Translations under genes and position numbers: made by a program
Shown: piece by piece, positions 1-64,000 of the stretch
Numbering within the stretch: the first letter of the stretch is position 1
Layout of the letters: each line of letters starts with the position of its first letter
Origin: Rhodocyclales bacterium
GTDB lineage: Bacteria > Pseudomonadota > Gammaproteobacteria > Burkholderiales > Rhodocyclaceae
DNA: 64,000 nucleotides
Assembly (NCBI GenBank): GCA_016215645.1
Contig: JACRIX010000084.1
Span: 62,001-126,000, forward strand
Reading direction: 5' to 3'
The notes under the pieces: generated by a model
Told to the model about the DNA's origin: nothing
Seen by the model: the letters and a program-made list of their open reading frames with translations, nothing else
Databases searched by the model: none

Positions 1-273
1 TGCCAGTACGCGCAGGTCAAATGCGCGATCCGCGATGCACTCCGATTCCTTGCACGCCGTGGCATCGGCCGCGGTCACCAGTTGCAGACGCATATCGAAC
101 TCGGAATACACCGCGCTGAAGCCTTGCAAACCCGCCGGCGCCTGCAGCTGGCGACGCACTTCCGGCGAGGCAGCACAGCCCGCGACCAGGAATCCCGCCA
201 TCAGCAAGCTCAGGCAGGTGCGCACTACCGGAACGCGGGCGTATCCCGTCGAACTGTTGCGTTTGCAGCGCAC
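1..273 (-). CDS. Lipoprotein, N-terminal part only (runs off left edge)
   Basis: An open frame enters the window edge and begins just downstream of gltX with GTG at 273 (a second GTG at 225 is also possible). The N-terminus is a lipoprotein signal: a basic stretch, a hydrophobic run (CLSLLMAGFLVAGC) and a lipobox LVAGC, so the mature protein would be anchored to a membrane through its cysteine. About 91 codons are visible, with two further cysteines spaced as CKESEC. I do not recognise the family. It directly follows gltX on the same strand and may share its transcript. Confidence 0.6.
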   Translation of the reverse strand, partial: MRCKRNSSTGYARVPVVRTCLSLLMAGFLVAGCAASPEVRRQLQAPAGLQGFSAVYSEFDMRLQLVTAADATACKESECIADRAFDLRVLA

Positions 274-285
274 CCGTTCAATCCG

Positions 286-1683
286 CTACGACTGCAAGGC
301 CTGCTCCAGGCGCGACAAGACCCGCTCCCTTCCCAGCACCTCAAGCACGGCATCGATCGACGGCGACTGGGGAAGCCCGAGCAAAACCACGCGCAGCGGA
401 ATCGCCAGCTGCGGCATCTTCATGCCCGCCTCCGTCGCTGTCTGCTTTACCGCCTGCCCCAACTCGGCCGCCTGCCAGGCACAATCCGCCAGCCTTGTTC
501 TGAGCGCGGCAAGCCCTTTCAGCGCCGGCTCGGTCAGATGCTGGGCGACCAGTTCCGGCGTCGGTGTGGGCGGGGCGAAATAGGGATGCATGGCGTCGGC
601 CAATTCATTGAGGTTCGCCACGCGATCTCGATGCAGCGTGGCAACCCGCGACGCATCCGGCCCTGCCTCGAAGCTCACCCCCTGCCGCACCAGGCGCTTG
701 CCCGCTTCCGCCGCCAGGCGCTGTGGATCAGCCTGCTTCAGATAATGGGCATTCAGCCAGTTCAACTTCTCGGTATTGAACTGGGCGGCGGACGCCGTGA
801 TGTGATCGAGATCGAACCATCGCACGAACTGCTCCATGCTGAAGATCTCTTCATCGCCATGCGACCAGCCCAGGCGCGCGAGATAGTTCAGCACGGCTTC
901 CGGCAGGTAGCCTTGATCGTCGTACTGCATCACCGACACCGCGCCGTGGCGCTTGGAAAGCTTCTGCCCGTCATCGCCGAGGATCATCGAAAGATGGCCG
1001 TATTCCGGCACCGGTGCGCCGAGCGCACGCAACAGGTTGATCTGGCGCGGCGTGTTATTGACATGGTCATCGCCGCGGATGACGTGGGTGATCTTCATGT
1101 CATGATCATCCACCACGACACAAAAGTTGTAGGTCGGCGTGCCATCGGCACGGGCGATGATGAAGTCATCGAGTTCGCAATTGGCGAACTCGATGCGCCC
1201 CTTGACCTGGTCGTCCCAGGCGACAATACCGTCCTGTGGATTGCGAAACCGCACCACCGGTGCGATACCGCTCGGCGGTGCAGGAAATTCCTTCCCGGTT
1301 TCGGGACGCCAGCGACCATCGTAGCGGGGCTTTTCCTTGCGCGCCTCCTGCTCGGCCCGCAAGGCATCCAGTTCCTCCCTGGAGGTGTAGCAGTGGTAGG
1401 CCGTGCCGGCGGCGAGCATCTCGCCAATTACTTCCTTGTAGCGGTTCATGCGCTGCATCTGGTAAAACGGGCCCTCGTCGTGGGCAAGGCCCAGCCACTG
1501 CATGCCGTCAAGTATCGCCTGCACCGCCTCCGGGGTGGAGCGCGCGACATCGGTATCCTCTATGCGCAGGATGAAGCTGCCGCCGTGACGACGCGCATAG
1601 GCCCACGAAAACAGGGCAGTACGCGCTCCGCCAATATGCAGGAAGCCGGTGGGACTGGGAGCAAAGCGGGTGCGAACGGTCAT
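286..1683 (-). CDS. gltX: Glutamyl-tRNA synthetase
   Basis: Cytoplasmic class I aminoacyl-tRNA synthetase that charges tRNA(Glu) with glutamate. The start was set at ATG 1683 because the family N-terminus begins right there ([18 protein letters not shown]); the frame is open further upstream but that part is unlike the family. The HIGH signature is present as HIGG in the first 20 residues, and the KMSKS loop is KLSKRHG near residue 240. The length of 465 aa is normal. The C-terminal half has the all-helical anticodon-binding character of the bacterial enzyme. It is followed closely by a lipoprotein gene. Confidence 0.97.
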
Positions 1684-1781
1684 GGCGAGTCGTGACGTGG
1701 CGAAAGAATTGATTTTATTCCACTGCCGCACCCCAATTGACCGCCAGCAGACCTTTGTGGTTAAATTCGCGCCTCTTTCGC

Positions 1782-1856
1782 GGGCGGTTAACTCAGCGGT
1801 AGAGTGCCACCTTCACACGGTGGAAGCCACTGGTTCGATCCCAGTACCGCCCACCA
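1782..1856 (+). tRNA. tRNA-Val (anticodon CAC)
   Basis: A complete cloverleaf of 75 nt including an encoded CCA. The acceptor stem GGGCGGT pairs with ACCGCCC. The anticodon stem CCACC/GGTGG encloses the loop TTCACAC with anticodon CAC, which reads GTG valine codons. The T-arm has the usual GGTTCGATCCC. It lies between the divergent gltX and the cyclase gene. A weak 6-bp inverted repeat (TCAGGC/GCCTGA, 1874-1892) follows but has no T-run. Confidence 0.95.
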
Positions 1857-1905
1857 TTCGTTTTGCATATTGTTCAGGCTGTTTTGGCCTGACGCCAGCG
1901 TATCG

Positions 1906-3369
1906 CTAGCCGCCGCTGCGTGACTTCAGGTGATGCCCGAGGTGGCGGTCCGTCTTGATACTGTGATTGATGGTCCAGTCCATCAGCAGCAGCTTGATGC
2001 GGAACGCGAGATACACCGGATTTTCGGTCTCTGCCTGGATCTTCCCGCTCAGATGCTTCAGGTTTTCCTGAAACCGGCGATGCTGGTGTATATGTTCGGT
2101 GCGAAACGCATAACGTGCCTCCTGCATCATGGCTTCCTCGACCTGAAACTGCGTCGCCGCCTCCCGGGCGATGCGTTCGAGAATCGGGTCCGTATCCGGC
2201 AAACGACCTTCACGAACCGCTACGGCCAGCGCATTCAGCTGGCTCAGCATGCCGCGATGATGACTGTCGATCTCGGCAATGCCGGTACTGTAGTCTTCGC
2301 TCCAGGTCTGGCCCAGTTCGTTCTCCTCAATGCCTTCGGCATGGCCATTGCGCAGGTATTCGTCGCAGCGTGCCAGGTAGAGTTGTGCGGGAGCATCTTC
2401 CGGCACTTCCTCCAGGCAACGCACCAGGCGCGTCCGGGCACGGAAAATATCGGCGACAAAATAGAAGGCCAGCGCTTCCTCGAAGCGCTTCCGGGTGCGC
2501 ATTTTGGCGGCGCGCATCCCCGGCGGATCGCCGTCGAAAACCTCGTACACCGACTGCGCCTCCAGTTTGCCCTTGACCCGGCTACGGGCCAGGAAGCGGA
2601 TGCTGTAGCGGGAGGGATCTTCCAGGCTATGCAAGGTATGCTCACTGATCAGCAGGGGCACGCCAAAGGTCTTTGACATGTCTTCCAGGCGCGAGGCCAA
2701 ATTCACCGCGTCGCTGATCACGGTTCCTTCCATGCGACCGCTGCCGCCAACGGTTCCCAGCATCACGATCCCGGTATTGACTCCGATGCCGATCTTGATC
2801 GGCAGATATCCGGCGCGGGCGCGCCCCCTGTTGTAGTTGTCCAGGCGTTCAAGCATCGCCAGTGCGCTACGGACCGCATCATCGGTTTGTTCGGGAAACA
2901 GCGCCATGATCGCATCGCCGATGTATTTGTCGATCAGTCCCCGGAAGGGGACGATCATCGGTTCCATCTGCGACAGGTAGGAGTTCAGGAAATCGAAGTT
3001 TTCCTGCGGCGTCATGGTCTCCGACAGGCCGGTGAAGTTCCGGATATCGGCGAACAGGATGGTCAGCTTGCGTTCGGTCTGCATCCCCAGGCGCACGCCA
3101 CGTACGTTGTCGATGGACAGGAAGTGCAGGAACTCACGCGGCACGAAGCGCCCGAAGGCCTTCTCGGTATCCACAAGCTGTTGCCGCACACCAGTCAGTT
3201 CGCCCTGCAGCCGATCGATCTCGGCCTGCAGCGAATCCAGTCTGGTGCCAGGAATCGCGTCTTCGTTCACGTGCCTCGATTCCCCGAAAATGGCGGCATC
3301 GACTTTCTGCTCGATGCATCCCGTCAATCGCCCTGCCGTGCCTGGCCATCCGTGGGGTGTTCGCCCCAC
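1906..3369 (-). CDS. Class III adenylate/guanylate cyclase fused to hemerythrin-like domain
   Basis: 487 aa from GTG 3369; an in-frame GTG at 3270 is a possible later start. Residues about 45-70 are a coiled coil. Residues 95-275 form a class III cyclase catalytic domain with metal-binding Asp in ILFADIRNFTGLSE, the second Asp in KYIGDAIMALFPE, and VNLASRLEDMSK. After a linker, residues about 360-480 are hemerythrin-like (EIDSHHRGML, TEHIHQHRRFQ, MDWTINHSIKTDRH). The usual HFxxEE ligand pair reads QFQVEE, so one iron-ligand His is replaced by Gln. No transmembrane segment is seen, so it should be a soluble cAMP- or cGMP-forming sensor of oxygen, NO or iron. The nucleotide product cannot be told from sequence alone. 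It lies downstream of the GGDEF/EAL gene on the same strand. Confidence 0.88.
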   Translation of the reverse strand: MGRTPHGWPGTAGRLTGCIEQKVDAAIFGESRHVNEDAIPGTRLDSLQAEIDRLQGELTGVRQQLVDTEKAFGRFVPREFLHFLSIDNVRGVRLGMQTERKLTILFADIRNFTGLSETMTPQENFDFLNSYLSQMEPMIVPFRGLIDKYIGDAIMALFPEQTDDAVRSALAMLERLDNYNRGRARAGYLPIKIGIGVNTGIVMLGTVGGSGRMEGTVISDAVNLASRLEDMSKTFGVPLLISEHTLHSLEDPSRYSIRFLARSRVKGKLEAQSVYEVFDGDPPGMRAAKMRTRKRFEEALAFYFVADIFRARTRLVRCLEEVPEDAPAQLYLARCDEYLRNGHAEGIEENELGQTWSEDYSTGIAEIDSHHRGMLSQLNALAVAVREGRLPDTDPILERIAREAATQFQVEEAMMQEARYAFRTEHIHQHRRFQENLKHLSGKIQAETENPVYLAFRIKLLLMDWTINHSIKTDRHLGHHLKSRSGG

Positions 3370-3426
3370 TGCTCACCCCGGCGTCAGCTCCCCGCGCGCC
3401 GCCGATACCGGCTATCCACCGCGGCA

Positions 3427-6400
3427 TTATCCAACAAGGTGGAGACGCTCGGGGCCTTCGGTTTCGGTGAAAAAGCTGCCCTGCTTCTGGTTGTCCGCCA
3501 GGATCTTCGCAAAATCCTCGGCGCTCACGCCCTGCGAGAACCGATATCCCTGGAGCACATCGCATCGAGCGCGCCGCAGGACGTTCACCTGGCTCGCCGA
3601 TTCAACCCCGGCGGCGACGACTTTCAGGTTGAGCGCATGGGCCATCGCGATGATCGTGCGCGTTATCGCCATGGCCTCGGCATCGTTAGGGGTGTCCTGG
3701 ATAAAGGAGCGGTCGATCTTCAGCGCGTCGATGGGGAATCGGTTCAGGTAGCTCAGGCTGGAATAGCCGGTGCCGAAATTGTCCATTGAAAGCCTGATGC
3801 CAAGATCGCTCAGGCGATGCAGCAACGTCAGCCCTGCCGGAGCATCGCGCATCAGAGTGGCTTCGGATATTTCCAGGTTCAGGAAGCGGGGATCGAAGGT
3901 CATTTCCTTCAGTACGGCATCAAGCTTCTCGACCGCCTTCTCATCCCTGGTCTGGGCCGAGCAGAAATTGACGGCAATGAAGAATTCGCTGTCGAACTGC
4001 TTGCGCCAGGCGATGTTGTTTTCCAGGGCCGTGCGCAGCACCCAGTCACCGACACGCACCGCAAGCCCCGCCTCCTCCAGCATCGGAACGAAGAATTCCG
4101 GACTGACATAACCGGCCTCCGGCCTGAACCAGCGCAGCAGCGCTTCAGCGCCGATGATGCGTCCGGTCTCGCCGGACACCAGCGGCTGATAGAAAACCTT
4201 CAACTCATCGCGCTCAATTGCGCGGTGCAGCCGTTCGCGCAACTTGATCTGGTCGGAAAGCTTTCCGTTGGTTTGCGGGAAGCGATAGGTATTGCCCCCG
4301 GCCTCGGCAGCAAGATACATTGCGGCATCCGCGCTCTTGGTGAGTGCTTCGGCATCCTCGCCATCCTTCGGGTACACCGCAATGCCGATGCTTGCGGAAA
4401 CGTAAAGTGCCGTGTCCGCAACGTACAGTGCGCGTCCCAGCTCCTGCTGCACGCGAGTCGCCGCCGCAGCGGCCTCGTCAGGTGTCCCGATATCGGAAAG
4501 CACGATCGCGAACTCGTCTCCTCCGAGACGCGCGACGCAGTGGCCGGGATCGACAGCGGCCAGCAGCCTGCCGGCGACTTCCTGCAGCAGGGAATCGCCG
4601 GCGTTGTGGCCGACCGACTTGTTGATCTGATCGAAGCGATCCAGGTCGATCAGCAGCAGCGCGGTACAGCGCTTGTTGCGGCGTGCGGCTATGATCGATT
4701 GCTCGAAACGATCGCTGAACAGTATGCGATTGGGCAAGGATGTCAGCGCGTCGTAGTGGGCGAGGAACTGCATGCGCTTCTTGATCGTCTTATGCACCGT
4801 AATCTCGGAGAACACGGCAACGTAGTTGACTATGTCACCGGCATCATTCTTCACGGCGCTGATGTTCATCCATTCGACGATGACCTCTCCATCCTTTCGC
4901 CGATTGCGGATTTCACCATGCCACTCGCCCCGGTTCATCAGCGAGCGCCACATGTTGTTGTAGAAAGCCTTGTCCTGCTGCCCGGAATTGAGCAGGCCCG
5001 GCGTCTGGCCGGCAACTTCGTCCGCCGTGTAGCCCGTGATCTCCGAAAAACGCCGATTGACCATCAGTATCTTGTTGTCCCGGTCGGTGATCATCACCCC
5101 TTCGGCGCTGTTCTCGAACACATGGGCAGCAAGCTCCAGTTTGCGCTCGGCATTCTGGCGGGCGCGGTCCTGCTCAAGGGCATCGAGCGCATGCGAAAGG
5201 TTTTCCGCCAGGCTCGCAAGCAGGCCCTGTTCCTCGCTGTCTGCCAAGTCTTCCGCCAAGCCGACGATGCATATGCCACCGGCCACTTCTCCGGATATCC
5301 GCAACGGCAGATGGGCCAACCCCAGGGCGTCGAATCCAGCCGGGATATCGGCGCCAAGGGAAGGATCACAGTCGGCGAGCGACGAATAGAAAGCGCAGTG
5401 CGCCGGATCAAACTCGCCGCTTTCGCCCCTGCAGCAGGAATCGGAGCGCAGCGAATCGGTGATGCGAGAGGCCAGTTCCGGGTGCTCACCAACCACAACC
5501 ATGGCCGGAAGCTGATACTCATGCGCATAAACCCAGGCCAGCGGGAAGCCACCGCTTTCATGCAAGGTCTCGACGGTTTCCTGGATCAGGGCCTGGGAAC
5601 TGCGGGTACGCAGAATGGCTTCGTTGGTTTGGCTGACGACGGCCAAGGTCCGATTCAGCCTCAACACATGCCGCTGCGCCGCCTTTTGTTCGGTGACATC
5701 GAGGAGGATGCCGACGATGCCCCCGACTTCAGCCTTGGTCGTGGAAAACACCGCCATGAAAAACATCACATCCTTGACCGTGCCATCGGCGCAACGAACC
5801 TTGGCTTCGTAGGTCTGCCTGCCGCCAGTGGCCAATAAATCCTTGTCCGCCTTGTCATAAGCCGCCGCCAGATCCGGCGGCGCGATATCGAAAACGCTCT
5901 TGCCAATCAAGGCCTCGCTCTTGGTGCCGTAAAAATCTTCGAATGCCTGATTGACGCCGATATAGCAAAGCTTGGCATCCTTGAAGAACACCGGTGACGG
6001 AATGGCGGCAAGCAGTTGCTCGACAAAGTTGAGGTTCTCGGTAAGCGCCTCATCGAGGTGCCTGCGTGTGGTGATGTCTTCCCCGATACCAAGAACATGG
6101 GATGGCTTGCCCGCGCCATCGAACAGCGCAATCTTTCGCATTTTTACCCAGCGTGGCGGCTCGCCAGGGACCTGCATGCGCTGTTCCGGAATTTCGACGA
6201 GACTTTGCTCGCGTATCGCCGCCAGATCCGTCTCCGTATCGTTCTCAGCTTGTTCGCCGTGGTACAACTCGCGACTGGACTGCCCAAGCAGCGATGCTTT
6301 GGATTGGCCAAACAGGGTTTCTCCAAGGCGGTTGACCCGGACCACCCTCAAATCGGATGCCCGCTTGAGGACAATCATGTTCGGTATGTGCTCGAAAATC

Positions 6401-7410
6401 GAATCGAGCAGGGCATGCGACTCCTTGAGTTCAACCTCCGTCTGCTTGCGCAGATCGACTTCCGATTTCAGGACTTCCTTGTCAAGGGACAACTGAAGGG
6501 TTCGCAAGGCCACCTGTTGCCCCATTTCAGCCGAACGGCGCAAGAGCAGATAGGTCAGCAGACCGACAAGGAGCCCCCCGGTCAGCAAAAGCAACAGTTC
6601 CCCGATTGCGATCGGCGGTACGTCCCATGCCGTCGGCAGGTTTGCCCGCAACTGTAGTCGCTGCCCCGGAGCAAACTGGATCTCATGGACGATGGCGCCG
6701 TCGCGAAGATCCCCGCCCATTGCAGCGATCGCCATGGCCTTCTGGCCAAGGGCAAGGTGTTCGAGGCGTAACGCATAACCCTGGCCGGCGAGGTCGCCAA
6801 GCCCGATCAATTTCGTGAGTTCGGCCACCGAGATGGCGACAACAATCTGCCCCCATGCCCTCGATTGAACTCCCGGGCGTTCGTGCACCAGTTTTTGGGT
6901 TGCGACTATAGCGCCTGGGAGATAGGAGATTCCAGGTACGCCATCCAGTTTCAGGATGCCTCCTACCGGCACAGCCGCAATCCATGGCGTTGAATCAAAA
7001 CCACCGGCAGACCCGTCAATGTCGAGACTCAATAGCTGACCTGGCTGACGCAGTCGAATTCCTGTCATGCCAGCCGGCACTACGGCAATACCGCCAAGAA
7101 TTCGATTTGTATGAAGTGCTGCCCGCGCCGCAGATTCCCAAGACTGGGGAGTAGCCGCTGGCGCCTTTCCGGCGACAATAATTTCCGGTACGGCCAGCGC
7201 CTGCCGCAGCAAGGTTTCAGAAACTGCCAGACGGATTTGCAGGTCGCGATTGGCATCCCGGGAGCGCGGCGCCAGGCCGTGATGATCACGGGTGTAGTAG
7301 CTGCCAACGGGAATGACGAACAGCGCCGCTGCGAGAATCGAAATCAGGCTTGCACCAAGCCGGCCAGGCACCAGATCCCTGAACTTGCTTATCAAGTTTG
7401 GCAAAGCCAT
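3427..7410 (-). CDS. Membrane PAS-PAS-GAF-PAS-GGDEF-EAL signalling protein
   Basis: 1327 aa from ATG 7410. An N-terminal membrane helix (about 20-40) and a second (about 270-292) flank a periplasmic sensing domain. Then come PAS (about 335-450), PAS (460-580), a GAF-like domain (590-745), PAS (755-875), GGDEF (about 885-1050) and EAL (1060-1310). The diguanylate cyclase site is intact (RLGGDEFAIV). The EAL domain keeps EALLRW and KIDRSF but has DNFGTGYSS where DDFGTGYSS is usual, and VAAGVES where VAEGVE is usual. It therefore lacks one metal-binding Asp and the catalytic-base Glu. The likely role is c-di-GMP synthesis with a degenerate, perhaps c-di-GMP-sensing, EAL domain. Confidence 0.92.
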   Translation of the reverse strand: MALPNLISKFRDLVPGRLGASLISILAAALFVIPVGSYYTRDHHGLAPRSRDANRDLQIRLAVSETLLRQALAVPEIIVAGKAPAATPQSWESAARAALHTNRILGGIAVVPAGMTGIRLRQPGQLLSLDIDGSAGGFDSTPWIAAVPVGGILKLDGVPGISYLPGAIVATQKLVHERPGVQSRAWGQIVVAISVAELTKLIGLGDLAGQGYALRLEHLALGQKAMAIAAMGGDLRDGAIVHEIQFAPGQRLQLRANLPTAWDVPPIAIGELLLLLTGGLLVGLLTYLLLRRSAEMGQQVALRTLQLSLDKEVLKSEVDLRKQTEVELKESHALLDSIFEHIPNMIVLKRASDLRVVRVNRLGETLFGQSKASLLGQSSRELYHGEQAENDTETDLAAIREQSLVEIPEQRMQVPGEPPRWVKMRKIALFDGAGKPSHVLGIGEDITTRRHLDEALTENLNFVEQLLAAIPSPVFFKDAKLCYIGVNQAFEDFYGTKSEALIGKSVFDIAPPDLAAAYDKADKDLLATGGRQTYEAKVRCADGTVKDVMFFMAVFSTTKAEVGGIVGILLDVTEQKAAQRHVLRLNRTLAVVSQTNEAILRTRSSQALIQETVETLHESGGFPLAWVYAHEYQLPAMVVVGEHPELASRITDSLRSDSCCRGESGEFDPAHCAFYSSLADCDPSLGADIPAGFDALGLAHLPLRISGEVAGGICIVGLAEDLADSEEQGLLASLAENLSHALDALEQDRARQNAERKLELAAHVFENSAEGVMITDRDNKILMVNRRFSEITGYTADEVAGQTPGLLNSGQQDKAFYNNMWRSLMNRGEWHGEIRNRRKDGEVIVEWMNISAVKNDAGDIVNYVAVFSEITVHKTIKKRMQFLAHYDALTSLPNRILFSDRFEQSIIAARRNKRCTALLLIDLDRFDQINKSVGHNAGDSLLQEVAGRLLAAVDPGHCVARLGGDEFAIVLSDIGTPDEAAAAATRVQQELGRALYVADTALYVSASIGIAVYPKDGEDAEALTKSADAAMYLAAEAGGNTYRFPQTNGKLSDQIKLRERLHRAIERDELKVFYQPLVSGETGRIIGAEALLRWFRPEAGYVSPEFFVPMLEEAGLAVRVGDWVLRTALENNIAWRKQFDSEFFIAVNFCSAQTRDEKAVEKLDAVLKEMTFDPRFLNLEISEATLMRDAPAGLTLLHRLSDLGIRLSMDNFGTGYSSLSYLNRFPIDALKIDRSFIQDTPNDAEAMAITRTIIAMAHALNLKVVAAGVESASQVNVLRRARCDVLQGYRFSQGVSAEDFAKILADNQKQGSFFTETEGPERLHLVG

Positions 7411-7599
7411 TCCAATTTATGAGAAAACTCCGTGCCACGTATCAATGGTGATCCGTGGAATATCCTGAAGGTAGCGGACATCCGATGCCTTCAACCGGTC
7501 GAGAAAATGGTGGGAACATCCGGCAGGATGGTTCAAGCAAATTTGAAGCCTAAACAGAGTGACATTCACCCCACGTAAAAAATCAGCGTCCGCCAGACG

Positions 7600-7626
7600 A
7601 AAAAAAGGGGCGCTGCCGCCCCTTTT
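7600..7626 (-). terminator. Rho-independent terminator after HiPIP gene
   Basis: GGGGCG and CGCCCC form a perfect 6-bp GC stem with a CTGC loop, extended by AAAA/TTTT. In the minus direction it is followed by a run of six or seven T. It lies 20 bp past the stop of the HiPIP gene. Confidence 0.85.
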
Positions 7627-7645
7627 CATGCCGAAGCAAGAGCTG

Positions 7646-7909
7646 TCAGGCCTTCTTGGCCCAGGCCACGCAGTAACCCTTCGGGGAAACTTCGGTGTCG
7701 CCCGGGAAAATCTTGCAGCCGCCGGCATCCTTCGCCGACTTGCCGGGAACGAACTGCACGCAGGTCGTGCAGCTCTTGTCACCCTCGGGGGAATCCTTGT
7801 ACTTCATCGACGTACGCATTGCATCGTTCTTCGCAGCGATCGCAACCACGGGAATCATCGCGAGCGCGGCACCGCCCAGCTTTAGCATGTTACGACGGGA
7901 CTGATCCAT
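7646..7909 (-). CDS. hip: High-potential iron-sulfur protein (HiPIP)
   Basis: 87 aa from ATG 7909, preceded by a GGAGAACG ribosome-binding site. The N-terminus is a twin-arginine signal (SRRNMLKLGGAALAM), as expected for a folded [4Fe-4S] protein exported to the periplasm. The mature part has the four cluster cysteines (CTTC, GGC, GYC) with family spacing and the aromatic/glycine-rich C-terminus (KGYCVAW). HiPIPs carry single electrons from bc1 complexes or c-type cytochromes to terminal oxidases or other acceptors. It appears to be monocistronic, with its own terminator. Its placement beside cytochrome operons fits a role in periplasmic electron transfer. Confidence 0.93.
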   Translation of the reverse strand: MDQSRRNMLKLGGAALAMIPVVAIAAKNDAMRTSMKYKDSPEGDKSCTTCVQFVPGKSAKDAGGCKIFPGDTEVSPKGYCVAWAKKA

Positions 7910-7931
7910 TCTTTCGTTCTCCAGGTTAAAT

Positions 7932-7948
7932 CCCCCACAGATTGGGGG
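7932..7948. promoter_or_regulatory. Inverted repeat in the HiPIP leader
   Basis: CCCCCA and TGGGGG are a perfect 6-bp inverted repeat with a 5-base loop, about 23 bp upstream of the HiPIP start codon. There is no T-run, so it is more likely a leader hairpin or operator than a terminator. Its role is unknown. Confidence 0.3.
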
Positions 7949-8015
7949 CCGGCCAATACTCTAGCAAAAATCGTGACAAACATGTATCTGCCGGAAGCAG
8001 GGAATTCACCTGCTT

Positions 8016-8564
8016 TCAACGTGGTCGCAGGCCGAGAGGCGGATGCCTGATCGCAATGACGATTCCCTCACCTGACCCAGCCGTTACCAGTACCGAAACG
8101 TTGGTGCTGGCGCCGACTTCCCGATCCAGCAATGCACGCATGTATTTGCCGTCATCGTCGTCGATTGTGGCCACGACGATGCGAATCGGCAATGCAACAA
8201 ACTCCTGTAGCGCACAGACACGTGCAATCGAAATCAGGACGCGCTCGACCCCCTCATGCCTTCGCTTGATTCCGTCTATCGGAATCCGCAAGTGGATCGA
8301 GTCATTGTGAATTACATCACTGCGATCACTGATGATGCGATGGCTGAACCCATCGCGAGAAATCACTTCGGACAGGCGCTCATGGATATCCTCTTGGACG
8401 CTGACGGGATTGCCTTCCGTCTGACGAGTCGAAGCACATGCGGCGACGGCAAGCACTCCGAGAATCAATGCCGGCACGAACGCGAACTTCCTCAAGGGAT
8501 CGACCACTCCGGCAATGCCCCGCCCGACGGCGCGGCGCCACTGAATCAATCGTGATCTACGCAT
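8016..8564 (-). CDS. Putative lipoprotein of unknown function
   Basis: 182 aa from ATG 8564, which follows the stop of the triheme cytochrome gene by 26 bp. The N-terminus is basic, then hydrophobic (FVPALILGVLAVAACAS) and ends in a lipobox-like AVAAC. The remainder is soluble, with mixed alpha/beta character and no cysteine cluster or heme motif. I do not recognise the family. It is the last gene of the kinase-regulator-propeller-cytochrome string, so a structural or assembly role on the periplasmic side is possible. That is inferred from context only. Confidence 0.6.
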   Translation of the reverse strand: MRRSRLIQWRRAVGRGIAGVVDPLRKFAFVPALILGVLAVAACASTRQTEGNPVSVQEDIHERLSEVISRDGFSHRIISDRSDVIHNDSIHLRIPIDGIKRRHEGVERVLISIARVCALQEFVALPIRIVVATIDDDDGKYMRALLDREVGASTNVSVLVTAGSGEGIVIAIRHPPLGLRPR

Positions 8565-8590
8565 CGCCTGGACTGCGGTCTCGCCCACCG

Positions 8591-9262
8591 CTAGTTTTTC
8601 CGGGCCGTCGACGCCGCTTGCGGAACGCTGTGGCATCGATTGCAGGCAAAAAAGGTGATGAAGGCCACGCGATCATGGCACATCCCGCAGTATCTGCCGC
8701 GGAAGATCTCGCTCATTGAAACCTGGTTGGCACCTGCCTTGGGGACAAACGGATTCGGGTGGCAATTTGAACAGTCGAGCCAGAGCGTGTGCGAAAGATG
8801 CGGGAAAAGAACATGGGGCATCTCCTTCGTATTCGTCATGACCACATTGAGATCGAACGTATGCATTTTTTCGGTAGGCGACAATCCTGCGCGCGGCATG
8901 ATCGCGCCGGAGCGCAACGCCGCCATCCAGTCGGGGAATCCAACGGCATCGCGCTTGAGTTCACGGGTGGCTTCATCGATTCTTTGCAGACGATGAAAAT
9001 CCGGATTTGACTCATCGTGGATAGGATTTCGTTCCAATGCCATGCGCGCGGGGTGGACTTCAGGCTCGACCACCGCGACGTTTGCCTCCGAACTGTCATC
9101 CAGTACTGGAGGAACGTTCGGTGCCGCCTTGAGCGCGGCAAGCATCATCAAATCACCGGCGAATGACGCCCCAAGTACCGCACATGAAACCACGCCGAGC
9201 ATGACAAGCCTGCCCGCCCATCGCCGCAGGCGCCTGACGGCGTTGCCGTCGGCAGCGCTCAT
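8591..9262 (-). CDS. Triheme c7-type cytochrome, membrane-anchored or exported
   Basis: 223 aa from ATG 9262. A hydrophobic segment at about 15-38 serves as signal or anchor. Three heme-binding motifs lie in the C-terminal 80 residues: CSNCH, CGMCH and CNRCH, preceded by HVLFPHLSHTLWLDCSNCH. That is the pattern of the c(7)-type triheme cytochrome domain also seen in the proteins at 37215-37799 and 38684-39655. A long N-terminal extension (about 40-120) has no heme. It sits downstream of two beta-propeller genes in the same string. Likely role: periplasmic electron carrier. Confidence 0.85.
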   Translation of the reverse strand: MSAADGNAVRRLRRWAGRLVMLGVVSCAVLGASFAGDLMMLAALKAAPNVPPVLDDSSEANVAVVEPEVHPARMALERNPIHDESNPDFHRLQRIDEATRELKRDAVGFPDWMAALRSGAIMPRAGLSPTEKMHTFDLNVVMTNTKEMPHVLFPHLSHTLWLDCSNCHPNPFVPKAGANQVSMSEIFRGRYCGMCHDRVAFITFFACNRCHSVPQAASTARKN

Positions 9263-9319
9263 CCTTCACGAAACCCGGACACCCGGCCATAGGTGAACTC
9301 CGGCGTCAAAGGCATGAAT

Positions 9320-10564
9320 CTATTTTTCGCGCCTGAGGTGCGCAACACCGCCATAGCTACCGACCCACAATGCGCCATCGGGAGACGAACCCATGGCAAA
9401 CACGTTGTTGGCAAACAAGCCGTCAGCGACCGTAAGCGACTTGCCGAATTTCCCGTTCTGCCAATAGGTCAGGCCATTGTTGGTTCCGATCCAGAGGCGC
9501 CCATCCAGATCGCGATGCAGGGAAAACACGTGGTTACCCGGCAAGCCCTCGGTTGTGGTGTAGCTGACCCAGCGCCTGCCGTCATAGCGCGACACGCCCC
9601 CACCCCAAGTGCCTGCCCAAACCTGCCCGGTCGAGTCGACCGCCAAGGCCACCACGTAATTCGGGTTATAGGCGACATCGACATCCTTCAGGCCCATTTC
9701 CTCCTTCTGCTTGGCGTGATGGACGGACTGCTTGCCCGGATCATTCTTGAAGGCGATATCCTTTTTCACCCGATCGTACGCTGCACCCAGCCCTTTCGAG
9801 TGATTCCAGTTCTCCCATCGGTTGTTGGCAAACCGGGCCATTCCGCCCTCCGTTGCCAACCAGATTTCGCCGTTCTTGCCTTCAACCAGACCGTAGACCC
9901 AGTCATTCGGCAAACCACCCTTGGTATTCTCGACGGTGTACAGGTCCCATTTGCTGCGATTGTCGAGATCGCCGCCGCGCACCCGATTCACGCCCGACCA
10001 GGTCGCAATCCAGATATCACCGTTTTTCGCCGTGATCACGCCATACACAAACGCATCCCCCAGCCCTTCCGGAATGTTGTACGTCTGCCAGGTTCCGGCT
10101 TTCTCGTCGAGCAAGGACAATCCGCCGCCGTAGGTGCCCACCGCGATACGGCCCTTGACCCGGCCAACGTAGAACATGCCATTCGAGAGCAGGCCATCCT
10201 TGGTGTCGAACAGCTTGAAGCTGTCATCCTTGGTGTTGTAGCGAACCACTCCGCTCGACGTACCCACCCATACCACGCCCTTGTCTATGTACAAGGATTT
10301 GACGTTCTTGTTGCCGACGCGGAAATGCACGAACTTGGCGGCAGGATCGACCGCAACCTTGCCTTCACGCGCTGGCGCTGCCACCGGCGGGTGCGCCGCT
10401 CCAGCTCCCGCGGCGCCCGTCAACGGCCTGGCCGCCCCGGTCAGCGGCCGAGGCGCTGCCGTTTCTGCCGCCATCGCAGCGCCCAACGCACAGCTTGCCA
10501 GAACGAGGGCGGCACGGAGTCCGCGCGCACCGCATTTGATTTGGATGTATCGGTTAGTGTTCAC
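9320..10564 (-). CDS. Periplasmic beta-propeller protein (Reg_prop repeats), second copy
   Basis: 414 aa from GTG 10564, whose start overlaps the stop of the preceding propeller gene (GTGA), a sign of translational coupling. A signal peptide is visible (LRAALVLASCALGAAMA), followed by an Ala/Pro/Thr-rich linker. The rest is a series of about 40-50-residue blades of the two-component-regulator propeller type (for example VWVGTSSGVVRY, IWIATWSG, IWLATEGGMARF, VWAGTWGGGVSRYDG, LWIGTNNGLTYW). Unlike classic Reg_prop sensors it has no membrane or kinase part, so it is a free propeller. It is a paralogue of the gene just upstream. Confidence 0.85.
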   Translation of the reverse strand: MNTNRYIQIKCGARGLRAALVLASCALGAAMAAETAAPRPLTGAARPLTGAAGAGAAHPPVAAPAREGKVAVDPAAKFVHFRVGNKNVKSLYIDKGVVWVGTSSGVVRYNTKDDSFKLFDTKDGLLSNGMFYVGRVKGRIAVGTYGGGLSLLDEKAGTWQTYNIPEGLGDAFVYGVITAKNGDIWIATWSGVNRVRGGDLDNRSKWDLYTVENTKGGLPNDWVYGLVEGKNGEIWLATEGGMARFANNRWENWNHSKGLGAAYDRVKKDIAFKNDPGKQSVHHAKQKEEMGLKDVDVAYNPNYVVALAVDSTGQVWAGTWGGGVSRYDGRRWVSYTTTEGLPGNHVFSLHRDLDGRLWIGTNNGLTYWQNGKFGKSLTVADGLFANNVFAMGSSPDGALWVGSYGGVAHLRREK

Positions 10565-11625
10565 TTGTTTGCGATCCTCACGACACCGCCCTTGGAGCCA
10601 GCCCAAACATTGTCGCCCGGGGTAATCGCGAGCGCATAGACGTTCTCGTCAAACAGGCCTTCCTTGATGCCGAATGTCTTCCACGACTTGCCGTCATACT
10701 TCGAAATGCCCTTGTTGGTGCCGAACCAATAGGCGCCCTGCTCATCCTGAGCAATCGAATATACGATATTGCCCGCCAAACCATCCCTGGAGGAGAGACT
10801 GGTCCATTTTTTTCCGTCCCAGCGGCTTACGCCGCCCCCCCAGGTCCCCGCCCAAATACCTCCGTCCTTGGCGACAAGGATGGAGAACACATAGTTGGGA
10901 TTGTAGGACGCCATGCCCTGCACCTGCGTCGTCAGGTCATGGCGCGTCCGCGTACCCAAGCCGGTATTCGTGCTTGCCGGCAGGCCATCGGGGTTTTCCG
11001 CACCAAGGCCATCCTTGTGGGTCCAGGATTTCCATTTCGTGCCGTCGTACATCGACACGCCGCCCTCGGTTCCAAACCAGACCTTTCCGTCCTGCCCCAC
11101 TCCCAGACCGTAAACCCATTCGTTGATCAGCTCCTTGACATAGGTGCTGAACTTCCCGGTTTTTACGTTGTATGAATTGGCGCCCGCCCAGGTACCGATC
11201 CACAGATTCCCGTTCTTGTCGTTGGCGAAGGAATATATCCAGTAGTCCGCCAGGCCATGCATCGGGAAATAGGTCTTCCATTTTCCGTCCTTGTAGCGCG
11301 AGGCCCCGCCGGCATTGGTGCCAAACCAGATGTGGCCTTGCGAGTCCTTGCCCAGCGCAAAAACGTACTCATTGGCCAGCCCGTCATTGCGCGTAAACGT
11401 GCGCTTGGGTGCCGTGGACTTGAGGTCGATTTCCATGGCGCCAACGGAGGTTCCGACCCATAGCGAGTTGGCTGACTTGTCGTGCATCAGCGAGCGCACG
11501 TAAGCACCTTTGCCGACATCAAACCGATCGATCACTTTTTCGCTCGCCTGAAGCGCTGGCGCAACTCCCGCAACCACCAATACCACGCAAAGGCATGCTG
11601 CCTTGCGCAAAATTTCAATAGCCAT
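10561..11625 (-). CDS. Periplasmic beta-propeller protein (Reg_prop repeats), first copy
   Basis: 354 aa from ATG 11625. A signal peptide (residues 1-28, ending ALQASE) is followed by propeller blades with WVGTS, IWFGTNAGGASRY, LWIGTWAGANSYN, VWFGTEGGVSMYDG, IWAGTWGGGVSRWDG, YWFGTNKGISKYDG and VWAGSKGGVV. It shares the order and spacing of blades with the downstream copy, so the two are tandem duplicates. No catalytic motif or heme motif is present. Context (cytochromes on either side) suggests a scaffold or partner-binding role in the periplasm; this is inference. Confidence 0.85.
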   Translation of the reverse strand: MAIEILRKAACLCVVLVVAGVAPALQASEKVIDRFDVGKGAYVRSLMHDKSANSLWVGTSVGAMEIDLKSTAPKRTFTRNDGLANEYVFALGKDSQGHIWFGTNAGGASRYKDGKWKTYFPMHGLADYWIYSFANDKNGNLWIGTWAGANSYNVKTGKFSTYVKELINEWVYGLGVGQDGKVWFGTEGGVSMYDGTKWKSWTHKDGLGAENPDGLPASTNTGLGTRTRHDLTTQVQGMASYNPNYVFSILVAKDGGIWAGTWGGGVSRWDGKKWTSLSSRDGLAGNIVYSIAQDEQGAYWFGTNKGISKYDGKSWKTFGIKEGLFDENVYALAITPGDNVWAGSKGGVVRIANK

Positions 11626-11638
11626 TCAGGTCGCTCCC

Positions 11639-11953
11639 TTAACGCAGCATGCGCGCATACTGGAGCGCGTCGAGAATTTCATCGTCCTTGAGTATCCCCA
11701 TGAAAGGCGGCATCACGGTCTTGCCCATTTTCACCGACTGGACGAGCACGGCATCGGGTTGCATCAAGCGCTCCTTGGCGGAAAAACTGGGTGCCTGCTG
11801 GATGACCGGAACACCATTCAAACCGTGACAAACCGAGCAGTGCGTGTTGTAAATGCGCTGTCCGCGCATGAGATCGATCGCATGCGCTTCAAGCGGAACA
11901 ACGGAAACAGCAGCGGCGAGCGTCAGGACGGCGACAGCCAATCTGGAACTCAT
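11639..11953 (-). CDS. Monoheme class I cytochrome c
   Basis: 104 aa from ATG 11953, overlapping the stop of the Sel1 gene (ATGA). A cleavable signal peptide (to about residue 25, EAHA) is followed by GQRIYNTHCSVCHGLNG with one CXXCH motif. MPPFMGIL near residue 83 provides the likely axial Met, followed by the C-terminal helix ILDALQYARML. It is a small periplasmic electron carrier. Confidence 0.9.
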   Translation of the reverse strand: MSSRLAVAVLTLAAAVSVVPLEAHAIDLMRGQRIYNTHCSVCHGLNGVPVIQQAPSFSAKERLMQPDAVLVQSVKMGKTVMPPFMGILKDDEILDALQYARMLR

Positions 11954-12615
11954 TGCTTTTCTCCTCGACGTCGACCCTTCTTATCCTTGATTCCCTTGGC
12001 CGCATCAAGCTTTCGTTTGAACTGATCCGCCTTGGCCAAATCGATCCTGAGCCCGAAATCGCCGCCGCGATATGCCTTCTCCATGACCTCCAACGCAGCG
12101 ACCACGTTGTCTTCTGCGGCAAGAGAGATCCATTTCAACGCTTCCGCCCCTTTGCGTTCTCCCTCGGGAACTCCGAGCTCACCGCGAATATAGGCTTCCG
12201 CGACGGCAGCGATCGCCAATTTATGCCCTGATTCCGCTGCCCGCAGGTAAAGCCTTCTGGCTTCCTTTGCATCCTTGGCCACACCCTCACCTGCCGCCAG
12301 CATGTTGCCGAGGCCGAATATTCCGTCCAGATTGCCGGCCGCAGCCGATTTGCGATAGTAGGCTACCGCCTCCTCATCCTGGTCCGCCGCATCAAGAATC
12401 GACGCCAATACCGCCTGTGCCTGGGCATGGCCGGCATCGGCCGCTTTGCGCAATACAGGTATTGCCGTCGAAAAATCGGTCCGCCGATAGGAGATCATCC
12501 CCGCCGCAAAATCCTCCTCCGGCCCGGCCTGAACGGGACCAACCGCGCTGGCAGCCAGAAGAACAGCCACCAACGCAACTTTCCAAGGGCTTCCGAAAAA
12601 ATTCCTGAAATACAT
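11950..12615 (-). CDS. Sel1-repeat (TPR-like) periplasmic protein
   Basis: 221 aa from ATG 12615, chosen because a strong GAGGTGAG ribosome-binding site precedes it. A signal peptide (WKVALVAVLLAASAVGPVQA) is followed by at least three Sel1-like repeats (AADAGHAQAQAVLASIL, SAAAGNLDGIFGLGNML, AAESGHKLAIAAVAEAY). These alpha-alpha solenoids mediate protein-protein contacts. The Lys/Arg-rich C-terminus may be disordered. The gene lies 53 bp after the sigma-54 regulator and is coupled to the cytochrome gene downstream. A similar gene lies divergently at 15666. Confidence 0.82.
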   Translation of the reverse strand: MYFRNFFGSPWKVALVAVLLAASAVGPVQAGPEEDFAAGMISYRRTDFSTAIPVLRKAADAGHAQAQAVLASILDAADQDEEAVAYYRKSAAAGNLDGIFGLGNMLAAGEGVAKDAKEARRLYLRAAESGHKLAIAAVAEAYIRGELGVPEGERKGAEALKWISLAAEDNVVAALEVMEKAYRGGDFGLRIDLAKADQFKRKLDAAKGIKDKKGRRRGEKQ

Positions 12616-12668
12616 GCAACTCACCTCACTGCACAAAATGACTTCAAAACCCGCCCATGGCAGGACGA

Positions 12669-14036
12669 CTAATTCACGCCCATCGCTTCGAACTCATCAA
12701 GCTTTCTGTACAGGCTGGACAGTCCGATTTCCAGCTGCTGTGCAGCCGTCTTGCGATCGCCGCCGCACTCCTTGAGGACGCGAAAAATAATATCGGCTTC
12801 GGCGCGCCTCACCTGATCGCGCAAACTGCCGCTGGTCGCTGCGGCCTTGGGTTCCTTTGCCGCCCCGCCGCCCCGCGCCGTCAAGCCCGGGGGGAGGTCG
12901 GCAATGGTGATGCGGCCCCCGTCAGCCATGATCAGTGCACGGCCAATGACATTTTCCAGCTCCCGCAAATTCCCGGGCCAGCGATACTCAAGGAGCAATT
13001 CTTCGGCGGCCGGATCAAGTTCGATCTGGGTATCGCCCTTGAGCTTGGCCGCTTCGAGAAAGAACCCGATCAGGCGAAGCAGGTCATCGCCACGATCACG
13101 CAATGGTGGCAGGTCGATATGAAACTGCGAAATCCGGAAATACAAGTCCTCGCGAAACGTCCCTGCGGCAACCATTGCCGGAAGATCGCGGTTGGTCGCC
13201 ACCACGATGCGGGTATCCACCTTGCGCAGTTGCTCACCGCCCACCGGTCGGATTTCCTTGTCCTCGATCACATGCAGCATCTTGGTCTGCATATGCAATG
13301 GCAGTTCGCCGATTTCGTCGAGGAACAAGGTGCCACTATCGGCCTGGGCAAACAATCCCTTGCGCGCCTGTGCGGCGCCGGTAAATGCCCCCTTGGTGTG
13401 GCCGAAAAGCTCGCTTTCCAGCAGTGTTTCGGGAATGGCGCTGCAATTTACCGGGATGAACGGTGCCTCGGCGCGGGTACTTTGGTCGTGTATCGATCGC
13501 GCCAGAACTCCCTTGCCGGTTCCACTTTCGCCGGTGATCAAAACAGTATTGTCGATGGCAGCTACCCGCGTCGCCAGGCGCTCAACCGACTGCATCGACG
13601 CCGAGCCAAATTTGAAACGGGTATTTTCACGCTCTGCACTCACGAACTTGCGCAGTGCCACGTTTTCGGCTTTCAGGCCCAACAAGGTCTGCGCCTGGCG
13701 CAGGCGGTACAGGAGCTCCTCGCTATCGACCGGCTTTACCATGTAGTCCATGGCGCCAGCCCGCAATGCCTCAACAGCGGTCTGAACGGAGGCAAAGGCC
13801 GTCACCATGATGAACAGTGTCGGCACGCCCGAGCTTTTCATGCTGCGAACCAGCTCAACGCCATCGCCGTCCTGCATGCGGATGTCACAAACCGCCACAT
13901 CGAAATCGCCACGTACCAGCTTGGCCGCGGCGTCCTTCACGCCAGATGCCATATCGACCGAATAGCCGGCACGACGCACGGTTGCAGAAATTATCTGCCG
14001 TAGCGCCAGTTCGTCGTCAATGATCAGTACATGCAC
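12669..14036 (-). CDS. NtrC-family sigma-54-dependent response regulator
   Basis: 455 aa. The N-terminal receiver domain (1-120) has acidic residues IDDE, the phospho-acceptor Asp in AVCDIRMQDGDG and Lys in MVKPVD. The central AAA+ domain (about 145-375) has Walker A GESGTGKG, the sigma-54-contact loop GAFTGA and Walker B GTLFLDEIGEL. The C-terminal Fis-type helix-turn-helix (about 415-455) reads DRKTAAQQLEIGLSSLYRKL. It activates sigma-54 RNA polymerase when phosphorylated, presumably by the kinase encoded 10 bp upstream. A sigma-54 promoter lies at 44746-44761 upstream of a multiheme cytochrome gene and is a plausible target, but direct evidence is lacking. Confidence 0.95.
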   Translation of the reverse strand: MHVLIIDDELALRQIISATVRRAGYSVDMASGVKDAAAKLVRGDFDVAVCDIRMQDGDGVELVRSMKSSGVPTLFIMVTAFASVQTAVEALRAGAMDYMVKPVDSEELLYRLRQAQTLLGLKAENVALRKFVSAERENTRFKFGSASMQSVERLATRVAAIDNTVLITGESGTGKGVLARSIHDQSTRAEAPFIPVNCSAIPETLLESELFGHTKGAFTGAAQARKGLFAQADSGTLFLDEIGELPLHMQTKMLHVIEDKEIRPVGGEQLRKVDTRIVVATNRDLPAMVAAGTFREDLYFRISQFHIDLPPLRDRGDDLLRLIGFFLEAAKLKGDTQIELDPAAEELLLEYRWPGNLRELENVIGRALIMADGGRITIADLPPGLTARGGGAAKEPKAAATSGSLRDQVRRAEADIIFRVLKECGGDRKTAAQQLEIGLSSLYRKLDEFEAMGVN

Positions 14037-14046
14037 CCGCCGTCTC

Positions 14047-15576
14047 CTAAGCTAGCGATTCCGCAGGGACCGGCAGCGTGATTCGTGCCGTGGCTCCCTG
14101 CCCATACTCCGAGTCTATGGCAATTGTGCCTCCATCCTGCTCGACCAGGCTACGACAAAGCGACAAACCCAAGCCGGAGCCTCGTCCGGGCGGTTTGGTC
14201 GTGAAGTGAGGATCAAACACGCGCGGGAGATCTGGCGAAGCAATTCCCGGGCCATTGTCGGCCACCGTGACCACAACCGAGAGCCCGCTTCTTGCACTTG
14301 CCACGCAAATGACCGGGCGTCTATCCATCTGGGCCTCGAGGGCGTCGGCGGCATTGATCAGCAGATTCATCAGCACTTGGACGATGTGATCGGAAACCAC
14401 ATACAGTGCAGGGAGATCCATGGCAAGCTCCTGCTCCAGTGTCACGCCACGAAATCGCTTGTCAAAGCTGATGAAGGTGCAAGTACTGCGGATCAGCGAA
14501 TTCAGATCGACAAATGCCGGGACCAGAGGACGTTGCAGCGAAAACTCGCCAATCTGCCGGGTGATCGCCATCACACGACGCGCTTGCTCCAGTATCAGGT
14601 CGATCTGCCGGTCAGCGCGTCGGCGCAGGATGCCATTTTGCGGTCGGTCGTTTACCAGTGACTCGGACAGACCGACGATGGCCGCCAGGGGATTGTTGAT
14701 TTCATGCGCAACCGCCGCCGCGAGCGAACCCACCGCCGCCATTTTTTCCGTATGGAAGTGTTGTTCTCGGCTGAGCTCGAGCTGGCTGTCGCGGGATTTC
14801 AGCTGTTCTTCCATGTCATTGACGGCGGACATCAAGGCGCCAAGCTCATCGGCGCGCGTCACGAGCAGCGGTGCGCCGCGATAGCCTCGAACGATCTCTC
14901 CGGCACGCGCCTTGATTGCTCCGATATCCCTGGACAATTGTCTGAAGAACAGCCCGCCGATGCCACCGACGATGGCGACGCCAATTACCACCAGGGTCAG
15001 CAATTCGAACGTCAGCCGCCCGAATACCGTCCGATAGCCTTCCAGGATCTCCGCCTTGCGTCCGCGAATCGACATGGTCAGGCCATCGAGCGTAAGCACA
15101 AGCTGGTGCAGTTCCTCGCGCAATACGGCAATTTCCGAACGAGAGGGAGCGCGCTGCAGTTCGCCATTGCTCTTCCGCAGGCGCTCGATATGGCCCGCCA
15201 GATTCCCGCCGTACGCGGACTCTATGCGCGACAGCTGCGAAACCATGCCGTCGATTTCCTGGGTCAGCAGGCGCCCGGCGGCCGAAATATCCTCGGACAA
15301 ATAGTTCTCATTGACGGTCAAAATCGCATGGGACACGACGTAATTCAATGCAAGCTGTTGCTCCTCGCGAACATGGATTGCTTCGAGCTCCTTCATGGAC
15401 TCGAACAGCATGCTTCGTTCCGAGGCGATCAGCACCGCGGCCAATACCAGATAGACCATGATTCCGCCGAGAATTCGCCATCCCTTGCGGGCGAAGCTCG
15501 CCGAACTCCCCGGCTCTGCGGGGCTATCGGCAATGCGCATCGAATCCTTGGCGGGTACGTTATCGGTGGGCTGCAT
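14047..15576 (-). CDS. Membrane sensor histidine kinase (NtrB/ZraS-like)
   Basis: 509 aa from ATG 15576 (ATG 15540 is also possible). A first membrane helix (about 33-52), a mostly helical periplasmic region (about 60-185) and a second helix (about 192-212) lead into a HAMP-like linker. The kinase core has the phospho-acceptor in AAVAHEINNPLAAI, the N box NLLINAADAL, VADNGPGI, and the G2 box GRGSGLGLSLC. The periplasmic part has no recognisable ligand motif. It is the first gene of the string running to about 8.0 kb and is divergent from a Sel1 gene. Confidence 0.93.
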   Translation of the reverse strand: MQPTDNVPAKDSMRIADSPAEPGSSASFARKGWRILGGIMVYLVLAAVLIASERSMLFESMKELEAIHVREEQQLALNYVVSHAILTVNENYLSEDISAAGRLLTQEIDGMVSQLSRIESAYGGNLAGHIERLRKSNGELQRAPSRSEIAVLREELHQLVLTLDGLTMSIRGRKAEILEGYRTVFGRLTFELLTLVVIGVAIVGGIGGLFFRQLSRDIGAIKARAGEIVRGYRGAPLLVTRADELGALMSAVNDMEEQLKSRDSQLELSREQHFHTEKMAAVGSLAAAVAHEINNPLAAIVGLSESLVNDRPQNGILRRRADRQIDLILEQARRVMAITRQIGEFSLQRPLVPAFVDLNSLIRSTCTFISFDKRFRGVTLEQELAMDLPALYVVSDHIVQVLMNLLINAADALEAQMDRRPVICVASARSGLSVVVTVADNGPGIASPDLPRVFDPHFTTKPPGRGSGLGLSLCRSLVEQDGGTIAIDSEYGQGATARITLPVPAESLA

Positions 15577-15665
15577 GGCTCCGGATACCGGCGCGGTTTT
15601 CGGATGCAGGACAGAGAAGAACGGTAGAATTCACCAATACGCCGGAAGACATAGAGCCCCGAAAC

Positions 15666-16235
15666 ATGAAAATTCAGCTGTCCTCACGCTGGGCTGCACC
15701 GCTTGTCCTGATTTGCAGCCTGTTGCCCGGGGCAACCGCACTGGCGACCCCACTCGACGATGCGCTCAAGGCGCTGGAAGCCGGCAGCAACCCCAAGGCG
15801 GCCGAGACCCTGCTGAAACTTGCCAGCGAAGGAAATGCCCTCGCGCAGTTCCGCCTTGGCGGCCTCTATTACCACGGACAAGGCGTCACCGAAGATGAAA
15901 ACATGGCCATCTACTGGTGGAAAAAAGCCGCCGCCAGTGGCAATGCGGAAGCGATGTTCCAGATCGCGCATGCCTACCTTTTCGGCAACACGGCGGCGAA
16001 AAGCGTCGCCGATCCGGACCGCGAGGCCGCGCTGTGGTATTTCCAGTCGGCCAGTGCGGGCCACGCGGAAGCCGCCTATACCCTTGGCTTGCTGTTCCTG
16101 GCCGGAAAGGGCGTCGTCGAGGACCGGACCGAAGCCATCCGCTGGTTCCGCAACGCGGCTGCCAAAGGCCACGCGGAAGCCAGGAAAGCCGCCGAAACCG
16201 CGGAGAAAGAAGCGCGCAACAAGTCGCGGCGCTGA
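15666..16235 (+). CDS. Sel1-repeat periplasmic protein
   Basis: 189 aa from ATG 15666. A signal peptide (WAAPLVLICSLLPGATALA) is followed by Sel1 repeats typical of the family (ASEGNALAQFRLGGLYYHG, AAASGNAEAMFQIAHAYLFG, ASAGHAEAAYTLGLLFLAG, AAKGHAEARKAAETAEK). The C-terminus is basic. It is transcribed away from the kinase operon and stands alone between two minus-strand operons. Sel1 proteins are adaptor solenoids; the partner is unknown. Confidence 0.85.
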   Translation: MKIQLSSRWAAPLVLICSLLPGATALATPLDDALKALEAGSNPKAAETLLKLASEGNALAQFRLGGLYYHGQGVTEDENMAIYWWKKAAASGNAEAMFQIAHAYLFGNTAAKSVADPDREAALWYFQSASAGHAEAAYTLGLLFLAGKGVVEDRTEAIRWFRNAAAKGHAEARKAAETAEKEARNKSRR

Positions 16236-16285
16236 CCTCCGTTGCGTCCCGGCCGCTGCAATCGGAAAGCCGGGCGCTGACGGGG

Positions 16286-17533
16286 TCACTTGACGATGCT
16301 TCCTATGTTCACCGCCACATTGCCGACCCCCAGGGCAACGGGAACTGAATAGCCTTCGAAATCGCCGGGCTTGGCAAGCGCATCTCCGCTGCGGGAAATA
16401 CGCGCACCGACGATCACGGACTTCGCGGAAGACAGCTTCACGTTGGGCGCCATCGACATCGAATCGTCGAGCTTGAAGGCATAGGGCAACTTTGCACCAT
16501 TCACCCGCGCCATCGCCAGAGGAATGCGCGATCCGTCGGTGTTCCTGGCAAACACGAACAAGGTCGCATCCCCAGGAACTTTGCCGGCGAATTCCGGAGA
16601 CAGCGTCACCGTACCCGCCACTGTTGCCGGCCCGCCGGCCACCTTCGGCACCGCCACCGGGGCGGCGGCAAGCACACCGGGCACGCCGCCGATGCGACGC
16701 TCCGCATCGGCGATGCTGTTGCTGATGCTTTGTGCCGCCTGTGAATCGGGCGGCACCAGCGTCAGAATCGTCCGCCAATCGCGGATCGCTGCCGCATAAT
16801 CGGCACGCTCGAAGGCCGCCGTTCCGGAAAGCGCAAGCGACTTGATGTGCCGCGGATCAATGCTCAAGGCACGCGCGATGATTTTTTCCGGCTCGCCCGC
16901 GAGCCGGCGACCTTGCGCCATCGCCACCACATCGGCATAGTCGGCCAGCAGACCGGCATTCGGCGGCAGCAAGCCGGTCGCGCGACCGAAAGCGGCTGCC
17001 GACTCCGGGTAGCGCCCAAGCACGGAATACGAACGCGCCAGCATCAGCCAGCCCTCGCCGTCGTCAGGGTTGCTTTGCAGGCGTTCCGCCAGTTTGTCCG
17101 CCATGCCCTGAATCTGCTGCGGCGTCAGCGCATGGTTGCCCGCCGCATCGGTTGCCTGCTGCGGCTTCATGGTGTCCGGGCTGCCAAGCCAGAGATAGAG
17201 CCCGACGGCAAGTGCCGGCAGGCCAACTCCGACCAGTGCGGCGAGCGTCGGCTTGCGCGCCGGTACAACTGCAAGTGCCGCCGAGCCGCCCGACGTGCCA
17301 TCTTCAATCGCACGTCGTTCGAGTTCCGCCTGCTCCTCGTCGAACAGACGTGCATCCAGCAGGCCCGACTTGCGCTGCTCATCGAGCTCGCCCAGCTGCT
17401 CGCGCAGAACGGTGATACTCAGTTCGCTGGCGCTGCCGACATGCTGCTTGCGTTCCTTGAGCAGCAACGGATACAACAGGAGGGCCAGAACCGCAAGGGT
17501 CAACACCACGGCCAGAATGACGAACGCGGTCAT
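16286..17533 (-). CDS. ccmI: Cytochrome c maturation protein CcmI (CycH)
   Basis: 415 aa from ATG 17533, overlapping the end of ccmH by 4 nt. The N-terminal membrane pair has the family look (FVILAVVLTLAVLALLLYPLL, then a second helix at about 95-115) with the charged cytoplasmic loop LREQLGELDEQRKSGLLD. The C-terminal periplasmic TPR region (about 135-260) presents apocytochrome to the heme ligation complex, and a further domain of about 120 residues closes the protein. It is the last gene of the maturation operon. Confidence 0.93.
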   Translation of the reverse strand: MTAFVILAVVLTLAVLALLLYPLLLKERKQHVGSASELSITVLREQLGELDEQRKSGLLDARLFDEEQAELERRAIEDGTSGGSAALAVVPARKPTLAALVGVGLPALAVGLYLWLGSPDTMKPQQATDAAGNHALTPQQIQGMADKLAERLQSNPDDGEGWLMLARSYSVLGRYPESAAAFGRATGLLPPNAGLLADYADVVAMAQGRRLAGEPEKIIARALSIDPRHIKSLALSGTAAFERADYAAAIRDWRTILTLVPPDSQAAQSISNSIADAERRIGGVPGVLAAAPVAVPKVAGGPATVAGTVTLSPEFAGKVPGDATLFVFARNTDGSRIPLAMARVNGAKLPYAFKLDDSMSMAPNVKLSSAKSVIVGARISRSGDALAKPGDFEGYSVPVALGVGNVAVNIGSIVK

Positions 17534-18051
17534 GGGCTCTCGCCCTCGCGCTTGCCCAGCAGGCCGGCAGCCTGGCGATGCTCACTCTCGCTGAGTTGCG
17601 TCACGACCTGAGCGGACCGCTTGCGCAGCTTGCCCGCAAGAAACAGCAGCGCCAGCGCCAGCAACACGAACGGGCCACCCCACAGCAGCCAGGTCGTGCT
17701 TTTCACCGGCGGCCGGTAAAGCACGAAATCGCCATAGCGCTGAACCATGAAATCGATGATCTCCTTGTCGCTCTTGCCGGCGACGATCATGGCGCGAATC
17801 TCGCGCTTCATGTCCGACGAAAACGAGGACTGCGAATCGGCGATGCTCTGGCCCATGCAGGTCAGGCAGCGCAACTCTTCGGCCAGCCGATTCACCCGCG
17901 CCTCGACGACCGGATCGCCAACAGGCCGGGCCACTCCCCCATCCGCCGCAGCGGCCACCGGAATCGCAAACACCAGCAGCAGCAATCGGAAGAATCGCCG
18001 TACCGCCAGCGCCGACTCTTGACCCCCATTCAGGAAAATCGACCTAGCCAC
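17530..18051 (-). CDS. ccmH: Cytochrome c maturation protein CcmH (CycL)
   Basis: 173 aa from GTG 18051, which overlaps the ccmG stop; a TTG at 18057 is an alternative. The protein has a signal/anchor, the thioredox motif LRCLTCMGQSIADS that reduces apocytochrome cysteines, the DMKREIRAMIVAGKSD helix typical of the family, and a C-terminal membrane helix (TWLLWGGPFVLLALALLFLAG). A copy of the dispersed repeat (17993-18020) lies inside the coding frame and encodes the QESALAVRRF residues just before the hydrophobic signal. The true start may therefore have been altered by the repeat. Confidence 0.93.
   Translation of the reverse strand: MARSIFLNGGQESALAVRRFFRLLLLVFAIPVAAAADGGVARPVGDPVVEARVNRLAEELRCLTCMGQSIADSQSSFSSDMKREIRAMIVAGKSDKEIIDFMVQRYGDFVLYRPPVKSTTWLLWGGPFVLLALALLFLAGKLRKRSAQVVTQLSESEHRQAAGLLGKREGESP
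17993..18020 (-). repeat. Dispersed 28-bp repeat, copy 1 (inside ccmH)
   Basis: The minus strand reads AAGAGTCGGCGCTG, then GCGGT, then ACGGCGATT, matching other copies in this window. It is translated as part of the CcmH N-terminus ahead of the signal segment. Confidence 0.75.
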
Positions 18052-18574
18052 GCGCAAGCTCCTCGGCCAGGGGCAGGATCTTGGTCTTCAAGGCCTCGAC
18101 GGTGACCGGCCCGATATGCTTGTAGCGTATTGTGCCGTTCTTGTCGATGAGGAAGGTCTCCGGCACGCCATAGACGCCGAAATCGATTCCGACCCGGCCA
18201 TCCGCATCCACCGCCGAAACCAGATAGGGGTCGCCGCCGTGCTGGTTGAGCCAGGAAATTGCCGCGCCGCGCTCATCCTTGTAGTTGAGGCCGACGATGG
18301 CGATCCGATTCTGCTTGTTGAGATCGATCAGCACCGGATGTTCCTGCTTGCAGGAAACACACCACGAGGCCCAGACGTTGAGCAGCCAGACCTTGCCGCG
18401 CATGTCCTCCGGGGAAATGAACTTGTCGCCGGCGTGGAGTTGGGCCAAGCGGAAGGCCGGCACCGCTTTGCCGATCAGCGGAGAGGGAACCTCACGCGGA
18501 TTCAGCCGCAAACCAACGGCAAGAAAGCCGGCCAGAACGATGAAGATTGCCAGGGGTAACAGGAAACGTCGCAT
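18044..18574 (-). CDS. ccmG: Thiol:disulfide interchange protein CcmG (DsbE)
   Basis: 176 aa from ATG 18574. An N-terminal membrane anchor (residues 5-24) leads into a periplasmic thioredoxin fold. The active site is WASWCVSCK, the cis-proline loop is YGVPETFLID, and the family acidic segment is present. CcmG keeps apocytochrome cysteines reduced for heme attachment, working with CcmH, whose gene overlaps its 3' end. The gene starts 56 bp after ccmF. Confidence 0.96.
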   Translation of the reverse strand: MRRFLLPLAIFIVLAGFLAVGLRLNPREVPSPLIGKAVPAFRLAQLHAGDKFISPEDMRGKVWLLNVWASWCVSCKQEHPVLIDLNKQNRIAIVGLNYKDERGAAISWLNQHGGDPYLVSAVDADGRVGIDFGVYGVPETFLIDKNGTIRYKHIGPVTVEALKTKILPLAEELARG

Positions 18575-18630
18575 CAAAACTCCTCAGGGGCTATTGACGA
18601 TCATCCGGCGGATGGGGTTGAGAACAGACC

Positions 18631-20610
18631 TTAAGCCACAACCGCGGATCGGGTATCCGCCATCTTCTCGCGCTGCCGGATGCGATACCTGCGGTCCGAC
18701 GCCGCCAACAAGCCGCCGAGCGCCATCAGCAGGCAGCCGCCCCAGATCCAGACCACCAGCGGCTTGTGCTGCACGCGCACGATCCACGAGACGTCATCGA
18801 CCGGTTCGCCGAGCGAAACATAGAGATCGCGAAATATGCTGCTGTCGATCGCCGCCTCGGTCATGGGCATCTTCTGCACCAGGTACATCCGCTTCTCGGG
18901 ATACATCACCGTCACCGGCGTGCCGTTGCGACTCACATTGACCGTGGCGCGCACGGCCATGTAGTTTGGTCCGCGCCGCTCCTGGAATTCCATCAGCTGG
19001 AAATCGTAGCCACCGGCCGAGGCGCGCTCGCCGGGCTGCATCTTGACCTCGCTGGCCGTTTCGTAGGACTTGACCACTGACACGCCGAGGATGAAGACGC
19101 CGATGCCGACATGCGCCATCAACATGCCCCACTTCGCCATCGGGATCGAGCGCAGGCGTGCCGGGATCGCCTGACTGCCGCCGCCCCCGTGCTGCAAGTG
19201 CTCCACCAGTTGGGTGGCGCTAGAGGCTATCGCCCAGGCGCCCAGCAGGACGCCGAAGGCCAGCACCGGCGCCCAGCGCCCGAGGGCCAGCGGCAAGGCC
19301 ACGGCGGCCACCAGCGCAATGCCGACCGACCAGCGCAGGCGCGGCCAGAAATCGATCATGCGCGCCTGCTTCCAGCGCGCAAACGGGCCCAGGCCCATCA
19401 GCAGGATCAGCGGCGCCATCAGCGGGAAAAACACCGTCTCGAAATAGGGGGGGCCAACGGAGACCTTGCCCAGCCCCAGCGCATCGAGGAACAGCGGATA
19501 GAGCGTGCCCAACAGCACGGCGCCCGCGGCCACGACCAGCAGCACGTTATTCACCAGCAGGAAGGTTTCGCGCGAGGCCATCTCGAACTTGCCGCCAAGA
19601 CCGACCGAGGGCGCACGCCACGCGAACAACAGCAGCGATACGCCGACCACCAGCACCAGGAAGCCGAGCACGAACACACCGCGACGCGGATCGGTGGCAA
19701 AGGCGTGCACCGAAGTCAGCACGCCCGAACGGACCAGGAAGGTTCCCAGCAGCGAGAGCGAAAACGCCATGATCGCCAGCAGCACGGTCCAGTTCTTGAA
19801 GCCGCCGCGCTTCTCGGTAACGGCCAGCGAGTGGATCAGGGCCGTGCCCACCAGCCAGGGCATGAAGGATGCATTCTCCACCGGATCCCAGAACCACCAG
19901 CCGCCCCACCCCAGTTCGTAGTACGCCCACCAGGAGCCGATCGCGATCCCCAGCGTCAGGAACATCCAGGCCACCGTGGTCCACGGCCGCGACCAACGCG
20001 CCCAGGCCGCATCCAGACGACCGGAAATCAGGGCTGAAACAGCAAACGCAAACGCGACCGCGAAGCCCACATAGCCCATGTACAGCAAGGGAGGATGGAT
20101 CGCCATGCCCGGATCCTGCAATAGCGGATTCAGGTCCCGGCCATCGGCGGCGGCAGGCAACAGGCGATCGAAGGGATTCGAGGTGAGCAGCAGGAAGAGC
20201 ACGAAGCCGACGGTAATCAGGCCCATCACGCCCAGCGCATTGGCCACGGTTTGCAAGGGCAGGCGCTGGCTGAACATCGCCACCGAAATGGTCCACACCG
20301 AAAGAATGAAAACCCAGAGCAGCATCGAGCCTTCATGCCCGCCCCAGACCGCCGTGACCTTGTAAAAGGTCGGCAGCATCGAATTCGAGTTCTGCGCCAC
20401 ATACAGCACGGAAAAATCATTGCCGACAAAGGCCGTGACCAGGCAAGCGAAGGCGATGCACATCACCAGGAACTGCGCGGCGGCGGCGGGTCGGGCGATG
20501 CTCATCAGTCGAACGTCGCCGCGAATGCCCCCGACGATCGGGACGATACCCTGCACCAGCGCCACGCCCAGCGCCAGGATCAGGGAAAACTGGCCAAGTT
20601 CAGGAATCAT
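18631..20610 (-). CDS. ccmF: Heme lyase component CcmF
   Basis: 659 aa polytopic membrane protein, the usual length. The periplasmic heme-handling WWD motif is seen as WGGWWFWDPVENASFMPW at about residues 230-248. About 14-15 hydrophobic helices cover the rest, with a large periplasmic loop near the C-terminus (about 510-615). CcmF transfers heme from CcmE to apocytochrome with CcmH. No ccmA, ccmB, ccmC, ccmD or ccmE gene is present in this window, so those must lie elsewhere if System I is complete. Confidence 0.97.
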   Translation of the reverse strand: MIPELGQFSLILALGVALVQGIVPIVGGIRGDVRLMSIARPAAAAQFLVMCIAFACLVTAFVGNDFSVLYVAQNSNSMLPTFYKVTAVWGGHEGSMLLWVFILSVWTISVAMFSQRLPLQTVANALGVMGLITVGFVLFLLLTSNPFDRLLPAAADGRDLNPLLQDPGMAIHPPLLYMGYVGFAVAFAFAVSALISGRLDAAWARWSRPWTTVAWMFLTLGIAIGSWWAYYELGWGGWWFWDPVENASFMPWLVGTALIHSLAVTEKRGGFKNWTVLLAIMAFSLSLLGTFLVRSGVLTSVHAFATDPRRGVFVLGFLVLVVGVSLLLFAWRAPSVGLGGKFEMASRETFLLVNNVLLVVAAGAVLLGTLYPLFLDALGLGKVSVGPPYFETVFFPLMAPLILLMGLGPFARWKQARMIDFWPRLRWSVGIALVAAVALPLALGRWAPVLAFGVLLGAWAIASSATQLVEHLQHGGGGSQAIPARLRSIPMAKWGMLMAHVGIGVFILGVSVVKSYETASEVKMQPGERASAGGYDFQLMEFQERRGPNYMAVRATVNVSRNGTPVTVMYPEKRMYLVQKMPMTEAAIDSSIFRDLYVSLGEPVDDVSWIVRVQHKPLVVWIWGGCLLMALGGLLAASDRRYRIRQREKMADTRSAVVA

Positions 20611-20680
20611 CGAATTGCTCCAAGTGCGGCACCGGCCGCTGCGAAATCAGGTCAACACAAACGCAAACAACGTGCCAGTA

Positions 20681-21244
20681 TCAATTCTTGCGCGGAGGAA
20701 CCGCGGCAGTTCGAGCAATGCGCTCCCGCCATTCCCAGACCGCCGCTTCGGCACGACGACGAAACGGGTCATCCGGTTTCGCCCGGTGCAACCAGGCTTC
20801 CATGGCTTCCAGCGCACCCCGGTAATCCCCCAGACCTTCGAAGGCCTCGGCCATGCCGTAGTAGGCATTCATCTGATTGGGGTTGAGACTGCTTGCGCCG
20901 TCGAAGAAATCGAGGGCTTCCTTATAGCGTTTCTGTCCCAACAAGGCAAACCCCATGTTGACGTGGGCCTCGGGCATCATCGGTGCCAGTTGCAAGACCC
21001 GGTGGAAAGCCGTGATCGCGTGCTCGTACTGTTTGGCATGGAGCATGACGACACCTTGTTGGAAACGGCGGTCGATCTCCTCCTTGCGCTTCTGGTCCAC
21101 GTGGGTCTTGAGGTCCGCCTCGCTGCTGCCGTTGATCCAGCGATCGAGCAGATAGCCGCCGCCAACCACCAGCAACACCGTCACGGCCAGGGCAAGAATG
21201 CGCACATCAGGGCGTTTGTGCACCGGCAGCGTCGCATCAGCCAT
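20681..21244 (-). CDS. TPR protein in cytochrome maturation operon (NrfG/CcmI-like)
   Basis: 187 aa from ATG 21244, overlapping the end of the oxidase-like gene by 8 nt. An N-terminal membrane helix (about 15-34, VRILALAVTVLLVVGGGYLL) is followed by three to four TPR units (FQQGVVMLHAKQYEHAITAF, PEAHVNMGFALLGQKRYKEA, MNAYYGMAEAFEGLGDY). Membrane-anchored TPR proteins of this kind in ccm operons hold apocytochromes for the heme lyase. The operon also has a full-length CcmI, so this may be a specialised second chaperone. Confidence 0.8.
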   Translation of the reverse strand: MADATLPVHKRPDVRILALAVTVLLVVGGGYLLDRWINGSSEADLKTHVDQKRKEEIDRRFQQGVVMLHAKQYEHAITAFHRVLQLAPMMPEAHVNMGFALLGQKRYKEALDFFDGASSLNPNQMNAYYGMAEAFEGLGDYRGALEAMEAWLHRAKPDDPFRRRAEAAVWEWRERIARTAAVPPRKN

Positions 21245-22601
21245 GGCGCAGCACCCGCAGCGAAACCCCTGGCCACAACTGGCGCAGCACCAGTACCAGG
21301 AACATCAGGATGCCGATGGTTGCCAGCGTCCCGCCCAGGCCCAACACCATGCGCGACAGGGTTTCAACGCTGAACTCGATCCCGACATTGCCGGCCATCT
21401 TGCGCGGCGCCCCCATCAGGCCGGCGCCTGCCAGGCCGGCCATCATCATCAGAATGCCATTTCCATAGAGCCGCAGTTGCCAGTCGATGCTGCCGCGCGC
21501 CGGCATCGCGCAACCGAGCCGCGACAGCACGCCGTAGGTCAGGCCCATGAAGGACAAGGTGACGGCGCCGATGGTGCCATGGTAATGGGCCGTCACCAGT
21601 GTGGTCTGGCCGTCGATCAGGGCCCCCAGAATTACGCCGCAAACCAGCAGCAGCATGGACAGCGACAGGCCCGTTGCCGGCCGGATCCGGGCCCGCCAGT
21701 GCCGCAGCAGCAGCACGCCACCGAGGCCAAGCGGAATCTGCCAACTGGTCCATTGCATCAGGCGGGTGAAGGCGGTGAAATGCTCGGGGCTCGTCGGGCC
21801 ATAAAGCAGCAGCAGCGGTGCCAGCAGCGCCGGCACGGCACCCGCCACGATCAGAATGCGCAACCAGCGACATGCGGGCAGGCGGATCTGGGCAGCACTC
21901 AAGCCAATCCAGGCGATCAGCATCAGGGTGGTCAGGCAGAACTGCCAGATGTGTCCGGCGCCCCAGAACAGGGTTTCGAAAAATGCCAGGCCGGCGAGGC
22001 CATCGGGCATCAAGAGCCAAGTCGCCATCAACACCGCCAGGGCTGTCAGCACCACCAAGGCGGCCAGCCACAAACCCAGATCCGTCAGCTCCGGCAAAGA
22101 GTCGGCGCTGACGACACGGCGAATCGCACCGGCCCCCGCCTCGCGCACCACCGCCAATGCCACCAGCAGCACGGCCAGGCCATACACGCCGAGTCCGGCA
22201 AGGAACCACGGACTGTCGAGCACCGGGACATAGTTGCTCATCAGCGGCCGGATGGCCCCCAGGGCCGGCGACACGGCCATCATCACGGCGCCGAGGGCGG
22301 CCAGCACCAGGGCCAGCCAGTGCCAGGCGGCAGGGCGATTCCGCGCGGCAAGGCTCCACAGCGTGGCGGCGAAGGCCATGAACCAGACCCATTGCGACAA
22401 ATCGACGTGCAGTGTCAGCGCCACCCGGTAGAACTCGTTTCCCGGAAACAGCGCGCCAAGGCCGGGCACCCGTGCCATCACGATCAGGATCGCGAACAGG
22501 CTCGATGCCGCCACGGCGGCCGTGGCCAGCACCAGCCAGCCCAGCGCCAGGTTCGCCCCGGGCTCGTTGTGCTCGGCTGGCAGCATCGCCGCTAGCCTCA
22601 T
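21237..22601 (-). CDS. Heme-copper oxidase subunit I-like membrane protein
   Basis: 454 aa from ATG 22601, which overlaps the ccsA stop (ATGA). It has about 12 hydrophobic helices. Candidate heme or metal histidines are in LTLHVDLSQW, GAGHIWQF, SPEHFTAF and TAHYHGTIGA. This recalls cbb3/NO-reductase subunit I, but the tandem CuB histidine pair is a single His and no HxxxY cross-link is seen. No subunit II or cytochrome subunit is nearby. Its position between ccsA and ccmF suggests a role in heme or redox handling during cytochrome assembly, or an unlinked small oxidase. The dispersed repeat at 22098-22125 adds a loop with RRVVSADS. Confidence 0.7.
   Translation of the reverse strand: MRLAAMLPAEHNEPGANLALGWLVLATAAVAASSLFAILIVMARVPGLGALFPGNEFYRVALTLHVDLSQWVWFMAFAATLWSLAARNRPAAWHWLALVLAALGAVMMAVSPALGAIRPLMSNYVPVLDSPWFLAGLGVYGLAVLLVALAVVREAGAGAIRRVVSADSLPELTDLGLWLAALVVLTALAVLMATWLLMPDGLAGLAFFETLFWGAGHIWQFCLTTLMLIAWIGLSAAQIRLPACRWLRILIVAGAVPALLAPLLLLYGPTSPEHFTAFTRLMQWTSWQIPLGLGGVLLLRHWRARIRPATGLSLSMLLLVCGVILGALIDGQTTLVTAHYHGTIGAVTLSFMGLTYGVLSRLGCAMPARGSIDWQLRLYGNGILMMMAGLAGAGLMGAPRKMAGNVGIEFSVETLSRMVLGLGGTLATIGILMFLVLVLRQLWPGVSLRVLRHG
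22098..22125 (+). repeat. Dispersed 28-bp repeat, copy 2 (inside oxidase-like gene)
   Basis: Reads AAGAGTCGGCGCTG, then ACGAC, then ACGGCGAAT. On the coding (minus) strand it is read in frame and encodes RRVVSADS in an inter-helix loop. Confidence 0.8.
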
Positions 22602-23413
22602 ACCGCCCCCTTGTGCGGCGATTCGGTAATGAAGGGCACGCCAAAGAAGGTCAGAAAGGCGAACACGAAGACGCCGATGATCATCCACGAACCGAGCACA
22701 GGAGAGGATTTCATGGTCAAACGCCAATGCAAGGCGAATGCCAGCATGATCCAGGTGATGAAGGACCAGGTCTCCAGCGGGTCCCAGGCCCAGTAGCGTC
22801 CCCAGGCATCCTGCGCCCAGATCGCGCCGGAAATCAGCATCAGGGTCTGGAAGATGATACCCAGGGCCATGAAGCGGTAGGCCAGGTCGTCGAGGCGCTC
22901 GTCCGCCGGCAGGCTGGCAAAGCGCGAGATGCCGATGCCGGCACGGCGCAGCAGGATCACGCCGGCCATGCCGACCGCCACCAGCACGGTGCCGAGGAAC
23001 AGCTTGGACAAGCCGACGTGGATGTAAAGCCAGGGCGTGCGAAAGCTGCGCGGAAAATGCCCGTCATGGGTGCTCGACAAGGCCATCCAGCCCAGCAGGA
23101 CGAAAATGATCGGCATGACCACCGCGGCCGTGCCGCGAATCGGCGGATAGCGCCAGTAGGCCAGCGCAAAAATCAGGCTGAAGCTCCAGACATTGCTGGC
23201 AAGGATTTCGAACAGGGTAATGAACGGTCCGTGGCCGAGGCGCTCCCAGCGCAGGCCGAGCGAGGCGCTGAGCAGGACGATGCCGAGCACCAGGCTGCCG
23301 AGCACGAAGCGATGCGGCGCCTTATTCAGCACCACACCGAAGATCGCCACCACTCCCGAGAGCACATAGCTGACCACCGCCACCCAGAGGATCTGCAACT
23401 CACGCTGTTCCAT
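22598..23413 (-). CDS. ccsA: CcsA/ResC-type cytochrome c assembly protein
   Basis: 271 aa from ATG 23413. It has eight or so membrane helices and the WWD heme motif as AWGRYWAWDPLETWSF near residue 215, flanked by conserved histidines. It belongs to the CcsA/CcmC/CcmF superfamily and in length and layout is the System II (Ccs) type rather than CcmC. It is the first gene of the maturation operon, overlapping the oxidase-like gene. Its usual System II partner ResB is encoded at 25868-26899 in a separate operon. Confidence 0.9.
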   Translation of the reverse strand: MEQRELQILWVAVVSYVLSGVVAIFGVVLNKAPHRFVLGSLVLGIVLLSASLGLRWERLGHGPFITLFEILASNVWSFSLIFALAYWRYPPIRGTAAVVMPIIFVLLGWMALSSTHDGHFPRSFRTPWLYIHVGLSKLFLGTVLVAVGMAGVILLRRAGIGISRFASLPADERLDDLAYRFMALGIIFQTLMLISGAIWAQDAWGRYWAWDPLETWSFITWIMLAFALHWRLTMKSSPVLGSWMIIGVFVFAFLTFFGVPFITESPHKGAV

Positions 23414-23505
23414 CACGCTCCATCACGGCACCAGGCCATTGCCCGCCGAAACACCAGATTCCGGACGGTAGAATGAAATCTTTGCGGCTATCGGGAACAT
23501 CGTTT

Positions 23506-24144
23506 ATGGAAGGAAATCCATCGCTCAGGAAAGTGGGCGCATTGCGGTCGGGTTCCCGCCTACTGACCGCAGCCTTGCTGATCGGTTCCGCCGCCGTCGG
23601 CGCTCAGGGCACGGCGGGTTCCGGCCCGATAGCGAATTGTATCGAATGCCATGGCAGTGACGGCATCGGTACCGAGCCGGACATCCCGCACCTGAACGGC
23701 ATGCCCGAGCACCTTCTGACCACGATGATGGAAGCCTTTCGCGACGGCAAGCGCCCGCTGAAAGTGAGAGTGCACCGCGAGATACCCGCCGGCGATGTCG
23801 CGCCGATCGCCAGGCACTATGCCCTGCAGAAGGCCGCGCGGCCGAAATCCTCGACCACACCGGAACTTGTCGCCCGCGGCGAAAGCCTTTACCTGAAGCG
23901 CTGCGCCGATTGCCACCTCGACAACGGCCGCGATTCGGACAAGGAGGCGCCGCTGACCGCCGCACAATCGCTGAGCTACCTGGTGGCGCAAACCCTGGCC
24001 TACAAGACCGGCGAGCGGAAATTTCCCTACCTGATGGATGGTGCCTACCGCGACCTGAGCAACGAGGACTTGACCGCGATTGCCCACTTCTTCGCCGCAC
24101 AGGACCAGGTCGCGCCGCAACAGGGACGCCGCCGCCGGCGTTGA
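23506..24144 (+). CDS. Diheme class I cytochrome c
   Basis: 212 aa from ATG 23506 (an upstream ATG at 23473 is in frame). A signal peptide (LLTAALLIGSAAVGAQG) is followed by two cytochrome domains with CIECHGSDG and CADCHLDNG, about 105 residues apart. The layout resembles cytochrome c4/c553 and the cytochrome subunits of flavocytochromes. The C-terminus is a run of Arg. It is divergent from ccsA and ends just before a copy of the dispersed repeat. Confidence 0.87.
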   Translation: MEGNPSLRKVGALRSGSRLLTAALLIGSAAVGAQGTAGSGPIANCIECHGSDGIGTEPDIPHLNGMPEHLLTTMMEAFRDGKRPLKVRVHREIPAGDVAPIARHYALQKAARPKSSTTPELVARGESLYLKRCADCHLDNGRDSDKEAPLTAAQSLSYLVAQTLAYKTGERKFPYLMDGAYRDLSNEDLTAIAHFFAAQDQVAPQQGRRRRR

Positions 24145-24160
24145 TGGCGGCGCTGATGCC

Positions 24161-24189
24161 AGGAGTCGGCGCTGGCGCCACGGCGATTT
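24161..24189 (+). repeat. Dispersed repeat, copy 3 (intergenic)
   Basis: Reads AGGAGTCGGCGCTG, then GCGCC, then ACGGCGATTT, in the gap between two convergent genes. Confidence 0.8.
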
Positions 24190-24201
24190 TCACCGTCACG
24201 T

Positions 24202-25782
24202 TCAGCCGTGCAACAGAATGGCCGCCGGCGTCGATTCGAGCACGCCCCGGCGCACGTGCTCGTGCATCTCGACATCGAGCACGTCGAGCGGATTGAAATC
24301 GTCGCTGAGTATCGTTCCGTCGATCGAGGGCCCAAGCACCCTGCCCTGGCGAAGCCCGAGCCCCAGCACCGCACTCGCCATGGGATGAACATCGGCGACG
24401 GACGCCGCCAGGGCGGCGTCGAGCGCCCGGTTGGCGGCGAGCACCACCACGTTGCCGCCTTTCGCCGCCCGATCGGCCTGGTCGAACAGGGGGAAGGCCG
24501 CCACCTCTGAAAACTGCGTACGCAACGTGCGTACCACCGTCGGCAGCAGTTCCGATTCAGCGCGCCTGCTGCCGATCACATTGATGGCGACGACGCCGTC
24601 GGGCGCCAGGCGCGCCTTTACCCGCGCCAGGGCTTCGCGGCTCAGCAGGTGGCTGGGCGTGACGTCGCCGGTGAAGGCGTCCATGATCACCAGATCGAAG
24701 CGGCGGCCATCCCGCGCCAGAAACAGGCGCGCATCCTCGATCACCACCGGCCGCGCCAGCTTCAGGTTGAAATAGGTTTCGGCCATAGTAACGACTGCCG
24801 GATCGATGTCGATCGACTCGACCTCGACGCCGCGCCGCTGCAAACGATCCGCCACCACGCCGGCACCGAGGCCGACGATCAGCGCCGAGCGGATGTCGCC
24901 CTTGACCGCCAGCGGCAGGGCCTCGAGCAGATAGGGATACTCATAGATGGACTGCCCGGTCTGGCGATCGATGCCGCCCTGCACCACACCGTCGATCAGC
25001 AGTTCGCGGACGCTGCCGTTCGAGCCGATGTAGTCGACGACCTTGACGTTGCCATAGTAGCTGTCGTGGCTGGCAATCAGGCGTGCCTGGGTGCCGTCGG
25101 GCAGCAGTGCCGTCGGCAGTTCCCGCGCCATCGGCCACTGCGCCGCCAGCAGTACCAGCAGGCCCGCGAGCGCCGCCTTGCGTCGGCGAAAGATCAGGAA
25201 ATAGGCCAGCCCCAGCAGCACCAGCAACGCGCCGCAAAGCTGGAAGGCGCGCGCCACGCCGAGGTAGGCAATGATCACGTAGCCGGCCAGCGCCGTGCCC
25301 AGCATGCTGCCGACGGTGGACAGTGCATACAGGATCCCGACGGTGCGCCCCAGCCGCCCCAGTTCAAGCGTGGCGATACGGACCACATACGGCGAAACGC
25401 AACCGAGCAAGAGCAAGGCCGGGCCGAACAGCAGGCTTGCGCTGAGCAGTGCGCCGGCGCGCAGCCCGACCGGCACCGTCATCTGGATCACCACCGACTT
25501 GAGCACCGGCACCAGCATCACCAGCACGCCGGACACCGCGATGATGCCGTACAGCCAGTCGGCGGAAGGCCGACGATCGGCAAGAAAGCCGCCCAGGGCA
25601 TAGCCGATCGACAATGACAACAGGGTCACCGTGATCAGCGCAGTCCAGACGAACAGGCTGACGCCGAAGAAGGGGCCGATCACCCGCGCCCCCAGCACCT
25701 CGATCACCATCACCAGGCCACCACAGAGCGTGGTCGTCAGCATCAGGAAATAGCGGAAGGCGGGCGAGTCGTGATGTGTCAT
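24202..25782 (-). CDS. Fused membrane / spermidine-synthase-like protein
   Basis: 526 aa from ATG 25782, chosen because the first membrane helix follows directly; ATG 25830 is also in frame. The N-terminal half has six to seven membrane helices. The C-terminal half is a Rossmann-fold aminopropyl/methyltransferase domain (ALIVGLGAGVVADRLQ, VESIDIDPAVV, DLVIMDAFTGD). Such fusions are widespread and mostly uncharacterised; true polyamine synthesis is not assured. It is the last gene of the operon with ResB and a radical SAM protein. Confidence 0.82.
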   Translation of the reverse strand: MTHHDSPAFRYFLMLTTTLCGGLVMVIEVLGARVIGPFFGVSLFVWTALITVTLLSLSIGYALGGFLADRRPSADWLYGIIAVSGVLVMLVPVLKSVVIQMTVPVGLRAGALLSASLLFGPALLLLGCVSPYVVRIATLELGRLGRTVGILYALSTVGSMLGTALAGYVIIAYLGVARAFQLCGALLVLLGLAYFLIFRRRKAALAGLLVLLAAQWPMARELPTALLPDGTQARLIASHDSYYGNVKVVDYIGSNGSVRELLIDGVVQGGIDRQTGQSIYEYPYLLEALPLAVKGDIRSALIVGLGAGVVADRLQRRGVEVESIDIDPAVVTMAETYFNLKLARPVVIEDARLFLARDGRRFDLVIMDAFTGDVTPSHLLSREALARVKARLAPDGVVAINVIGSRRAESELLPTVVRTLRTQFSEVAAFPLFDQADRAAKGGNVVVLAANRALDAALAASVADVHPMASAVLGLGLRQGRVLGPSIDGTILSDDFNPLDVLDVEMHEHVRRGVLESTPAAILLHG

Positions 25783-25867
25783 GTGAGCGTTGGCGGCGAT
25801 AGGCCAGGTGGGAACGCTTTTGCTGTGCATGAAGCGTGCCCGTGACGAGCGAAAGTCTGACGCGAGT

Positions 25868-26899
25868 CTATCCGGCCTGCCAGGGCTTGGCCGCAAACTT
25901 GCGCGCGAAATGCCAAGCCAGCGCAAGCACGGCCAGCGCACAGGCCGCCAGCAACCAGGGCATGGTCCAGTCGTAAAACACGTTGTAGCCCATCCAGGTC
26001 GTCAGCCCCAGATAGACCAGCCGTCCGGCGGGGAGCTGCACCGCGTCGCCCGGGCGCAACGTGGCGACCCGCCAGGAGAAGTCGAGCGTCACCTGATGCT
26101 CCCCGGGCTGGCGAAACCATCCCGGCTTTTGCGGATCGATGAGCACCCCGGGAATGATCAGCCTGGTCAGGATATTCATCTCGCCAAGGCGCCACTGGCT
26201 GGATTGGTCATCCTTGTACAGCGGGTAGCTGGGGAAGATCACCGAGCCCAGCTGGGGGCTTCCGTCGCTCGGCTCCCAGCGGAACAATCCGGCAAAGCCC
26301 TTGTTCGGCGAAACATAAAAGCGGTAACCGTGGATCACCAGCGGCTCCTGGTCGCCGATTTCCTCGGTGTGCGGAATCCCGGCCTCGTCACGCCAGCGCA
26401 GCTTGTTTCGAGTCGAGTCGCGTTGCAGGCCCGGTTTGTATTCGATCTGGAAGCCAAGGTTCTCGAAGCGGATGGCGTCCTTCCTGCCCCAGTGCCAGGG
26501 CCCGGCCTCGATCCGGTCGAGGCCGCTGAATTCGCCACCGGTAAGGACTTCCGCCGTCGCCCGCAGGTAGGTCATGCGTCCCAGGGCCACCAGCACGATG
26601 ATCAGGATCAGCGCCAGGTGAAAGACGAGCAGCGGCAGTTGCCGGCGAAAGGTCTTGTTGCTCACCACTGCGGCAAACAGGTTGATCGAGAGCATCGTCA
26701 GCGGCAGCACCAGCGGCGGCGTCGCATGGCCCTCGCCGCCGCGGTCATAGACATAGATGACCGCCACGAGCAGGAGCACCAGGCAGACCAGGGTCAGCTT
26801 GAGCGAGCCGACCGCTGCCGCCATCCTCAGCCACCGCGCGGGCTCGGCATCGACCGCAGGCGCGACCGCTAGCGACGAAGGAGGCGGATCAGTCGACAT
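25868..26899 (-). CDS. resB: ResB-like cytochrome c biogenesis protein
   Basis: 343 aa from ATG 26899, which overlaps the preceding radical SAM gene by 11 nt and has a GAAGGGC ribosome-binding site. Membrane helices at about 30-50, 65-85 and 95-115, a periplasmic domain (about 120-310) with FYVSPNKGFAG, and a final helix (WTMPWLLAACALAVLALAWHF) match the ResB/Ccs1 layout, though shorter than typical ResB (450 aa or more). ResB works with CcsA in System II cytochrome c maturation. The matching ccsA is in another operon 2.5 kb away. Confidence 0.85.
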   Translation of the reverse strand: MSTDPPPSSLAVAPAVDAEPARWLRMAAAVGSLKLTLVCLVLLLVAVIYVYDRGGEGHATPPLVLPLTMLSINLFAAVVSNKTFRRQLPLLVFHLALILIIVLVALGRMTYLRATAEVLTGGEFSGLDRIEAGPWHWGRKDAIRFENLGFQIEYKPGLQRDSTRNKLRWRDEAGIPHTEEIGDQEPLVIHGYRFYVSPNKGFAGLFRWEPSDGSPQLGSVIFPSYPLYKDDQSSQWRLGEMNILTRLIIPGVLIDPQKPGWFRQPGEHQVTLDFSWRVATLRPGDAVQLPAGRLVYLGLTTWMGYNVFYDWTMPWLLAACALAVLALAWHFARKFAAKPWQAG

Positions 26900-28331
26900 G
26901 CGAAAGCCCTTCGCGCGGCGTAGCCGGCGCCTGAAGACCGTGCCGCAGCACATAGCCCAGATGGCGCAGCGCCGCGCCGATTCCCTTTGCGGCGCCGTAA
27001 TGCCGCCAGCATCGTCTGGCATGGGACCAGGCAAAACCGGGGCGCAGGTAGAAACGACGATAAAAGTCGCGCTGCATTCGCCCCAGATCCTGCGCCGGTA
27101 TCGCGGCGGCGGTCTCACCTATCGGACCGTAGTGGTAGGCCGCATCAAGGTCGCGAACCTGCGGCGGCAAATCCGCCCACCAGTCGATATCCGGGTAGGC
27201 GCGAAAGATCTGCACCTGGACATAGTCCGGCGCCAGTCGCTGCGCCCAGCGCAAGGTATCGGTCACTTCCCCGACGGTTTGCGTCGGCAGCCCGACGAGA
27301 AACAGCCCGACCGCGCCAATGCCATGTCGCTTGAGGCGCGCCATCCCGGCTTCGGTCTGCGCCTGCCAGGCATCACCGTGGCGCGACTTTCCCATCGCCT
27401 CGATCAGCCTCGGCGTCACGGTCTCGATGCCGAGCTTCAGCAGCATGGCACCGGCCGCGGCGGCGGCGGCCACGCGCTCGTCGTCGAGTTCATCGGGTCG
27501 CGCATTGGCCATCCAGGGCACACGCACACCACGGCGGACAAGCTCGTCACAAATCGCCAGGAAATGCCGGCGATCGACCAGCAGGGTATCGTCCTCGAAG
27601 GCGATCGCTTCGGCACCGGCGGCGAGATGGGCGGCAATCTCGTCCACCACCCGGCGCGGGCTGCGGCCACGCAACCGGTCGCCGTCGCTCTTGCGCACCA
27701 CCGTCGAGCAATGGCGACAGCGATGCGGGCAGCCGCGCGCGCTGAGCACATAGGCCCAGCGGCGCAAGGGCCGACCCGCCAGGGGGAACGGAAACGCGAA
27801 GCTCTCCATCTCGGTCACTGAGAACACCGGGAGCGGCAGGCCATCCTGATCGCGTACCGCAAAGCGATGTCCTGCGTCGAAGCGCCGGGCGCAGGACTGC
27901 TGCACGCCGTCTTGCCGCCGCAGCAGGCGCGGCAGGATGTCGATGAGTTCTTCTTCCGCCTCGCCGGCAAGCGCCATGGCGAAGGCCTCATTCCATCCGG
28001 CAACCGGTGCCCGCATGGCATGCACCACCTGCTGACCGATGGCGATGGTCTGCACGCCCGCGATCTGCAATTGCCGCGCACACTCGATCGCCTCGGGCAG
28101 GCACCAGGTCTCGGCCTTGATCACCGCAATGCGCGCATGCGTCGCCAGGGCCGCCGCGACCCAATCCGCAGGCCCGCCGGCCAGTTGCCAGCCATCGACC
28201 AGGCTTACCGGAATGCCGGCGGCGTACAGGCCCGCCTCGATGATCTTGAGGTCCAGCGCCGGATGCAGGTGTCGCGGATGCCCGCCACGGCCGGCGGTAC
28301 GCTCAACCCGCAACAGGACAACACCGTTCAT
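26889..28331 (-). CDS. Radical SAM protein with B12-binding-like N-terminal domain
   Basis: 480 aa from ATG 28331, overlapping the aminotransferase gene (ATGA). The N-terminal 150 residues resemble a cobalamin-binding Rossmann domain (HPALDLKIIEAGLYAAG), without an obvious DxHxxG motif. The radical SAM core has the cluster motif CPHRCRHC at about residue 203, followed by EDDTLLVDR and LKLGIETVTP typical of the B12-radical SAM group. Members modify lipids, cofactors and antibiotics. The substrate is not predictable from sequence. It is translationally coupled to both neighbours. Confidence 0.85.
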   Translation of the reverse strand: MNGVVLLRVERTAGRGGHPRHLHPALDLKIIEAGLYAAGIPVSLVDGWQLAGGPADWVAAALATHARIAVIKAETWCLPEAIECARQLQIAGVQTIAIGQQVVHAMRAPVAGWNEAFAMALAGEAEEELIDILPRLLRRQDGVQQSCARRFDAGHRFAVRDQDGLPLPVFSVTEMESFAFPFPLAGRPLRRWAYVLSARGCPHRCRHCSTVVRKSDGDRLRGRSPRRVVDEIAAHLAAGAEAIAFEDDTLLVDRRHFLAICDELVRRGVRVPWMANARPDELDDERVAAAAAAGAMLLKLGIETVTPRLIEAMGKSRHGDAWQAQTEAGMARLKRHGIGAVGLFLVGLPTQTVGEVTDTLRWAQRLAPDYVQVQIFRAYPDIDWWADLPPQVRDLDAAYHYGPIGETAAAIPAQDLGRMQRDFYRRFYLRPGFAWSHARRCWRHYGAAKGIGAALRHLGYVLRHGLQAPATPREGLSHVD

Positions 28332-29527
28332 GGCGCCACCACACCGGCGAGGATCTCACCGATACGCTGCAGGCCTGCCTCATCGATCCCCAGGTGCAAG
28401 GGAATCGCCACGGCTTCGGCGAACACCTGCGCCGCACCGGGACAATCGGTCTGCCCGAGCATGGGCGCGACGTCGTCGAGGATTTCGCCGTGTATCGCCA
28501 GATCGAGCCCGGCGGCCTGCGCGCGCCGACGCAATCGCGACAGATCGCCCGCATGCCGGGCGACGAAGTTGTAAGCGGCCGGGTCGCCATGGCGCCGGCG
28601 TTGCTGTGCGACGAAGCCTCGCGGCAGGCTGGCCGCCAATTGTTCCCACAGCCCGTTCAAGTGCCGGTTGCGCGCTGCCAGCCCCTGCAGCCGGCGCAAG
28701 CCGCGTCGTGCCTGGAAGCCGCCAAAGGCGACATCGGCGGGACGCACGCGATCGTGCAGTCCACGATAAAAACTCTCGAAGCCACCCGAGGGCATTTCGC
28801 GAAACATCATGCGCGCGGCAAGCGCATAGGCCGGACTGCGCACGGCGAATTCCTCGGCGCACTTCATCAGCGTCTTGCGCGTTGCCGGCCAGGGGCTGTG
28901 GCGACGCATCTCCAGTTGCTCCGCGGCGACGGCCAGCAGTTGCGCATCAGCGCTCGCCAGCAGGCCACCACCGAAAGCCGCCACCGGCTTGGCCACTTCC
29001 AGGCTGAACAAGGCAGCACGCCCCACGCTGCCTGCAGGTTGGCCGTCAATCCTGGCGCCGAAAGCATGGGCGCAATCTTCGATCAGCGGCACGCCGTGGC
29101 GCGCAGCGACGGCGGCAATGCCGCGAATGTCGCAGGGCGCGCCGAAGGTGTGCAATGCGACGACGGCACGGGTACGCGGCGTAATGGCACGCGCCACGCT
29201 TTCCGGGGTAAGGCAGAAGCTATCGACATCGACGTCCGCAGCAACGGGCTTCAGTCCGCGCGCACGCAAGCGCGCCACCAGTTCGCCCAGCGTATAGGCG
29301 GGTATCACCAGCTCATCGCCGGGACCTATGCCCAGCCCGGCGAGAATCAGATCCAGCGCATCACGACCGCTGGCAGTGGCGCGCACCGGCACGCCGCCCA
29401 GCAATGCCGAGGCAGCGGCCTCGAACTCGCGGACCTGGCCGGAAGCAGAAGTCACAGATTCGCGCATGCCATGCCAGAGGTCTGCGGCATCCTGCAGCCC
29501 GATGTCGATGCGCCGCCGTGGAATCAT
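28328..29527 (-). CDS. DegT/DnrJ/EryC1/StrS family PLP aminotransferase
   Basis: 399 aa from ATG 29527; an upstream GTG start would fall in the dispersed repeat and is less likely. The PLP-enzyme fold shows the substrate/PLP region ATASGRDALDLILAGLG, the Asp of the pyridine ring in PLIEDCAHAFGA, and the Schiff-base Lys in FSLEVAKPVAAFGGG. This family transaminates keto-sugars for surface glycans or acts in related pathways. The neighbouring GT9 glycosyltransferase fits an amino-sugar pathway, while the radical SAM and ResB neighbours do not have an obvious link. Confidence 0.87.
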   Translation of the reverse strand: MIPRRRIDIGLQDAADLWHGMRESVTSASGQVREFEAAASALLGGVPVRATASGRDALDLILAGLGIGPGDELVIPAYTLGELVARLRARGLKPVAADVDVDSFCLTPESVARAITPRTRAVVALHTFGAPCDIRGIAAVAARHGVPLIEDCAHAFGARIDGQPAGSVGRAALFSLEVAKPVAAFGGGLLASADAQLLAVAAEQLEMRRHSPWPATRKTLMKCAEEFAVRSPAYALAARMMFREMPSGGFESFYRGLHDRVRPADVAFGGFQARRGLRRLQGLAARNRHLNGLWEQLAASLPRGFVAQQRRRHGDPAAYNFVARHAGDLSRLRRRAQAAGLDLAIHGEILDDVAPMLGQTDCPGAAQVFAEAVAIPLHLGIDEAGLQRIGEILAGVVAP

Positions 29528-29549
29528 TGTGGCGCCACCCGAAGCCAGC

Positions 29550-30782
29550 TCAAGAGTCGGCGCTGACGACACGGCGATTTGCGGCTCCGTCAGCGCTCAG
29601 CATGGCCTCAACGTCTTCCAGCACGGCGTCAACGGTGATCGCCTGCAGGCATCGATTGTCCTCGCACGCGCAGCGCCGCTGATCCGCTGCGCTGATGCAG
29701 GGCGAACATGCCAGGCCGGCGTACAAAACCCGCGCCGGACCAAGCGGACGATACAGGCGCGGAGTTTCGGGTCCGAACAACACCAGCGTCGGCGTCAGGG
29801 TCAGGCTCGCAATATGGGCCGGTCCGGAATCATTGCTCACCAGGGTTCGGCTGCGCGCGAACAGGGCGGGCAGTTCATGGACCGTCAGCATCCCGGCAAG
29901 ACTGGCGCAACGCGGCGTGGCAAGCTCGTGCGCCAGCGAATCGACCACCCGGGCTTCGACGGACGAGCCGATGAATCCGACACAAACATCGGGATGGCGG
30001 GCGATGAGTTGCCGCGCGAGTTCGACATAGCGCCGCATCGGCCAGCGCCGCTGCGGCAACAGGTCGCCTGCATTGGGATTCAGCAGCACCAGGCGGGCGC
30101 CGGCGAGTGCCTGCGGCAAGCGCTGCGCCAGTACCGCCGTCACGCGCTCCGCCGCTGCCGTGGAGACCGGGCTCGCCATGCGCGCACGCCAGGACAGTTC
30201 CGCATCGGCGGAGCATGCCGTTTCGCCGGGTAGCAAGGCTGCCGCCAGCGCCAGGCAGTTCTCGCTCATGTGCCGGTCGCTGCGGTAGGCCACGGGAAGG
30301 TTGAACAGGCGGCCGCGGTAGGCGTGCGCGTGCGTATACCCAGCGCGCAAACGCGCCCCGGCAAGCAAGCCGAGCAAGGCCGAGAATCGCGAACAGGGCT
30401 CCAAATCAAGCGTCGCGTCAAACCGTTGCCGCCACGCCCAGGCAAGAAAGCGCAGGAAATCGCGGGCAAACAAAAACGGCGTGTCGGTGCGCCAGAGGAA
30501 TGCCCTCTCGGCGGGCACCACGCCGGAGAGGCCAATGCAATCGGCATTGCGCGAAAAGCTGACGAAGTAGGGTGTCAGTCCGCGTTCGCGCAGCCAGTAC
30601 ATTGCCGGCGCCGCCAGAACCAGGCTGCCCATCTCGGCCAGCTGTATGCAGAGCACCCGTCGCGGGCGCGTCTGGCTGGCGCCACGCACCCGACTGAACC
30701 CGGCACCGGTGCACAAGGAAAGCAGGAAGCACAGCGGCACCCCAAGCCAGCGGTCCAGCCAGCGCATGGTTTCGGTGCTCAC
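29550..30782 (-). CDS. Glycosyltransferase family 9 (heptosyltransferase-like)
   Basis: 410 aa from GTG 30782 (ATG 30767 also possible). The GT9 fold shows RRVLCIQLAEMGSLVLAAPA at about residue 41, ARLVLLNPNAGD at about 230, and the donor-binding LVSNDSGPAHIASLT at about 312. GT9 enzymes add heptose or related sugars to lipopolysaccharide. The last residues (NRRVVSADS) and stop codon are supplied by a copy of the dispersed repeat, so the native C-terminus was probably replaced or extended. A cysteine-rich segment (CSPCISAADQRRCACEDNRC) near the C-terminus is unusual and could bind metal. Confidence 0.88.
   Translation of the reverse strand: MSTETMRWLDRWLGVPLCFLLSLCTGAGFSRVRGASQTRPRRVLCIQLAEMGSLVLAAPAMYWLRERGLTPYFVSFSRNADCIGLSGVVPAERAFLWRTDTPFLFARDFLRFLAWAWRQRFDATLDLEPCSRFSALLGLLAGARLRAGYTHAHAYRGRLFNLPVAYRSDRHMSENCLALAAALLPGETACSADAELSWRARMASPVSTAAAERVTAVLAQRLPQALAGARLVLLNPNAGDLLPQRRWPMRRYVELARQLIARHPDVCVGFIGSSVEARVVDSLAHELATPRCASLAGMLTVHELPALFARSRTLVSNDSGPAHIASLTLTPTLVLFGPETPRLYRPLGPARVLYAGLACSPCISAADQRRCACEDNRCLQAITVDAVLEDVEAMLSADGAANRRVVSADS
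29552..29580 (+). repeat. Dispersed repeat, copy 4 (end of glycosyltransferase gene)
   Basis: Reads AAGAGTCGGCGCTG, then ACGAC, then ACGGCGATTT. On the minus strand it encodes the last residues and stop of the GT9 protein; it is nearly identical to copy 2. Confidence 0.85.
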
Positions 30783-30830
30783 GGGGCCGGGCCCACCTCG
30801 GAACGCTTCGGCACATCGATGCCACGGGGC

Positions 30831-30858
30831 GATCGCCGTGGCGCCAGCGCCGACTCTT
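30831..30858 (-). repeat. Dispersed repeat, copy 5 (divergent intergenic)
   Basis: The minus strand reads AAGAGTCGGCGCTG, then GCGCC, then ACGGCGATC. It sits between the divergent GT9 and GT87 genes and is inverted relative to copies 3 and 4, so copies 3 and 5 bracket the 24.2-30.8 kb operon as inverted repeats. Confidence 0.8.
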
Positions 30859-30920
30859 GCGCAGCGTGTCCGCCACTGCCGACCGCCGCGCCGGCACCGG
30901 CTGGGGTAGCATCGGGCGCC

Positions 30921-32153
30921 ATGGCAATTTCCAACACGATTTCACGGGCGGTTTCGCAGCGATGGATGCTGCTCGGTCTGGCTGTTTTCATTGGCTACCT
31001 GATTGTCATTGCCACTCTGTATGCCGACGGCAGGAGATCCGCCGAACGGGGTGAATCACCGATGCTCACCGACTTCACCACGCTGTATGCCGCCTCGATC
31101 CTGCTGCGGCAACAGCCTGCCGCCGACCTTTACCGTCCCAGGGAAATGTACCAGGCCAGCCTGCTCGGGGCGCAGGCGGCCTATGGCGGAAATCTTAGCG
31201 AAAACCAGGCCAGGGCGATAGGCATGCATCCCTGGATGTATCCGCCGACCTTCATCCTCGCGGCGCTGCCGCTGGCTTACCTGCCCTACTTCATGGCCCT
31301 GTTCCTGTGGTTACTATTGACCGCCGTCCCCTACCTTGTCGCCATGCGCGGGATTCTGCGCGACCAACGTGTCTGGTTGGTCGCCCTGGGTGCGCCGCCG
31401 GTGTTCTACAACCTGATTTACGGACAGACCGGTTTCCTCGTCGCCGGCCTGATCGCTCTCGGGCTGCTCTGGCTGCGGCCGCGGCCTGTACTCGCCGGCA
31501 TCTGCATCGGCCTGGCCAGCGTCAAGCCGCATTTCGGTGTGCTGATACCGATTGCCCTGATCTGCGGGGCGCACTGGAAGGCCTTCTTCGCAGCCACCGC
31601 GACGGTACTTGCTGCCGCCCTCCTCAGCGGCCTCCTGCTTGGCGCTGACCCCTGGTATGCCTTTGTCGGCACGCTGTTCGCGAACCTGCGCGGCTTCGAG
31701 CAGGGCATTTACAAGTGGTGGATCATGCCCTCGGTGATGGGCGCCCTGCATCAGGCCGGGCTGGACCTGGCCTGGGCTTCGCGCGGCCAGATGCTGGCCA
31801 CGGTACTGGCGCTCGCCGCCGTATCCTGGTCCTGGTGGCAAAGCCCCGGGCGGCCCGACCTGCCCGGCCTCGAAGCGGCCGTCCTGTGTTCCGCGACGTT
31901 GCTGGCCGTGCCCATGGTCTACCTCTACGACATGATGCTGCTGGTGCCAGCCATCGCCTGGCTGTGGAGCGATATGCGCCAGCGTGGTTACCACGTGGCC
32001 GAGTTGCTGCTGCTCGCCGGTGGCAGCGCCGGCTTGCTCGGCGCGATCAAGCTCGGGGCCGGCGGCCCGATCTATGGCGCGCTGCTGAGTGCAAGCCTGC
32101 TCGGTCTTGCACTGAGGCGCATTGCACGGGTAAGACGCATCGATCCCTGTTGA
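30921..32153 (+). CDS. GT87-type polyprenyl-phosphate glycosyltransferase (DUF2029)
   Basis: 410 aa from ATG 30921. A polytopic membrane protein of about 10 helices. The periplasmic first loop has the acidic LTDFTTLYAAS segment typical of GT87 enzymes (catalytic Asp) and the later GMHPWMYPPTFI, GQTGFLVAGL and ASVKPHFG motifs of the family. Such enzymes transfer sugars from lipid-linked donors on the outer face of the inner membrane. It is transcribed away from the GT9 operon and converges on the 11-heme cytochrome gene, leaving only 6 bp between their ends. Confidence 0.85.
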   Translation: MAISNTISRAVSQRWMLLGLAVFIGYLIVIATLYADGRRSAERGESPMLTDFTTLYAASILLRQQPAADLYRPREMYQASLLGAQAAYGGNLSENQARAIGMHPWMYPPTFILAALPLAYLPYFMALFLWLLLTAVPYLVAMRGILRDQRVWLVALGAPPVFYNLIYGQTGFLVAGLIALGLLWLRPRPVLAGICIGLASVKPHFGVLIPIALICGAHWKAFFAATATVLAAALLSGLLLGADPWYAFVGTLFANLRGFEQGIYKWWIMPSVMGALHQAGLDLAWASRGQMLATVLALAAVSWSWWQSPGRPDLPGLEAAVLCSATLLAVPMVYLYDMMLLVPAIAWLWSDMRQRGYHVAELLLLAGGSAGLLGAIKLGAGGPIYGALLSASLLGLALRRIARVRRIDPC

Positions 32154-32159
32154 CTGCCG

Positions 32160-34832
32160 TTACGGCAATCCGCTGTTGCAAACATCGGTAATCATCCAGT
32201 CCTTGCCGTTGGTGGTAGCGTTGGTTGTGACATTCGTGTACGGCCCGGGATAGTCGCCGCTCATGCCGTTGATCCGGCTGCCGGCCGCCTTGTTGGCCGA
32301 GCCGCAATCGCCCAGCGACCAACTCCCACTGGTGGCAAAGGTACGGATTTTCAGCTTCGCTTCAAGGTAGTAGGGTGGATTCGTGTAATGGTGGCCCATG
32401 CCACTGAGGTTGACCTCCTTGCTGTCGGTAGCCGCCAAACCGGCAACTTCGCCACCGACGTCGTTGAGATTTACCAGCAGCGAGCGATTTTTCCAGCCAT
32501 GCGGCACGGCGATATGGCACCAGGTGCACTGGATCTCGCCGACCTTGGTCTTGTGGTAGGCATGGAGATTCCCCTTGCCACCGCCGCTGAAGCCGCTGGA
32601 GCTGGTCGGGTTGTGGCAACGCAGGCACAAGGTCGTCGCCGCATCGGTACTATCATTGTTCCATGCGCCCTTGAGAATGAAGGCATTCCCCGACCCGTGC
32701 GGTCCCCATGGCGAGCCTTCGCCGGTGGCCTGGTTGGCACCGGCCGGAATCACGGTTCCTGACGCTGTTCCACTGCCATGGCAGTCGCTGCAATACATGG
32801 TCTGGGTGCCGACATCGCGGAAGGGGTGGTTGAATGCGCTGGCCGCCGTGATATTGCGTTTGGTCGCGGTACGCCCCGTCGCACGCATCACCGGATGCCA
32901 GGATCGATGGTTGCCGGCGTCATACCCGGCAGACCCGCCGTCGTTGCCGAGACTCAGGGGTTCATCGGCATGGGCGCTCGGCGCATGGAACTCCTTGGCC
33001 TGATCGGTGTACTGGGTCAGGCCGTTCTGTCCGATCGACGTGCCGCTGGAAGGCGGCGTGGTGCCGTAGGCGTAGGACGAATGGCATTTCAGGCAGATCT
33101 GGTATTCCCGAGTCACGTAAGCCTTGGTATCCGGAGCGGACGTGTTGGGCACGGAATCGGCCCCCGGGTCACCTCGGCGAACGGTAAAACCCGTCGCCCT
33201 GTTGTGGAAGGAGTTTCCCGTGTAACTCGGCTCGACTCCCCAGGTGCCGCGCAAAACGCCGGATGCCACGTTGGTATGGCCACCGGCGGTATCGACATGG
33301 TTGTGGGTGCCTTCGTTGTCGGGCGCCTGCGTGATGTCACCGGGGAAGGTGGTCTTGCCAAAGAACAGGCGAAACTTCACGACGCGGTGGGGGTTGTGGC
33401 AATCGGTACATTCGGCATGGCGATTGGCCAGCAGCGATACTCGCTCGACGAAATCGGCACCGCATTTGTTTGCCGTACCGCTGCAATCCGATCCCGTGGT
33501 TCCGGCACCGCCGGCGTATCCGTCATTGAAGCTGCCGCCGATGTCATGCACCTCCGTGCCGGTGATCGGCATTTTGTAGGTCAGTTGAAAATCATCGCGG
33601 ATGTTGGGAACCTTGGTGGTCGGCGCAATGATCGAACTGGCACCGTCGCGATGGCATTGATAGCAGGTTTCCTCGAGCGTGGAACTGGTGCCGTCGCCGC
33701 CGCTGCGGGTCAGGCGCCGGGCGCCTTGCACGGTATGGGTGTCGTGGCAGTTCAGGCAGGAAACCTTCCATACCGGCATGCCACGCGGAAACTCGCGCGT
33801 GTCGGCGGCGGCATTGATGTAGGTCTGGGTCGCCACCGCGCTGTTGGCATGCGCCGAGTACGCCCATGACTTGCTGTTGCCTTGCAGGCCTTTGTCATGA
33901 CAGGCCAGGCAGATGATGTCGTTGCCGTCGCTGTAGGTATCGGTCGGCTGCGCCATCTGGAAGCGCGGACGACGCAGGAACTTGATATTGCGCTCCTTCG
34001 TGATATCCGCGGCGTCGCCGTCGTTCGGCGCCAGGGTGCTTTCCTTGATATGCGGATCATGGCAGGTCGTGCATTGGACCTGCCCCGTGCCACCTCCCGC
34101 GCCGAGGGTATTCTCCAGTGGCAATACCGGGCGCGTCGAGCTCGAACCGTACAGGCCGGTACCGGCGGAGCTGCTGCCAATGCCGCTGCCCTGACCGGTG
34201 GCGCGCGGCCCCACCAGCGGATGCGAACTGTTGATGGTCATCGATCCGCCCATGAGCCGTTGCTGGCCATCCGGCACGCGCAACTCACCGTCGCGCGTGG
34301 CGAGCGTACTGTCGTAGGTGATCGAAATCGGATGGTCGTTGGACAAATCGCTACCCAGGCGACGGGTGTAGCCGCTGGTGGCGCCCGCTCCGGCCGGCAT
34401 CACGGTCGTCGTCGCGCCCGATACCGAAATCGCGCTGCCGAGCCCTGACCCCGGTGCATTGACGACATTGCCGAGGGCGATGGTGCCATCGTGGCAGGAA
34501 AGGCAGAGCTTCGAACTGCCCAGCGGTTGCCCGGTCCAGCCGGATTGAGCGCTCTTCGCGTCGAGTGATTCAGATGAATACGGGGTGTAGGTCGCCGAGG
34601 AACTGGCGCGGTTCCAGAGTGGCGATACGGTGGCGGTATTGGCGCCGTGCGGGGTGTGGCAAAACACGCAAATCTGGGTTTCGCTATCCGCTTTCGTATT
34701 GCCCACGGCCGAAGACGTCGACAGGTTGTGCTTCGTGTCCTTGATTTTGGACTGTCGCGCCGCCTCCGCCAAGGGATTGAGCAAGGCAAGCAGGACTGCC
34801 AGCATGGCCAGGGTTCGCCAGCCGTTACTCAT
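32160..34832 (-). CDS. 11-heme c-type cytochrome
   Basis: 890 aa from ATG 34832, overlapping the NHL gene by 8 nt. A signal peptide (residues 1-24, ending LAEAA) is followed by eleven CXXCH motifs: CVFCH, CLSCH, CTTCH, CLACH, CLNCH, CYQCH, CTDCH, CLKCH, CSDCH, CLRCH and CTWCH. The first four, with KHNLS, CHTPHG, PLWN and CHDPH around them, form a tetraheme module that also occurs alone at 43817-44686 and 46159-46920. Linkers are rich in Gly, Ser and Thr, as in secreted multiheme proteins. No lipobox is seen, so it is either periplasmic or secreted. It is the last gene of the porin-cytochrome operon and likely the outermost electron carrier. Confidence 0.93.
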   Translation of the reverse strand: MSNGWRTLAMLAVLLALLNPLAEAARQSKIKDTKHNLSTSSAVGNTKADSETQICVFCHTPHGANTATVSPLWNRASSSATYTPYSSESLDAKSAQSGWTGQPLGSSKLCLSCHDGTIALGNVVNAPGSGLGSAISVSGATTTVMPAGAGATSGYTRRLGSDLSNDHPISITYDSTLATRDGELRVPDGQQRLMGGSMTINSSHPLVGPRATGQGSGIGSSSAGTGLYGSSSTRPVLPLENTLGAGGGTGQVQCTTCHDPHIKESTLAPNDGDAADITKERNIKFLRRPRFQMAQPTDTYSDGNDIICLACHDKGLQGNSKSWAYSAHANSAVATQTYINAAADTREFPRGMPVWKVSCLNCHDTHTVQGARRLTRSGGDGTSSTLEETCYQCHRDGASSIIAPTTKVPNIRDDFQLTYKMPITGTEVHDIGGSFNDGYAGGAGTTGSDCSGTANKCGADFVERVSLLANRHAECTDCHNPHRVVKFRLFFGKTTFPGDITQAPDNEGTHNHVDTAGGHTNVASGVLRGTWGVEPSYTGNSFHNRATGFTVRRGDPGADSVPNTSAPDTKAYVTREYQICLKCHSSYAYGTTPPSSGTSIGQNGLTQYTDQAKEFHAPSAHADEPLSLGNDGGSAGYDAGNHRSWHPVMRATGRTATKRNITAASAFNHPFRDVGTQTMYCSDCHGSGTASGTVIPAGANQATGEGSPWGPHGSGNAFILKGAWNNDSTDAATTLCLRCHNPTSSSGFSGGGKGNLHAYHKTKVGEIQCTWCHIAVPHGWKNRSLLVNLNDVGGEVAGLAATDSKEVNLSGMGHHYTNPPYYLEAKLKIRTFATSGSWSLGDCGSANKAAGSRINGMSGDYPGPYTNVTTNATTNGKDWMITDVCNSGLP

Positions 34833-35916
34833 TCTCGGAGCCTCCGCCGAGAAACTGGAATACCGAGACGCGGCTGTTCAGGGTATCGGCAACAAACACT
34901 CGATTGCGCCTATCAACCCATACCGCGGAAGGCAGGTGAAACTGCCCCGGCTCGCTTCCGACTCCGCCAATCGGCATCAAATACTCTCCGCGGCGGTTAT
35001 AGACCAACAGGTGGTCGTAATAGGATTCCACGACATAGATGTTTCCTTCGCCATCCACGGCAACACCTTTGGGACGCACCATGTTGCCAACGTACATCCC
35101 CATCTTGCCAATCGTAGCAAGATGCACGCCCGTCGCGGTCGAGAGTACCTGCACACGAGCATTCATGGTATCGGCGACATAGAGTTTTCCGCCGTGAATG
35201 CTGGCATAGGTGGGATAGTTGAATTCCCCCGGACCCTCGCCTCGCTCACCCCAGACGTCAAGCAAATTCCCCTGGGTATCGAACAGCTTGATCTGGTGCT
35301 CGCCGGTATCGACGACAAAGATGCGCCGGGTTTCCGGCTCGTAGGCGATCCCGGTCGGTCGCGTCAAATGCCCCTTGCCGATGGGGCCGATCGAGTCACC
35401 CTTCTGGTTCAGCCTGGCCACCAGGGCGAGTTCGCTGTCCGTTACCAGCACGACGCCATCCTGACCAATCGCGATACCGACCGGACTGACGAATTTCCTG
35501 GCGCCGTCCGCCTGCTGCCAGGTTTCCAGGGTAACGGCTTTCTCATCGAAAACGAACACCGACGCATTGCCCCGATCCGCCACCAGAATGCGCCCGGCAT
35601 CGTCTACCGCGCCGGACTGCGGTCGATAGATTTCACGTGGCGGTTCCTCGCCGCGAATGATCTCAAGCAGGCGCGCCAGGAAATCGAGCGGATTGCTGCG
35701 CTTTGACTCCGGGTCGGAAATATTGCGGTCGCCATAGAGATGCCCGACGTATACATAGCGCGGCACATCGCCGTCACCTTCCGGCGGAAACATCAGGCGT
35801 TTGGTATGGGTGGCATCGACATCCAGCAGGAACGTCGGCTTTTCACTCACGCCGGCGCAGCCCGACAGTCCCACGAGCAGGACGAGAAGAAAAAGAACTG
35901 GGCTGGCTGGCTTCAC
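34825..35916 (-). CDS. NHL-repeat beta-propeller lipoprotein
   Basis: 363 aa from GTG 35916, which overlaps the stop of the upstream gene (GTGA). Lipoprotein signal FLLVLLVGLSGC with lipobox LSGC. Residues about 95-355 form a six-bladed NHL propeller (SGAVDDAGRILVADRGNASV, PVGIAIGQDGVVLVTDSE, PTGIAYEPETRRIFVVDTGE, FNYPTYASIHGGKLYVADTM, PKGVAVDGEGNIYVVESYYD, PSAVWVDRRNRVFVADTLNS). It has no heme motif. It resembles the NHL lipoprotein at 44981-46117, so each multiheme gene has a propeller partner. A docking or folding role is inferred. Confidence 0.88.
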   Translation of the reverse strand: MKPASPVLFLLVLLVGLSGCAGVSEKPTFLLDVDATHTKRLMFPPEGDGDVPRYVYVGHLYGDRNISDPESKRSNPLDFLARLLEIIRGEEPPREIYRPQSGAVDDAGRILVADRGNASVFVFDEKAVTLETWQQADGARKFVSPVGIAIGQDGVVLVTDSELALVARLNQKGDSIGPIGKGHLTRPTGIAYEPETRRIFVVDTGEHQIKLFDTQGNLLDVWGERGEGPGEFNYPTYASIHGGKLYVADTMNARVQVLSTATGVHLATIGKMGMYVGNMVRPKGVAVDGEGNIYVVESYYDHLLVYNRRGEYLMPIGGVGSEPGQFHLPSAVWVDRRNRVFVADTLNSRVSVFQFLGGGSENE

Positions 35917-36869
35917 GATGGGTGGCGTCGGATCCGGAAAACGGCAACCGACCGGCTTGCGCCATCGGCAACATACATGATGCCATTGGAGACGAAAATA
36001 TGTTGCGGGGAAACGAGATTCAAGTCCGCCGGCGCGACAGTTTCCAGCCCACCCTCGAATACCCTGGATATGCTGCGGTCAAAGCCGTCAAGCACATAGA
36101 CTTCACCACGCTCGGCCACCAGTCCCATCGGCAAACGCAGCTTCCCGCTGGCAAGTCGTCGGACAAAGCCGCCGTTGCGCCATTCCCTGACGCATCCGCA
36201 TTCTGCATCCGCGACCCACAATGCAGTGCCATCGATCGCTATCGGACCGGGCCTGTCCAGTTCGAGGTAGGACAGGGCCACGCGGCCGCCGGGCTCGATC
36301 CGATCGACCATCTTGTGCACCGAGTCGACGGCAAAAACGCGTCCGCTTGCGGCTTCCATGGCAAAGGCAAGGTAACGGCTGGACGGCAACCGCGGATGCA
36401 TTACCAGCACGGGGGCACCGTGCATCGAATGGCGACGAATCTCGCCACCCATGGCATCCATGATGTAGATGCTGCCATCCGTCCCGGCATCCAGCTTGCT
36501 GCCGGCCGCGATGCGTACACCAGGAACCGCGGCCATCAAGCCGCTGCCGCGGTCATAGCGAAACAGCTTCCCATGGCCGGCATCGGCAACGAACAGGGCG
36601 CCCTGACTCGCCACCGCCGCCACCGGAAACATGAATGACAGGTATATTTCGTTACCGCCCGGCAAGGGCTGGCCGGTCGAATGAACCCTGTCGGTCAGGA
36701 TTGCGCCGGAAAGCCCGAACATGGGCTCAAGCCAGGTATGGGCATTGCCGCGTGGCGACGCGACGCCGCCGCAGCCGGCCGCCGCCACGCTCCCGGCCAG
36801 TGCCGCAGCGCGCGCCAGAAAGCGCCTGCGGCTACCAGCGCCCCGGGCCACCGGTCTCATGACCACCAT
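35913..36869 (-). CDS. NHL-like beta-propeller protein, Tat-type lipoprotein
   Basis: 318 aa from ATG 36869 (or ATG 36860). The signal combines a twin-arginine-like basic stretch (SRRRFLARAAALAGS) with a lipobox (AAAGCGG), suggesting export in folded form and lipid anchoring. The rest is propeller-like (AVASQGALFVADAGHGKL, TDGSIYIMDAMGGEI, SGRVFAVDSVHKMVDRI, DGTALWVADAECGC, ERGEVYVLDGFDRSI, SNGIMYVADGASRSV). It is divergent in sequence from the neighbouring NHL protein. It overlaps the preceding cytochrome gene by 38 nt. Confidence 0.8.
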   Translation of the reverse strand: MVVMRPVARGAGSRRRFLARAAALAGSVAAAGCGGVASPRGNAHTWLEPMFGLSGAILTDRVHSTGQPLPGGNEIYLSFMFPVAAVASQGALFVADAGHGKLFRYDRGSGLMAAVPGVRIAAGSKLDAGTDGSIYIMDAMGGEIRRHSMHGAPVLVMHPRLPSSRYLAFAMEAASGRVFAVDSVHKMVDRIEPGGRVALSYLELDRPGPIAIDGTALWVADAECGCVREWRNGGFVRRLASGKLRLPMGLVAERGEVYVLDGFDRSISRVFEGGLETVAPADLNLVSPQHIFVSNGIMYVADGASRSVAVFRIRRHPS

Positions 36870-37209
36870 AGATCCCCGTCGGCAAGCCGCGTTTGCCGGA
36901 ATGACACAGGTCGCAGCGATCGGGCGCCCAGGCGATGTCTCCGTTGTGGCAGGCTCCGCAAAAGCGTCCGTCGACGATATCCGACATCTTGAAATCGTTG
37001 CTCCCTACGCGCATTTTGAAACCAAGCTCGGCATGACAGACCTTGCAGCGAAAGCGGATCCGGTGAAACCAGTGCGGAAATATCACCGGCCTCACGCCTT
37101 CCTTTTCGGCGCGCCGGTTGAGCACCACATCGGCGTACTCGGCAGACACGGGCGGCATGACTCCCAGCAGCAGAACCGCGAACGCCAGACCAAGGCGCCA
37201 TGTCGACAT
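36832..37209 (-). CDS. Small triheme c7-type cytochrome (type A, second copy)
   Basis: 125 aa from ATG 37209, just past the stop of the preceding gene. A signal peptide (WRLGLAFAVLLLGVMPPVSA) leads to PVIFPHWFHRIRFRCKVCH, CGACH and CDLCH: three hemes within about 55 residues plus His ligands in FPHWFHRIRF. It is a close paralogue of the gene at 39667-40077 (same order and spacing: CKVCH, CGACH, CNLCH). Probably a small periplasmic electron shuttle. Confidence 0.9.
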   Translation of the reverse strand: MSTWRLGLAFAVLLLGVMPPVSAEYADVVLNRRAEKEGVRPVIFPHWFHRIRFRCKVCHAELGFKMRVGSNDFKMSDIVDGRFCGACHNGDIAWAPDRCDLCHSGKRGLPTGIYGGHETGGPGRW

Positions 37210-37214
37210 GAACT

Positions 37215-37799
37215 TCACTTGGGAGGCACCGCGCCGGAGGGAATGGCAATCGGCAAGGACGGCCTGGGAGCCTGTCCCGGCCTGGCAACACTGTGGCACC
37301 GGAAACACTCGGTCAGCGGGAACGACACGGCCCCATGACACACGCCACACTGCTCGCCCTCAAGGATCTTGAGCATGGAAAACTTCGTCGCGCCCGCCTC
37401 CGCCTTGAACAGCTGATCATGACAATTGACGCAGTCCAGCCACAGCGTGTGCTGGCGATGCGGGAAGCGCACGATCGGCATCCCCCCTTTGAGGTTCAGC
37501 AAGACGTCGGAGTCGTACACCCGAATCTTCGTGTCGGGACGAATATTGGCGCGCGGGTTGATTTCCCCCTTTTCCAGGGATTGAACCCAGCGCACCATGT
37601 TGCCAGCGGTATCCGGGGTCAGCTTGGAAAGCGCATCGGCCGGCTGCTGCAATTGCTGAATGGCGGGACTGCGCGGATCGTGAATGCCGTCCTTGTTCAA
37701 GGACTCCCAATCGCTACCGCTGACACCAGCGCTTGCCAACAAGGCGAGGACGACCAGCGCCCTGCGCCAAAAATCAGCCTGGGATGTAGATTCCCGCAT
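37215..37799 (-). CDS. Triheme c7-type cytochrome (type B)
   Basis: 194 aa from ATG 37799, overlapping the end of the helical-protein gene by 26 nt. A signal peptide (RRALVVLALLASAGVSG) is followed by a heme-free stretch (about 25-115) and three motifs, CVNCH, CGVCH and CFRCH, in the C-terminal third, preceded by VRFPHRQHTLWLDC. The N-terminal KDGIHDPRSPA segment recurs in the fused cytochrome at 38684-39655 (EDGIHDPTNDG), so these two and the protein at 8591 share a domain. Confidence 0.9.
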   Translation of the reverse strand: MRESTSQADFWRRALVVLALLASAGVSGSDWESLNKDGIHDPRSPAIQQLQQPADALSKLTPDTAGNMVRWVQSLEKGEINPRANIRPDTKIRVYDSDVLLNLKGGMPIVRFPHRQHTLWLDCVNCHDQLFKAEAGATKFSMLKILEGEQCGVCHGAVSFPLTECFRCHSVARPGQAPRPSLPIAIPSGAVPPK

Positions 37800-38670
37800 T
37801 CCGGATTGCGCGCACCAGCTCCGTTGTTGCTTCCTCGAGAAGCTTGACTGCTTCGTCATAGGCCTTGCGTGACGCCGCCTCATCGGCCTTCACGCGCAGG
37901 GCCTGCCCCTTGGAAAGATACGACTGGATCATGTCGCCGCTGGCCTTTTTGTCATCGACAAGAACTTTGATCAGCATCTGGTGCGTATTGTTCCGGTCGA
38001 TTTCGTAATGGTATTCCTCTTCCTTGCTGGCAAAGTTCAATGACCGCACCAACGTGTCGCCGCTGCGCAGCGTGGTCAGGCCGGCCTTTGCCACCAGATA
38101 GCCGCGATCGATTTCGGCCTTGGCTTCGGCAAATTTCCGCGCCTTGGCCAGATCCGATGATGCGGCGATGGATTTTTCAATCTGGGACACCGATTCAGCC
38201 AGTCCCTTCGCGGATTTCTCCCCGGATACGCGCTTGTAGGCACCGAGCAGGGCCTGCACGCTTTCCAGACGCAACAGGTAGTCGTTTTCCAGCTTTTTCG
38301 CCGTAACTTCCTCGGGTGCCGCGAAGCGCACGGCATCGAAGAACACCGCCCTCGCCTCGGCCAACAGTGCAGAAGCCTTGTCCAGATTGTCCTGATCCAA
38401 CGCCTGCTTTGCCGCGCGATGAAGTTCGCGTGCCTTGTCCCGGCGTTGCTGGGCCTCCGGCGCCTTGCTCGACTCGATCTGGCGGGCAGCGGACGAACTT
38501 TCAATCAGTTTTCCGACGGATTCGATATTGAAGGTCAGTTGCGCCTTATCGACTTTATTGCCGGCCAACCTGGACGCGGCGCTGTCAGGCGAGTTCGCCG
38601 CCGGCACCGCCTGTGCCGCAACCGCAGTACACGCCAGCAGAATGAGGAGGGAGAAAATTGGCTTCTTCAT
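37774..38670 (-). CDS. Heme-free helical periplasmic protein
   Basis: 298 aa from ATG 38670. A signal peptide (KKPIFSLLILLACTAVAAQA) is followed by an almost wholly alpha-helical, charged sequence rich in Ala, Lys and Glu with coiled-coil character (ARELHRAAKQALDQDNLDKA, KARKFAEAKAEIDRGYLVAK). It has no CXXCH, no catalytic motif and no Cys after the signal. The family is not recognised. Its place in the middle of five cytochrome genes suggests a scaffold, spacer or chaperone for the cytochromes; this is inference. Confidence 0.75.
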   Translation of the reverse strand: MKKPIFSLLILLACTAVAAQAVPAANSPDSAASRLAGNKVDKAQLTFNIESVGKLIESSSAARQIESSKAPEAQQRRDKARELHRAAKQALDQDNLDKASALLAEARAVFFDAVRFAAPEEVTAKKLENDYLLRLESVQALLGAYKRVSGEKSAKGLAESVSQIEKSIAASSDLAKARKFAEAKAEIDRGYLVAKAGLTTLRSGDTLVRSLNFASKEEEYHYEIDRNNTHQMLIKVLVDDKKASGDMIQSYLSKGQALRVKADEAASRKAYDEAVKLLEEATTELVRAIRNAGIYIPG

Positions 38671-38683
38671 GACAGTACCCCGG

Positions 38684-39655
38684 TTACTTTGCCGCCGCTG
38701 CCGCAGCCTGGGCAGGACGGACTTCCTTTTTCTTCGAATGGCAAAGACGGCATTCCGACACCGGGAACGCCACCTTGCCGTGACACACACCGCATTTCTC
38801 GCCCAGCAGAATCGCCGCCATGCTAATTGCATTGGCGCCCTTCTGCGGGGTAAAAATTGCCGGGTGACAGTTCGAGCAATCGAGCCACTCCGTGTGCTGC
38901 TTGTGCGGATAGACCACATCGGGCATGGACCCCTTGACCTCACGAACGATGTTCAGGTCGATCACCACGGGTGTTGCCGCAGGATCATTGCGATCCCAGC
39001 GCGGATTGATCTTGTTCTCCTCGATCGCCTTGACCCAGTTGATCCGATTTCCGGCGAGACTCTTCGGCAAGGGGCCGTAGGCGGCAAGCGGAGCCATCAA
39101 TGCCAGAGTACCGTCGTTGGTCGGATCATGAATGCCGTCTTCAGCCGGAGGCGGATTGCGCTTGCCGATCGGCTTGAGCAGGCGATTGAAGGAGTTGATG
39201 TCGGCTGCGGACACGCCCGAGGTATTGGCCGACGGGTTGGTGACGGGAGCCGCAACCGAAGCTGCCGGCGGCGCGGCGGGCGCAGCCGCCGCTGCTGCCG
39301 CGACAGGCGTCGCCGTAGCCGCCGGCTTGGCTGGTGCAGCCGCCGTCTTGACCGAGGCCAGCATGTAATCGACCGCCGCCTTGACGTCCGCATCCGATGC
39401 TGCGAGATTTCCGCCCTTCTGCGGCATTCCCTTGGGGGTACCCTTAAGGGCGCTGGCATACAGGCGAGCCGTACCGGCAGCGATGCGAGGCTGCCAGTCT
39501 GCGGCGTTGCCATAGCGTGGTGCGCCGGCAATTCCAGCTGCATGACAGACACCACATGTCTTGGTGTAGAGATCCTTGCCCGCATCGGCGGCCGAAACGA
39601 CGCCGCAAAAGGAGAGCAGAGACAGGGACGCGAGAAGGATTCGTTTGATTTTCAT
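38684..39655 (-). CDS. Tetraheme cytochrome: monoheme c5-like domain fused to c7 triheme domain
   Basis: 323 aa from ATG 39655. A signal peptide (RILLASLSLLSFCGVVSA) is followed by a class I cytochrome with CGVCHAAG and axial-Met segment KGMPQKGG (about 25-95), an Ala/Pro/Thr linker (about 100-150), then a triheme domain with CSNCH, CGVCH and CRLCH (about 255-310), introduced by HKQHTEWLDC. The first domain is closely similar to the free monoheme protein at 47088-47462. The second matches the type B triheme protein at 37215-37799. Domain fusion could give a flexible tether between two carriers. Confidence 0.92.
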   Translation of the reverse strand: MKIKRILLASLSLLSFCGVVSAADAGKDLYTKTCGVCHAAGIAGAPRYGNAADWQPRIAAGTARLYASALKGTPKGMPQKGGNLAASDADVKAAVDYMLASVKTAAAPAKPAATATPVAAAAAAAPAAPPAASVAAPVTNPSANTSGVSAADINSFNRLLKPIGKRNPPPAEDGIHDPTNDGTLALMAPLAAYGPLPKSLAGNRINWVKAIEENKINPRWDRNDPAATPVVIDLNIVREVKGSMPDVVYPHKQHTEWLDCSNCHPAIFTPQKGANAISMAAILLGEKCGVCHGKVAFPVSECRLCHSKKKEVRPAQAAAAAAK

Positions 39656-39666
39656 GATCTCGCTCC

Positions 39667-40077
39667 TTATTTCTTCTGCAAGGTCGCCGGAGCAAGCTTC
39701 TGGACCGTGCTTTCATGAACCTGCGTCTGGGTCCCCGGTTTGGCGGAGTGACAAAGATTGCAGTTTTCAACAGACCACGCCAATTCACCGTTGTGACAGG
39801 CACCGCAGTACTGGCCATCAATGATCTTGACCATGTTGATCTCGTTGCCGCCGGCCTTGAACTTGAATCCCAGGTCGGCATGGCAGACCTTGCACCGGAA
39901 CCGGACCCGGTGGAACCAGTGCGGGAATATCGCCGGTCGCATTCCGGCGGCATCCGAATAGTTGTTGATGACGATATCGCCGTATTCAGCGCGTGCGTCA
40001 TCAATATCCATTGCCAGCGTCGCTGCAACCGCCAAGAGAACCAGCAGCACGCGCTGCCAAAGGCATTTTCGAAACAT
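39667..40077 (-). CDS. Small triheme c7-type cytochrome (type A, first copy)
   Basis: 136 aa from ATG 40077. A signal peptide (LWQRVLLVLLAVAATLAM) leads to AIFPHWFHRVRFRCKVCH, CGACH and CNLCH. It is near-identical in layout to the protein at 36832-37209. It begins 56 bp after the stop of the barrel gene, and a purine-rich AAGGAAGACC ribosome-binding site precedes the ATG. Likely a periplasmic carrier feeding the outer-membrane barrel. Confidence 0.92.
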   Translation of the reverse strand: MFRKCLWQRVLLVLLAVAATLAMDIDDARAEYGDIVINNYSDAAGMRPAIFPHWFHRVRFRCKVCHADLGFKFKAGGNEINMVKIIDGQYCGACHNGELAWSVENCNLCHSAKPGTQTQVHESTVQKLAPATLQKK

Positions 40078-40133
40078 GGTCTTCCTTTATACCTAAACAA
40101 CCAAGCGCGCATTCTATCCGCGCCGAAATATGC

Positions 40134-42509
40134 TTACCAGCGGCCATCGAAGAAGCCGTCGAACTCCCGGGTGACCGAACCAAAAATAGAAGCACTTTTC
40201 TTGCCAGCTTGATCAATCCACGAATTGCTCAGGCGAAATATCAAGCGGCCCAGGCGATAATCGACAAGCTGCTGTATCGATGTACTTCCTTTGTCATTGA
40301 TCTGTAATGCGCCGACTCCGGCCACGTTCTGATTCGAAAAGCTCTGGAAGCGCATGAGGGTGCCGCTGTAATTCAGGTTCCTGATCGAAAAAGGGCTGTG
40401 ATGTGTGTAGCCCAAGGAAAAACTTCCCGTGCTTTGCGGGGTGTTGGTATTGACCTCCAGGCCATTCAGCACCTGATTGGTACTGGTGCTGATAAGGCTT
40501 TGGCTCCAGGTCAGATTGGCGTTGATCGTTACCGCAGCACGTGAGCTGATCTGGTAAATGCCCCCCCCCATCAAGTTCGCGGTCTTGAACTGGTTTTTGC
40601 CGCCGACGCCGCTGGATGTGTTGAAGCTGACATTCGTGCTCAGGTTCGCCGTGAGTTGCTCACCGTAGCTGGCCCGCCACGCCGCGCCGACTGAATTGCT
40701 CAGGCTTGTGGTCGCCCCCAGTTGCGCAGTTGTATGCGAGACGTTCTGGCTCGCGCTGAGATTGACAGCACCGTAATCGCCAAAAATGATCGCCCGGGAA
40801 AGATTGTGGCTCGCATTGACGCCGCTGCCGACTTCACTTGTGCCATTGCTGGAGGAACTATGGGTCAGTCCGCCACCGGTTCCCCATCCGTAGGTAAACC
40901 CCGAGAACTGAAGGGGGTCACCCGAATAGGAAACGCTGGCGGCTTGCACGCTCGAAATGCTGCGCACCCCGGAACTGTCGACCGAACTGATCGAGGCATT
41001 TCCGGTCGCCGAGAGATTGTTGTTGAATCGATACATCGTGGAAAGAAAGCCATTGAGACTGTTCAGGTCGCTGGGCACCTGGTTATTGAGTGTCTGTGTT
41101 CTGGAAAAATTACCTCCCCCAGTCAGTGTCAGCGGCAAATCCTCAAAGGGCCGCCAGGTAAAGCCCGTGGTGCCGAGCAAAACGGTAGAGTTATTTTGGG
41201 TCGGGGTATTCCCCTGAAAGAAATTCACATCGCTTTTGGCGAATGTCAGCATGTTGTTGATGCTGAGATCCTCATGGACATTCCAGCCATGGTTCAGATT
41301 GGCGCTGAACTGTTTGGCATCCTGAGTGGATGGATTCGACGCCGACGAGGAGCCATTGAAGTTCGCAGACAGATTGTGGTTGCCCTCCAGAAAGTGGCCG
41401 AACTCAAACTCGTTGCTTGTCGTATAGCTCCCGCCGAAGGACGAAACCACGCTGTTGTTGGTCGCCGTCGAGATGCCGGTCGTGACATTGTTGCGATTGA
41501 AATTGAAGGCATAGTTGTCACGCCCGTCTTCAGTGCGATATTGCTGCCGCATGCCCACCGCCGTCGATGTGGATGGACTCGCGGTCTCGGCTGAACGGCT
41601 CATTGAGGTACTGCGACTCAAGTTGCCGCTGAAGGGGAAACGGCTCAACGGAAAGACATTGACGCTGCCGCCAAAACTCATTGCCGAACTATCGCTTTTG
41701 ACCGCGGTACCGGTGGATGGGGTAAAGGTGGTGCCCGTGGAACTTGCGCCCAGCATCCCGGACCACTGGGCAATATAGGGCGCCATGATGAAACTGTTGG
41801 CCTGCAAATTCAGATTGTTGAAAATGGTCAAGCTCTTGCCACTCTCGCCAGCCTGAAAGTAGTTCCCTGTGGTGCTGGTGTTTCCTGCCCAACGGATCGG
41901 TGCCAATTGCCAGGTCTCGGCGCTGAGATCCGGCAGTTCCGATGAAGCGGCGCCACCCTTCATCACAACCGACTTGTTGTCTCTGCCAGAGGGAGTTCGT
42001 GTCGTCGTCCCGACGGGAGCCGGATCGTAGGGAACCGGTGCTGGCTCCTCGGGCTGGTTTCCAAGTCTTCCGTCAACCACGACGGGGTCGATCGCGTCCA
42101 CTACCGGACTGCCGTTGGCCAGGTAGTGGCGTCGATCCCGCACAGGACTCACATCATCTCGAGCCAGCTCAGGAACACTCGGTTCTGAAGCCACAACAAA
42201 TGAAGCCCGCGCCGGCAGGGCCCGAATCGCTGTTGCGCGCCTTGGCTTCAATTCATGATCAAGGCGCAATGCTGATTCCGGGATATCCCCGGGCGCCCCG
42301 TCCACTTCTGCAACGACCCCACGGTTTCGAGATTCGCCGATCATCATCGACGGACGCAAGGATACGTCGACCAGAATCAATGCATCAAAGGAATCCTCGC
42401 GCAAGCCATCTTCCCTGGCCTGTGCGGCGTGAATACAAATTGAGCCGAGGGCTCCAAGCAGCGGGCTCCAATAACTGTTGCGCCGTGGATTTTGGCTACC
42501 ATTCCTCAC
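40134..42509 (-). CDS. Large outer-membrane beta-barrel, candidate porin of an electron conduit
   Basis: 791 aa from GTG 42509 (an ATG at 42502 is out of frame). A signal peptide (residues about 12-31, ending HAAQA) is followed by a polar, Pro-rich periplasmic stretch (about 32-195). Roughly 580 residues then have alternating hydrophobic/polar short segments rich in Asn, Ser, Thr and Gly, typical of a beta-barrel with 20 or more strands. The protein ends in an aromatic residue (EFDGFFDGRW), as outer-membrane barrels do for BAM recognition. No CXXCH and no TonB box are visible. It does not resemble MtrB by eye (no N-terminal CXXC). Encoded directly after a parvulin foldase and before cytochrome genes. 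Confidence 0.85.
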   Translation of the reverse strand: MRNGSQNPRRNSYWSPLLGALGSICIHAAQAREDGLREDSFDALILVDVSLRPSMMIGESRNRGVVAEVDGAPGDIPESALRLDHELKPRRATAIRALPARASFVVASEPSVPELARDDVSPVRDRRHYLANGSPVVDAIDPVVVDGRLGNQPEEPAPVPYDPAPVGTTTRTPSGRDNKSVVMKGGAASSELPDLSAETWQLAPIRWAGNTSTTGNYFQAGESGKSLTIFNNLNLQANSFIMAPYIAQWSGMLGASSTGTTFTPSTGTAVKSDSSAMSFGGSVNVFPLSRFPFSGNLSRSTSMSRSAETASPSTSTAVGMRQQYRTEDGRDNYAFNFNRNNVTTGISTATNNSVVSSFGGSYTTSNEFEFGHFLEGNHNLSANFNGSSSASNPSTQDAKQFSANLNHGWNVHEDLSINNMLTFAKSDVNFFQGNTPTQNNSTVLLGTTGFTWRPFEDLPLTLTGGGNFSRTQTLNNQVPSDLNSLNGFLSTMYRFNNNLSATGNASISSVDSSGVRSISSVQAASVSYSGDPLQFSGFTYGWGTGGGLTHSSSSNGTSEVGSGVNASHNLSRAIIFGDYGAVNLSASQNVSHTTAQLGATTSLSNSVGAAWRASYGEQLTANLSTNVSFNTSSGVGGKNQFKTANLMGGGIYQISSRAAVTINANLTWSQSLISTSTNQVLNGLEVNTNTPQSTGSFSLGYTHHSPFSIRNLNYSGTLMRFQSFSNQNVAGVGALQINDKGSTSIQQLVDYRLGRLIFRLSNSWIDQAGKKSASIFGSVTREFDGFFDGRW

Positions 42510-42556
42510 GTTGCGTGAAAGTGCATAGCGAAAAGCTCGGGCGTTCCGGCTCCAAG

Positions 42557-43612
42557 CTATTTTCCTGCGCTTCGATCGGCCCCCGCATTGGTCGGTTCAT
42601 CGAAAACAACAATCTTTGCCTCGGCACGAAGCTTGGCAAGAAGTCCCGTCCAAGCCGCCTCCTGACGCTCTCTCAAAAGCAATTCTCCGGCCCGCTTGGC
42701 AACATTTTCGAAGGGCTGGAGTTTCGCGGACACGCGCTCATCGAGACGGAACACACCAATCCCCTGAAGCATTTCGATGGGTTCGGCCACCTCCCCAAAC
42801 TTGAACTGGTCGATTTTGGCCTGCAGGTTGTCCGGAAGCATGCCAAGATGCAAATATCCCATGTCGCCACCGTTATCGGCACTGGGGTCCTTCGAAAACA
42901 ATCGGGCTTGCTCCGCGAAGCTGGCACCGGCGCGAATACGGCGCACGATGGCTTCCGCTTCCCTGAGCGCGGCATCCCAGGCGGCACGCGGAGACGAGGG
43001 GTCCACCGCGAGCAAAATCGAGTACAGGTGGAGTTTCTCCGGCTCGGTGAATAGTTCCGGCTTCGATGTGTAGAACGCCTTCGTCTCTTCGGCAGTCGGG
43101 GTTGGAACATCACGAACCGCCTGCTCCAGCCGGGCTTGCCGGCTTTGTTGTCCAAGCTGATCTTTCAAGCCGGGAAGCAAGGTTTCGCGATTTTTCTGCC
43201 AGGCAGGGCTGCCCGCATAGCGCTGCTCATAGACCTGCACTCGGCGCGCCACATCCTCCACGTCAGGCGTGATCCCGCGACGATCCATTTCTTCCTGATA
43301 CAGAATCCGGTTCACCAGCTGGTCGGTGACTTCCTTGCGCGCTTGCTGAAGTTGATCCTCGGGTACTTGCCCGTGATAGAACTTCTGTCGCAAAAAAGTG
43401 CCGTAGGCGGCGTGAAAATCATTTTGGGTAATGGGCTTGCCATTGACCGTCGCAAACAAGGGCTGGGTTGCAGGGACCTGGGATGCACCAGCAGCAGGCT
43501 TGTCCGTCGCCGTAGCGCCACTGGTTTGTTGCGCCCATGTCAATGACGAGAGGACCACGCTTGCCAACGCCATGGAACCGAGGAAGGCTCGCGCCCGATA
43601 TTGAATAGTCAT
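42557..43612 (-). CDS. Periplasmic parvulin-type peptidyl-prolyl isomerase (SurA/PpiC-like)
   Basis: 351 aa from ATG 43612. A signal peptide (FLGSMALASVVLSSLTWAQ) is followed by a SurA-like N-terminal domain (VNGKPITQNDFHAAYGTFLR) and a parvulin rotamase domain at about 190-300 (LHLYSILLAVDPSS, FAEQARLFSKDPSADNGGDMG, FKFGEVAEPIEMLQGIGVFRL). It should assist folding of outer-membrane or secreted proteins, probably the barrel encoded 47 bp downstream and the multihemes. It is the first gene of the ten-gene operon, as a terminator lies upstream of it. Confidence 0.9.
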   Translation of the reverse strand: MTIQYRARAFLGSMALASVVLSSLTWAQQTSGATATDKPAAGASQVPATQPLFATVNGKPITQNDFHAAYGTFLRQKFYHGQVPEDQLQQARKEVTDQLVNRILYQEEMDRRGITPDVEDVARRVQVYEQRYAGSPAWQKNRETLLPGLKDQLGQQSRQARLEQAVRDVPTPTAEETKAFYTSKPELFTEPEKLHLYSILLAVDPSSPRAAWDAALREAEAIVRRIRAGASFAEQARLFSKDPSADNGGDMGYLHLGMLPDNLQAKIDQFKFGEVAEPIEMLQGIGVFRLDERVSAKLQPFENVAKRAGELLLRERQEAAWTGLLAKLRAEAKIVVFDEPTNAGADRSAGK

Positions 43613-43721
43613 GTCTTGCCTTTCCGGTCAACTCGTGGCGCGACCAAGGGGTTCAGCCCACTCGAATCAGGGACTCCGCTATCGCCAAAGTCCCAAAAAC
43701 AGCTCAGGAAATATACAAGAA

Positions 43722-43752
43722 AAAAGCCCCGTGGTTTCCCGTGGGGCTTTTC
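43722..43752 (-). terminator. Terminator between tetraheme gene and foldase operon
   Basis: GCCCC and GGGGC with a further GG/CC inner stem, flanked by AAAAAA on one side and TTTT on the other, form a hairpin with a T-run in the minus direction. It lies about 65 bp after the stop of the tetraheme cytochrome gene, separating it from the ppiC-led operon. Confidence 0.75.
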
Positions 43753-43816
43753 TCGATTGCGGGAACGTCTCGATCCGCTGACAAGGCGCCCGGCATTCAG
43801 CCAAGCGCCCTGGATC

Positions 43817-44686
43817 TTACTTGACGTGGCAGGACAGGCAGATCGCCGAAGCAGCAGTCGTCACGCGCATGAACATGATGTTGTCCGAACCCTTGCTCTC
43901 GACGTGGGGATCATGGCAGGAGCCGCATTCAACCGACGGGCCCGTCACATCGGAGCGGGTGTAGAGCGAAATGTCGGTTTTCTGGCGAGTCGTATCGACG
44001 GTGCCGGTCTCGACCCAGAACACCTGAGCACTATTTACCGACTTCGTCTTGACCACGGCGCCAGTGAAGTGCGAATCGGTACGAGTTGCCGCGCCGATGA
44101 AATCATCGTCGTTGCAGGATCCAGACACTACCGCAGCCGCTCCTGACAAACCGCCACCGCAGTACTGGATACCAATCGGATGGTCGTTCCTGAGGTCTGT
44201 TCCAAGCACGGGAATCGGGGTACCTGCCATGGTTGCAGCGCCCGTCCAGGTGCCGCCAATGGAAGCGCCGGCGGCGTTGTAACCACCGGTACCCGGCTTG
44301 TTCAGGGCATTGTCCATGGCTTGCGTGCCGTCATGACAGGAAAGGCACGCCAGCGACACCGAGCCGACGTTGGCGGCGATCGAGCCATCGATCGTCGAGG
44401 TCGCACTTGCCGCCGTCGAGTTATAGACCTGATAGGAATTGCCGGCGGGAAGGTTCTTGTTCCAAAGCGGCACGGCGGCAGAGGTATCCGAGCCGTGCGG
44501 CGTGTGACAGAACACGCAAATCTGGTCGGTGCCGGTCGTGTGATTCGGCCCCGAGCCGGACGAAGAAAGATTGTGCTTGGTCGCGGCAATGCCGGTTGCC
44601 GCGAACGCCGCTCCCGACATACCCATTGCCAACCCGAGCGCCAACCCCGTTACCCACCGAGTCAGACTGGTACCAGTTGCCTTCAT
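43817..44686 (-). CDS. Tetraheme cytochrome c
   Basis: 289 aa from ATG 44686, preceded by GGAGGGC. A signal peptide (TRWVTGLALGLAMGMSGAAFA) is followed by four CXXCH motifs (CVFCH, CLSCH, CGSCH, CLSCH) in the pattern KHNLSS, CHTPHG, PLWN, CHDGT, RNDHPIG, CHDPHVESKG. It is the same module as the N-terminal third of the 11-heme protein. It is monocistronic: sigma-54 promoter upstream, terminator downstream. It likely encodes a soluble or secreted carrier made under specific regulation. Confidence 0.93.
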   Translation of the reverse strand: MKATGTSLTRWVTGLALGLAMGMSGAAFAATGIAATKHNLSSSGSGPNHTTGTDQICVFCHTPHGSDTSAAVPLWNKNLPAGNSYQVYNSTAASATSTIDGSIAANVGSVSLACLSCHDGTQAMDNALNKPGTGGYNAAGASIGGTWTGAATMAGTPIPVLGTDLRNDHPIGIQYCGGGLSGAAAVVSGSCNDDDFIGAATRTDSHFTGAVVKTKSVNSAQVFWVETGTVDTTRQKTDISLYTRSDVTGPSVECGSCHDPHVESKGSDNIMFMRVTTAASAICLSCHVK

Positions 44687-44745
44687 GATGCCCTCCGTTT
44701 GTGATTGGTGCTGCAAGAATGAAATTCCTGAGACACCTAGCTTTG

Positions 44746-44761
44746 AGCACCAATCGTGCCA
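44746..44761 (-). promoter_or_regulatory. Sigma-54 (-24/-12) promoter for tetraheme cytochrome gene
   Basis: The minus strand reads TGGCACG-ATTG-GTGCT against the consensus TGGCACG-N4-TTGCW, a single mismatch, with GG and GC exactly 10 bases apart. Predicted transcript start is about 44735, giving a leader of about 50 nt before ATG 44686. The window encodes a sigma-54-activating regulator at 12669-14036. Confidence 0.75.
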
Positions 44762-44776
44762 TTCAACAAACACGTG

Positions 44777-44792
44777 CGTGACTTAGGTCACA
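44777..44792. promoter_or_regulatory. CRP-like palindrome upstream of sigma-54 promoter
   Basis: CGTGA-CTTAGG-TCACA matches the CRP-type consensus TGTGA-N6-TCACA at 9 of 10 positions and contains the perfect inverted repeat GTGAC/GTCAC. It lies about 16 bp upstream of the -24 element. An AT-rich stretch (44802-44826), possibly an IHF-type bend site, follows upstream. Confidence 0.5.
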
Positions 44793-44980
44793 CCGGCAGA
44801 AATAATAATTTATTTCATTTAAAAACATACAGATAAACAAATACGTTCGGGGCGCCATCTGACCACGGACGGCCAGTGGTGCCGCCGTGCCCCAGTGACT
44901 CGAATTCAACCCTTTCTCGATTCCCAAACTCGGGAACAGCCTTTCCCAGTTTCAGAAAATGCAGCCAGCCCATTCAGCCG

Positions 44981-46117
44981 CTACGGTTTGGCTTTCGCTG
45001 CCGGGGCCGCCGGCTTCCGGCCGAGGTAACCCTCGCTCTCCTTCATGGCAACGGGCCTGAAAATATCAATACGCGCGAACCATTGATCAACGAAATAGAT
45101 TCGTCCGTCTTCGTCGACCGCCACACCGGAAGGCAACATGTAACCCGCCGGCTGATCCTGCTCTGAGCGCTCACCGATGAACATCAGCAATTCGCCATCT
45201 GGATTAAAAATCTGGATATTGCCAAACGCGGTATCGGCAACGTAAACATTGCCCTGGCGATCCGTCGCGATCTCTTTGGGACGCGCAAAATTCCCAAGTT
45301 GTTTGCCGACTGCGCCAAAGCTCTTGAGATATTTGCCGGCCCTGTCAAAAATTTGCACCCGGAAATTGCCGCCGTCAACCACATAGATTCGACCATCCTT
45401 GCCCAAAGCCACATCGCGCGGCAGATTGAACTCGCCATCGCCGGAACCACGCTTGCCGATGTCCATGATGTGGGCGCCGGTCTTGCCGTTGAAAACACGT
45501 ACCACGTGCTTCTCCGAACTCACTCCACCAATATCGACAACGAATACCCGCTCGCCCACCTCATCGACCGTCACGCTGGAGAGTCTTTCAAAAAACTTGG
45601 GACCACCGAGTCGCCGCAAATACTTCCCGGAGTTGTCATATACCAGGATGGTTTTCTGGGTTGCGTCGGCGACATAGAGATTGCCTTGTCCGTCGATATC
45701 GATGCCGAGCGGCTTCGCCAGTTTGCCCTCCCCATCGTCGTCACCGACGGTGTAGTAGGCACGACCGGGAATATCGAATACCCGGACCTTGCGGCCGACC
45801 GAATCGGATACAAACAACTTGCCTCGATGGACGGCAATGGAGTACGGCTTGGAAAGCGCCTCCCCGGAGACCCCTCCACTGCCGGTCAAGGCACGCCTCA
45901 AGGCAGACTCATCCTCCTCCGGTACAACGTCCGCACTATTGCGAATCGCCCGCTCGAACACAAACCTCGGATCGTCTGGCGGCGCCGGAAACACCAGTGT
46001 CCGGTTGGATCGGCCGACTTGATCGAGATCGCGCTTGGCAACAGTCACGCAGCCGCCCAGACCGACGACGCATACCAGCAGAAAGGCGCCTGCCGCGTAC
46101 TGGAATTTTTGCTTCAT
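44981..46117 (-). CDS. NHL-repeat beta-propeller lipoprotein
   Basis: 378 aa from ATG 46117, preceded by GAGGGGGG. Lipoprotein signal AFLLVCVVGLGGC (lipobox GLGGC). The NHL propeller occupies about 85-365 (PYSIAVHRGKLFVSDSVGRK, PLGIDIDGQGNLYVADATQK, VTVDEVGERVFVVDIGG, PRDVALGKDGRIYVVDGGNF, PKEIATDRQGNVYVADTAFG, PSGVAVDEDGRIYFVDQWFA). The C-terminus is Ala/Pro/Lys-rich. It is 41 bp downstream of a tetraheme gene and probably cotranscribed. About 290 bp upstream of the next gene is non-coding and holds the promoter elements described above. Confidence 0.88.
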   Translation of the reverse strand: MKQKFQYAAGAFLLVCVVGLGGCVTVAKRDLDQVGRSNRTLVFPAPPDDPRFVFERAIRNSADVVPEEDESALRRALTGSGGVSGEALSKPYSIAVHRGKLFVSDSVGRKVRVFDIPGRAYYTVGDDDGEGKLAKPLGIDIDGQGNLYVADATQKTILVYDNSGKYLRRLGGPKFFERLSSVTVDEVGERVFVVDIGGVSSEKHVVRVFNGKTGAHIMDIGKRGSGDGEFNLPRDVALGKDGRIYVVDGGNFRVQIFDRAGKYLKSFGAVGKQLGNFARPKEIATDRQGNVYVADTAFGNIQIFNPDGELLMFIGERSEQDQPAGYMLPSGVAVDEDGRIYFVDQWFARIDIFRPVAMKESEGYLGRKPAAPAAKAKP

Positions 46118-46158
46118 GAACCCCCCTCGATTGCTACTGGCATGAAAAACCTCACTCG

Positions 46159-46920
46159 CTATTTATTGTGACACGTCAGGCAAAGCTGGCTGCCCGATGC
46201 GGTTACGCGCAAGAAAGTTTCGGTACTGGCGTGCGGATCATGGCAGCTGCTGCACTCGATATGGGGCACCAGAAAACCAGTGCCAACACCAAGGTCTGCA
46301 TCACTACGCCCGTAAAGCGGCAAGTCATTGCGGGTACGCCGCGATGTTATACCGTTCCGTGAGACCCAAAAGACTTCCCGTCCTTCAACCAATCCCTGGC
46401 TTACATCACGGAAATCTTCCATCGCCACCAAATGCTGGGCCTCACGAAACGGTGTGCTGGCTGTAGTGGTGGCCTTCAGCGGACGATCCTGCTGAAGCGA
46501 ATTTTTACTTGCGCCCCGATACGCAACGCCGAATGGATGATCCGCCGAGGTCCGTCCAACACCAAACGCCTGAATCGAATCATGGCAAGAAAGGCACGCG
46601 ATCGACTGAGATCCAACCGCCGGCTTGCCAAGACCCAAGCGCCCGATATCATCGTAAATGGTGAACACGAAATCAACTCCGAGTGACTTCTGCCACAAGG
46701 GCTTTGCCGCTGAGCTCTTACCCAGCGGAACATCACCGACTTCTATGATCGGTGTATGACAGAACACGCAGACCTGCTTTTCGTCGACGGATTTGTCTTG
46801 CGACTTTATGAGGTTGTGCTTGGTCTCGCGAACATCTGCCCTGACAATTGATCCACCCAGCAAAAGCGCCAGCGCCAAAAGCAGGGTGATGCAGTTCCTG
46901 AAACCGTCACGTAACCACAT
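46159..46920 (-). CDS. Tetraheme cytochrome c
   Basis: 253 aa from ATG 46920. A signal peptide (ITLLLALALLLGGSIVRA) is followed by four motifs, CVFCH, CLSCH, CSSCH and CLTCH, in the same framework as the protein at 43817-44686 (TKHNLIKSQ, CHTPIIE, PLWQKSL, SADHPFGV, CHDPHASTE). It lacks one short loop compared with that paralogue. The gene precedes an NHL lipoprotein gene, mirroring the multiheme/NHL pairing at 32160-35916. Confidence 0.92.
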   Translation of the reverse strand: MWLRDGFRNCITLLLALALLLGGSIVRADVRETKHNLIKSQDKSVDEKQVCVFCHTPIIEVGDVPLGKSSAAKPLWQKSLGVDFVFTIYDDIGRLGLGKPAVGSQSIACLSCHDSIQAFGVGRTSADHPFGVAYRGASKNSLQQDRPLKATTTASTPFREAQHLVAMEDFRDVSQGLVEGREVFWVSRNGITSRRTRNDLPLYGRSDADLGVGTGFLVPHIECSSCHDPHASTETFLRVTASGSQLCLTCHNK

Positions 46921-47087
46921 CAGGCTACACCCGCGAACACAACAATCGCAGCAAGCATTACCGCCCTCTGTCTTTCAGCAAGCGGCACGATTGGCGCACC
47001 AAGTCGAATTTGAAGCCGCAATATCAAGGCGGACCACCATGAACGAAGTTAGGCGTCGGAACAAGGCCAGCATTATCGGCCTAAGCT

Positions 47088-47462
47088 CTATCTGCCGGCA
47101 ACCTGAGGGTTGCGCTCGGACTGAAGTACCCGGCTCACCATGTAGTCCAAGGCGGCAACGGCCTGGGAATCCGAAATCGAGGCATTGCCACCCTTGGGCG
47201 GCATGCCGCCCTTGCCGCGGAGCACAGACGCCTGGAGAACACTTCGCCCAGCCGACAATCTGGATTCCCACTCCTGAAGGTTGTCCACCCGTGGCGCCAT
47301 GCCCAAGCCGCTGACGTGACACAACGCGCAGTTCTGCAGGAACACCTCCCTCCCGGTTGCACGATCCTCAGCAACTGCGATACCCTCCAATGGGACGCGC
47401 GATACCATCCATAGCAGCAATGGCGCGAGTACCAAAAGAATCCGGACGACAGTCATCTTCAT
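47088..47462 (-). CDS. Monoheme cytochrome c (c5-like)
   Basis: 124 aa from ATG 47462 (ATG 47456 also possible). An N-terminal hydrophobic signal (VVRILLVLAPLLLWMVS) is followed by one heme site CALCHVSG and axial-Met segment GGMPPKGGNAS. Sequence and spacing match the first domain of the fused cytochrome at 38684-39655. It is divergent from the cytochrome operon that starts at 47640, and 167 bp separate it from the downstream tetraheme gene. Confidence 0.88.
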   Translation of the reverse strand: MKMTVVRILLVLAPLLLWMVSRVPLEGIAVAEDRATGREVFLQNCALCHVSGLGMAPRVDNLQEWESRLSAGRSVLQASVLRGKGGMPPKGGNASISDSQAVAALDYMVSRVLQSERNPQVAGR

Positions 47463-47639
47463 TGCAGCGGTCTCAAAATTGCGCAAAGCCCCGACGGGAA
47501 ACTCCGTTCAGGCTTGATGCAATATTCAGACCAGCGCAACTTCGGGCTCGATACCTGCTTCCGCGACTGTGAAATCTCTCAAATTGGCTCTACCATGTCG
47601 GGCCAGTGCGAATGTACCTGCGGAGTTACTCAATAGGCC

Positions 47640-48719
47640 ATGACTGCAACCCAACTATCCAGGCTGTTTTCCGGTTCATTCCTTGCGATCATCGTGCTTT
47701 TTGCGGCAACGCTGCCAATGCCCGCCGCCGCCGGGAAACACGATGCCAAGGGCGCAGAGTCGAAACCGGATGCGCTCTATCACAACTATTGTTCAGTCTG
47801 CCACGGCGACCGCGGCGATGGCCGCAGCCGTGCCCGAAACAGCCTGAATCCGCCGCCCAGGGATTTCACCACCGCGGGTGAACTGACTCGCGAGGCAATG
47901 ATTACGATCATTGCCCATGGCAAACCCGGCACAGCCATGGTGGGGTGGAAGACCCAGCTCAATGCCGCCGAAATCGAAGGTCTTACGGATTACATTCGCA
48001 AGACCTTCATGATCGTGGCACTTGATCCAAAGCTCCAGCGCGGCAAAACGCTTTACGCGCAAAATTGCATTGCCTGCCATGGGTCACAGGGACAGGGCAG
48101 CACCCTCCCGATAGGCGGCTCCAAGCCCGCGCGCGATCTGGCGTCACCTCAAGCGCGGGCCGAACTTTCCCGGGAGCGAATGATCTCGTCGGTGACTACC
48201 GGACGACCTGGCACTGCCATGGCGGGCTTTGGCGGTCGAATGCCCGCCGCGGACATCGATGCCGTGGTGGATTACGTGCGTGCGGCCATCATGGTCCCGC
48301 AAACCGATATTTCCGGCACCAATGCCCACGCCGGACGCGCAGGAAGCCCCGCGCCAAAAGCGGCCGCCACCGCCTCGGGGGCGGACATGAAACAGCCCAT
48401 GCCCAATGCACTGAAAGGCAGTGTCACCGCCGGCGAACGCTTCTACATGGCAAATTGCGCCACTTGCCATGGGGCCAAAGGTGACGGCAAGGGTCCGCGG
48501 GCCTATTTCATCAATCCGAAGCCGCGCAACTTCCTCGATCCGGCCTTCACCTCCAGCTTCAACAGGCCGGCAATTTACGCGGCAACTTCCATGGGGCGTC
48601 AGGGATCGGAAATGCCGGCCTGGAGCAAGGTGCTTAACGAGCAGGAAATTGCGAATGTTGCCGAGTTCGTGTTTCAGCGTTTCGTCGTAGCCGGGAAAAG
48701 GACCGCAAAGGCGAAGTAG
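47640..48719 (+). CDS. Triheme cytochrome c with three class I domains
   Basis: 359 aa from ATG 47640. A signal peptide (FLAIIVLFAATLPMPAAA) is followed by three class I cytochrome domains with CSVCHGDRG (about 50), CIACHGSQG (about 142) and CATCHGAKG (about 276). Each has a later Met segment (GTAMVGW, GTAMAGFGG, GSEMPAWSK). Domains 1 and 3 carry the NPPPRDF or NPKPRNF signature found in cytochromes of periplasmic reductase systems. It is the first gene of a five-gene plus-strand operon. Confidence 0.9.
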   Translation: MTATQLSRLFSGSFLAIIVLFAATLPMPAAAGKHDAKGAESKPDALYHNYCSVCHGDRGDGRSRARNSLNPPPRDFTTAGELTREAMITIIAHGKPGTAMVGWKTQLNAAEIEGLTDYIRKTFMIVALDPKLQRGKTLYAQNCIACHGSQGQGSTLPIGGSKPARDLASPQARAELSRERMISSVTTGRPGTAMAGFGGRMPAADIDAVVDYVRAAIMVPQTDISGTNAHAGRAGSPAPKAAATASGADMKQPMPNALKGSVTAGERFYMANCATCHGAKGDGKGPRAYFINPKPRNFLDPAFTSSFNRPAIYAATSMGRQGSEMPAWSKVLNEQEIANVAEFVFQRFVVAGKRTAKAK

Positions 48720-48736
48720 CGCGCCTCCCGATTGGT

Positions 48737-49738
48737 ATGTCCGTCCCTACCCTGGCCGCAGGAATTGCTATAGCGCTTCTCGCCATGCAGGCGCTGGGCG
48801 CTTCCGGCAGTGAGCGAAACACCGACGGACGCGCTATCTATAATTTCCGCTGTTACTTCTGTCATGGCTATTCCGGAAACGCCAAGACCGTTGCCGCGAG
48901 CTTCCTGAACCCGCCACCGGCCGACTTTACCAGCGCAACCGCCGCCAGCCTTCCCGAGTCCCGTATTGTCGCCACACTGATACATGGACGGCCCGGGACG
49001 GCAATGAAGTCGTTCGCGAGCCTTCTTTCCGAGGCCGAAATCACCGCGGTGGCGCGCTTCGTGCAAGATGAGTTCGTGATCAACAAGGCACTGAATACCC
49101 GCTACCACACACCGGAAAACGGCTGGCCGGACCACGAGCGGTACCGGATCGCGTTCCCGTTTGCGACCGGCGAGATCAGCATGAGCCAGAGCTGGGAAAC
49201 CCTCACAGTGGACCAGGCCCGTGGCAAGCGACTGTTCCTCGGCACCTGCATCAGTTGCCATGACCGCGGACCCAGCGGGCGTGATGACTCGACATGGGAA
49301 GCCCGGCCGCTTTCTTTCCCGCGCAACAATTTCTCCTTCACTGCACCACCGAAGACAGATGCCACCGCAAGCGCAAGCCCCTATGCCATGCATGATGTGC
49401 GTCCCAGGGTAAAAGGTTTGACGCGGTCGGAACGTCTCGGCGAAAAGCTCTTTCAGGGAAATTGTGCGTTTTGCCACGCTGCCGACGGCACCGGAAAAAA
49501 CTGGATCGGCAGCTTTCTCGAACCGCATCCACGAAACCTGCGTGATCCTGCTTTCATGGCGCAGATGACACGACCGCGTTTCATCGCCGTCGTCGGCGAC
49601 GGCCTGCCAAACACATCCATGCCGGCATGGAAGAATGTCCTCACCGTACGCGAGATTGGCGCGATTGCGGACTATGTCGGCCGCGCCTTTCATTCATTGC
49701 AGGCGTCACCGGCGAATCCACCGGGACAGCGTCCCTGA
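48737..49738 (+). CDS. Triheme cytochrome c with class I domains
   Basis: 333 aa from ATG 48737, 17 bp after the previous gene. A signal peptide (LAAGIAIALLAMQALGASG) is followed by CYFCHGYSG (about 40), CISCHDRG (about 173) and CAFCHAADG (about 248). The first and third domains have the NPPPADF and EPHPRNL signatures and Met segments GTAMKSF and NTSMPAWKN. The middle motif sits in a shorter, atypical domain. It resembles the preceding gene, so the pair probably arose by duplication and works as one electron-transfer chain. Confidence 0.88.
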   Translation: MSVPTLAAGIAIALLAMQALGASGSERNTDGRAIYNFRCYFCHGYSGNAKTVAASFLNPPPADFTSATAASLPESRIVATLIHGRPGTAMKSFASLLSEAEITAVARFVQDEFVINKALNTRYHTPENGWPDHERYRIAFPFATGEISMSQSWETLTVDQARGKRLFLGTCISCHDRGPSGRDDSTWEARPLSFPRNNFSFTAPPKTDATASASPYAMHDVRPRVKGLTRSERLGEKLFQGNCAFCHAADGTGKNWIGSFLEPHPRNLRDPAFMAQMTRPRFIAVVGDGLPNTSMPAWKNVLTVREIGAIADYVGRAFHSLQASPANPPGQRP

Positions 49739-49763
49739 TCACCGTGGCAATGGCGCCGACTCT
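49738..49763 (-). repeat. Dispersed repeat, degenerate copy 6
   Basis: The minus strand reads AGAGTCGGCGC, then CATTG, then CCACGGTGAT; it agrees with the consensus at both ends but differs in the middle. It lies between the cytochrome gene and the M48 protease gene. Confidence 0.5.
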
Positions 49764-49796
49764 CGGGGTGCAAGCCAAATCAAATCCGTCCCGCAA

Positions 49797-50651
49797 ATGA
49801 AGGGCCGCAGCGCTCCGCCCTGGGTCGAGTTGATCACCAAGCCCCGATTGCGGGCATCGCACAGCACTGCACTGTTGGTGGCTCTCGCCGCGACAGCGAT
49901 AGCTACCGGTTGCGCAGCGCCTGGAGTTTCGCGCCAGGGCCAGTCGTCGCTGAACCATGGGCAGCCAGCTCCTCGATCGGACACCGGGATGACGCTCTGG
50001 CGCCTCGGCGAGCTGGCGCGCGCCGACCATGACGCCATCTTGTTGCGCAGCCCGCAAGGCATCCATGGTGCGATGGATACGTCCGTGGCCCGGAAAATTC
50101 TGACCATCGCCGATACGTTGCTGCACACACATATCGACGAACCAAAACCGGAATTGGCAATCCTTGGCTCGAACGCCGTCAATGCCTTTGCTTTCTACAA
50201 CGACGGCCAAGCGACAATCGCCATCAGCCTGGGCATGGTCAGGCTGCTGGCGGATGATGACGATGCCTGGGCGGCGCTGATCGGTCATGAGCTGGCGCAT
50301 TTGCGCCTCGAACATCTCAAGAAGCAGATTGACCGCCGCCAGCGTACGGACGTTGCAAGTTCCCTCGCGGGTGCGGTACTTTCGGCGTTTGGCTTGCCAT
50401 TTGCCAGCATTGCAACCGACGCCACGGCCGTATTGGCGACCCGCGCCTACAGTCGCGAGGACGAACGCGAGGCGGATCGCGTTGGCCTCGACTACATGCG
50501 CAAGGCGGGGTTCGCCGCTGACGGGGCCATCCGCCTGCAACAACAACTCCTTGCCGCCAGCAGCAACTCGGCGATGCCATTCCTTAGCACCCACCCCGGC
50601 GGAGCGGAGCGCATCGAGAATCTCAGGAAATTGATGCATAGTGGGAACTGA
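49797..50651 (+). CDS. M48-family zinc metalloprotease, lipoprotein
   Basis: 284 aa from ATG 49797. Lipoprotein signal TALLVALAATAIATGC (lipobox ATGC) anchors it to a membrane facing the periplasm. The zinc site is HELAH in AALIGHELAHLRLEH, with the third ligand in YSREDEREADRVGLDYMRK, as in BepA/LoiP-like proteases. Such enzymes degrade misfolded outer-membrane proteins or assist their assembly. Within a cytochrome operon it may serve quality control of exported cytochromes. Confidence 0.9.
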   Translation: MKGRSAPPWVELITKPRLRASHSTALLVALAATAIATGCAAPGVSRQGQSSLNHGQPAPRSDTGMTLWRLGELARADHDAILLRSPQGIHGAMDTSVARKILTIADTLLHTHIDEPKPELAILGSNAVNAFAFYNDGQATIAISLGMVRLLADDDDAWAALIGHELAHLRLEHLKKQIDRRQRTDVASSLAGAVLSAFGLPFASIATDATAVLATRAYSREDEREADRVGLDYMRKAGFAADGAIRLQQQLLAASSNSAMPFLSTHPGGAERIENLRKLMHSGN

Positions 50652-50690
50652 ACGCAGCCAGAACGTACCTCGAATAACGGAGACCTCGCT

Positions 50691-51296
50691 ATGCGTATCG
50701 ACATTGCCGGAACCTCATTGCTGGTGGCCATCGCTGTCACAAATATCGCGTCGGCAAACACCGGTGCAGAACGCATTGAAGCAATCGCCCATGAACGTTG
50801 CGAAGCCTGTCACGGACAAGGCGGCCAGGGAAACAACGCAATGTTTCCCAAGTTGAGCGGCCAGAATGCCAATTACCTGGTGCAGCAGATGTTCAACTTC
50901 AAGAGCGGCGCCCGCCGCAGTTCGGTCATGGAGCCACAATTGGCCGACCTGAGCGGCGACGATATTGTGCAACTGGCACGCTACTTCAGCATCCGGGCCC
51001 TAAAGCCGATACCAGCCAATGATGCCCCACTCGCCACTCAGGGACGTCACATCTACATGCAGGGCAACCCGGCCAGCGGGGTTGCGGCTTGCTATGTCTG
51101 CCACGGTCCGACCGCGCGCGGCGGTCACATGCTGCCGCGACTGGCCGGTCAGCATGCCGACTACCTGGAACTTCAGTTGCGTCGGTTCATCGAACGTTCG
51201 CGAACCACAGACCAGACCCTGATGCATTCCGTGGCGACGAAAATGACGGACCAGGAAATCCGCGCCGTCAGCCATTTCCTCTCCGGCCTCGATTGA
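50691..51296 (+). CDS. Cytochrome c4-like diheme cytochrome
   Basis: 201 aa from ATG 50691. A signal peptide (GTSLLVAIAVTNIASA) is followed by two class I domains with CEACHGQGG and CYVCHGPTA and the paired FPKLSGQNANYL and LPRLAGQHADYL segments characteristic of cytochrome c4. It is a soluble or loosely membrane-bound carrier that commonly feeds terminal oxidases or reductases. Gap to the previous gene 39 bp. Confidence 0.93.
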   Translation: MRIDIAGTSLLVAIAVTNIASANTGAERIEAIAHERCEACHGQGGQGNNAMFPKLSGQNANYLVQQMFNFKSGARRSSVMEPQLADLSGDDIVQLARYFSIRALKPIPANDAPLATQGRHIYMQGNPASGVAACYVCHGPTARGGHMLPRLAGQHADYLELQLRRFIERSRTTDQTLMHSVATKMTDQEIRAVSHFLSGLD

Positions 51297-51308
51297 GGCT
51301 GGCACGTC

Positions 51309-51800
51309 GTGAAGACGCTGCTGGTGGTGTACCACTCGGTGACCGATGGCACAGGGCAAATGGCGAAAGCCCTTGTTGTCGGCGCGCAACAGGAAACCGG
51401 CGTTTCGACTCGCCTGCTCTGCGCGCCGGATGCATCTCCGGACGACGTGATCGACGCGCAGGGCTATGTATTTGCCACTCCGGAAAATCTTGCGGCAATC
51501 TCGGGAATGATGAAGGATTTTTTCGACCGTTGTTACTATCCGGCGCTGGATCGGATCAACGGCCGCCCTTACGCATCACTGATCTGCGCCGGCAGCGATG
51601 GCAGCAACGCGGCGCGCCAGATCGCGCGCATCGCGACGGGATGGCGCCTGAAGCCCGTCGCTGAGCCGCTGATTGTCTGCACCCAGGCGCAGACTACAGA
51701 CGAAATTCTCGCGCCCAAGACAATCGCTGCCGAAGATCTGGTGCGCTGCCGCGATCTGGGAACCCAACTTGCGGCAGGCATCGCGCTGGGCATCTACTAA
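51309..51800 (+). CDS. Flavodoxin-family protein
   Basis: 163 aa from GTG 51309, 12 bp after the cytochrome c4 gene. A flavodoxin-like fold with FMN phosphate loop VVYHSVTDGTGQMAKAL, the FATPENLAAISGMMKDFFDR segment and the ICAGSDGSNAARQI region of NAD(P)H-dependent FMN reductases. No signal peptide, so it is cytoplasmic, unlike the rest of the operon. It could supply or receive electrons from a membrane partner, but none is encoded nearby. Confidence 0.8.
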   Translation: MKTLLVVYHSVTDGTGQMAKALVVGAQQETGVSTRLLCAPDASPDDVIDAQGYVFATPENLAAISGMMKDFFDRCYYPALDRINGRPYASLICAGSDGSNAARQIARIATGWRLKPVAEPLIVCTQAQTTDEILAPKTIAAEDLVRCRDLGTQLAAGIALGIY

Positions 51801-51806
51801 TAGTAA

Positions 51807-51825
51807 CCCCGGCACAAGGCCGGGG
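51807..51825. terminator. Hairpin between convergent genes
   Basis: CCCCGGC and GCCGGGG form a perfect 7-bp stem with a 5-base loop in the 47-bp gap between the flavodoxin-like gene and lysC. There is no long T-run on either side, so intrinsic termination is only likely. Confidence 0.5.
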
Positions 51826-51847
51826 TCTCGGGCACTGCCAGGTACGG

Positions 51848-53086
51848 TCAGGCTACCTGGTCGAGGCCAAAGGCGCGATGCAGGACCCTCACCGCAAGCT
51901 CCAGATACTTCTCGTCCACCACCACGGAAATCTTGATCTCGGACGTCGAAATCATCTGGATGTTGATGCCTTCCTCGGCCAGGGTGCGGAACATCTTGCT
52001 CGCCACACCGGGATGCGAGCGCATGCCGACGCCGACCGCGGACACCTTGCAGATCTTGTTGTCGCCGTCGATCGCGCGGGCACCGACGTGCGGGCAAATC
52101 TGCTCTTCCAGCATCTTGCGGGTACGCGCATAGTCGCCGCGATTCACGGTGAAGGAAAAGTCCGTGGTGCCGTCATGCCCGACGTTCTGGATGATCATGT
52201 CGACGTCGATGTTGTTCTCGGCAATCGGGCCGAGGATCTGATAGGCGATGCCGGGGCGGTCGGGTACGCCCAGCACGGTAAGCTTGGCTTCGTCGCGATT
52301 GAAGGCGATACCGGAAATGATCGGTTGTTCCATGTTCTTGTCTTCCTCGAAAGTAATCAGCGTGCCGGAAGTCTCCTTTCCCTCTTCTTCGAGACTGGAA
52401 AGCACGCGCAGCTTGACCTTGTATTTGCCGGCAAATTCCACGGAACGGATCTGCAGGACTTTGGAGCCGAGGCTCGCCAACTCCAGCATTTCCTCGAAGG
52501 TGACGCGCTCCAGCTTGCGCGCCTCGGGAACGATGCGTGGATCGGTGGTGTAAACGCCGTCGACATCCGTATAGATCTGGCACTCGTCGGCCTTCAGCGC
52601 GGCCGCCAGGGCGACACCGGACGTATCCGAGCCGCCGCGGCCGAGGGTGGTGATGTTTCCGTCCTCATCGACCCCCTGGAAGCCGGCGACGATGACCACG
52701 GTCCCCTTGTCGAGATCGAGGCGCATGTTGCCTTCGTCAATATGCAGAATGCGCGCCTTGGTATGCGTCGAGTCGGTCAGAACCTTGACCTGCCCACCGG
52801 TATAGCTGCGCGCCTCGACGCCGATATCCTTGAGCGCCATCGCCAGCAAGGCGATCGTCACCTGCTCCCCGGTGGAAATCATGACGTCCAGTTCGCGCCC
52901 ATCGGGCTGGGGCGAAACATCCTTGGCCAAAGCGATCAGGCGATTGGTTTCGCCACTCATCGCCGAAACCACCACCACCAGCTGATGCCCTTGCGCCTTC
53001 CAGCGCGCCACGCGCCTGGCGACATTGCGGATGCGCTCCGGCGACCCCATCGAGGTCCCGCCGTATTTTTGAACAATCAATGCCAT
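51848..53086 (-). CDS. lysC: Aspartate kinase
   Basis: 412 aa from ATG 53086, where the family N-terminus begins (ALIVQKYGGTSMGSPERI). It phosphorylates L-aspartate, the first step to lysine, threonine and methionine. The catalytic region includes KYGGTSMG, VVVSAMSGETNRL and the FQGVDEDGNITTLGRGGSD segment. The C-terminal two ACT domains (about 265-410) give feedback control by end products. Normal length for the monofunctional enzyme. Confidence 0.97.
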   Translation of the reverse strand: MALIVQKYGGTSMGSPERIRNVARRVARWKAQGHQLVVVVSAMSGETNRLIALAKDVSPQPDGRELDVMISTGEQVTIALLAMALKDIGVEARSYTGGQVKVLTDSTHTKARILHIDEGNMRLDLDKGTVVIVAGFQGVDEDGNITTLGRGGSDTSGVALAAALKADECQIYTDVDGVYTTDPRIVPEARKLERVTFEEMLELASLGSKVLQIRSVEFAGKYKVKLRVLSSLEEEGKETSGTLITFEEDKNMEQPIISGIAFNRDEAKLTVLGVPDRPGIAYQILGPIAENNIDVDMIIQNVGHDGTTDFSFTVNRGDYARTRKMLEEQICPHVGARAIDGDNKICKVSAVGVGMRSHPGVASKMFRTLAEEGINIQMISTSEIKISVVVDEKYLELAVRVLHRAFGLDQVA

Positions 53087-53190
53087 TGAAATGCTCTGCC
53101 GAACAAAAAAGGAGATTTTACCCGAGGTCACCCGCGCTTGCGGTGAATCATCGGCAAGCAAGAAGCCGGTTTGGCGCGACGAAACACCAT

Positions 53191-54036
53191 TCAGGGACTC
53201 ACCCGTACGGTCAGGCCGCCAGTTCTGAGCCTCTCGGCAAAATCCTCCATCCAGGCCTGCGGCAGGCGCCCCAATCGCGGCGCCTCGGGCTGCATCGATT
53301 GCCGCGCCAGGCCATACAGATGCACCCCGGCGAGCATCGGGGCGATGGACAGCAGCAAGCCAAGGTAAGCCTGTAATTCATGCTCATCCGGCGCGGCACC
53401 ATCCAGGCTGAACAGGCAGGTTTGCACCCAGGTCGGCGCCAGACTCGCGCACAACGCAAGGCGCCGTGCGACCGCCTCGGGACGCAAGCGGCTGCCATTG
53501 ATACGCGCCATTGCGCGTGCCGAGCCTGCGTCGAGCTTGAACCATACTTCGCCGCCCATGCCGCCGATCAGCCCAAGCCCACGCTGCACCGACTTGCGAT
53601 CGAGCAGGCTGCCGTTGGTGATGACACGCACCGGCATGGCATTGCTCAAGCCATGCTGCTCCAGCACGCGTCCGACGAGCGTCACCGCGTCGGCGAACTC
53701 GGCGGCGCTGGTCGGTTCGCCGTTGCCGGAAAACGCGACATCGACCAGACGGCGCGAATCCGCGGGCACGCGCGTCGCCATAAAGTCGCCTGCCGTCGCC
53801 GAATGCAGGAAGCCATCCAGTTCGCTCTCGAGCAAGGCAAGGTCGATAGGCGGCGGCCCGCCGCGGACGAGATCGGGAACCTGGCAATACATGCAGCGCC
53901 AGTTGCAGGCGTTGTTGGGATTCAGGTTGATCCCGACCGATACGCCGCCGGCACGCCGGGAAATCACCGGATATACATAGTGCATGCCGGCACTGTCCCG
54001 GGAGTGATCGTCAATAGTTAGCGCTTTTGATGGCAT
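53191..54036 (-). CDS. Radical SAM protein (wyosine-synthase-like COG0731 type)
   Basis: 281 aa from ATG 54036. The radical SAM cluster motif is CNWRCMYCQ (about residue 46), with the core features VGINLNPNNACNW, DVAFSGNGEPT and VRVITNGSLL. It resembles small bacterial radical SAM proteins of the COG0731 group, which are mostly uncharacterised. It is divergent from queD, which could suggest a link to modified purine synthesis, but QueE-specific features are not evident. The dispersed repeat lies in the shared promoter gap. Confidence 0.8.
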   Translation of the reverse strand: MPSKALTIDDHSRDSAGMHYVYPVISRRAGGVSVGINLNPNNACNWRCMYCQVPDLVRGGPPPIDLALLESELDGFLHSATAGDFMATRVPADSRRLVDVAFSGNGEPTSAAEFADAVTLVGRVLEQHGLSNAMPVRVITNGSLLDRKSVQRGLGLIGGMGGEVWFKLDAGSARAMARINGSRLRPEAVARRLALCASLAPTWVQTCLFSLDGAAPDEHELQAYLGLLLSIAPMLAGVHLYGLARQSMQPEAPRLGRLPQAWMEDFAERLRTGGLTVRVSP

Positions 54037-54057
54037 GCGGGTTTGCGTGGGCAAATT

Positions 54058-54086
54058 TGAAAGTCGGCGCTGGCGGGACGGCGATT
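54058..54086 (+). repeat. Dispersed repeat, copy 7 (divergent promoter gap)
   Basis: Reads GAAAGTCGGCGCTG, then GCGGG, then ACGGCGATTT, between the radical SAM gene and queD. Confidence 0.75.
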
Positions 54087-54161
54087 TGCCACCGCTATAA
54101 TCCGGCAGCTTCGTCCGCTGCCAGTCGCGGACACTTTGCCACAATCCGGGCGACCCCGACC

Positions 54162-54605
54162 ATGCGCATAACCCGCCGCCTCGAATTCGACGCGGGCCAT
54201 CGAATCCCCAATCACCAAAGCCAGTGCCGGCACTTGCACGGCCACCGCTACGCCATCGAAATCACGCTCAGCGGAGGCGTCATCGACGCCTCCGAGCGGC
54301 CGGACGATGGAATGGTGATGGACTTCTCCGAAGTCAAGGCGATCGCCAAGCGCCATGTCGTCGACCTCTGGGATCACGCTTTCCTGGTCTGGTGCAAGGA
54401 CCAGGCGGTAGTCGGGTTTCTCGCCGGGCTCCCCGAACACAAGACGGTGGTGCTTGATCGCGTGCCCACGGCCGAGAATCTCGCCAGCCTCGCCTTTGCC
54501 ATTCTCGACCCGCTCTACCGCGACAGCTACGGCAACCATCTTCGGCTGGAACGAGTGCGGCTTTACGAAACGCCGAACTGCTGGGCCGACGCCGATCGCC
54601 CCTGA
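54162..54605 (+). CDS. queD: 6-carboxy-5,6,7,8-tetrahydropterin synthase
   Basis: 147 aa from ATG 54162. Converts 7,8-dihydroneopterin triphosphate to 6-carboxytetrahydropterin on the path to queuosine and other deazapurines. Zinc ligands are His in EFDAGHRIPN and the pair in CRHLHGHRY, and the nearby Cys is the catalytic thiol. The C-terminal LASLAFAILDPLYRD and VRLYETPNCWADA segments match the family. Length is usual. Confidence 0.95.
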   Translation: MRITRRLEFDAGHRIPNHQSQCRHLHGHRYAIEITLSGGVIDASERPDDGMVMDFSEVKAIAKRHVVDLWDHAFLVWCKDQAVVGFLAGLPEHKTVVLDRVPTAENLASLAFAILDPLYRDSYGNHLRLERVRLYETPNCWADADRP

Positions 54606-54754
54606 TGCCGGGCGTCTTGCGGCATGAACCTGTTCCACCAAGCGGAACCGAATCTCGGTAGTGATTTCTGTGGATTGTCCGCAGGCGCGTCCAGTGCTAT
54701 GGTTGCCACCCCTAGGCTGGCACACGACCAGCACCACAGAGAGGAGAATCTCCA

Positions 54755-56380
54755 ATGCTTGGCCTGATGATGAATCAGCCGCTGATGATTTCCGGACTGC
54801 TGCGGCATGCCGAGGCAAATCACGGCGATACCGAAATCGTGTCTCGCCTGGCAGTTGGCGGCACCCATCGCTACACGTATGCCGCCGCCGCGAAGCGGTC
54901 GCGCCAACTGGCAAAGGCCCTGATAGCGCTTGGGGTCAAGGCGGAGGACCGGATCGGTACGCTGGCCTGGAACACGCACCGACACTTCGAAATCTATTAC
55001 GCCGTCTCAGGCATGGCGGCGATCTGCCACACGATCAACCCGCGCCTCTTTCCCGAGCAGATTTCCTACATCGTCAATCATGCCGACGATCGCTTCATCT
55101 TTTTCGATGTGACTTTCGTCAAGTTGGTCGAAGCCTTGATTCCCCACTGCCCCGGTGTCAAGGGCTGGGTCATCATGTGCAATCACGATGAGATCCCGGA
55201 AAACGCGATTCCTGGCTTGCTCTGCCACGAGGAAATCGTTGCCGCGCAACGCGACGATTTCGAATGGCCCGAGTTCGACGAGAACACGGCGTCCTCGCTT
55301 TGCTATACCTCGGGAACCACCGGCAATCCCAAGGGCGTGCTGTATTCCCATCGCTCCACGGTGCTGCATGCCTACGGAGCCAGCCTGCCGGATGCCCTGG
55401 GCGCTTCCGCGCGCGACTGCATCCTGCCCGTGGTGCCGATGTTCCATGTCAACGCCTGGGGCCTGCCCTATGCTTGCGCGCTGACCGGCGCCAAGCTGGT
55501 CATGCCAGGTCCGCATCTGGACGGCGCCAGCCTCTACTCGCTGTTCGAGGAGGAAGGCGTGACCATGTCCGCCGGCGTGCCGACCATCTGGCTCGGCCTG
55601 CTCCAGTACCTGCAGGGCAACAAGCTCAAGCTGTCGACCGTCAAGCGCCTCGTGATCGGCGGCTCAGCGGCGCCGCCGGCGATGATCCGCGCCTTCGACG
55701 AGCACTTCGGCATCACCGTACTGCATGCCTGGGGCATGACAGAAATGAGCCCGCTCGGCACGGTCAATACCTACAAGTTCAAACACCTTGCCCTACCGGC
55801 TGAAGAGCGTGATCGAATTCGCCTCAAGCAAGGCCGCGGAATCTTCGGCGTCGAGCTGAAGATTGTCGATAGTGAGGGCGTTTCCCTGCCCACCGACGGC
55901 AAGGCCTTCGGCGATCTGATGGTGCGCGGCCCCTGGATCACCAGCGGCTATTACAAGAGTGAAGGCGGCAATGCGCTGCGCGACGGCTGGTTCCCCACCG
56001 GTGACGTCGCCACCATCGATCCCGACGGTTATATGCAGATCACCGATCGCTCCAAGGACGTCATCAAGTCCGGCGGCGAATGGATCTCCTCGATTGACCT
56101 GGAGAATATCGCGGTCGCCCACCCGGCGGTGGCTGAGGCCGCCGTGATCGGCGCCGCCCACCCGAAGTGGGACGAGCGCCCGCTGCTGGTCGTCGTCAGG
56201 AAGCCGGGACTGGAAGTCGGCCGCGATGAATTGATCGCCTTCTATGACGGAAAGGTCGCCAAGTGGTGGATACCCGACGATGTGATTTTCGTTGACGACC
56301 TGCCGCATACCGCGACCGGCAAGTTGTCGAAGCTGCAGCTGCGCGACCGGCTGCGCGAATACCGCTTTCCTGGAGCCTGA
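54755..56380 (+). CDS. AMP-forming acyl-CoA synthetase
   Basis: 541 aa from ATG 54755 with GAGAGGAGAAT upstream. Signature [19 protein letters not shown] (about 178-197), the aromatic/GMTE motif [10 protein letters not shown], the hinge [19 protein letters not shown], and C-terminal Lys in [11 protein letters not shown]. It activates a carboxylic acid to its CoA ester, releasing AMP; resemblance is to medium/long-chain ligases such as those in DmdB/FadD-like groups. It heads an operon with a GST-like protein and an enoyl-CoA hydratase. Confidence 0.93.
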
Positions 56381-56381
56381 A

Positions 56382-57047
56382 TTGACCACGCCGATCACCC
56401 TCTGTGGCTTTGCCGTCAGCAACTACTACAACAAGGTCAAGCTTTCCCTCCTGGAAAAGTCCGTTCCCTTTTCCGAAGCCGTTGTATACCCGTCGCAAAG
56501 CGAGGAAATGCTCAGTGAGTCGCCGATGGGAAAGGTACCCTTCCTGCGCACACCGAAAGGCGTGCTCAGCGAATCCCAGGTGCTCACGGAATTCATCGAG
56601 GACAGTTGGCCCGAACCGCCGTTGTATCCGCACGACCTGTATGCCAGGGCCCGGTGCCGCGAGTTGATCGAGCATATCGAGTTGCATCTGGAATTACCCG
56701 CACGTCGTCTGTACAAGGAGGCATTCTTCGGCGGCACGGTATCAGAGGAAACCAAAGTGGAAGTCGCACCGCTGCTGGAGAAGGGTTTGCGAAGCCTGGC
56801 TCGCCTGGTACGCTTCTCTCCGTTTCTCGGCGGCGACAGCTTCACTCACGCCGACTGTGCCGCTTGGGTACACCTACCCCTGATCAGCCAATGCACGCGC
56901 AAAATCTATGGCCGGGACTTCCTCGACGAGATGCTGCCGCAGGCCAAGGCTTACCTCAAAATGATCGGCGAGCGTCCCCATGCACAAACGGTCAATGACG
57001 ATCGCAAAGCCGCGATGGAAATCTTCATGTCACGGGCAAAGAAATGA
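56382..57047 (+). CDS. Glutathione S-transferase family protein
   Basis: 221 aa from TTG 56382, the only start giving a complete N-terminal thioredoxin-like domain; a GGAG ribosome-binding site lies 6 bp upstream. The domain (about 1-78) includes [19 protein letters not shown] and the glutathione-binding [20 protein letters not shown]. The all-helical C-terminal domain follows, with [20 protein letters not shown]. It starts one base past the ligase stop and overlaps the hydratase gene. Role probably detoxification or isomerisation in the same pathway. Confidence 0.85.
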
Positions 57048-57814
57048 GCAGCGCTGTCAACGTCGCCTTGCGTGACGGCATTTGCCATATCGAGATGGCG
57101 CGGCCGGAGAAGAAAAACGCGCTGACCGCCGCGATGTACCAGTCGATGGCCGATACCTTGGCAGACGCGGAGAAGGATCCCGCCGTACGCGTGATCCTGA
57201 TCTCGGGCAGCGGTGGCAGCTTCACGGCGGGCAATGACCTGGCCGACTTTCTGGCAACGCCGCCAATGGATGACAGCGCACCCGTGTTCCGCTTCATCAA
57301 GGGCTTCTCGGAGCTCGAAAAGCCATTTGTTGCCGCCGTCGAAGGCGTTGCCGTAGGTGTCGGCACCACCATGCTGCTGCATTGCGACCTGGCCTATGCC
57401 GGTGCCGGCACCAAATTCGCCCTGCCCTTCGCCAATCTGGGCCTGACTCCCGAGGCCGCGTCCAGCCTTTTGCTGCCCTTGCGCGCCGGATATCCACGCG
57501 CTGCGGAGCTGTTGATGCTGGGCGAAGTTTTCACTGCCCAGACTGCGTTCGAACTGGGACTACTCAATGCCGTACTGCCGGACGGACAAGCGATTGAGCA
57601 TGCCTTTGAGCGCTGCCGCAAGCTGGTAGCACAACCGGCGGCGTCGATACGACTAACCAAGCAACTATTGAAGCGATCGCAACAAGTCTTGATTGGCGAA
57701 ACCATGCGTGCCGAAGCGGACGTATTTCGTCAGCGCCTCGTGTCGCCTGAGGCCAAGGAGGCATTTGCCGCATTCTTTGAGAAGCGCAAACCGGATTTCT
57801 CCAAGTTCGGCTGA
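57044..57814 (+). CDS. Enoyl-CoA hydratase/isomerase family protein
   Basis: 256 aa from ATG 57044, overlapping the GST stop (ATGA). Crotonase fold with ARPEKKNALTAAMYQSM, oxyanion-hole segment SFTAGNDLADFL and VEGVAVGVGTTMLLHCDLAY, and the PFANLGLTPEAAS loop carrying a catalytic Glu. It acts on the CoA ester, probably made by the upstream ligase, in fatty-acid or related degradation. The C-terminus is typical for the family (FFEKRKPDFSKFG). Confidence 0.92.
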   Translation: MSSAVNVALRDGICHIEMARPEKKNALTAAMYQSMADTLADAEKDPAVRVILISGSGGSFTAGNDLADFLATPPMDDSAPVFRFIKGFSELEKPFVAAVEGVAVGVGTTMLLHCDLAYAGAGTKFALPFANLGLTPEAASSLLLPLRAGYPRAAELLMLGEVFTAQTAFELGLLNAVLPDGQAIEHAFERCRKLVAQPAASIRLTKQLLKRSQQVLIGETMRAEADVFRQRLVSPEAKEAFAAFFEKRKPDFSKFG

Positions 57815-57864
57815 GCCACGCAAGCGTGGGCGGCAAAACGCGATGCTAAAATTCGCGCCCTGAC

Positions 57865-57954
57865 GGATGGGTGGCAGAGCGGTTGAATGCACCGGTCTTG
57901 AAAACCGGCGACGTCGCAAGACGTTCGTGAGTTCGAATCTCACCCCATCCGCCA
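57865..57954 (+). tRNA. tRNA-Ser (anticodon TGA)
   Basis: A 90-nt class II tRNA including CCA. The acceptor stem GGATGGG pairs with CCCATCC. The anticodon stem CCGGT/ACCGG encloses CTTGAAA with anticodon TGA (reads UCA and related Ser codons). The long variable arm (GCGACGTCGCAAGACGTTCGT) and T-arm GTTCGAATC are present. Confidence 0.95.
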
Positions 57955-58024
57955 GGCGCGCTGCCTTTACCCATCAACCGGTAGAGGCCTTGGCGCACTA
58001 TGGCATTGGCCGGCGCACCCTGCG

Positions 58025-58441
58025 CTAGTGCTCGTCCTGCCGGTGGGTAGCGTCGGCTTCGAGGATCAGGCTGCCATTACGTAGCCGCAGACGGCTCGCC
58101 GGCACTATCCCCGCGCGGTTAACCTCGCCGCCAGGCAATGGAATCCTCCCTGAGGCAGCGGCTGCGGACCGGTTTTCAGACAGCTCGGCCGGCCGTTCCG
58201 GCAATGAACCGGAGGTCAGCTTTTCGGCCGCGCCGCCGATTCCGAGTTCCCTGGTGAGACGAAGCTCCGGCCACGAAATCGGGCCCGTAGCGCGCCGAGC
58301 CACCTTCTTGAAAGCTACCCCTGCTTGAACGGGAGCAGCGCCCTGCGCATACACCGCAGCTGATATCCCAGGCGCCGCAGGAACCAGGCAGGCCGCGGCA
58401 GAGAAAATCAACCATCGCTTCGTAGCAAGGTCGGCATTCAT
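58025..58441 (-). CDS. Exported protein of unknown function
   Basis: 138 aa from ATG 58441. A signal peptide (RWLIFSAAACLVPAAPGISA) is followed by about 105 residues rich in Ala, Arg and Pro, with no cysteine or recognised motif. Its start is 5 bp from the stop of the upstream gene, so they are probably cotranscribed. The family is not recognised. Confidence 0.5.
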   Translation of the reverse strand: MNADLATKRWLIFSAAACLVPAAPGISAAVYAQGAAPVQAGVAFKKVARRATGPISWPELRLTRELGIGGAAEKLTSGSLPERPAELSENRSAAAASGRIPLPGGEVNRAGIVPASRLRLRNGSLILEADATHRQDEH

Positions 58442-58445
58442 AGGG

Positions 58446-58862
58446 CTATTTCAGCACCCAGCGGCCGCCACACTTGCGACAAAGAGCACGCAGCCAGATG
58501 CCTCCACCATGGTTCTCGAGTACCGGGTCACCTCCATCCGGCATGGGATTCGGCCCCGACGCCTCGATCGAAAACTTCGCATAGGTAGCGCACGACGGAC
58601 ACGCGGCCTGCTCGCCCAGGCGTTCGGCAATCTCCAGCAGCAGGCGGTAGCGCATCCAGCTGAACAGCGTGACTGCCAGTCCGCCAACAATAAGCGCTAC
58701 CCCCCCGATTCGGGAGCCACCACCCGGGCCGGCAACCTCCACACCGCTGACCAGGACAATGACACCAAGAAACCAGCTGACCAGCCAGGCATGGCACTCG
58801 ATCAGCTGTCGTTCATACCAGCGTCTGAACCCATGCGTGCGGATTCGATCGAGGGAAGCCAC
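58446..58862 (-). CDS. Small membrane protein with paired CxxC motifs
   Basis: 138 aa from GTG 58862, chosen because AGGAGATACC precedes it closely. Two hydrophobic helices (WLVSWFLGVIVLVSGVEV and IGGVALIVGGLAVTLFSWM) are followed by a C-terminal part with ACPSC and CRKCGG, a zinc-ribbon-like pair. The family is not recognised. It may bind zinc or act as a redox protein at the inner membrane. Confidence 0.65.
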   Translation of the reverse strand: MASLDRIRTHGFRRWYERQLIECHAWLVSWFLGVIVLVSGVEVAGPGGGSRIGGVALIVGGLAVTLFSWMRYRLLLEIAERLGEQAACPSCATYAKFSIEASGPNPMPDGGDPVLENHGGGIWLRALCRKCGGRWVLK

Positions 58863-59096
58863 GGTATCTCCTGTCCGCTGAATTCTCCCAGCATAGTCGC
58901 AAGCGACACCGCCCGCAAGCCACGGCCCTTGCACAGCCGCTGCCCTTGCACGCTCGGGTACCGCGTGCCGGCTCCGGATTGATGGCTTTCCGGGGGAGGC
59001 GGTCGCCCGTATAATCAATTGGAGTCAGCGCTCCGGAACTCCCGGACCGCCAACCAGTCGAAGGTTTCGTCCCCCTCAAGGAGAACAAGCAACGCC

Positions 59097-59789
59097 ATGG
59101 AAAACATCCAGACCTACCAGCAAACCGCGACCACAGACATCGCCCTGCGCCAACACCGCGTCCTGCGCAATACCTACGCCCTGCTTGCGCTTTCGATGGT
59201 ACCGACAATACTCGGTGCCTTGGTCGGCGTACAGCTCAAGTTTTCATTCCTCGCCGGCAGCCCCTTTATCGCCTTCATGCTCTTTCTGGGCATTGCCTGG
59301 GCTTTCATGTGGGGCATTGAGCGCACCAAGAACAGCGGTATGGGCGTGGCCCTGCTGCTGGGCTTTACGTTCTTCATGGGCCTGATGCTGTCGCGTATCC
59401 TTCAAGTAGCGTTCGGCTTCGCCAACGGCGGCACGCTTATCGCCATGGCCGGAGGTGGTACCGGCGCGATTTTCTTCGCCCTTGCCGGCGTTGCATCCAC
59501 CACCAAGCGGGACTTTTCCAACATCGGCAAGTTCCTGTTCGCCGGCGTGATTCTTCTGCTGGTCGCAATAGTAGCGAACATCTTCTTCCAGATTCCCGCG
59601 CTGTCCCTGGCCATCTCGGCGATTGCGGTGGTGATCTTCTCCGCCTACATACTGTATGACATCAACCGCATCGTGCATGGCGGCGAGGACAACTACATCA
59701 CGGCGACACTTGCCGTGTATCTGGATGTCTATAACGTTTTTGTCAGCCTGCTGCAACTGCTGATGGCATTTTCCGGCGAGCGAGACTGA
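59097..59789 (+). CDS. Bax inhibitor-1 (YccA/YbhL) family membrane protein
   Basis: 230 aa from ATG 59097, preceded by AAGGAGAAC. Seven hydrophobic helices from residue 25, with the family features LRNTYALLALSMVPTILGAL and the C-terminal ISAIAVVIFSAYILYDINRI and YLDVYNVFVSLLQLL (Asp residues of the pH-sensing pair). Bacterial members interact with FtsH or act as calcium leak channels. Transcribed alone, with a terminator after the repeat. Confidence 0.93.
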   Translation: MENIQTYQQTATTDIALRQHRVLRNTYALLALSMVPTILGALVGVQLKFSFLAGSPFIAFMLFLGIAWAFMWGIERTKNSGMGVALLLGFTFFMGLMLSRILQVAFGFANGGTLIAMAGGGTGAIFFALAGVASTTKRDFSNIGKFLFAGVILLLVAIVANIFFQIPALSLAISAIAVVIFSAYILYDINRIVHGGEDNYITATLAVYLDVYNVFVSLLQLLMAFSGERD

Positions 59790-59793
59790 CAGG

Positions 59794-59820
59794 CAAAGTA
59801 GGCGCTGACGGTACGGCGCG
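59794..59820 (+). repeat. Dispersed repeat, degenerate copy 8
   Basis: Reads CAAAGTAGGCGCTG, then ACGGT, then ACGGCGCG, directly after the BI-1 gene stop and before its terminator. Confidence 0.55.
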
Positions 59821-59829
59821 ACTACAAAG

Positions 59830-59858
59830 AAAGCGGCGACCGTGGTTGCCGCTTTTTT
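59830..59858 (+). terminator. Rho-independent terminator after BI-1 gene
   Basis: AAAGCGGC and GCCGCTTT form an 8-bp stem with a 10-base loop, followed by TTT on the plus strand (six T in a row in all). Confidence 0.85.
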
Positions 59859-59860
59859 CT

Positions 59861-61177
59861 TCAGCGCTCGAAGAGTGCTATCGACTCCAGGTGCGAGGTG
59901 TGCGGAAACATGTTGGCAATCCCTGCACCGGCCAAACGATAGCCCTTATCATTCACCAGCACGGCGGCATCACGGGCCAGCGTTGCCGGGCTGCAAGACA
60001 CATAAACGATTCGCCGCGGCGCGTCACTCGATGGCAGCGCCTTGACCAGCGCAATCGCGCCTTCACGCGGCGGATCGATCAGTAGTTTGTCCAAATGACC
60101 AAACGCGGCGAAATTTTCCGCTGTGGCCTCGAACAGATTGGCCACCCCGAATTCGCAACGATTTGCGAGACCATTGCGTTCGGCGTTCTGGCTTGCCCTC
60201 GCGACCAAAGCCGCACTCCCCTCCACGCCAAGAACCTGAGCTCCCATGCTGGCTATCGGCAGCGAAAAGTTGCCCAAGCCGCAAAACAAATCACCAATCC
60301 GTTCGCCTGCGCGTGGCTGCAGCAAGGCCATGGCCCGCCGCACCAGGACCCGATTTACCGCCGGATTGACCTGGGTAAATTCTGTCGGATGAAATGCCAG
60401 TTCCAAACCAAAATCGGGGAGGCGGTAACTCAGCGTCGTGGCATGCGGCGGATGAAACAAATGCGTTGATTCAAGGCTACCGGGTTGCAAGAACCAGACG
60501 ATTCGATGTTCGTCGGCAAATCTCCTCAAGCGATCCTTGTCCGAATCATCCAGGGCCTCCAGGTGGCGCAGCACCAGCGCCGTATTTTCCGCACCTATGG
60601 CGACCTCAATCTGGGGCAGTCTGTCCGGCCGCGACATGGCCTCCACCAGACGCTTCAATGGCGAAATCAGGGCCGAAACATGGGGAGGAAGAACGGCACA
60701 GGATTCCATTACGGCGACAAAGCTGCTGTGCCGTTCGCGAAAGCCGACCAGAGCGCCGCCCTTGCTCATCACCGTCCGCACCGAAAGCCGCGCGCGTGAT
60801 CTGTAGGCCCAGGGGTACCCCGCTATTGGCGGGTAGACTTGATCCGCCCTCAGGCGAGCAATGTGCCAAAGCGCATCTTCAAGCACGCGCTGCTTGGCTG
60901 CAGTTTGTCCGGAACGGTCAAGATGCTGCATCGAGCAGCCGCCGCAAGGACCGAAATTAGGGCAGGCCGGCACAACACGCTGGCCGGAGGCCTTGATCAC
61001 CGACAGGGTGCTGGCGTTTTCGTACTTCGCCTTGCGCCGGTAGCTCGCGTACTCGACGATTTCACCTGGTAGTGCACCTTCGATGAATATTGCCTTGCCG
61101 TCGACGTGAGCAACACCCCGCCCTTCATGATCCAGCGACTCAACCGCAGCAGTCGGCATCCCAGGTCCCGATTCCAC
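59861..61177 (-). CDS. rlmD: 23S rRNA (uracil-1939-C5)-methyltransferase RlmD
   Basis: 438 aa from GTG 61177 (ATG 61159 also possible). N-terminal TRAM domain ([20 protein letters not shown]). Iron-sulfur cysteines lie in [10 protein letters not shown] with another at ESC. The SAM-binding core is [16 protein letters not shown] and the catalytic region is [10 protein letters not shown] and [13 protein letters not shown] with the nucleophilic Cys. It methylates uridine 1939 of 23S rRNA. Normal length. Confidence 0.95.
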
Positions 61178-61230
61178 ACAAAAAGGTCGCCGATTATAAT
61201 CACCACTCGTCTCCCGGTTTCCTTTCGACC

Positions 61231-61713
61231 ATGGAACCTGCCTATACGCTAATCACGGTTGAGGCCGACTACCGCCAAGCCTGCGATACCGTAATTGCTC
61301 GCGCCGAGCACGAGATCCTGATTTTCGATCGTGACCTGTCCGCGCCACGCCTTGAGGACAAGGCGCGAATTGACCGACTTGCGGGTTTCCTTTCCGCAGC
61401 AGGCCTGCGCCGCCTGCGCATTGTGTTGCATGAGCCGGAATCGCTCCGAACCAAAGCCCCCAGATTGATGCAGATGTTTACCCGGTTCTCGCACTTGATC
61501 GAAATCCGGCAGTCACCCGATAGCCTGCGCCACCTCGCCGATTCCCATATCCTTGCGGATGACCAGCACGCCATTCGACGTTTCCAGTTCGACCAGCCTC
61601 GTTGCGCCCTGCACCTCGACGATCCGCTGGCAGTCCGCCCGTGGCGCCAGAGGTTTGACGAGTTGTGGGAACAATCGACCCCCTGCCTGAGCGTAAATGC
61701 GACCGGGCTTTGA
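61231..61713 (+). CDS. Conserved protein of unknown function (possible PLD-like fold)
   Basis: 160 aa from ATG 61231. Features [33 protein letters not shown] and [20 protein letters not shown] recall the strand order of phospholipase-D-like domains, but a full HKD motif is not present. There is no signal peptide. Small proteins like this are conserved beside rlmD in betaproteobacteria as far as I recall; the function is unknown. Confidence 0.7.
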
Positions 61714-61856
61714 GCCAAGCATCGGCCATGTGGCGAAAAATGCTGCCGAGACCTTGGCCAAGCGAAAATAAACCGGCTATAATTGCTGGCTGTCGGGTCG
61801 CGCCCGGCAAATTTTTTTGTCATCCCAGCAGCTCCTCTATCGATAAAGGAATTTTT

Positions 61857-62159
61857 ATGAAGAACTCCCTCCTGGTTGCATCCCTCCTGGCCATCGCTCT
61901 CGCCGCTTGCAGCAAGCAAGAACCCCCGAAGCCCGCCGAGCCGCCCAAGGTTGAAGCGCCGAAGCCCGCCGCCGAAGCCCCGAAGCCCGCTGATGCCGCC
62001 GCTGCCGCTCCGGCTGCTGCTGGCGCCCCCGCTGCTGCTCCTGCCGCGGCTCCTGCTGCCGCTCCGGCTCCTGCCGCCGCTGCTCCTGCTGCCGCTGCTC
62101 CTGCTGCTGCTGCTGCTCCTGCTCCTGCTGCTGCTCCGGCCGCCCCCGCGAAGAAGTAA
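61857..62159 (+). CDS. Ala/Pro-rich lipoprotein
   Basis: 100 aa from ATG 61857 with AAAGGA upstream. Lipoprotein signal SLLVASLLAIALAACSK (lipobox LAAC). The mature part is almost wholly Ala and Pro with Lys/Glu near the start, in repeating PAAAPAPAA-type units, ending in PAKK. This looks like an extended, disordered spacer reaching from a membrane into the cell wall. The underlying GCTGCTCCTGCC-type DNA repeats could vary by slippage. A strong terminator follows. Confidence 0.75.
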   Translation: MKNSLLVASLLAIALAACSKQEPPKPAEPPKVEAPKPAAEAPKPADAAAAAPAAAGAPAAAPAAAPAAAPAPAAAAPAAAAPAAAAAPAPAAAPAAPAKK

Positions 62160-62180
62160 TTTTCTTCCGCCCACGGGCAA

Positions 62181-62207
62181 AAAAGCCAGCCTTAGGGCTG
62201 GCTTTTT
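62181..62207. terminator. Bidirectional Rho-independent terminator
   Basis: AAAAGCCAGCC and GGCTGGCTTTT form an 11-bp stem with a short loop, with a T-run on the plus strand and A-run (T on minus) upstream. It lies between the lipoprotein gene and the convergent metallo-hydrolase gene. Confidence 0.9.
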
Positions 62208-62221
62208 CGTTTCTGGACGCC

Positions 62222-62983
62222 TTAAATCTCGCGCCAGTCGAAACCAGCATCCTGGGACGCAACACCTATCCACTCTGGCGCGCAATTCAACGGCCCGCAG
62301 AGTGCATCGCGAGCCAGCGCCGGCGTGTTGTTCTGTTCCGAAAGGTGGGCCGCGATCACGTGACGCAGTTTGGTCCGGTCAATGCGTTCAAGCAAGTTGC
62401 CGGCTGCATCATTGTCCATGTGCCCCTGAGCGCCGGCGATCCGGCGCTTCAACGCATCGGGGTAGCTCCCCCGCGCCAGCATGTCACGATCATGATTGCA
62501 CTCCAGCACAAGGGCATCGCATCCGTCGAGCATGACCGCCATATGGGCCGTGACATGTCCGGCGTCGGTCAGCACACCAAGGCATACGGCACCATCGCCC
62601 AGCACAAATTGGACCGGCTCCCGCGCATCGTGCGGCACAGGGAAAGGCTGGACACAGATATCGCCGAAATCGAAGGACTGATGGCTATCGAAAAGTCTGA
62701 GGTTTCCCTCGGCGGCACCGTGTCGCGATGCGGCGCAGGTTCCGGCCGTCATCAGGACGGTCCAATCGAAACGTCTGCCACACGCATAGGCGCCGCCGAT
62801 GTGGTCGGAATGCTCATGGGTAACCAGCACGGCATCGACATCGGCGACCCCGATGCCGAGCCGTTCAAGCCTTCGCGTGGTTTCGCGCGGCCCGAAGCCC
62901 GCGTCGATCAGGATTCGGGTAGTCCCGGATTCGACCAACAGGCAGTTTCCCCGGCTACCGCTGCCGAGCGATGCAAAGCGCAC
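62222..62983 (-). CDS. Metallo-beta-lactamase-fold hydrolase (YycJ-like)
   Basis: 253 aa from ATG 62983. Zinc motif THEHSDH (about 55-61), further ligand segments VPHDAREP, GVLTDAGHVT and ECNHDRDML, and the N-terminal SLGSGSRGNCLLVE typical of the YycJ/WalJ group (possibly 5'-3' exonuclease activity). The gene starts 4 bp after the bamC stop and is thus cotranscribed with it, a common arrangement in betaproteobacteria. Confidence 0.92.
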   Translation of the reverse strand: MRFASLGSGSRGNCLLVESGTTRILIDAGFGPRETTRRLERLGIGVADVDAVLVTHEHSDHIGGAYACGRRFDWTVLMTAGTCAASRHGAAEGNLRLFDSHQSFDFGDICVQPFPVPHDAREPVQFVLGDGAVCLGVLTDAGHVTAHMAVMLDGCDALVLECNHDRDMLARGSYPDALKRRIAGAQGHMDNDAAGNLLERIDRTKLRHVIAAHLSEQNNTPALARDALCGPLNCAPEWIGVASQDAGFDWREI

Positions 62984-62987
62984 CGTT

Positions 62988-64000
62988 TTATTTCAATTGC
63001 TCGTGCAACAGGCCAAGGATCCGCCGTGAGGTTTCGGAGCGGTCGACTCCCCCTTCGCGTGAAAGCACCTCGACGCGGGTGGTCTCCCCCTCGGCCTTCA
63101 AGTGAATACGATATTGGGCCTGAGCGGGCTTGTTGCTCGCGCCGCCGCGCCAGAACGCAAGTTTGGAAAGGAAGCCCTTGTCGTCATCCTTTTTTTTGCC
63201 ATCGATTTCCGGATCGACGTAGCGGACGAAATACAGTCCTTGGGTGCGGTCCCGGTCTTCGACCGTAAAGCCGACGCGGTCAAGCGCCAAACCGACACGG
63301 CGCCATGCCCGGTCAAATGCCTCTTCAAGCAAGACAGCACCGGCTCCATCCGCAGCACGCGAAAGCTTCGCCTTGTCCTGCCGCTGGTCGGCAGCCACCA
63401 TGGACTTGGCGCGAGCTTCTTCGACCCCAAGGCGGACCATCAGGCGTCGCAACATTTCGGCTTCCAGTTCCGGATCGGCCGGACGCGGCTGCCAGCGTGT
63501 TTCGCTTTTCCCTTCGTTGGTATAGATCTCATACATGCCGCGATGGCTGATGTAGATCTCAACCGTCCCCGGTTCGGCGCCCTTCTCAAGACGCGTACGA
63601 AACTTGTCTCGCTCCGGTGTCGAATAGACACTGTCGAATACCTTGCCTATGGTGCCGCGGATGAAATCCTGCGGCAGTTTTGCCCGATTCTCGGCCCAGT
63701 CAGTCTCCATGATGCCGGCTTCGGCAAGCTCAACGTTGATCAGAAAACCCAGCTCCTGCCAGAAGTCCTTTACCCCCGGCCACAGTTTCTCCGGTGAACC
63801 GCCGACCACCAGCCAGCGTTGCGTGCCGGAGCGCTCGATGCGCATCTTGTCGACTTGAGGAAGGAGATCCTGTGCCGTTGTCGTACGCGCCTGACCACCC
63901 CGCTCGGTGGAGTAGGCAGAATAGGTCGCCGTGCCCTTGCTGGACGATACATCGGGCACGGAATAGCGTTCATCACGGCTCTGCTGTGTCAGGTCCGGCG
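62988..64000 (-). CDS. bamC: Outer-membrane assembly lipoprotein BamC (5' end outside window)
   Basis: The frame is open to the right edge, so the N-terminus with signal and lipobox is missing; about 337 residues are visible. After DLTQQSRDERYSVP (conserved unstructured N-part of BamC that contacts BamD), two helix-grip domains follow (WLVVGGSPEKLWPGVKDFW, about 60-155, and LEEAFDRAWRRVGLALDRVG, about 230-330). BamC is an accessory lipoprotein of the BAM complex that inserts beta-barrels. Confidence 0.9.
   Translation of the reverse strand, partial: PDLTQQSRDERYSVPDVSSSKGTATYSAYSTERGGQARTTTAQDLLPQVDKMRIERSGTQRWLVVGGSPEKLWPGVKDFWQELGFLINVELAEAGIMETDWAENRAKLPQDFIRGTIGKVFDSVYSTPERDKFRTRLEKGAEPGTVEIYISHRGMYEIYTNEGKSETRWQPRPADPELEAEMLRRLMVRLGVEEARAKSMVAADQRQDKAKLSRAADGAGAVLLEEAFDRAWRRVGLALDRVGFTVEDRDRTQGLYFVRYVDPEIDGKKKDDDKGFLSKLAFWRGGASNKPAQAQYRIHLKAEGETTRVEVLSREGGVDRSETSRRILGLLHEQLK

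Follow-up and report, generated by a model that had tools for sequence, protein, structure and literature searches.

The MtrCAB, MtoAB and PioAB systems combine a barrel with cytochromes across the outer membrane, and two further predicted porin-cytochrome sets have been described in iron oxidisers: PCC3, whose cytochromes have 21-27 hemes in the periplasm and 10-35 on the outer side and which includes an inner-membrane protein, and PCC4, with 4-, 5- and 10-heme cytochromes. The Uet (undecaheme electron transfer) cluster, uetABCDEFGHIJ, was named in Tenderiales and has also been reported in Gallionella and Leptothrix; in Candidatus Tenderia electrophaga it comprises, in this order, a tetraheme cytochrome, a foldase, a barrel, c7 trihemes on either side of a TPR/helical protein without heme, a pair of NHL proteins and an undecaheme cytochrome. 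In the OmcE and OmcS filaments, a heme ligand histidine is supplied by the neighbouring subunit, in OmcE at heme 2, and the role of OmcS/OmcE-type wires has been disputed (PMC11077965). The locus analysed here has the content and gene order of a Uet cluster and also carries genes of the OmcE family.

The window, a stretch of 64,000 nucleotides from a Rhodocyclales bacterium, contains at 32160-43612 ten minus-strand genes with 24 CXXCH in total (Table 1), as a sequence-only reading had described, and gene and motif counts together with searches of Pfam/NCBIfam agree with most of what that reading assigned to them. The parvulin foldase is a PpiC protein, the 11-heme cytochrome gives a doubled-CXXCH match, and of the two NHL propellers the one at 34825-35916 is matched strongly and the other, at 35913-36869, weakly. 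The four small cytochromes carry 3, 4, 3 and 3 CXXCH, and their c7 type is confirmed by four c7 triheme domains scoring 57-66 bits against TIGR04257 (cut-off 40). The extent first given to the cluster needs revision: the ten genes do lie there, but uetA and three conserved upstream genes had been left out, and the conserved cluster reaches upstream to at least 47486. For 37215-37883 the true start probably lies further in, because the annotated one overlaps the preceding gene.

Table 1. Features of the Uet-type locus and its flanks (positions in the window)
Feature	Position	Strand	Remark
Radical SAM, DegT aminotransferase, GT9 (-), GT87 (+, within 30270-32153)	26889..32153		uetJ side
UetJ, undecaheme cytochrome	32160..34832	-	890 aa, 11 CXXCH
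UetI, NHL propeller	34825..35916	-	lipobox-like LSGC (by eye)
UetH, NHL-like propeller	35913..36869	-	twin-arginine-like N-terminus (by eye)
G2 (name given here), extra c7 triheme cytochrome	36832..37203	-	
UetG, c7 triheme cytochrome	37215..37883	-	
UetF, heme-free helical protein	37774..38670	-	
UetE, class I monoheme domain fused to c7 triheme domain	38684..39655	-	4 CXXCH
UetD, c7 triheme cytochrome	39667..40077	-	
UetC, predicted outer-membrane barrel	40134..42509	-	791 aa, heme-free
UetB, SurA/PpiC-type foldase	42557..43612	-	351 aa
Intrinsic terminator directly 3' of uetA	43719..43754	-	12-pair stem, 12-nt loop, T run
UetA, tetraheme cytochrome, OmcE filament family	43817..44686	-	289 residues
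Long gap 5' of uetA, candidate own promoter region	44687..44980	-	
X3, NHL propeller, lipobox-like LGGC (by eye)	44981..46117	-	conserved upstream of uetA
X2, second OmcE-like tetraheme	46159..46920	-	without TPH histidine
X1, monoheme class I cytochrome	47088..47486	-	conserved neighbour
Divergent class I cytochrome, three-domain, 3 CXXCH	47640..48719	+	conserved neighbour

Matched to the published descriptions by content and order, the window cluster is a Uet cluster: a UetJ with 11 CXXCH, UetA, the PPIase UetB, the barrel UetC, the cytochromes UetD, UetE and UetG and the NHL proteins UetH and UetI occur together, in the same order as in Tenderia. It differs from the Tenderia form in the class I heme fused into UetE, in the conserved X1-X3 upstream and, as far as the accessible part of the published description goes, in the additional triheme G2 between UetG and UetH. 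The sequence-only reading had taken the locus for a separate porin-cytochrome type; it was right that a porin and cytochromes other than MtrCAB are present, but a new type has to be rejected, since Uet has been published with the same content and order. MtrCAB/MtoAB identity is rejected as well, because no match to TIGR03508 above the cut-off and no MtrB_PioB barrel is found in the cluster; the claim that a decaheme MtrA-like gene is absent thus holds, the locus matching this profile below the cut-off only. On the basis of their published descriptions PCC3 and PCC4 were also rejected, the largest cytochrome in the window having 11 hemes and the heme set of PCC4 not fitting the cluster.

The same gene order is found in other genomes. 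All 14 genes, including the four upstream of 43612, are collinear in eight of 16 relatives' loci (in one of them, L030, a contig end cuts uetJ), and in these eight uetC sits between uetB and uetD. The nine core genes A, B, C, D, E, F, G, I and J occur together in 21/40 further loci and in 8/17 nearby loci, the latter including one contig of the same genome without the cluster; L119 and L120 resemble the Tenderia form. UetJ has 11 motifs in 24 of the 25 further loci bearing it, and in L128 it is split 6+5. As gene order and heme counts are conserved, the cluster is not a chance assembly. This conservation bears on the view that the cytochromes form a periplasmic electron store or bridge with which the barrel has nothing to do. 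Five loci (L107-L110 and L112) do carry D-E-F without UetC, UetA and UetJ within stretches of at most 19.5 kb, and L111, in a stretch of the same limit, has D-E-F beside a 24-heme protein, again without these three, which shows that a part of the set can stand by itself; nevertheless, the fixed place of uetC between uetB and uetD and the joint occurrence of the nine core genes make such a store very improbable.

The outer-membrane barrel proposed for UetC is supported by a structure model with about 28 strands (by count) over residues 206-781 (pTM 0.50), in which the first 195 residues are modelled at low confidence, have no structure and form no plug; this N-terminal part is probably unstructured. 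UetC gave no meaningful match in Pfam/NCBIfam and no credible sequence relative among solved structures (best E 2), and MtrB_PioB (PF11854) matched neither the window barrel nor 13 aligned relatives. Its identity to distant counterparts is 22-27%. TonB-dependent receptors have 22 strands. That UetC is such a receptor, fallen among cytochromes by chance, is the least probable explanation considered here: Foldseek does list many TonB receptors beside MtrB, at low TM and with similar E-values, and this comparison alone does not settle the nature of the barrel, but of the 50 matches listed the highest TM is that of MtrB (6r2q_B), low as it is over the whole chain (0.34/0.40). The lack of a plug in the model and the higher strand number also speak against a receptor, and no TonB plug or receptor domain was detected in any of the 14 barrel homologues scanned (E 0.01).

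Among the periplasmic candidates, UetD is nearest by sequence to the triheme domains of 3ov0, whose entry reads "Cytochrome c family protein" and which we take to be a GSU1996-type c7 multidomain cytochrome; there the triheme units are joined as domains, whereas here they are encoded by separate genes. UetF, of about 298 residues and without CXXCH, had been called a heme-free helical protein, and the word helical can be kept. A specific fold was rejected, because confidence in the structure model is low (mean pLDDT 56) and solved structures, searched by profile, gave no credible hit (best E 0.11); Pfam/NCBIfam likewise gave no meaningful match. The UetF profile also matches in many genomes outside a Uet-type cluster. 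The gene at the place of UetF in Tenderia is called TPR.

Most of the UetA chain is homologous to OmcE, a filament-forming cytochrome of Geobacter sulfurreducens (chain 7tfs; PMC12954529), with residues 14-182 and 227-289 aligned at E 1.6e-28. X2 is an OmcE homologue by sequence match too, and UetJ begins with an OmcE-like four-heme module (residues 14-186 in a single-sequence match), which matches 7tfs at E 8.4e-25 by sequence and 7e-34 as a profile and is followed by seven CXXCH; both UetA and this four-heme part of UetJ are members of the OmcE family. All three share with OmcE the order of heme motifs and histidines. UetA retains the histidines of its four CXXCH motifs and a further four of OmcE in 40/40 copies, one copy with 3 CXXCH (L033) being left out of the count; of these histidines, the one in TPH is kept in 39/40, the exception being a second tandem copy in L103. 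The same histidines are also retained in 35/35 UetJ modules, whereas the TPH histidine is found in 0/12 X2 copies. The UetJ set and the distant UetA set had been pre-selected by CXXCH number (11 and 4). OmcE was compared without eight residues, 163-170. Conservation across UetA and UetJ points to eight of the OmcE histidines as the putative heme ligands. In a tree the UetJ modules and X2 each separate with support of 1.0, and the UetA group is weakly held (0.14). In this locus an OmcE-like gene is clustered with a barrel and putative periplasmic carriers, and UetJ, in contrast to OmcE of Geobacter, joins an OmcE-like module and seven further hemes in one chain.

A second line of evidence is the intrinsic terminator that closes off uetA. 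By our scan, which allowed loops up to 14 (a standard scan with a loop limit of 8 misses the uetA terminator), a terminator lies in the uetA-uetB gap in 26 of 40 loci against 1.2 expected, or in 18/25 representatives against 0.85 expected, and the remaining 14 of the 40 have none by this rule. Terminators are rare in the next gaps (B-C 1/34, C-D 1/33, D-E 0/26). The pattern is as would be expected for a UetA subunit produced in excess, although X3-A gaps also carry terminators in 5/19 loci (0.9 expected), which counts against this reading.

We regard the locus, with somewhat more confidence than doubt, as a Uet-type trans-outer-membrane electron conduit that on the outside most likely continues as a cytochrome nanowire. 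The filament reading of UetA rests on the OmcE homology, the kept histidines, the terminator and the module in UetJ; homology to OmcE alone is no proof of polymerisation, and the filament is predicted from the genes. The weak support for the UetA group in the tree, the low Foldseek scores of the barrel and the UetF matches outside Uet-type clusters count against the reading. A conduit without a filament, with UetA as a single surface cytochrome meeting the mineral and UetJ as the wire through the barrel, appears to us rather unlikely, though it has points in its favour: the literature speaks of an "extracellular tetraheme cytochrome (UetA)", the paper in question does not use the word filament and has nanowire in its reference list only, and the terminator could simply serve to give an excess of whatever surface protein is encoded before it. 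On the other side, UetA keeps the histidines of the filament protein, a set that should include the inter-subunit ligand, and the module is repeated in UetJ. In the searchable Uet literature, to which the founding paper does not belong, we found no link of UetA to OmcE or a filament.

In the nanowire reading, UetB would assist the folding of UetC, UetC would form the pore, and UetD, UetE, UetG and G2 would carry electrons across the periplasm, with UetF perhaps aligning them. UetJ would sit at the pore with its OmcE-like module anchoring or capping a filament built from UetA subunits made in excess, and X2, with one conserved histidine fewer, may be a chain end. More tentatively, at slightly less than even confidence, Uet may be a self-contained nanowire machine, composed of UetA, UetJ as base or cap, X2 as a possible end whose heme site is altered, a channel, a foldase, carriers and, in some species, a sugar-modification cassette for the filament, whose barrel-anchored wires are used by electron-uptake autotrophs. 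A 2025 review names membrane anchoring, electron entry and exit, and secretion (by pilins, porin complexes or proteolysis) of nanowires as unresolved (PMC12307469). If the reading is true, the locus is a compact candidate for anchoring, electron entry/exit and secretion, and OmcE-type wires would occur beyond Geobacter, in clusters for electron uptake from several classes of its phylum.

As to the sugar-modification genes, GT87, GT9, DegT and radical SAM all occur in the J-side flank (15-17 kb) of four of eight relatives (L158, L159, L161 and L163), in two of them at a distance from uetJ of roughly 4 to 9 kb, and none of the four occurs in the same flank of L160, L162, L164 and L165. Of two further loci, L038 carries the complete set and L031 carries GT9 and GT87. 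The sugar-modification genes were rejected as a fixed part of the cluster, being absent from this flank in half of the relatives searched.

The same genome contains two pairs of a decaheme and an MtrB-type gene elsewhere, with TIGR03508 over the cut-off on C105 and C19, so that Uet adds to that route and does not replace it. It also has a match to RuBisCO_large (E 1.6e-122), which could be a RuBisCO-like protein. The direction of electron flow is not fixed by sequence; it is probably inward, from Fe(II) or another solid donor, on the basis of this RuBisCO-family gene and of the high expression of the trihemes in Tenderia on a cathode. In Tenderia the undecaheme and the trihemes showed no significant change with electrode potential, which speaks against the reading.

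The cluster is Uet (undecaheme electron transfer), which has already been named in print, and the separate type of porin-cytochrome system proposed in the sequence-only reading was not borne out. The ten minus-strand genes and the total of 24 CXXCH motifs reported there were found on the window sequence, but the start of the cluster had been set too late: four more genes on the same strand precede it, encoding the tetraheme cytochrome UetA, an NHL protein (X3), a second, OmcE-like tetraheme (X2) and a monoheme cytochrome (X1). In a domain-family search including NCBIfam, the cluster matched PpiC, NHL, c7 trihemes (four, TIGR04257) and doubled CXXCH in the 11-heme protein, and the barrel and the helical protein had no meaningful family match. 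According to the available part of PMC10734462, Gallionella Uet consists of undecaheme UetJ, extracellular tetraheme UetA, trihemes UetDEG, PPIase UetB, NHL proteins UetHI and barrel UetC. Candidatus Tenderia electrophaga has three trihemes with high expression (Tel_16515, 16520, 16530), a TPR gene (Tel_16525) and an undecaheme (Tel_16545), whose order by locus-tag number is the order in the window (PMC5371394, in part). The name uetABCDEFGHIJ is given in PMC12575090, and UetJ with a porin is reported from Leptothrix in PMC13386937, both as seen in excerpts. The window, which also carries the maturation gene CcmF, lies on contig C62 of a 3.41-Mb genome, 79.6% complete.

When 177,635 distinct sequences of solved structures were searched, UetA gave two good matches, 7tfs_A (E 1.6e-28) and 9yuq_N (9.5e-21), and otherwise only weak matches to cytochrome c'; UetJ and X2 match the same two entries, and 7tfs is the OmcE filament (PMC12954529, in part). 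In sequence sets pre-selected by heme count, with one UetA copy dropped, the four CXXCH histidines and four other OmcE histidines were kept in 40/40 UetA sequences (the TPH motif in 39) and in 35/35 of UetJ, and a fifth other histidine of OmcE was absent from the UetA, UetJ and X2 sets compared. Because the TPH histidine is missing in all 12 X2 homologues, one X2 heme may be ligated differently or keep a free coordination site. In OmcE, one ligand of heme 2 comes from the adjoining subunit, according to an excerpt of PMC12203936. FastTree placed the UetJ modules in one group and X2 in another (support 1.0 for both), recovered the UetA group at 0.14 only, and attached OmcE to the UetJ side (0.89).

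Directly 3' of uetA lies a terminator with a GC-rich stem and a T run. By our own scan, with expectations from dinucleotide shuffles, the A-B gap has a strong terminator in 26 of 40 loci against 1.2 expected, and in 18 of the 25 loci whose UetA are below 70% identical to each other against 0.85 expected, with hairpin sequences differing between loci. Other gaps gave 1/34 (B-C), 1/33 (C-D), 0/26 (D-E) and 5/19 (X3-A). This pattern agrees with production of one subunit in a larger amount than the conduit.

The AlphaFold model of UetC (mean pLDDT 71.3, pTM 0.50) has about 28 long strands by our count; most blocks of residues 206-781 reach pLDDT 75-95 (lower around 680 and 730), and residues 1-195 stay below 50. 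Foldseek matched TonB receptors and MtrB (6r2q_B, rank 7), the latter with the best TM among the best 50 matches listed (0.34/0.40). No receptor plug was found in 14 barrel homologues scanned for domains, and the sequence search of solved structures gave no credible relative. UetC could plausibly be a pore for a cytochrome.

The sequences themselves show the homology, the gene order, the histidines and the terminator. From these we infer a path that includes the filament, the position of UetJ and the direction of electrons: an outside donor would most likely reduce a UetA filament or surface cytochrome, which would pass electrons to UetJ placed in or at the UetC barrel, and from there individual c7 trihemes, which UetF may hold in line, would lead to the respiratory chain. 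Such alignment by the UetF counterpart, the TPR gene, was suggested for Tenderia (PMC5371394, in part). Beyond known Uet, this analysis contributes the features of the variant and the connection to OmcE. Among the papers listed by a literature text search (15 of 23), none contains both the word Uet and the word OmcE. The UetA-OmcE link may have been published earlier, possibly in the OmcE structure paper or in Eddie et al. 2022, reportedly the founding Uet paper. Uet is present and OmcE absent in PMC10734462; PMC13386937 mentions neither OmcE nor nanowire; PMC12575090 names uet, with OmcE solely within a reference title; and in PMC13264449 the undecaheme cytochromes of Tenderiales come up apart from OmcE, with the statement that nanowires were not investigated there.

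A barrel homologue occurs in 16 of the 101 genomes searched, namely our own, 11 of 30 from the same genus, three from other genera of the family and one of the order; all 14 genes from X1 to J keep their order in 8 of the 16 loci, counting one (L030) whose uetJ is cut by a contig end. The UetF profile matched 42/369 class and 23/398 phylum genomes, each count including our own, partly in other gene contexts. A further 40 loci comprise 39 around UetF matches from other genomes and a paralogue from our own; the complete set A, B, C, D, E, F, G, I and J is present in 21 of them, and contig ends cut several others. In 14 of 15 close loci UetE is a tetraheme (the remaining one is truncated), and many distant loci have a triheme UetE; the extra triheme G2 is common and absent from L117, L119 and L120, of which the latter two resemble the Tenderia form. 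In nearby loci the barrel is the least conserved cluster protein (22-58% identity) and UetD is among the most conserved (74-90%). Six loci (L107 to L112) carry trihemes D and E with UetF and lack both UetC and UetJ in the fetched stretch, L111 near a 24-heme protein; the trio is perhaps a portable periplasmic module.

On the uetJ side, radical SAM, DegT, GT9 and GT87 genes recur in 4 of 8 flanks; all four are also in L038 and two in L031. Since OmcE filaments are extensively glycosylated (PMC9473688, in part), these genes could possibly modify the filament, though not as a fixed part. The genome also has a RuBisCO_large match and two pairs of a decaheme with an MtrB-type barrel, the C105 pair being preceded by a sensor and response-regulator-like pair, judged by eye. 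Five TIGR04257 matches exist in the assembly, four in the cluster and the fifth some 28 kb away from the cluster's trihemes. Outside the Uet locus, a divergent UetA-like protein on contig C68 (L040) is faced by an NHL protein. Relatives of the two-component-like pair and the Reg_prop propeller of the window occur on the uetJ side of L165.

Positions of features in the window and in the loci L149, L150 and L040 from other contigs of the same genome
Feature	Sequence	Positions	Strand	Remark
PAS/GGDEF/EAL protein	window	3427-7410	-	
Fifth c7 triheme (TIGR04257)	window	8591-9262	-	
Reg_prop propeller	window	10561-11625	-	
Two-component-like pair	window	12669-15576	-	judged by eye
UetA, tetraheme cytochrome	window	43817-44686	-	precedes the start set in the sequence-only reading
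X2, OmcE-like tetraheme	window	46159-46920	-	
Decaheme and MtrB-type barrel (L149)	C105	3026-6313		
Decaheme and MtrB-type barrel (L150)	C19	8864-12247		
UetA-like five-CXXCH protein (L040)	C68	5942-7048	-	divergent
NHL protein (L040)	C68	7134-8315	+
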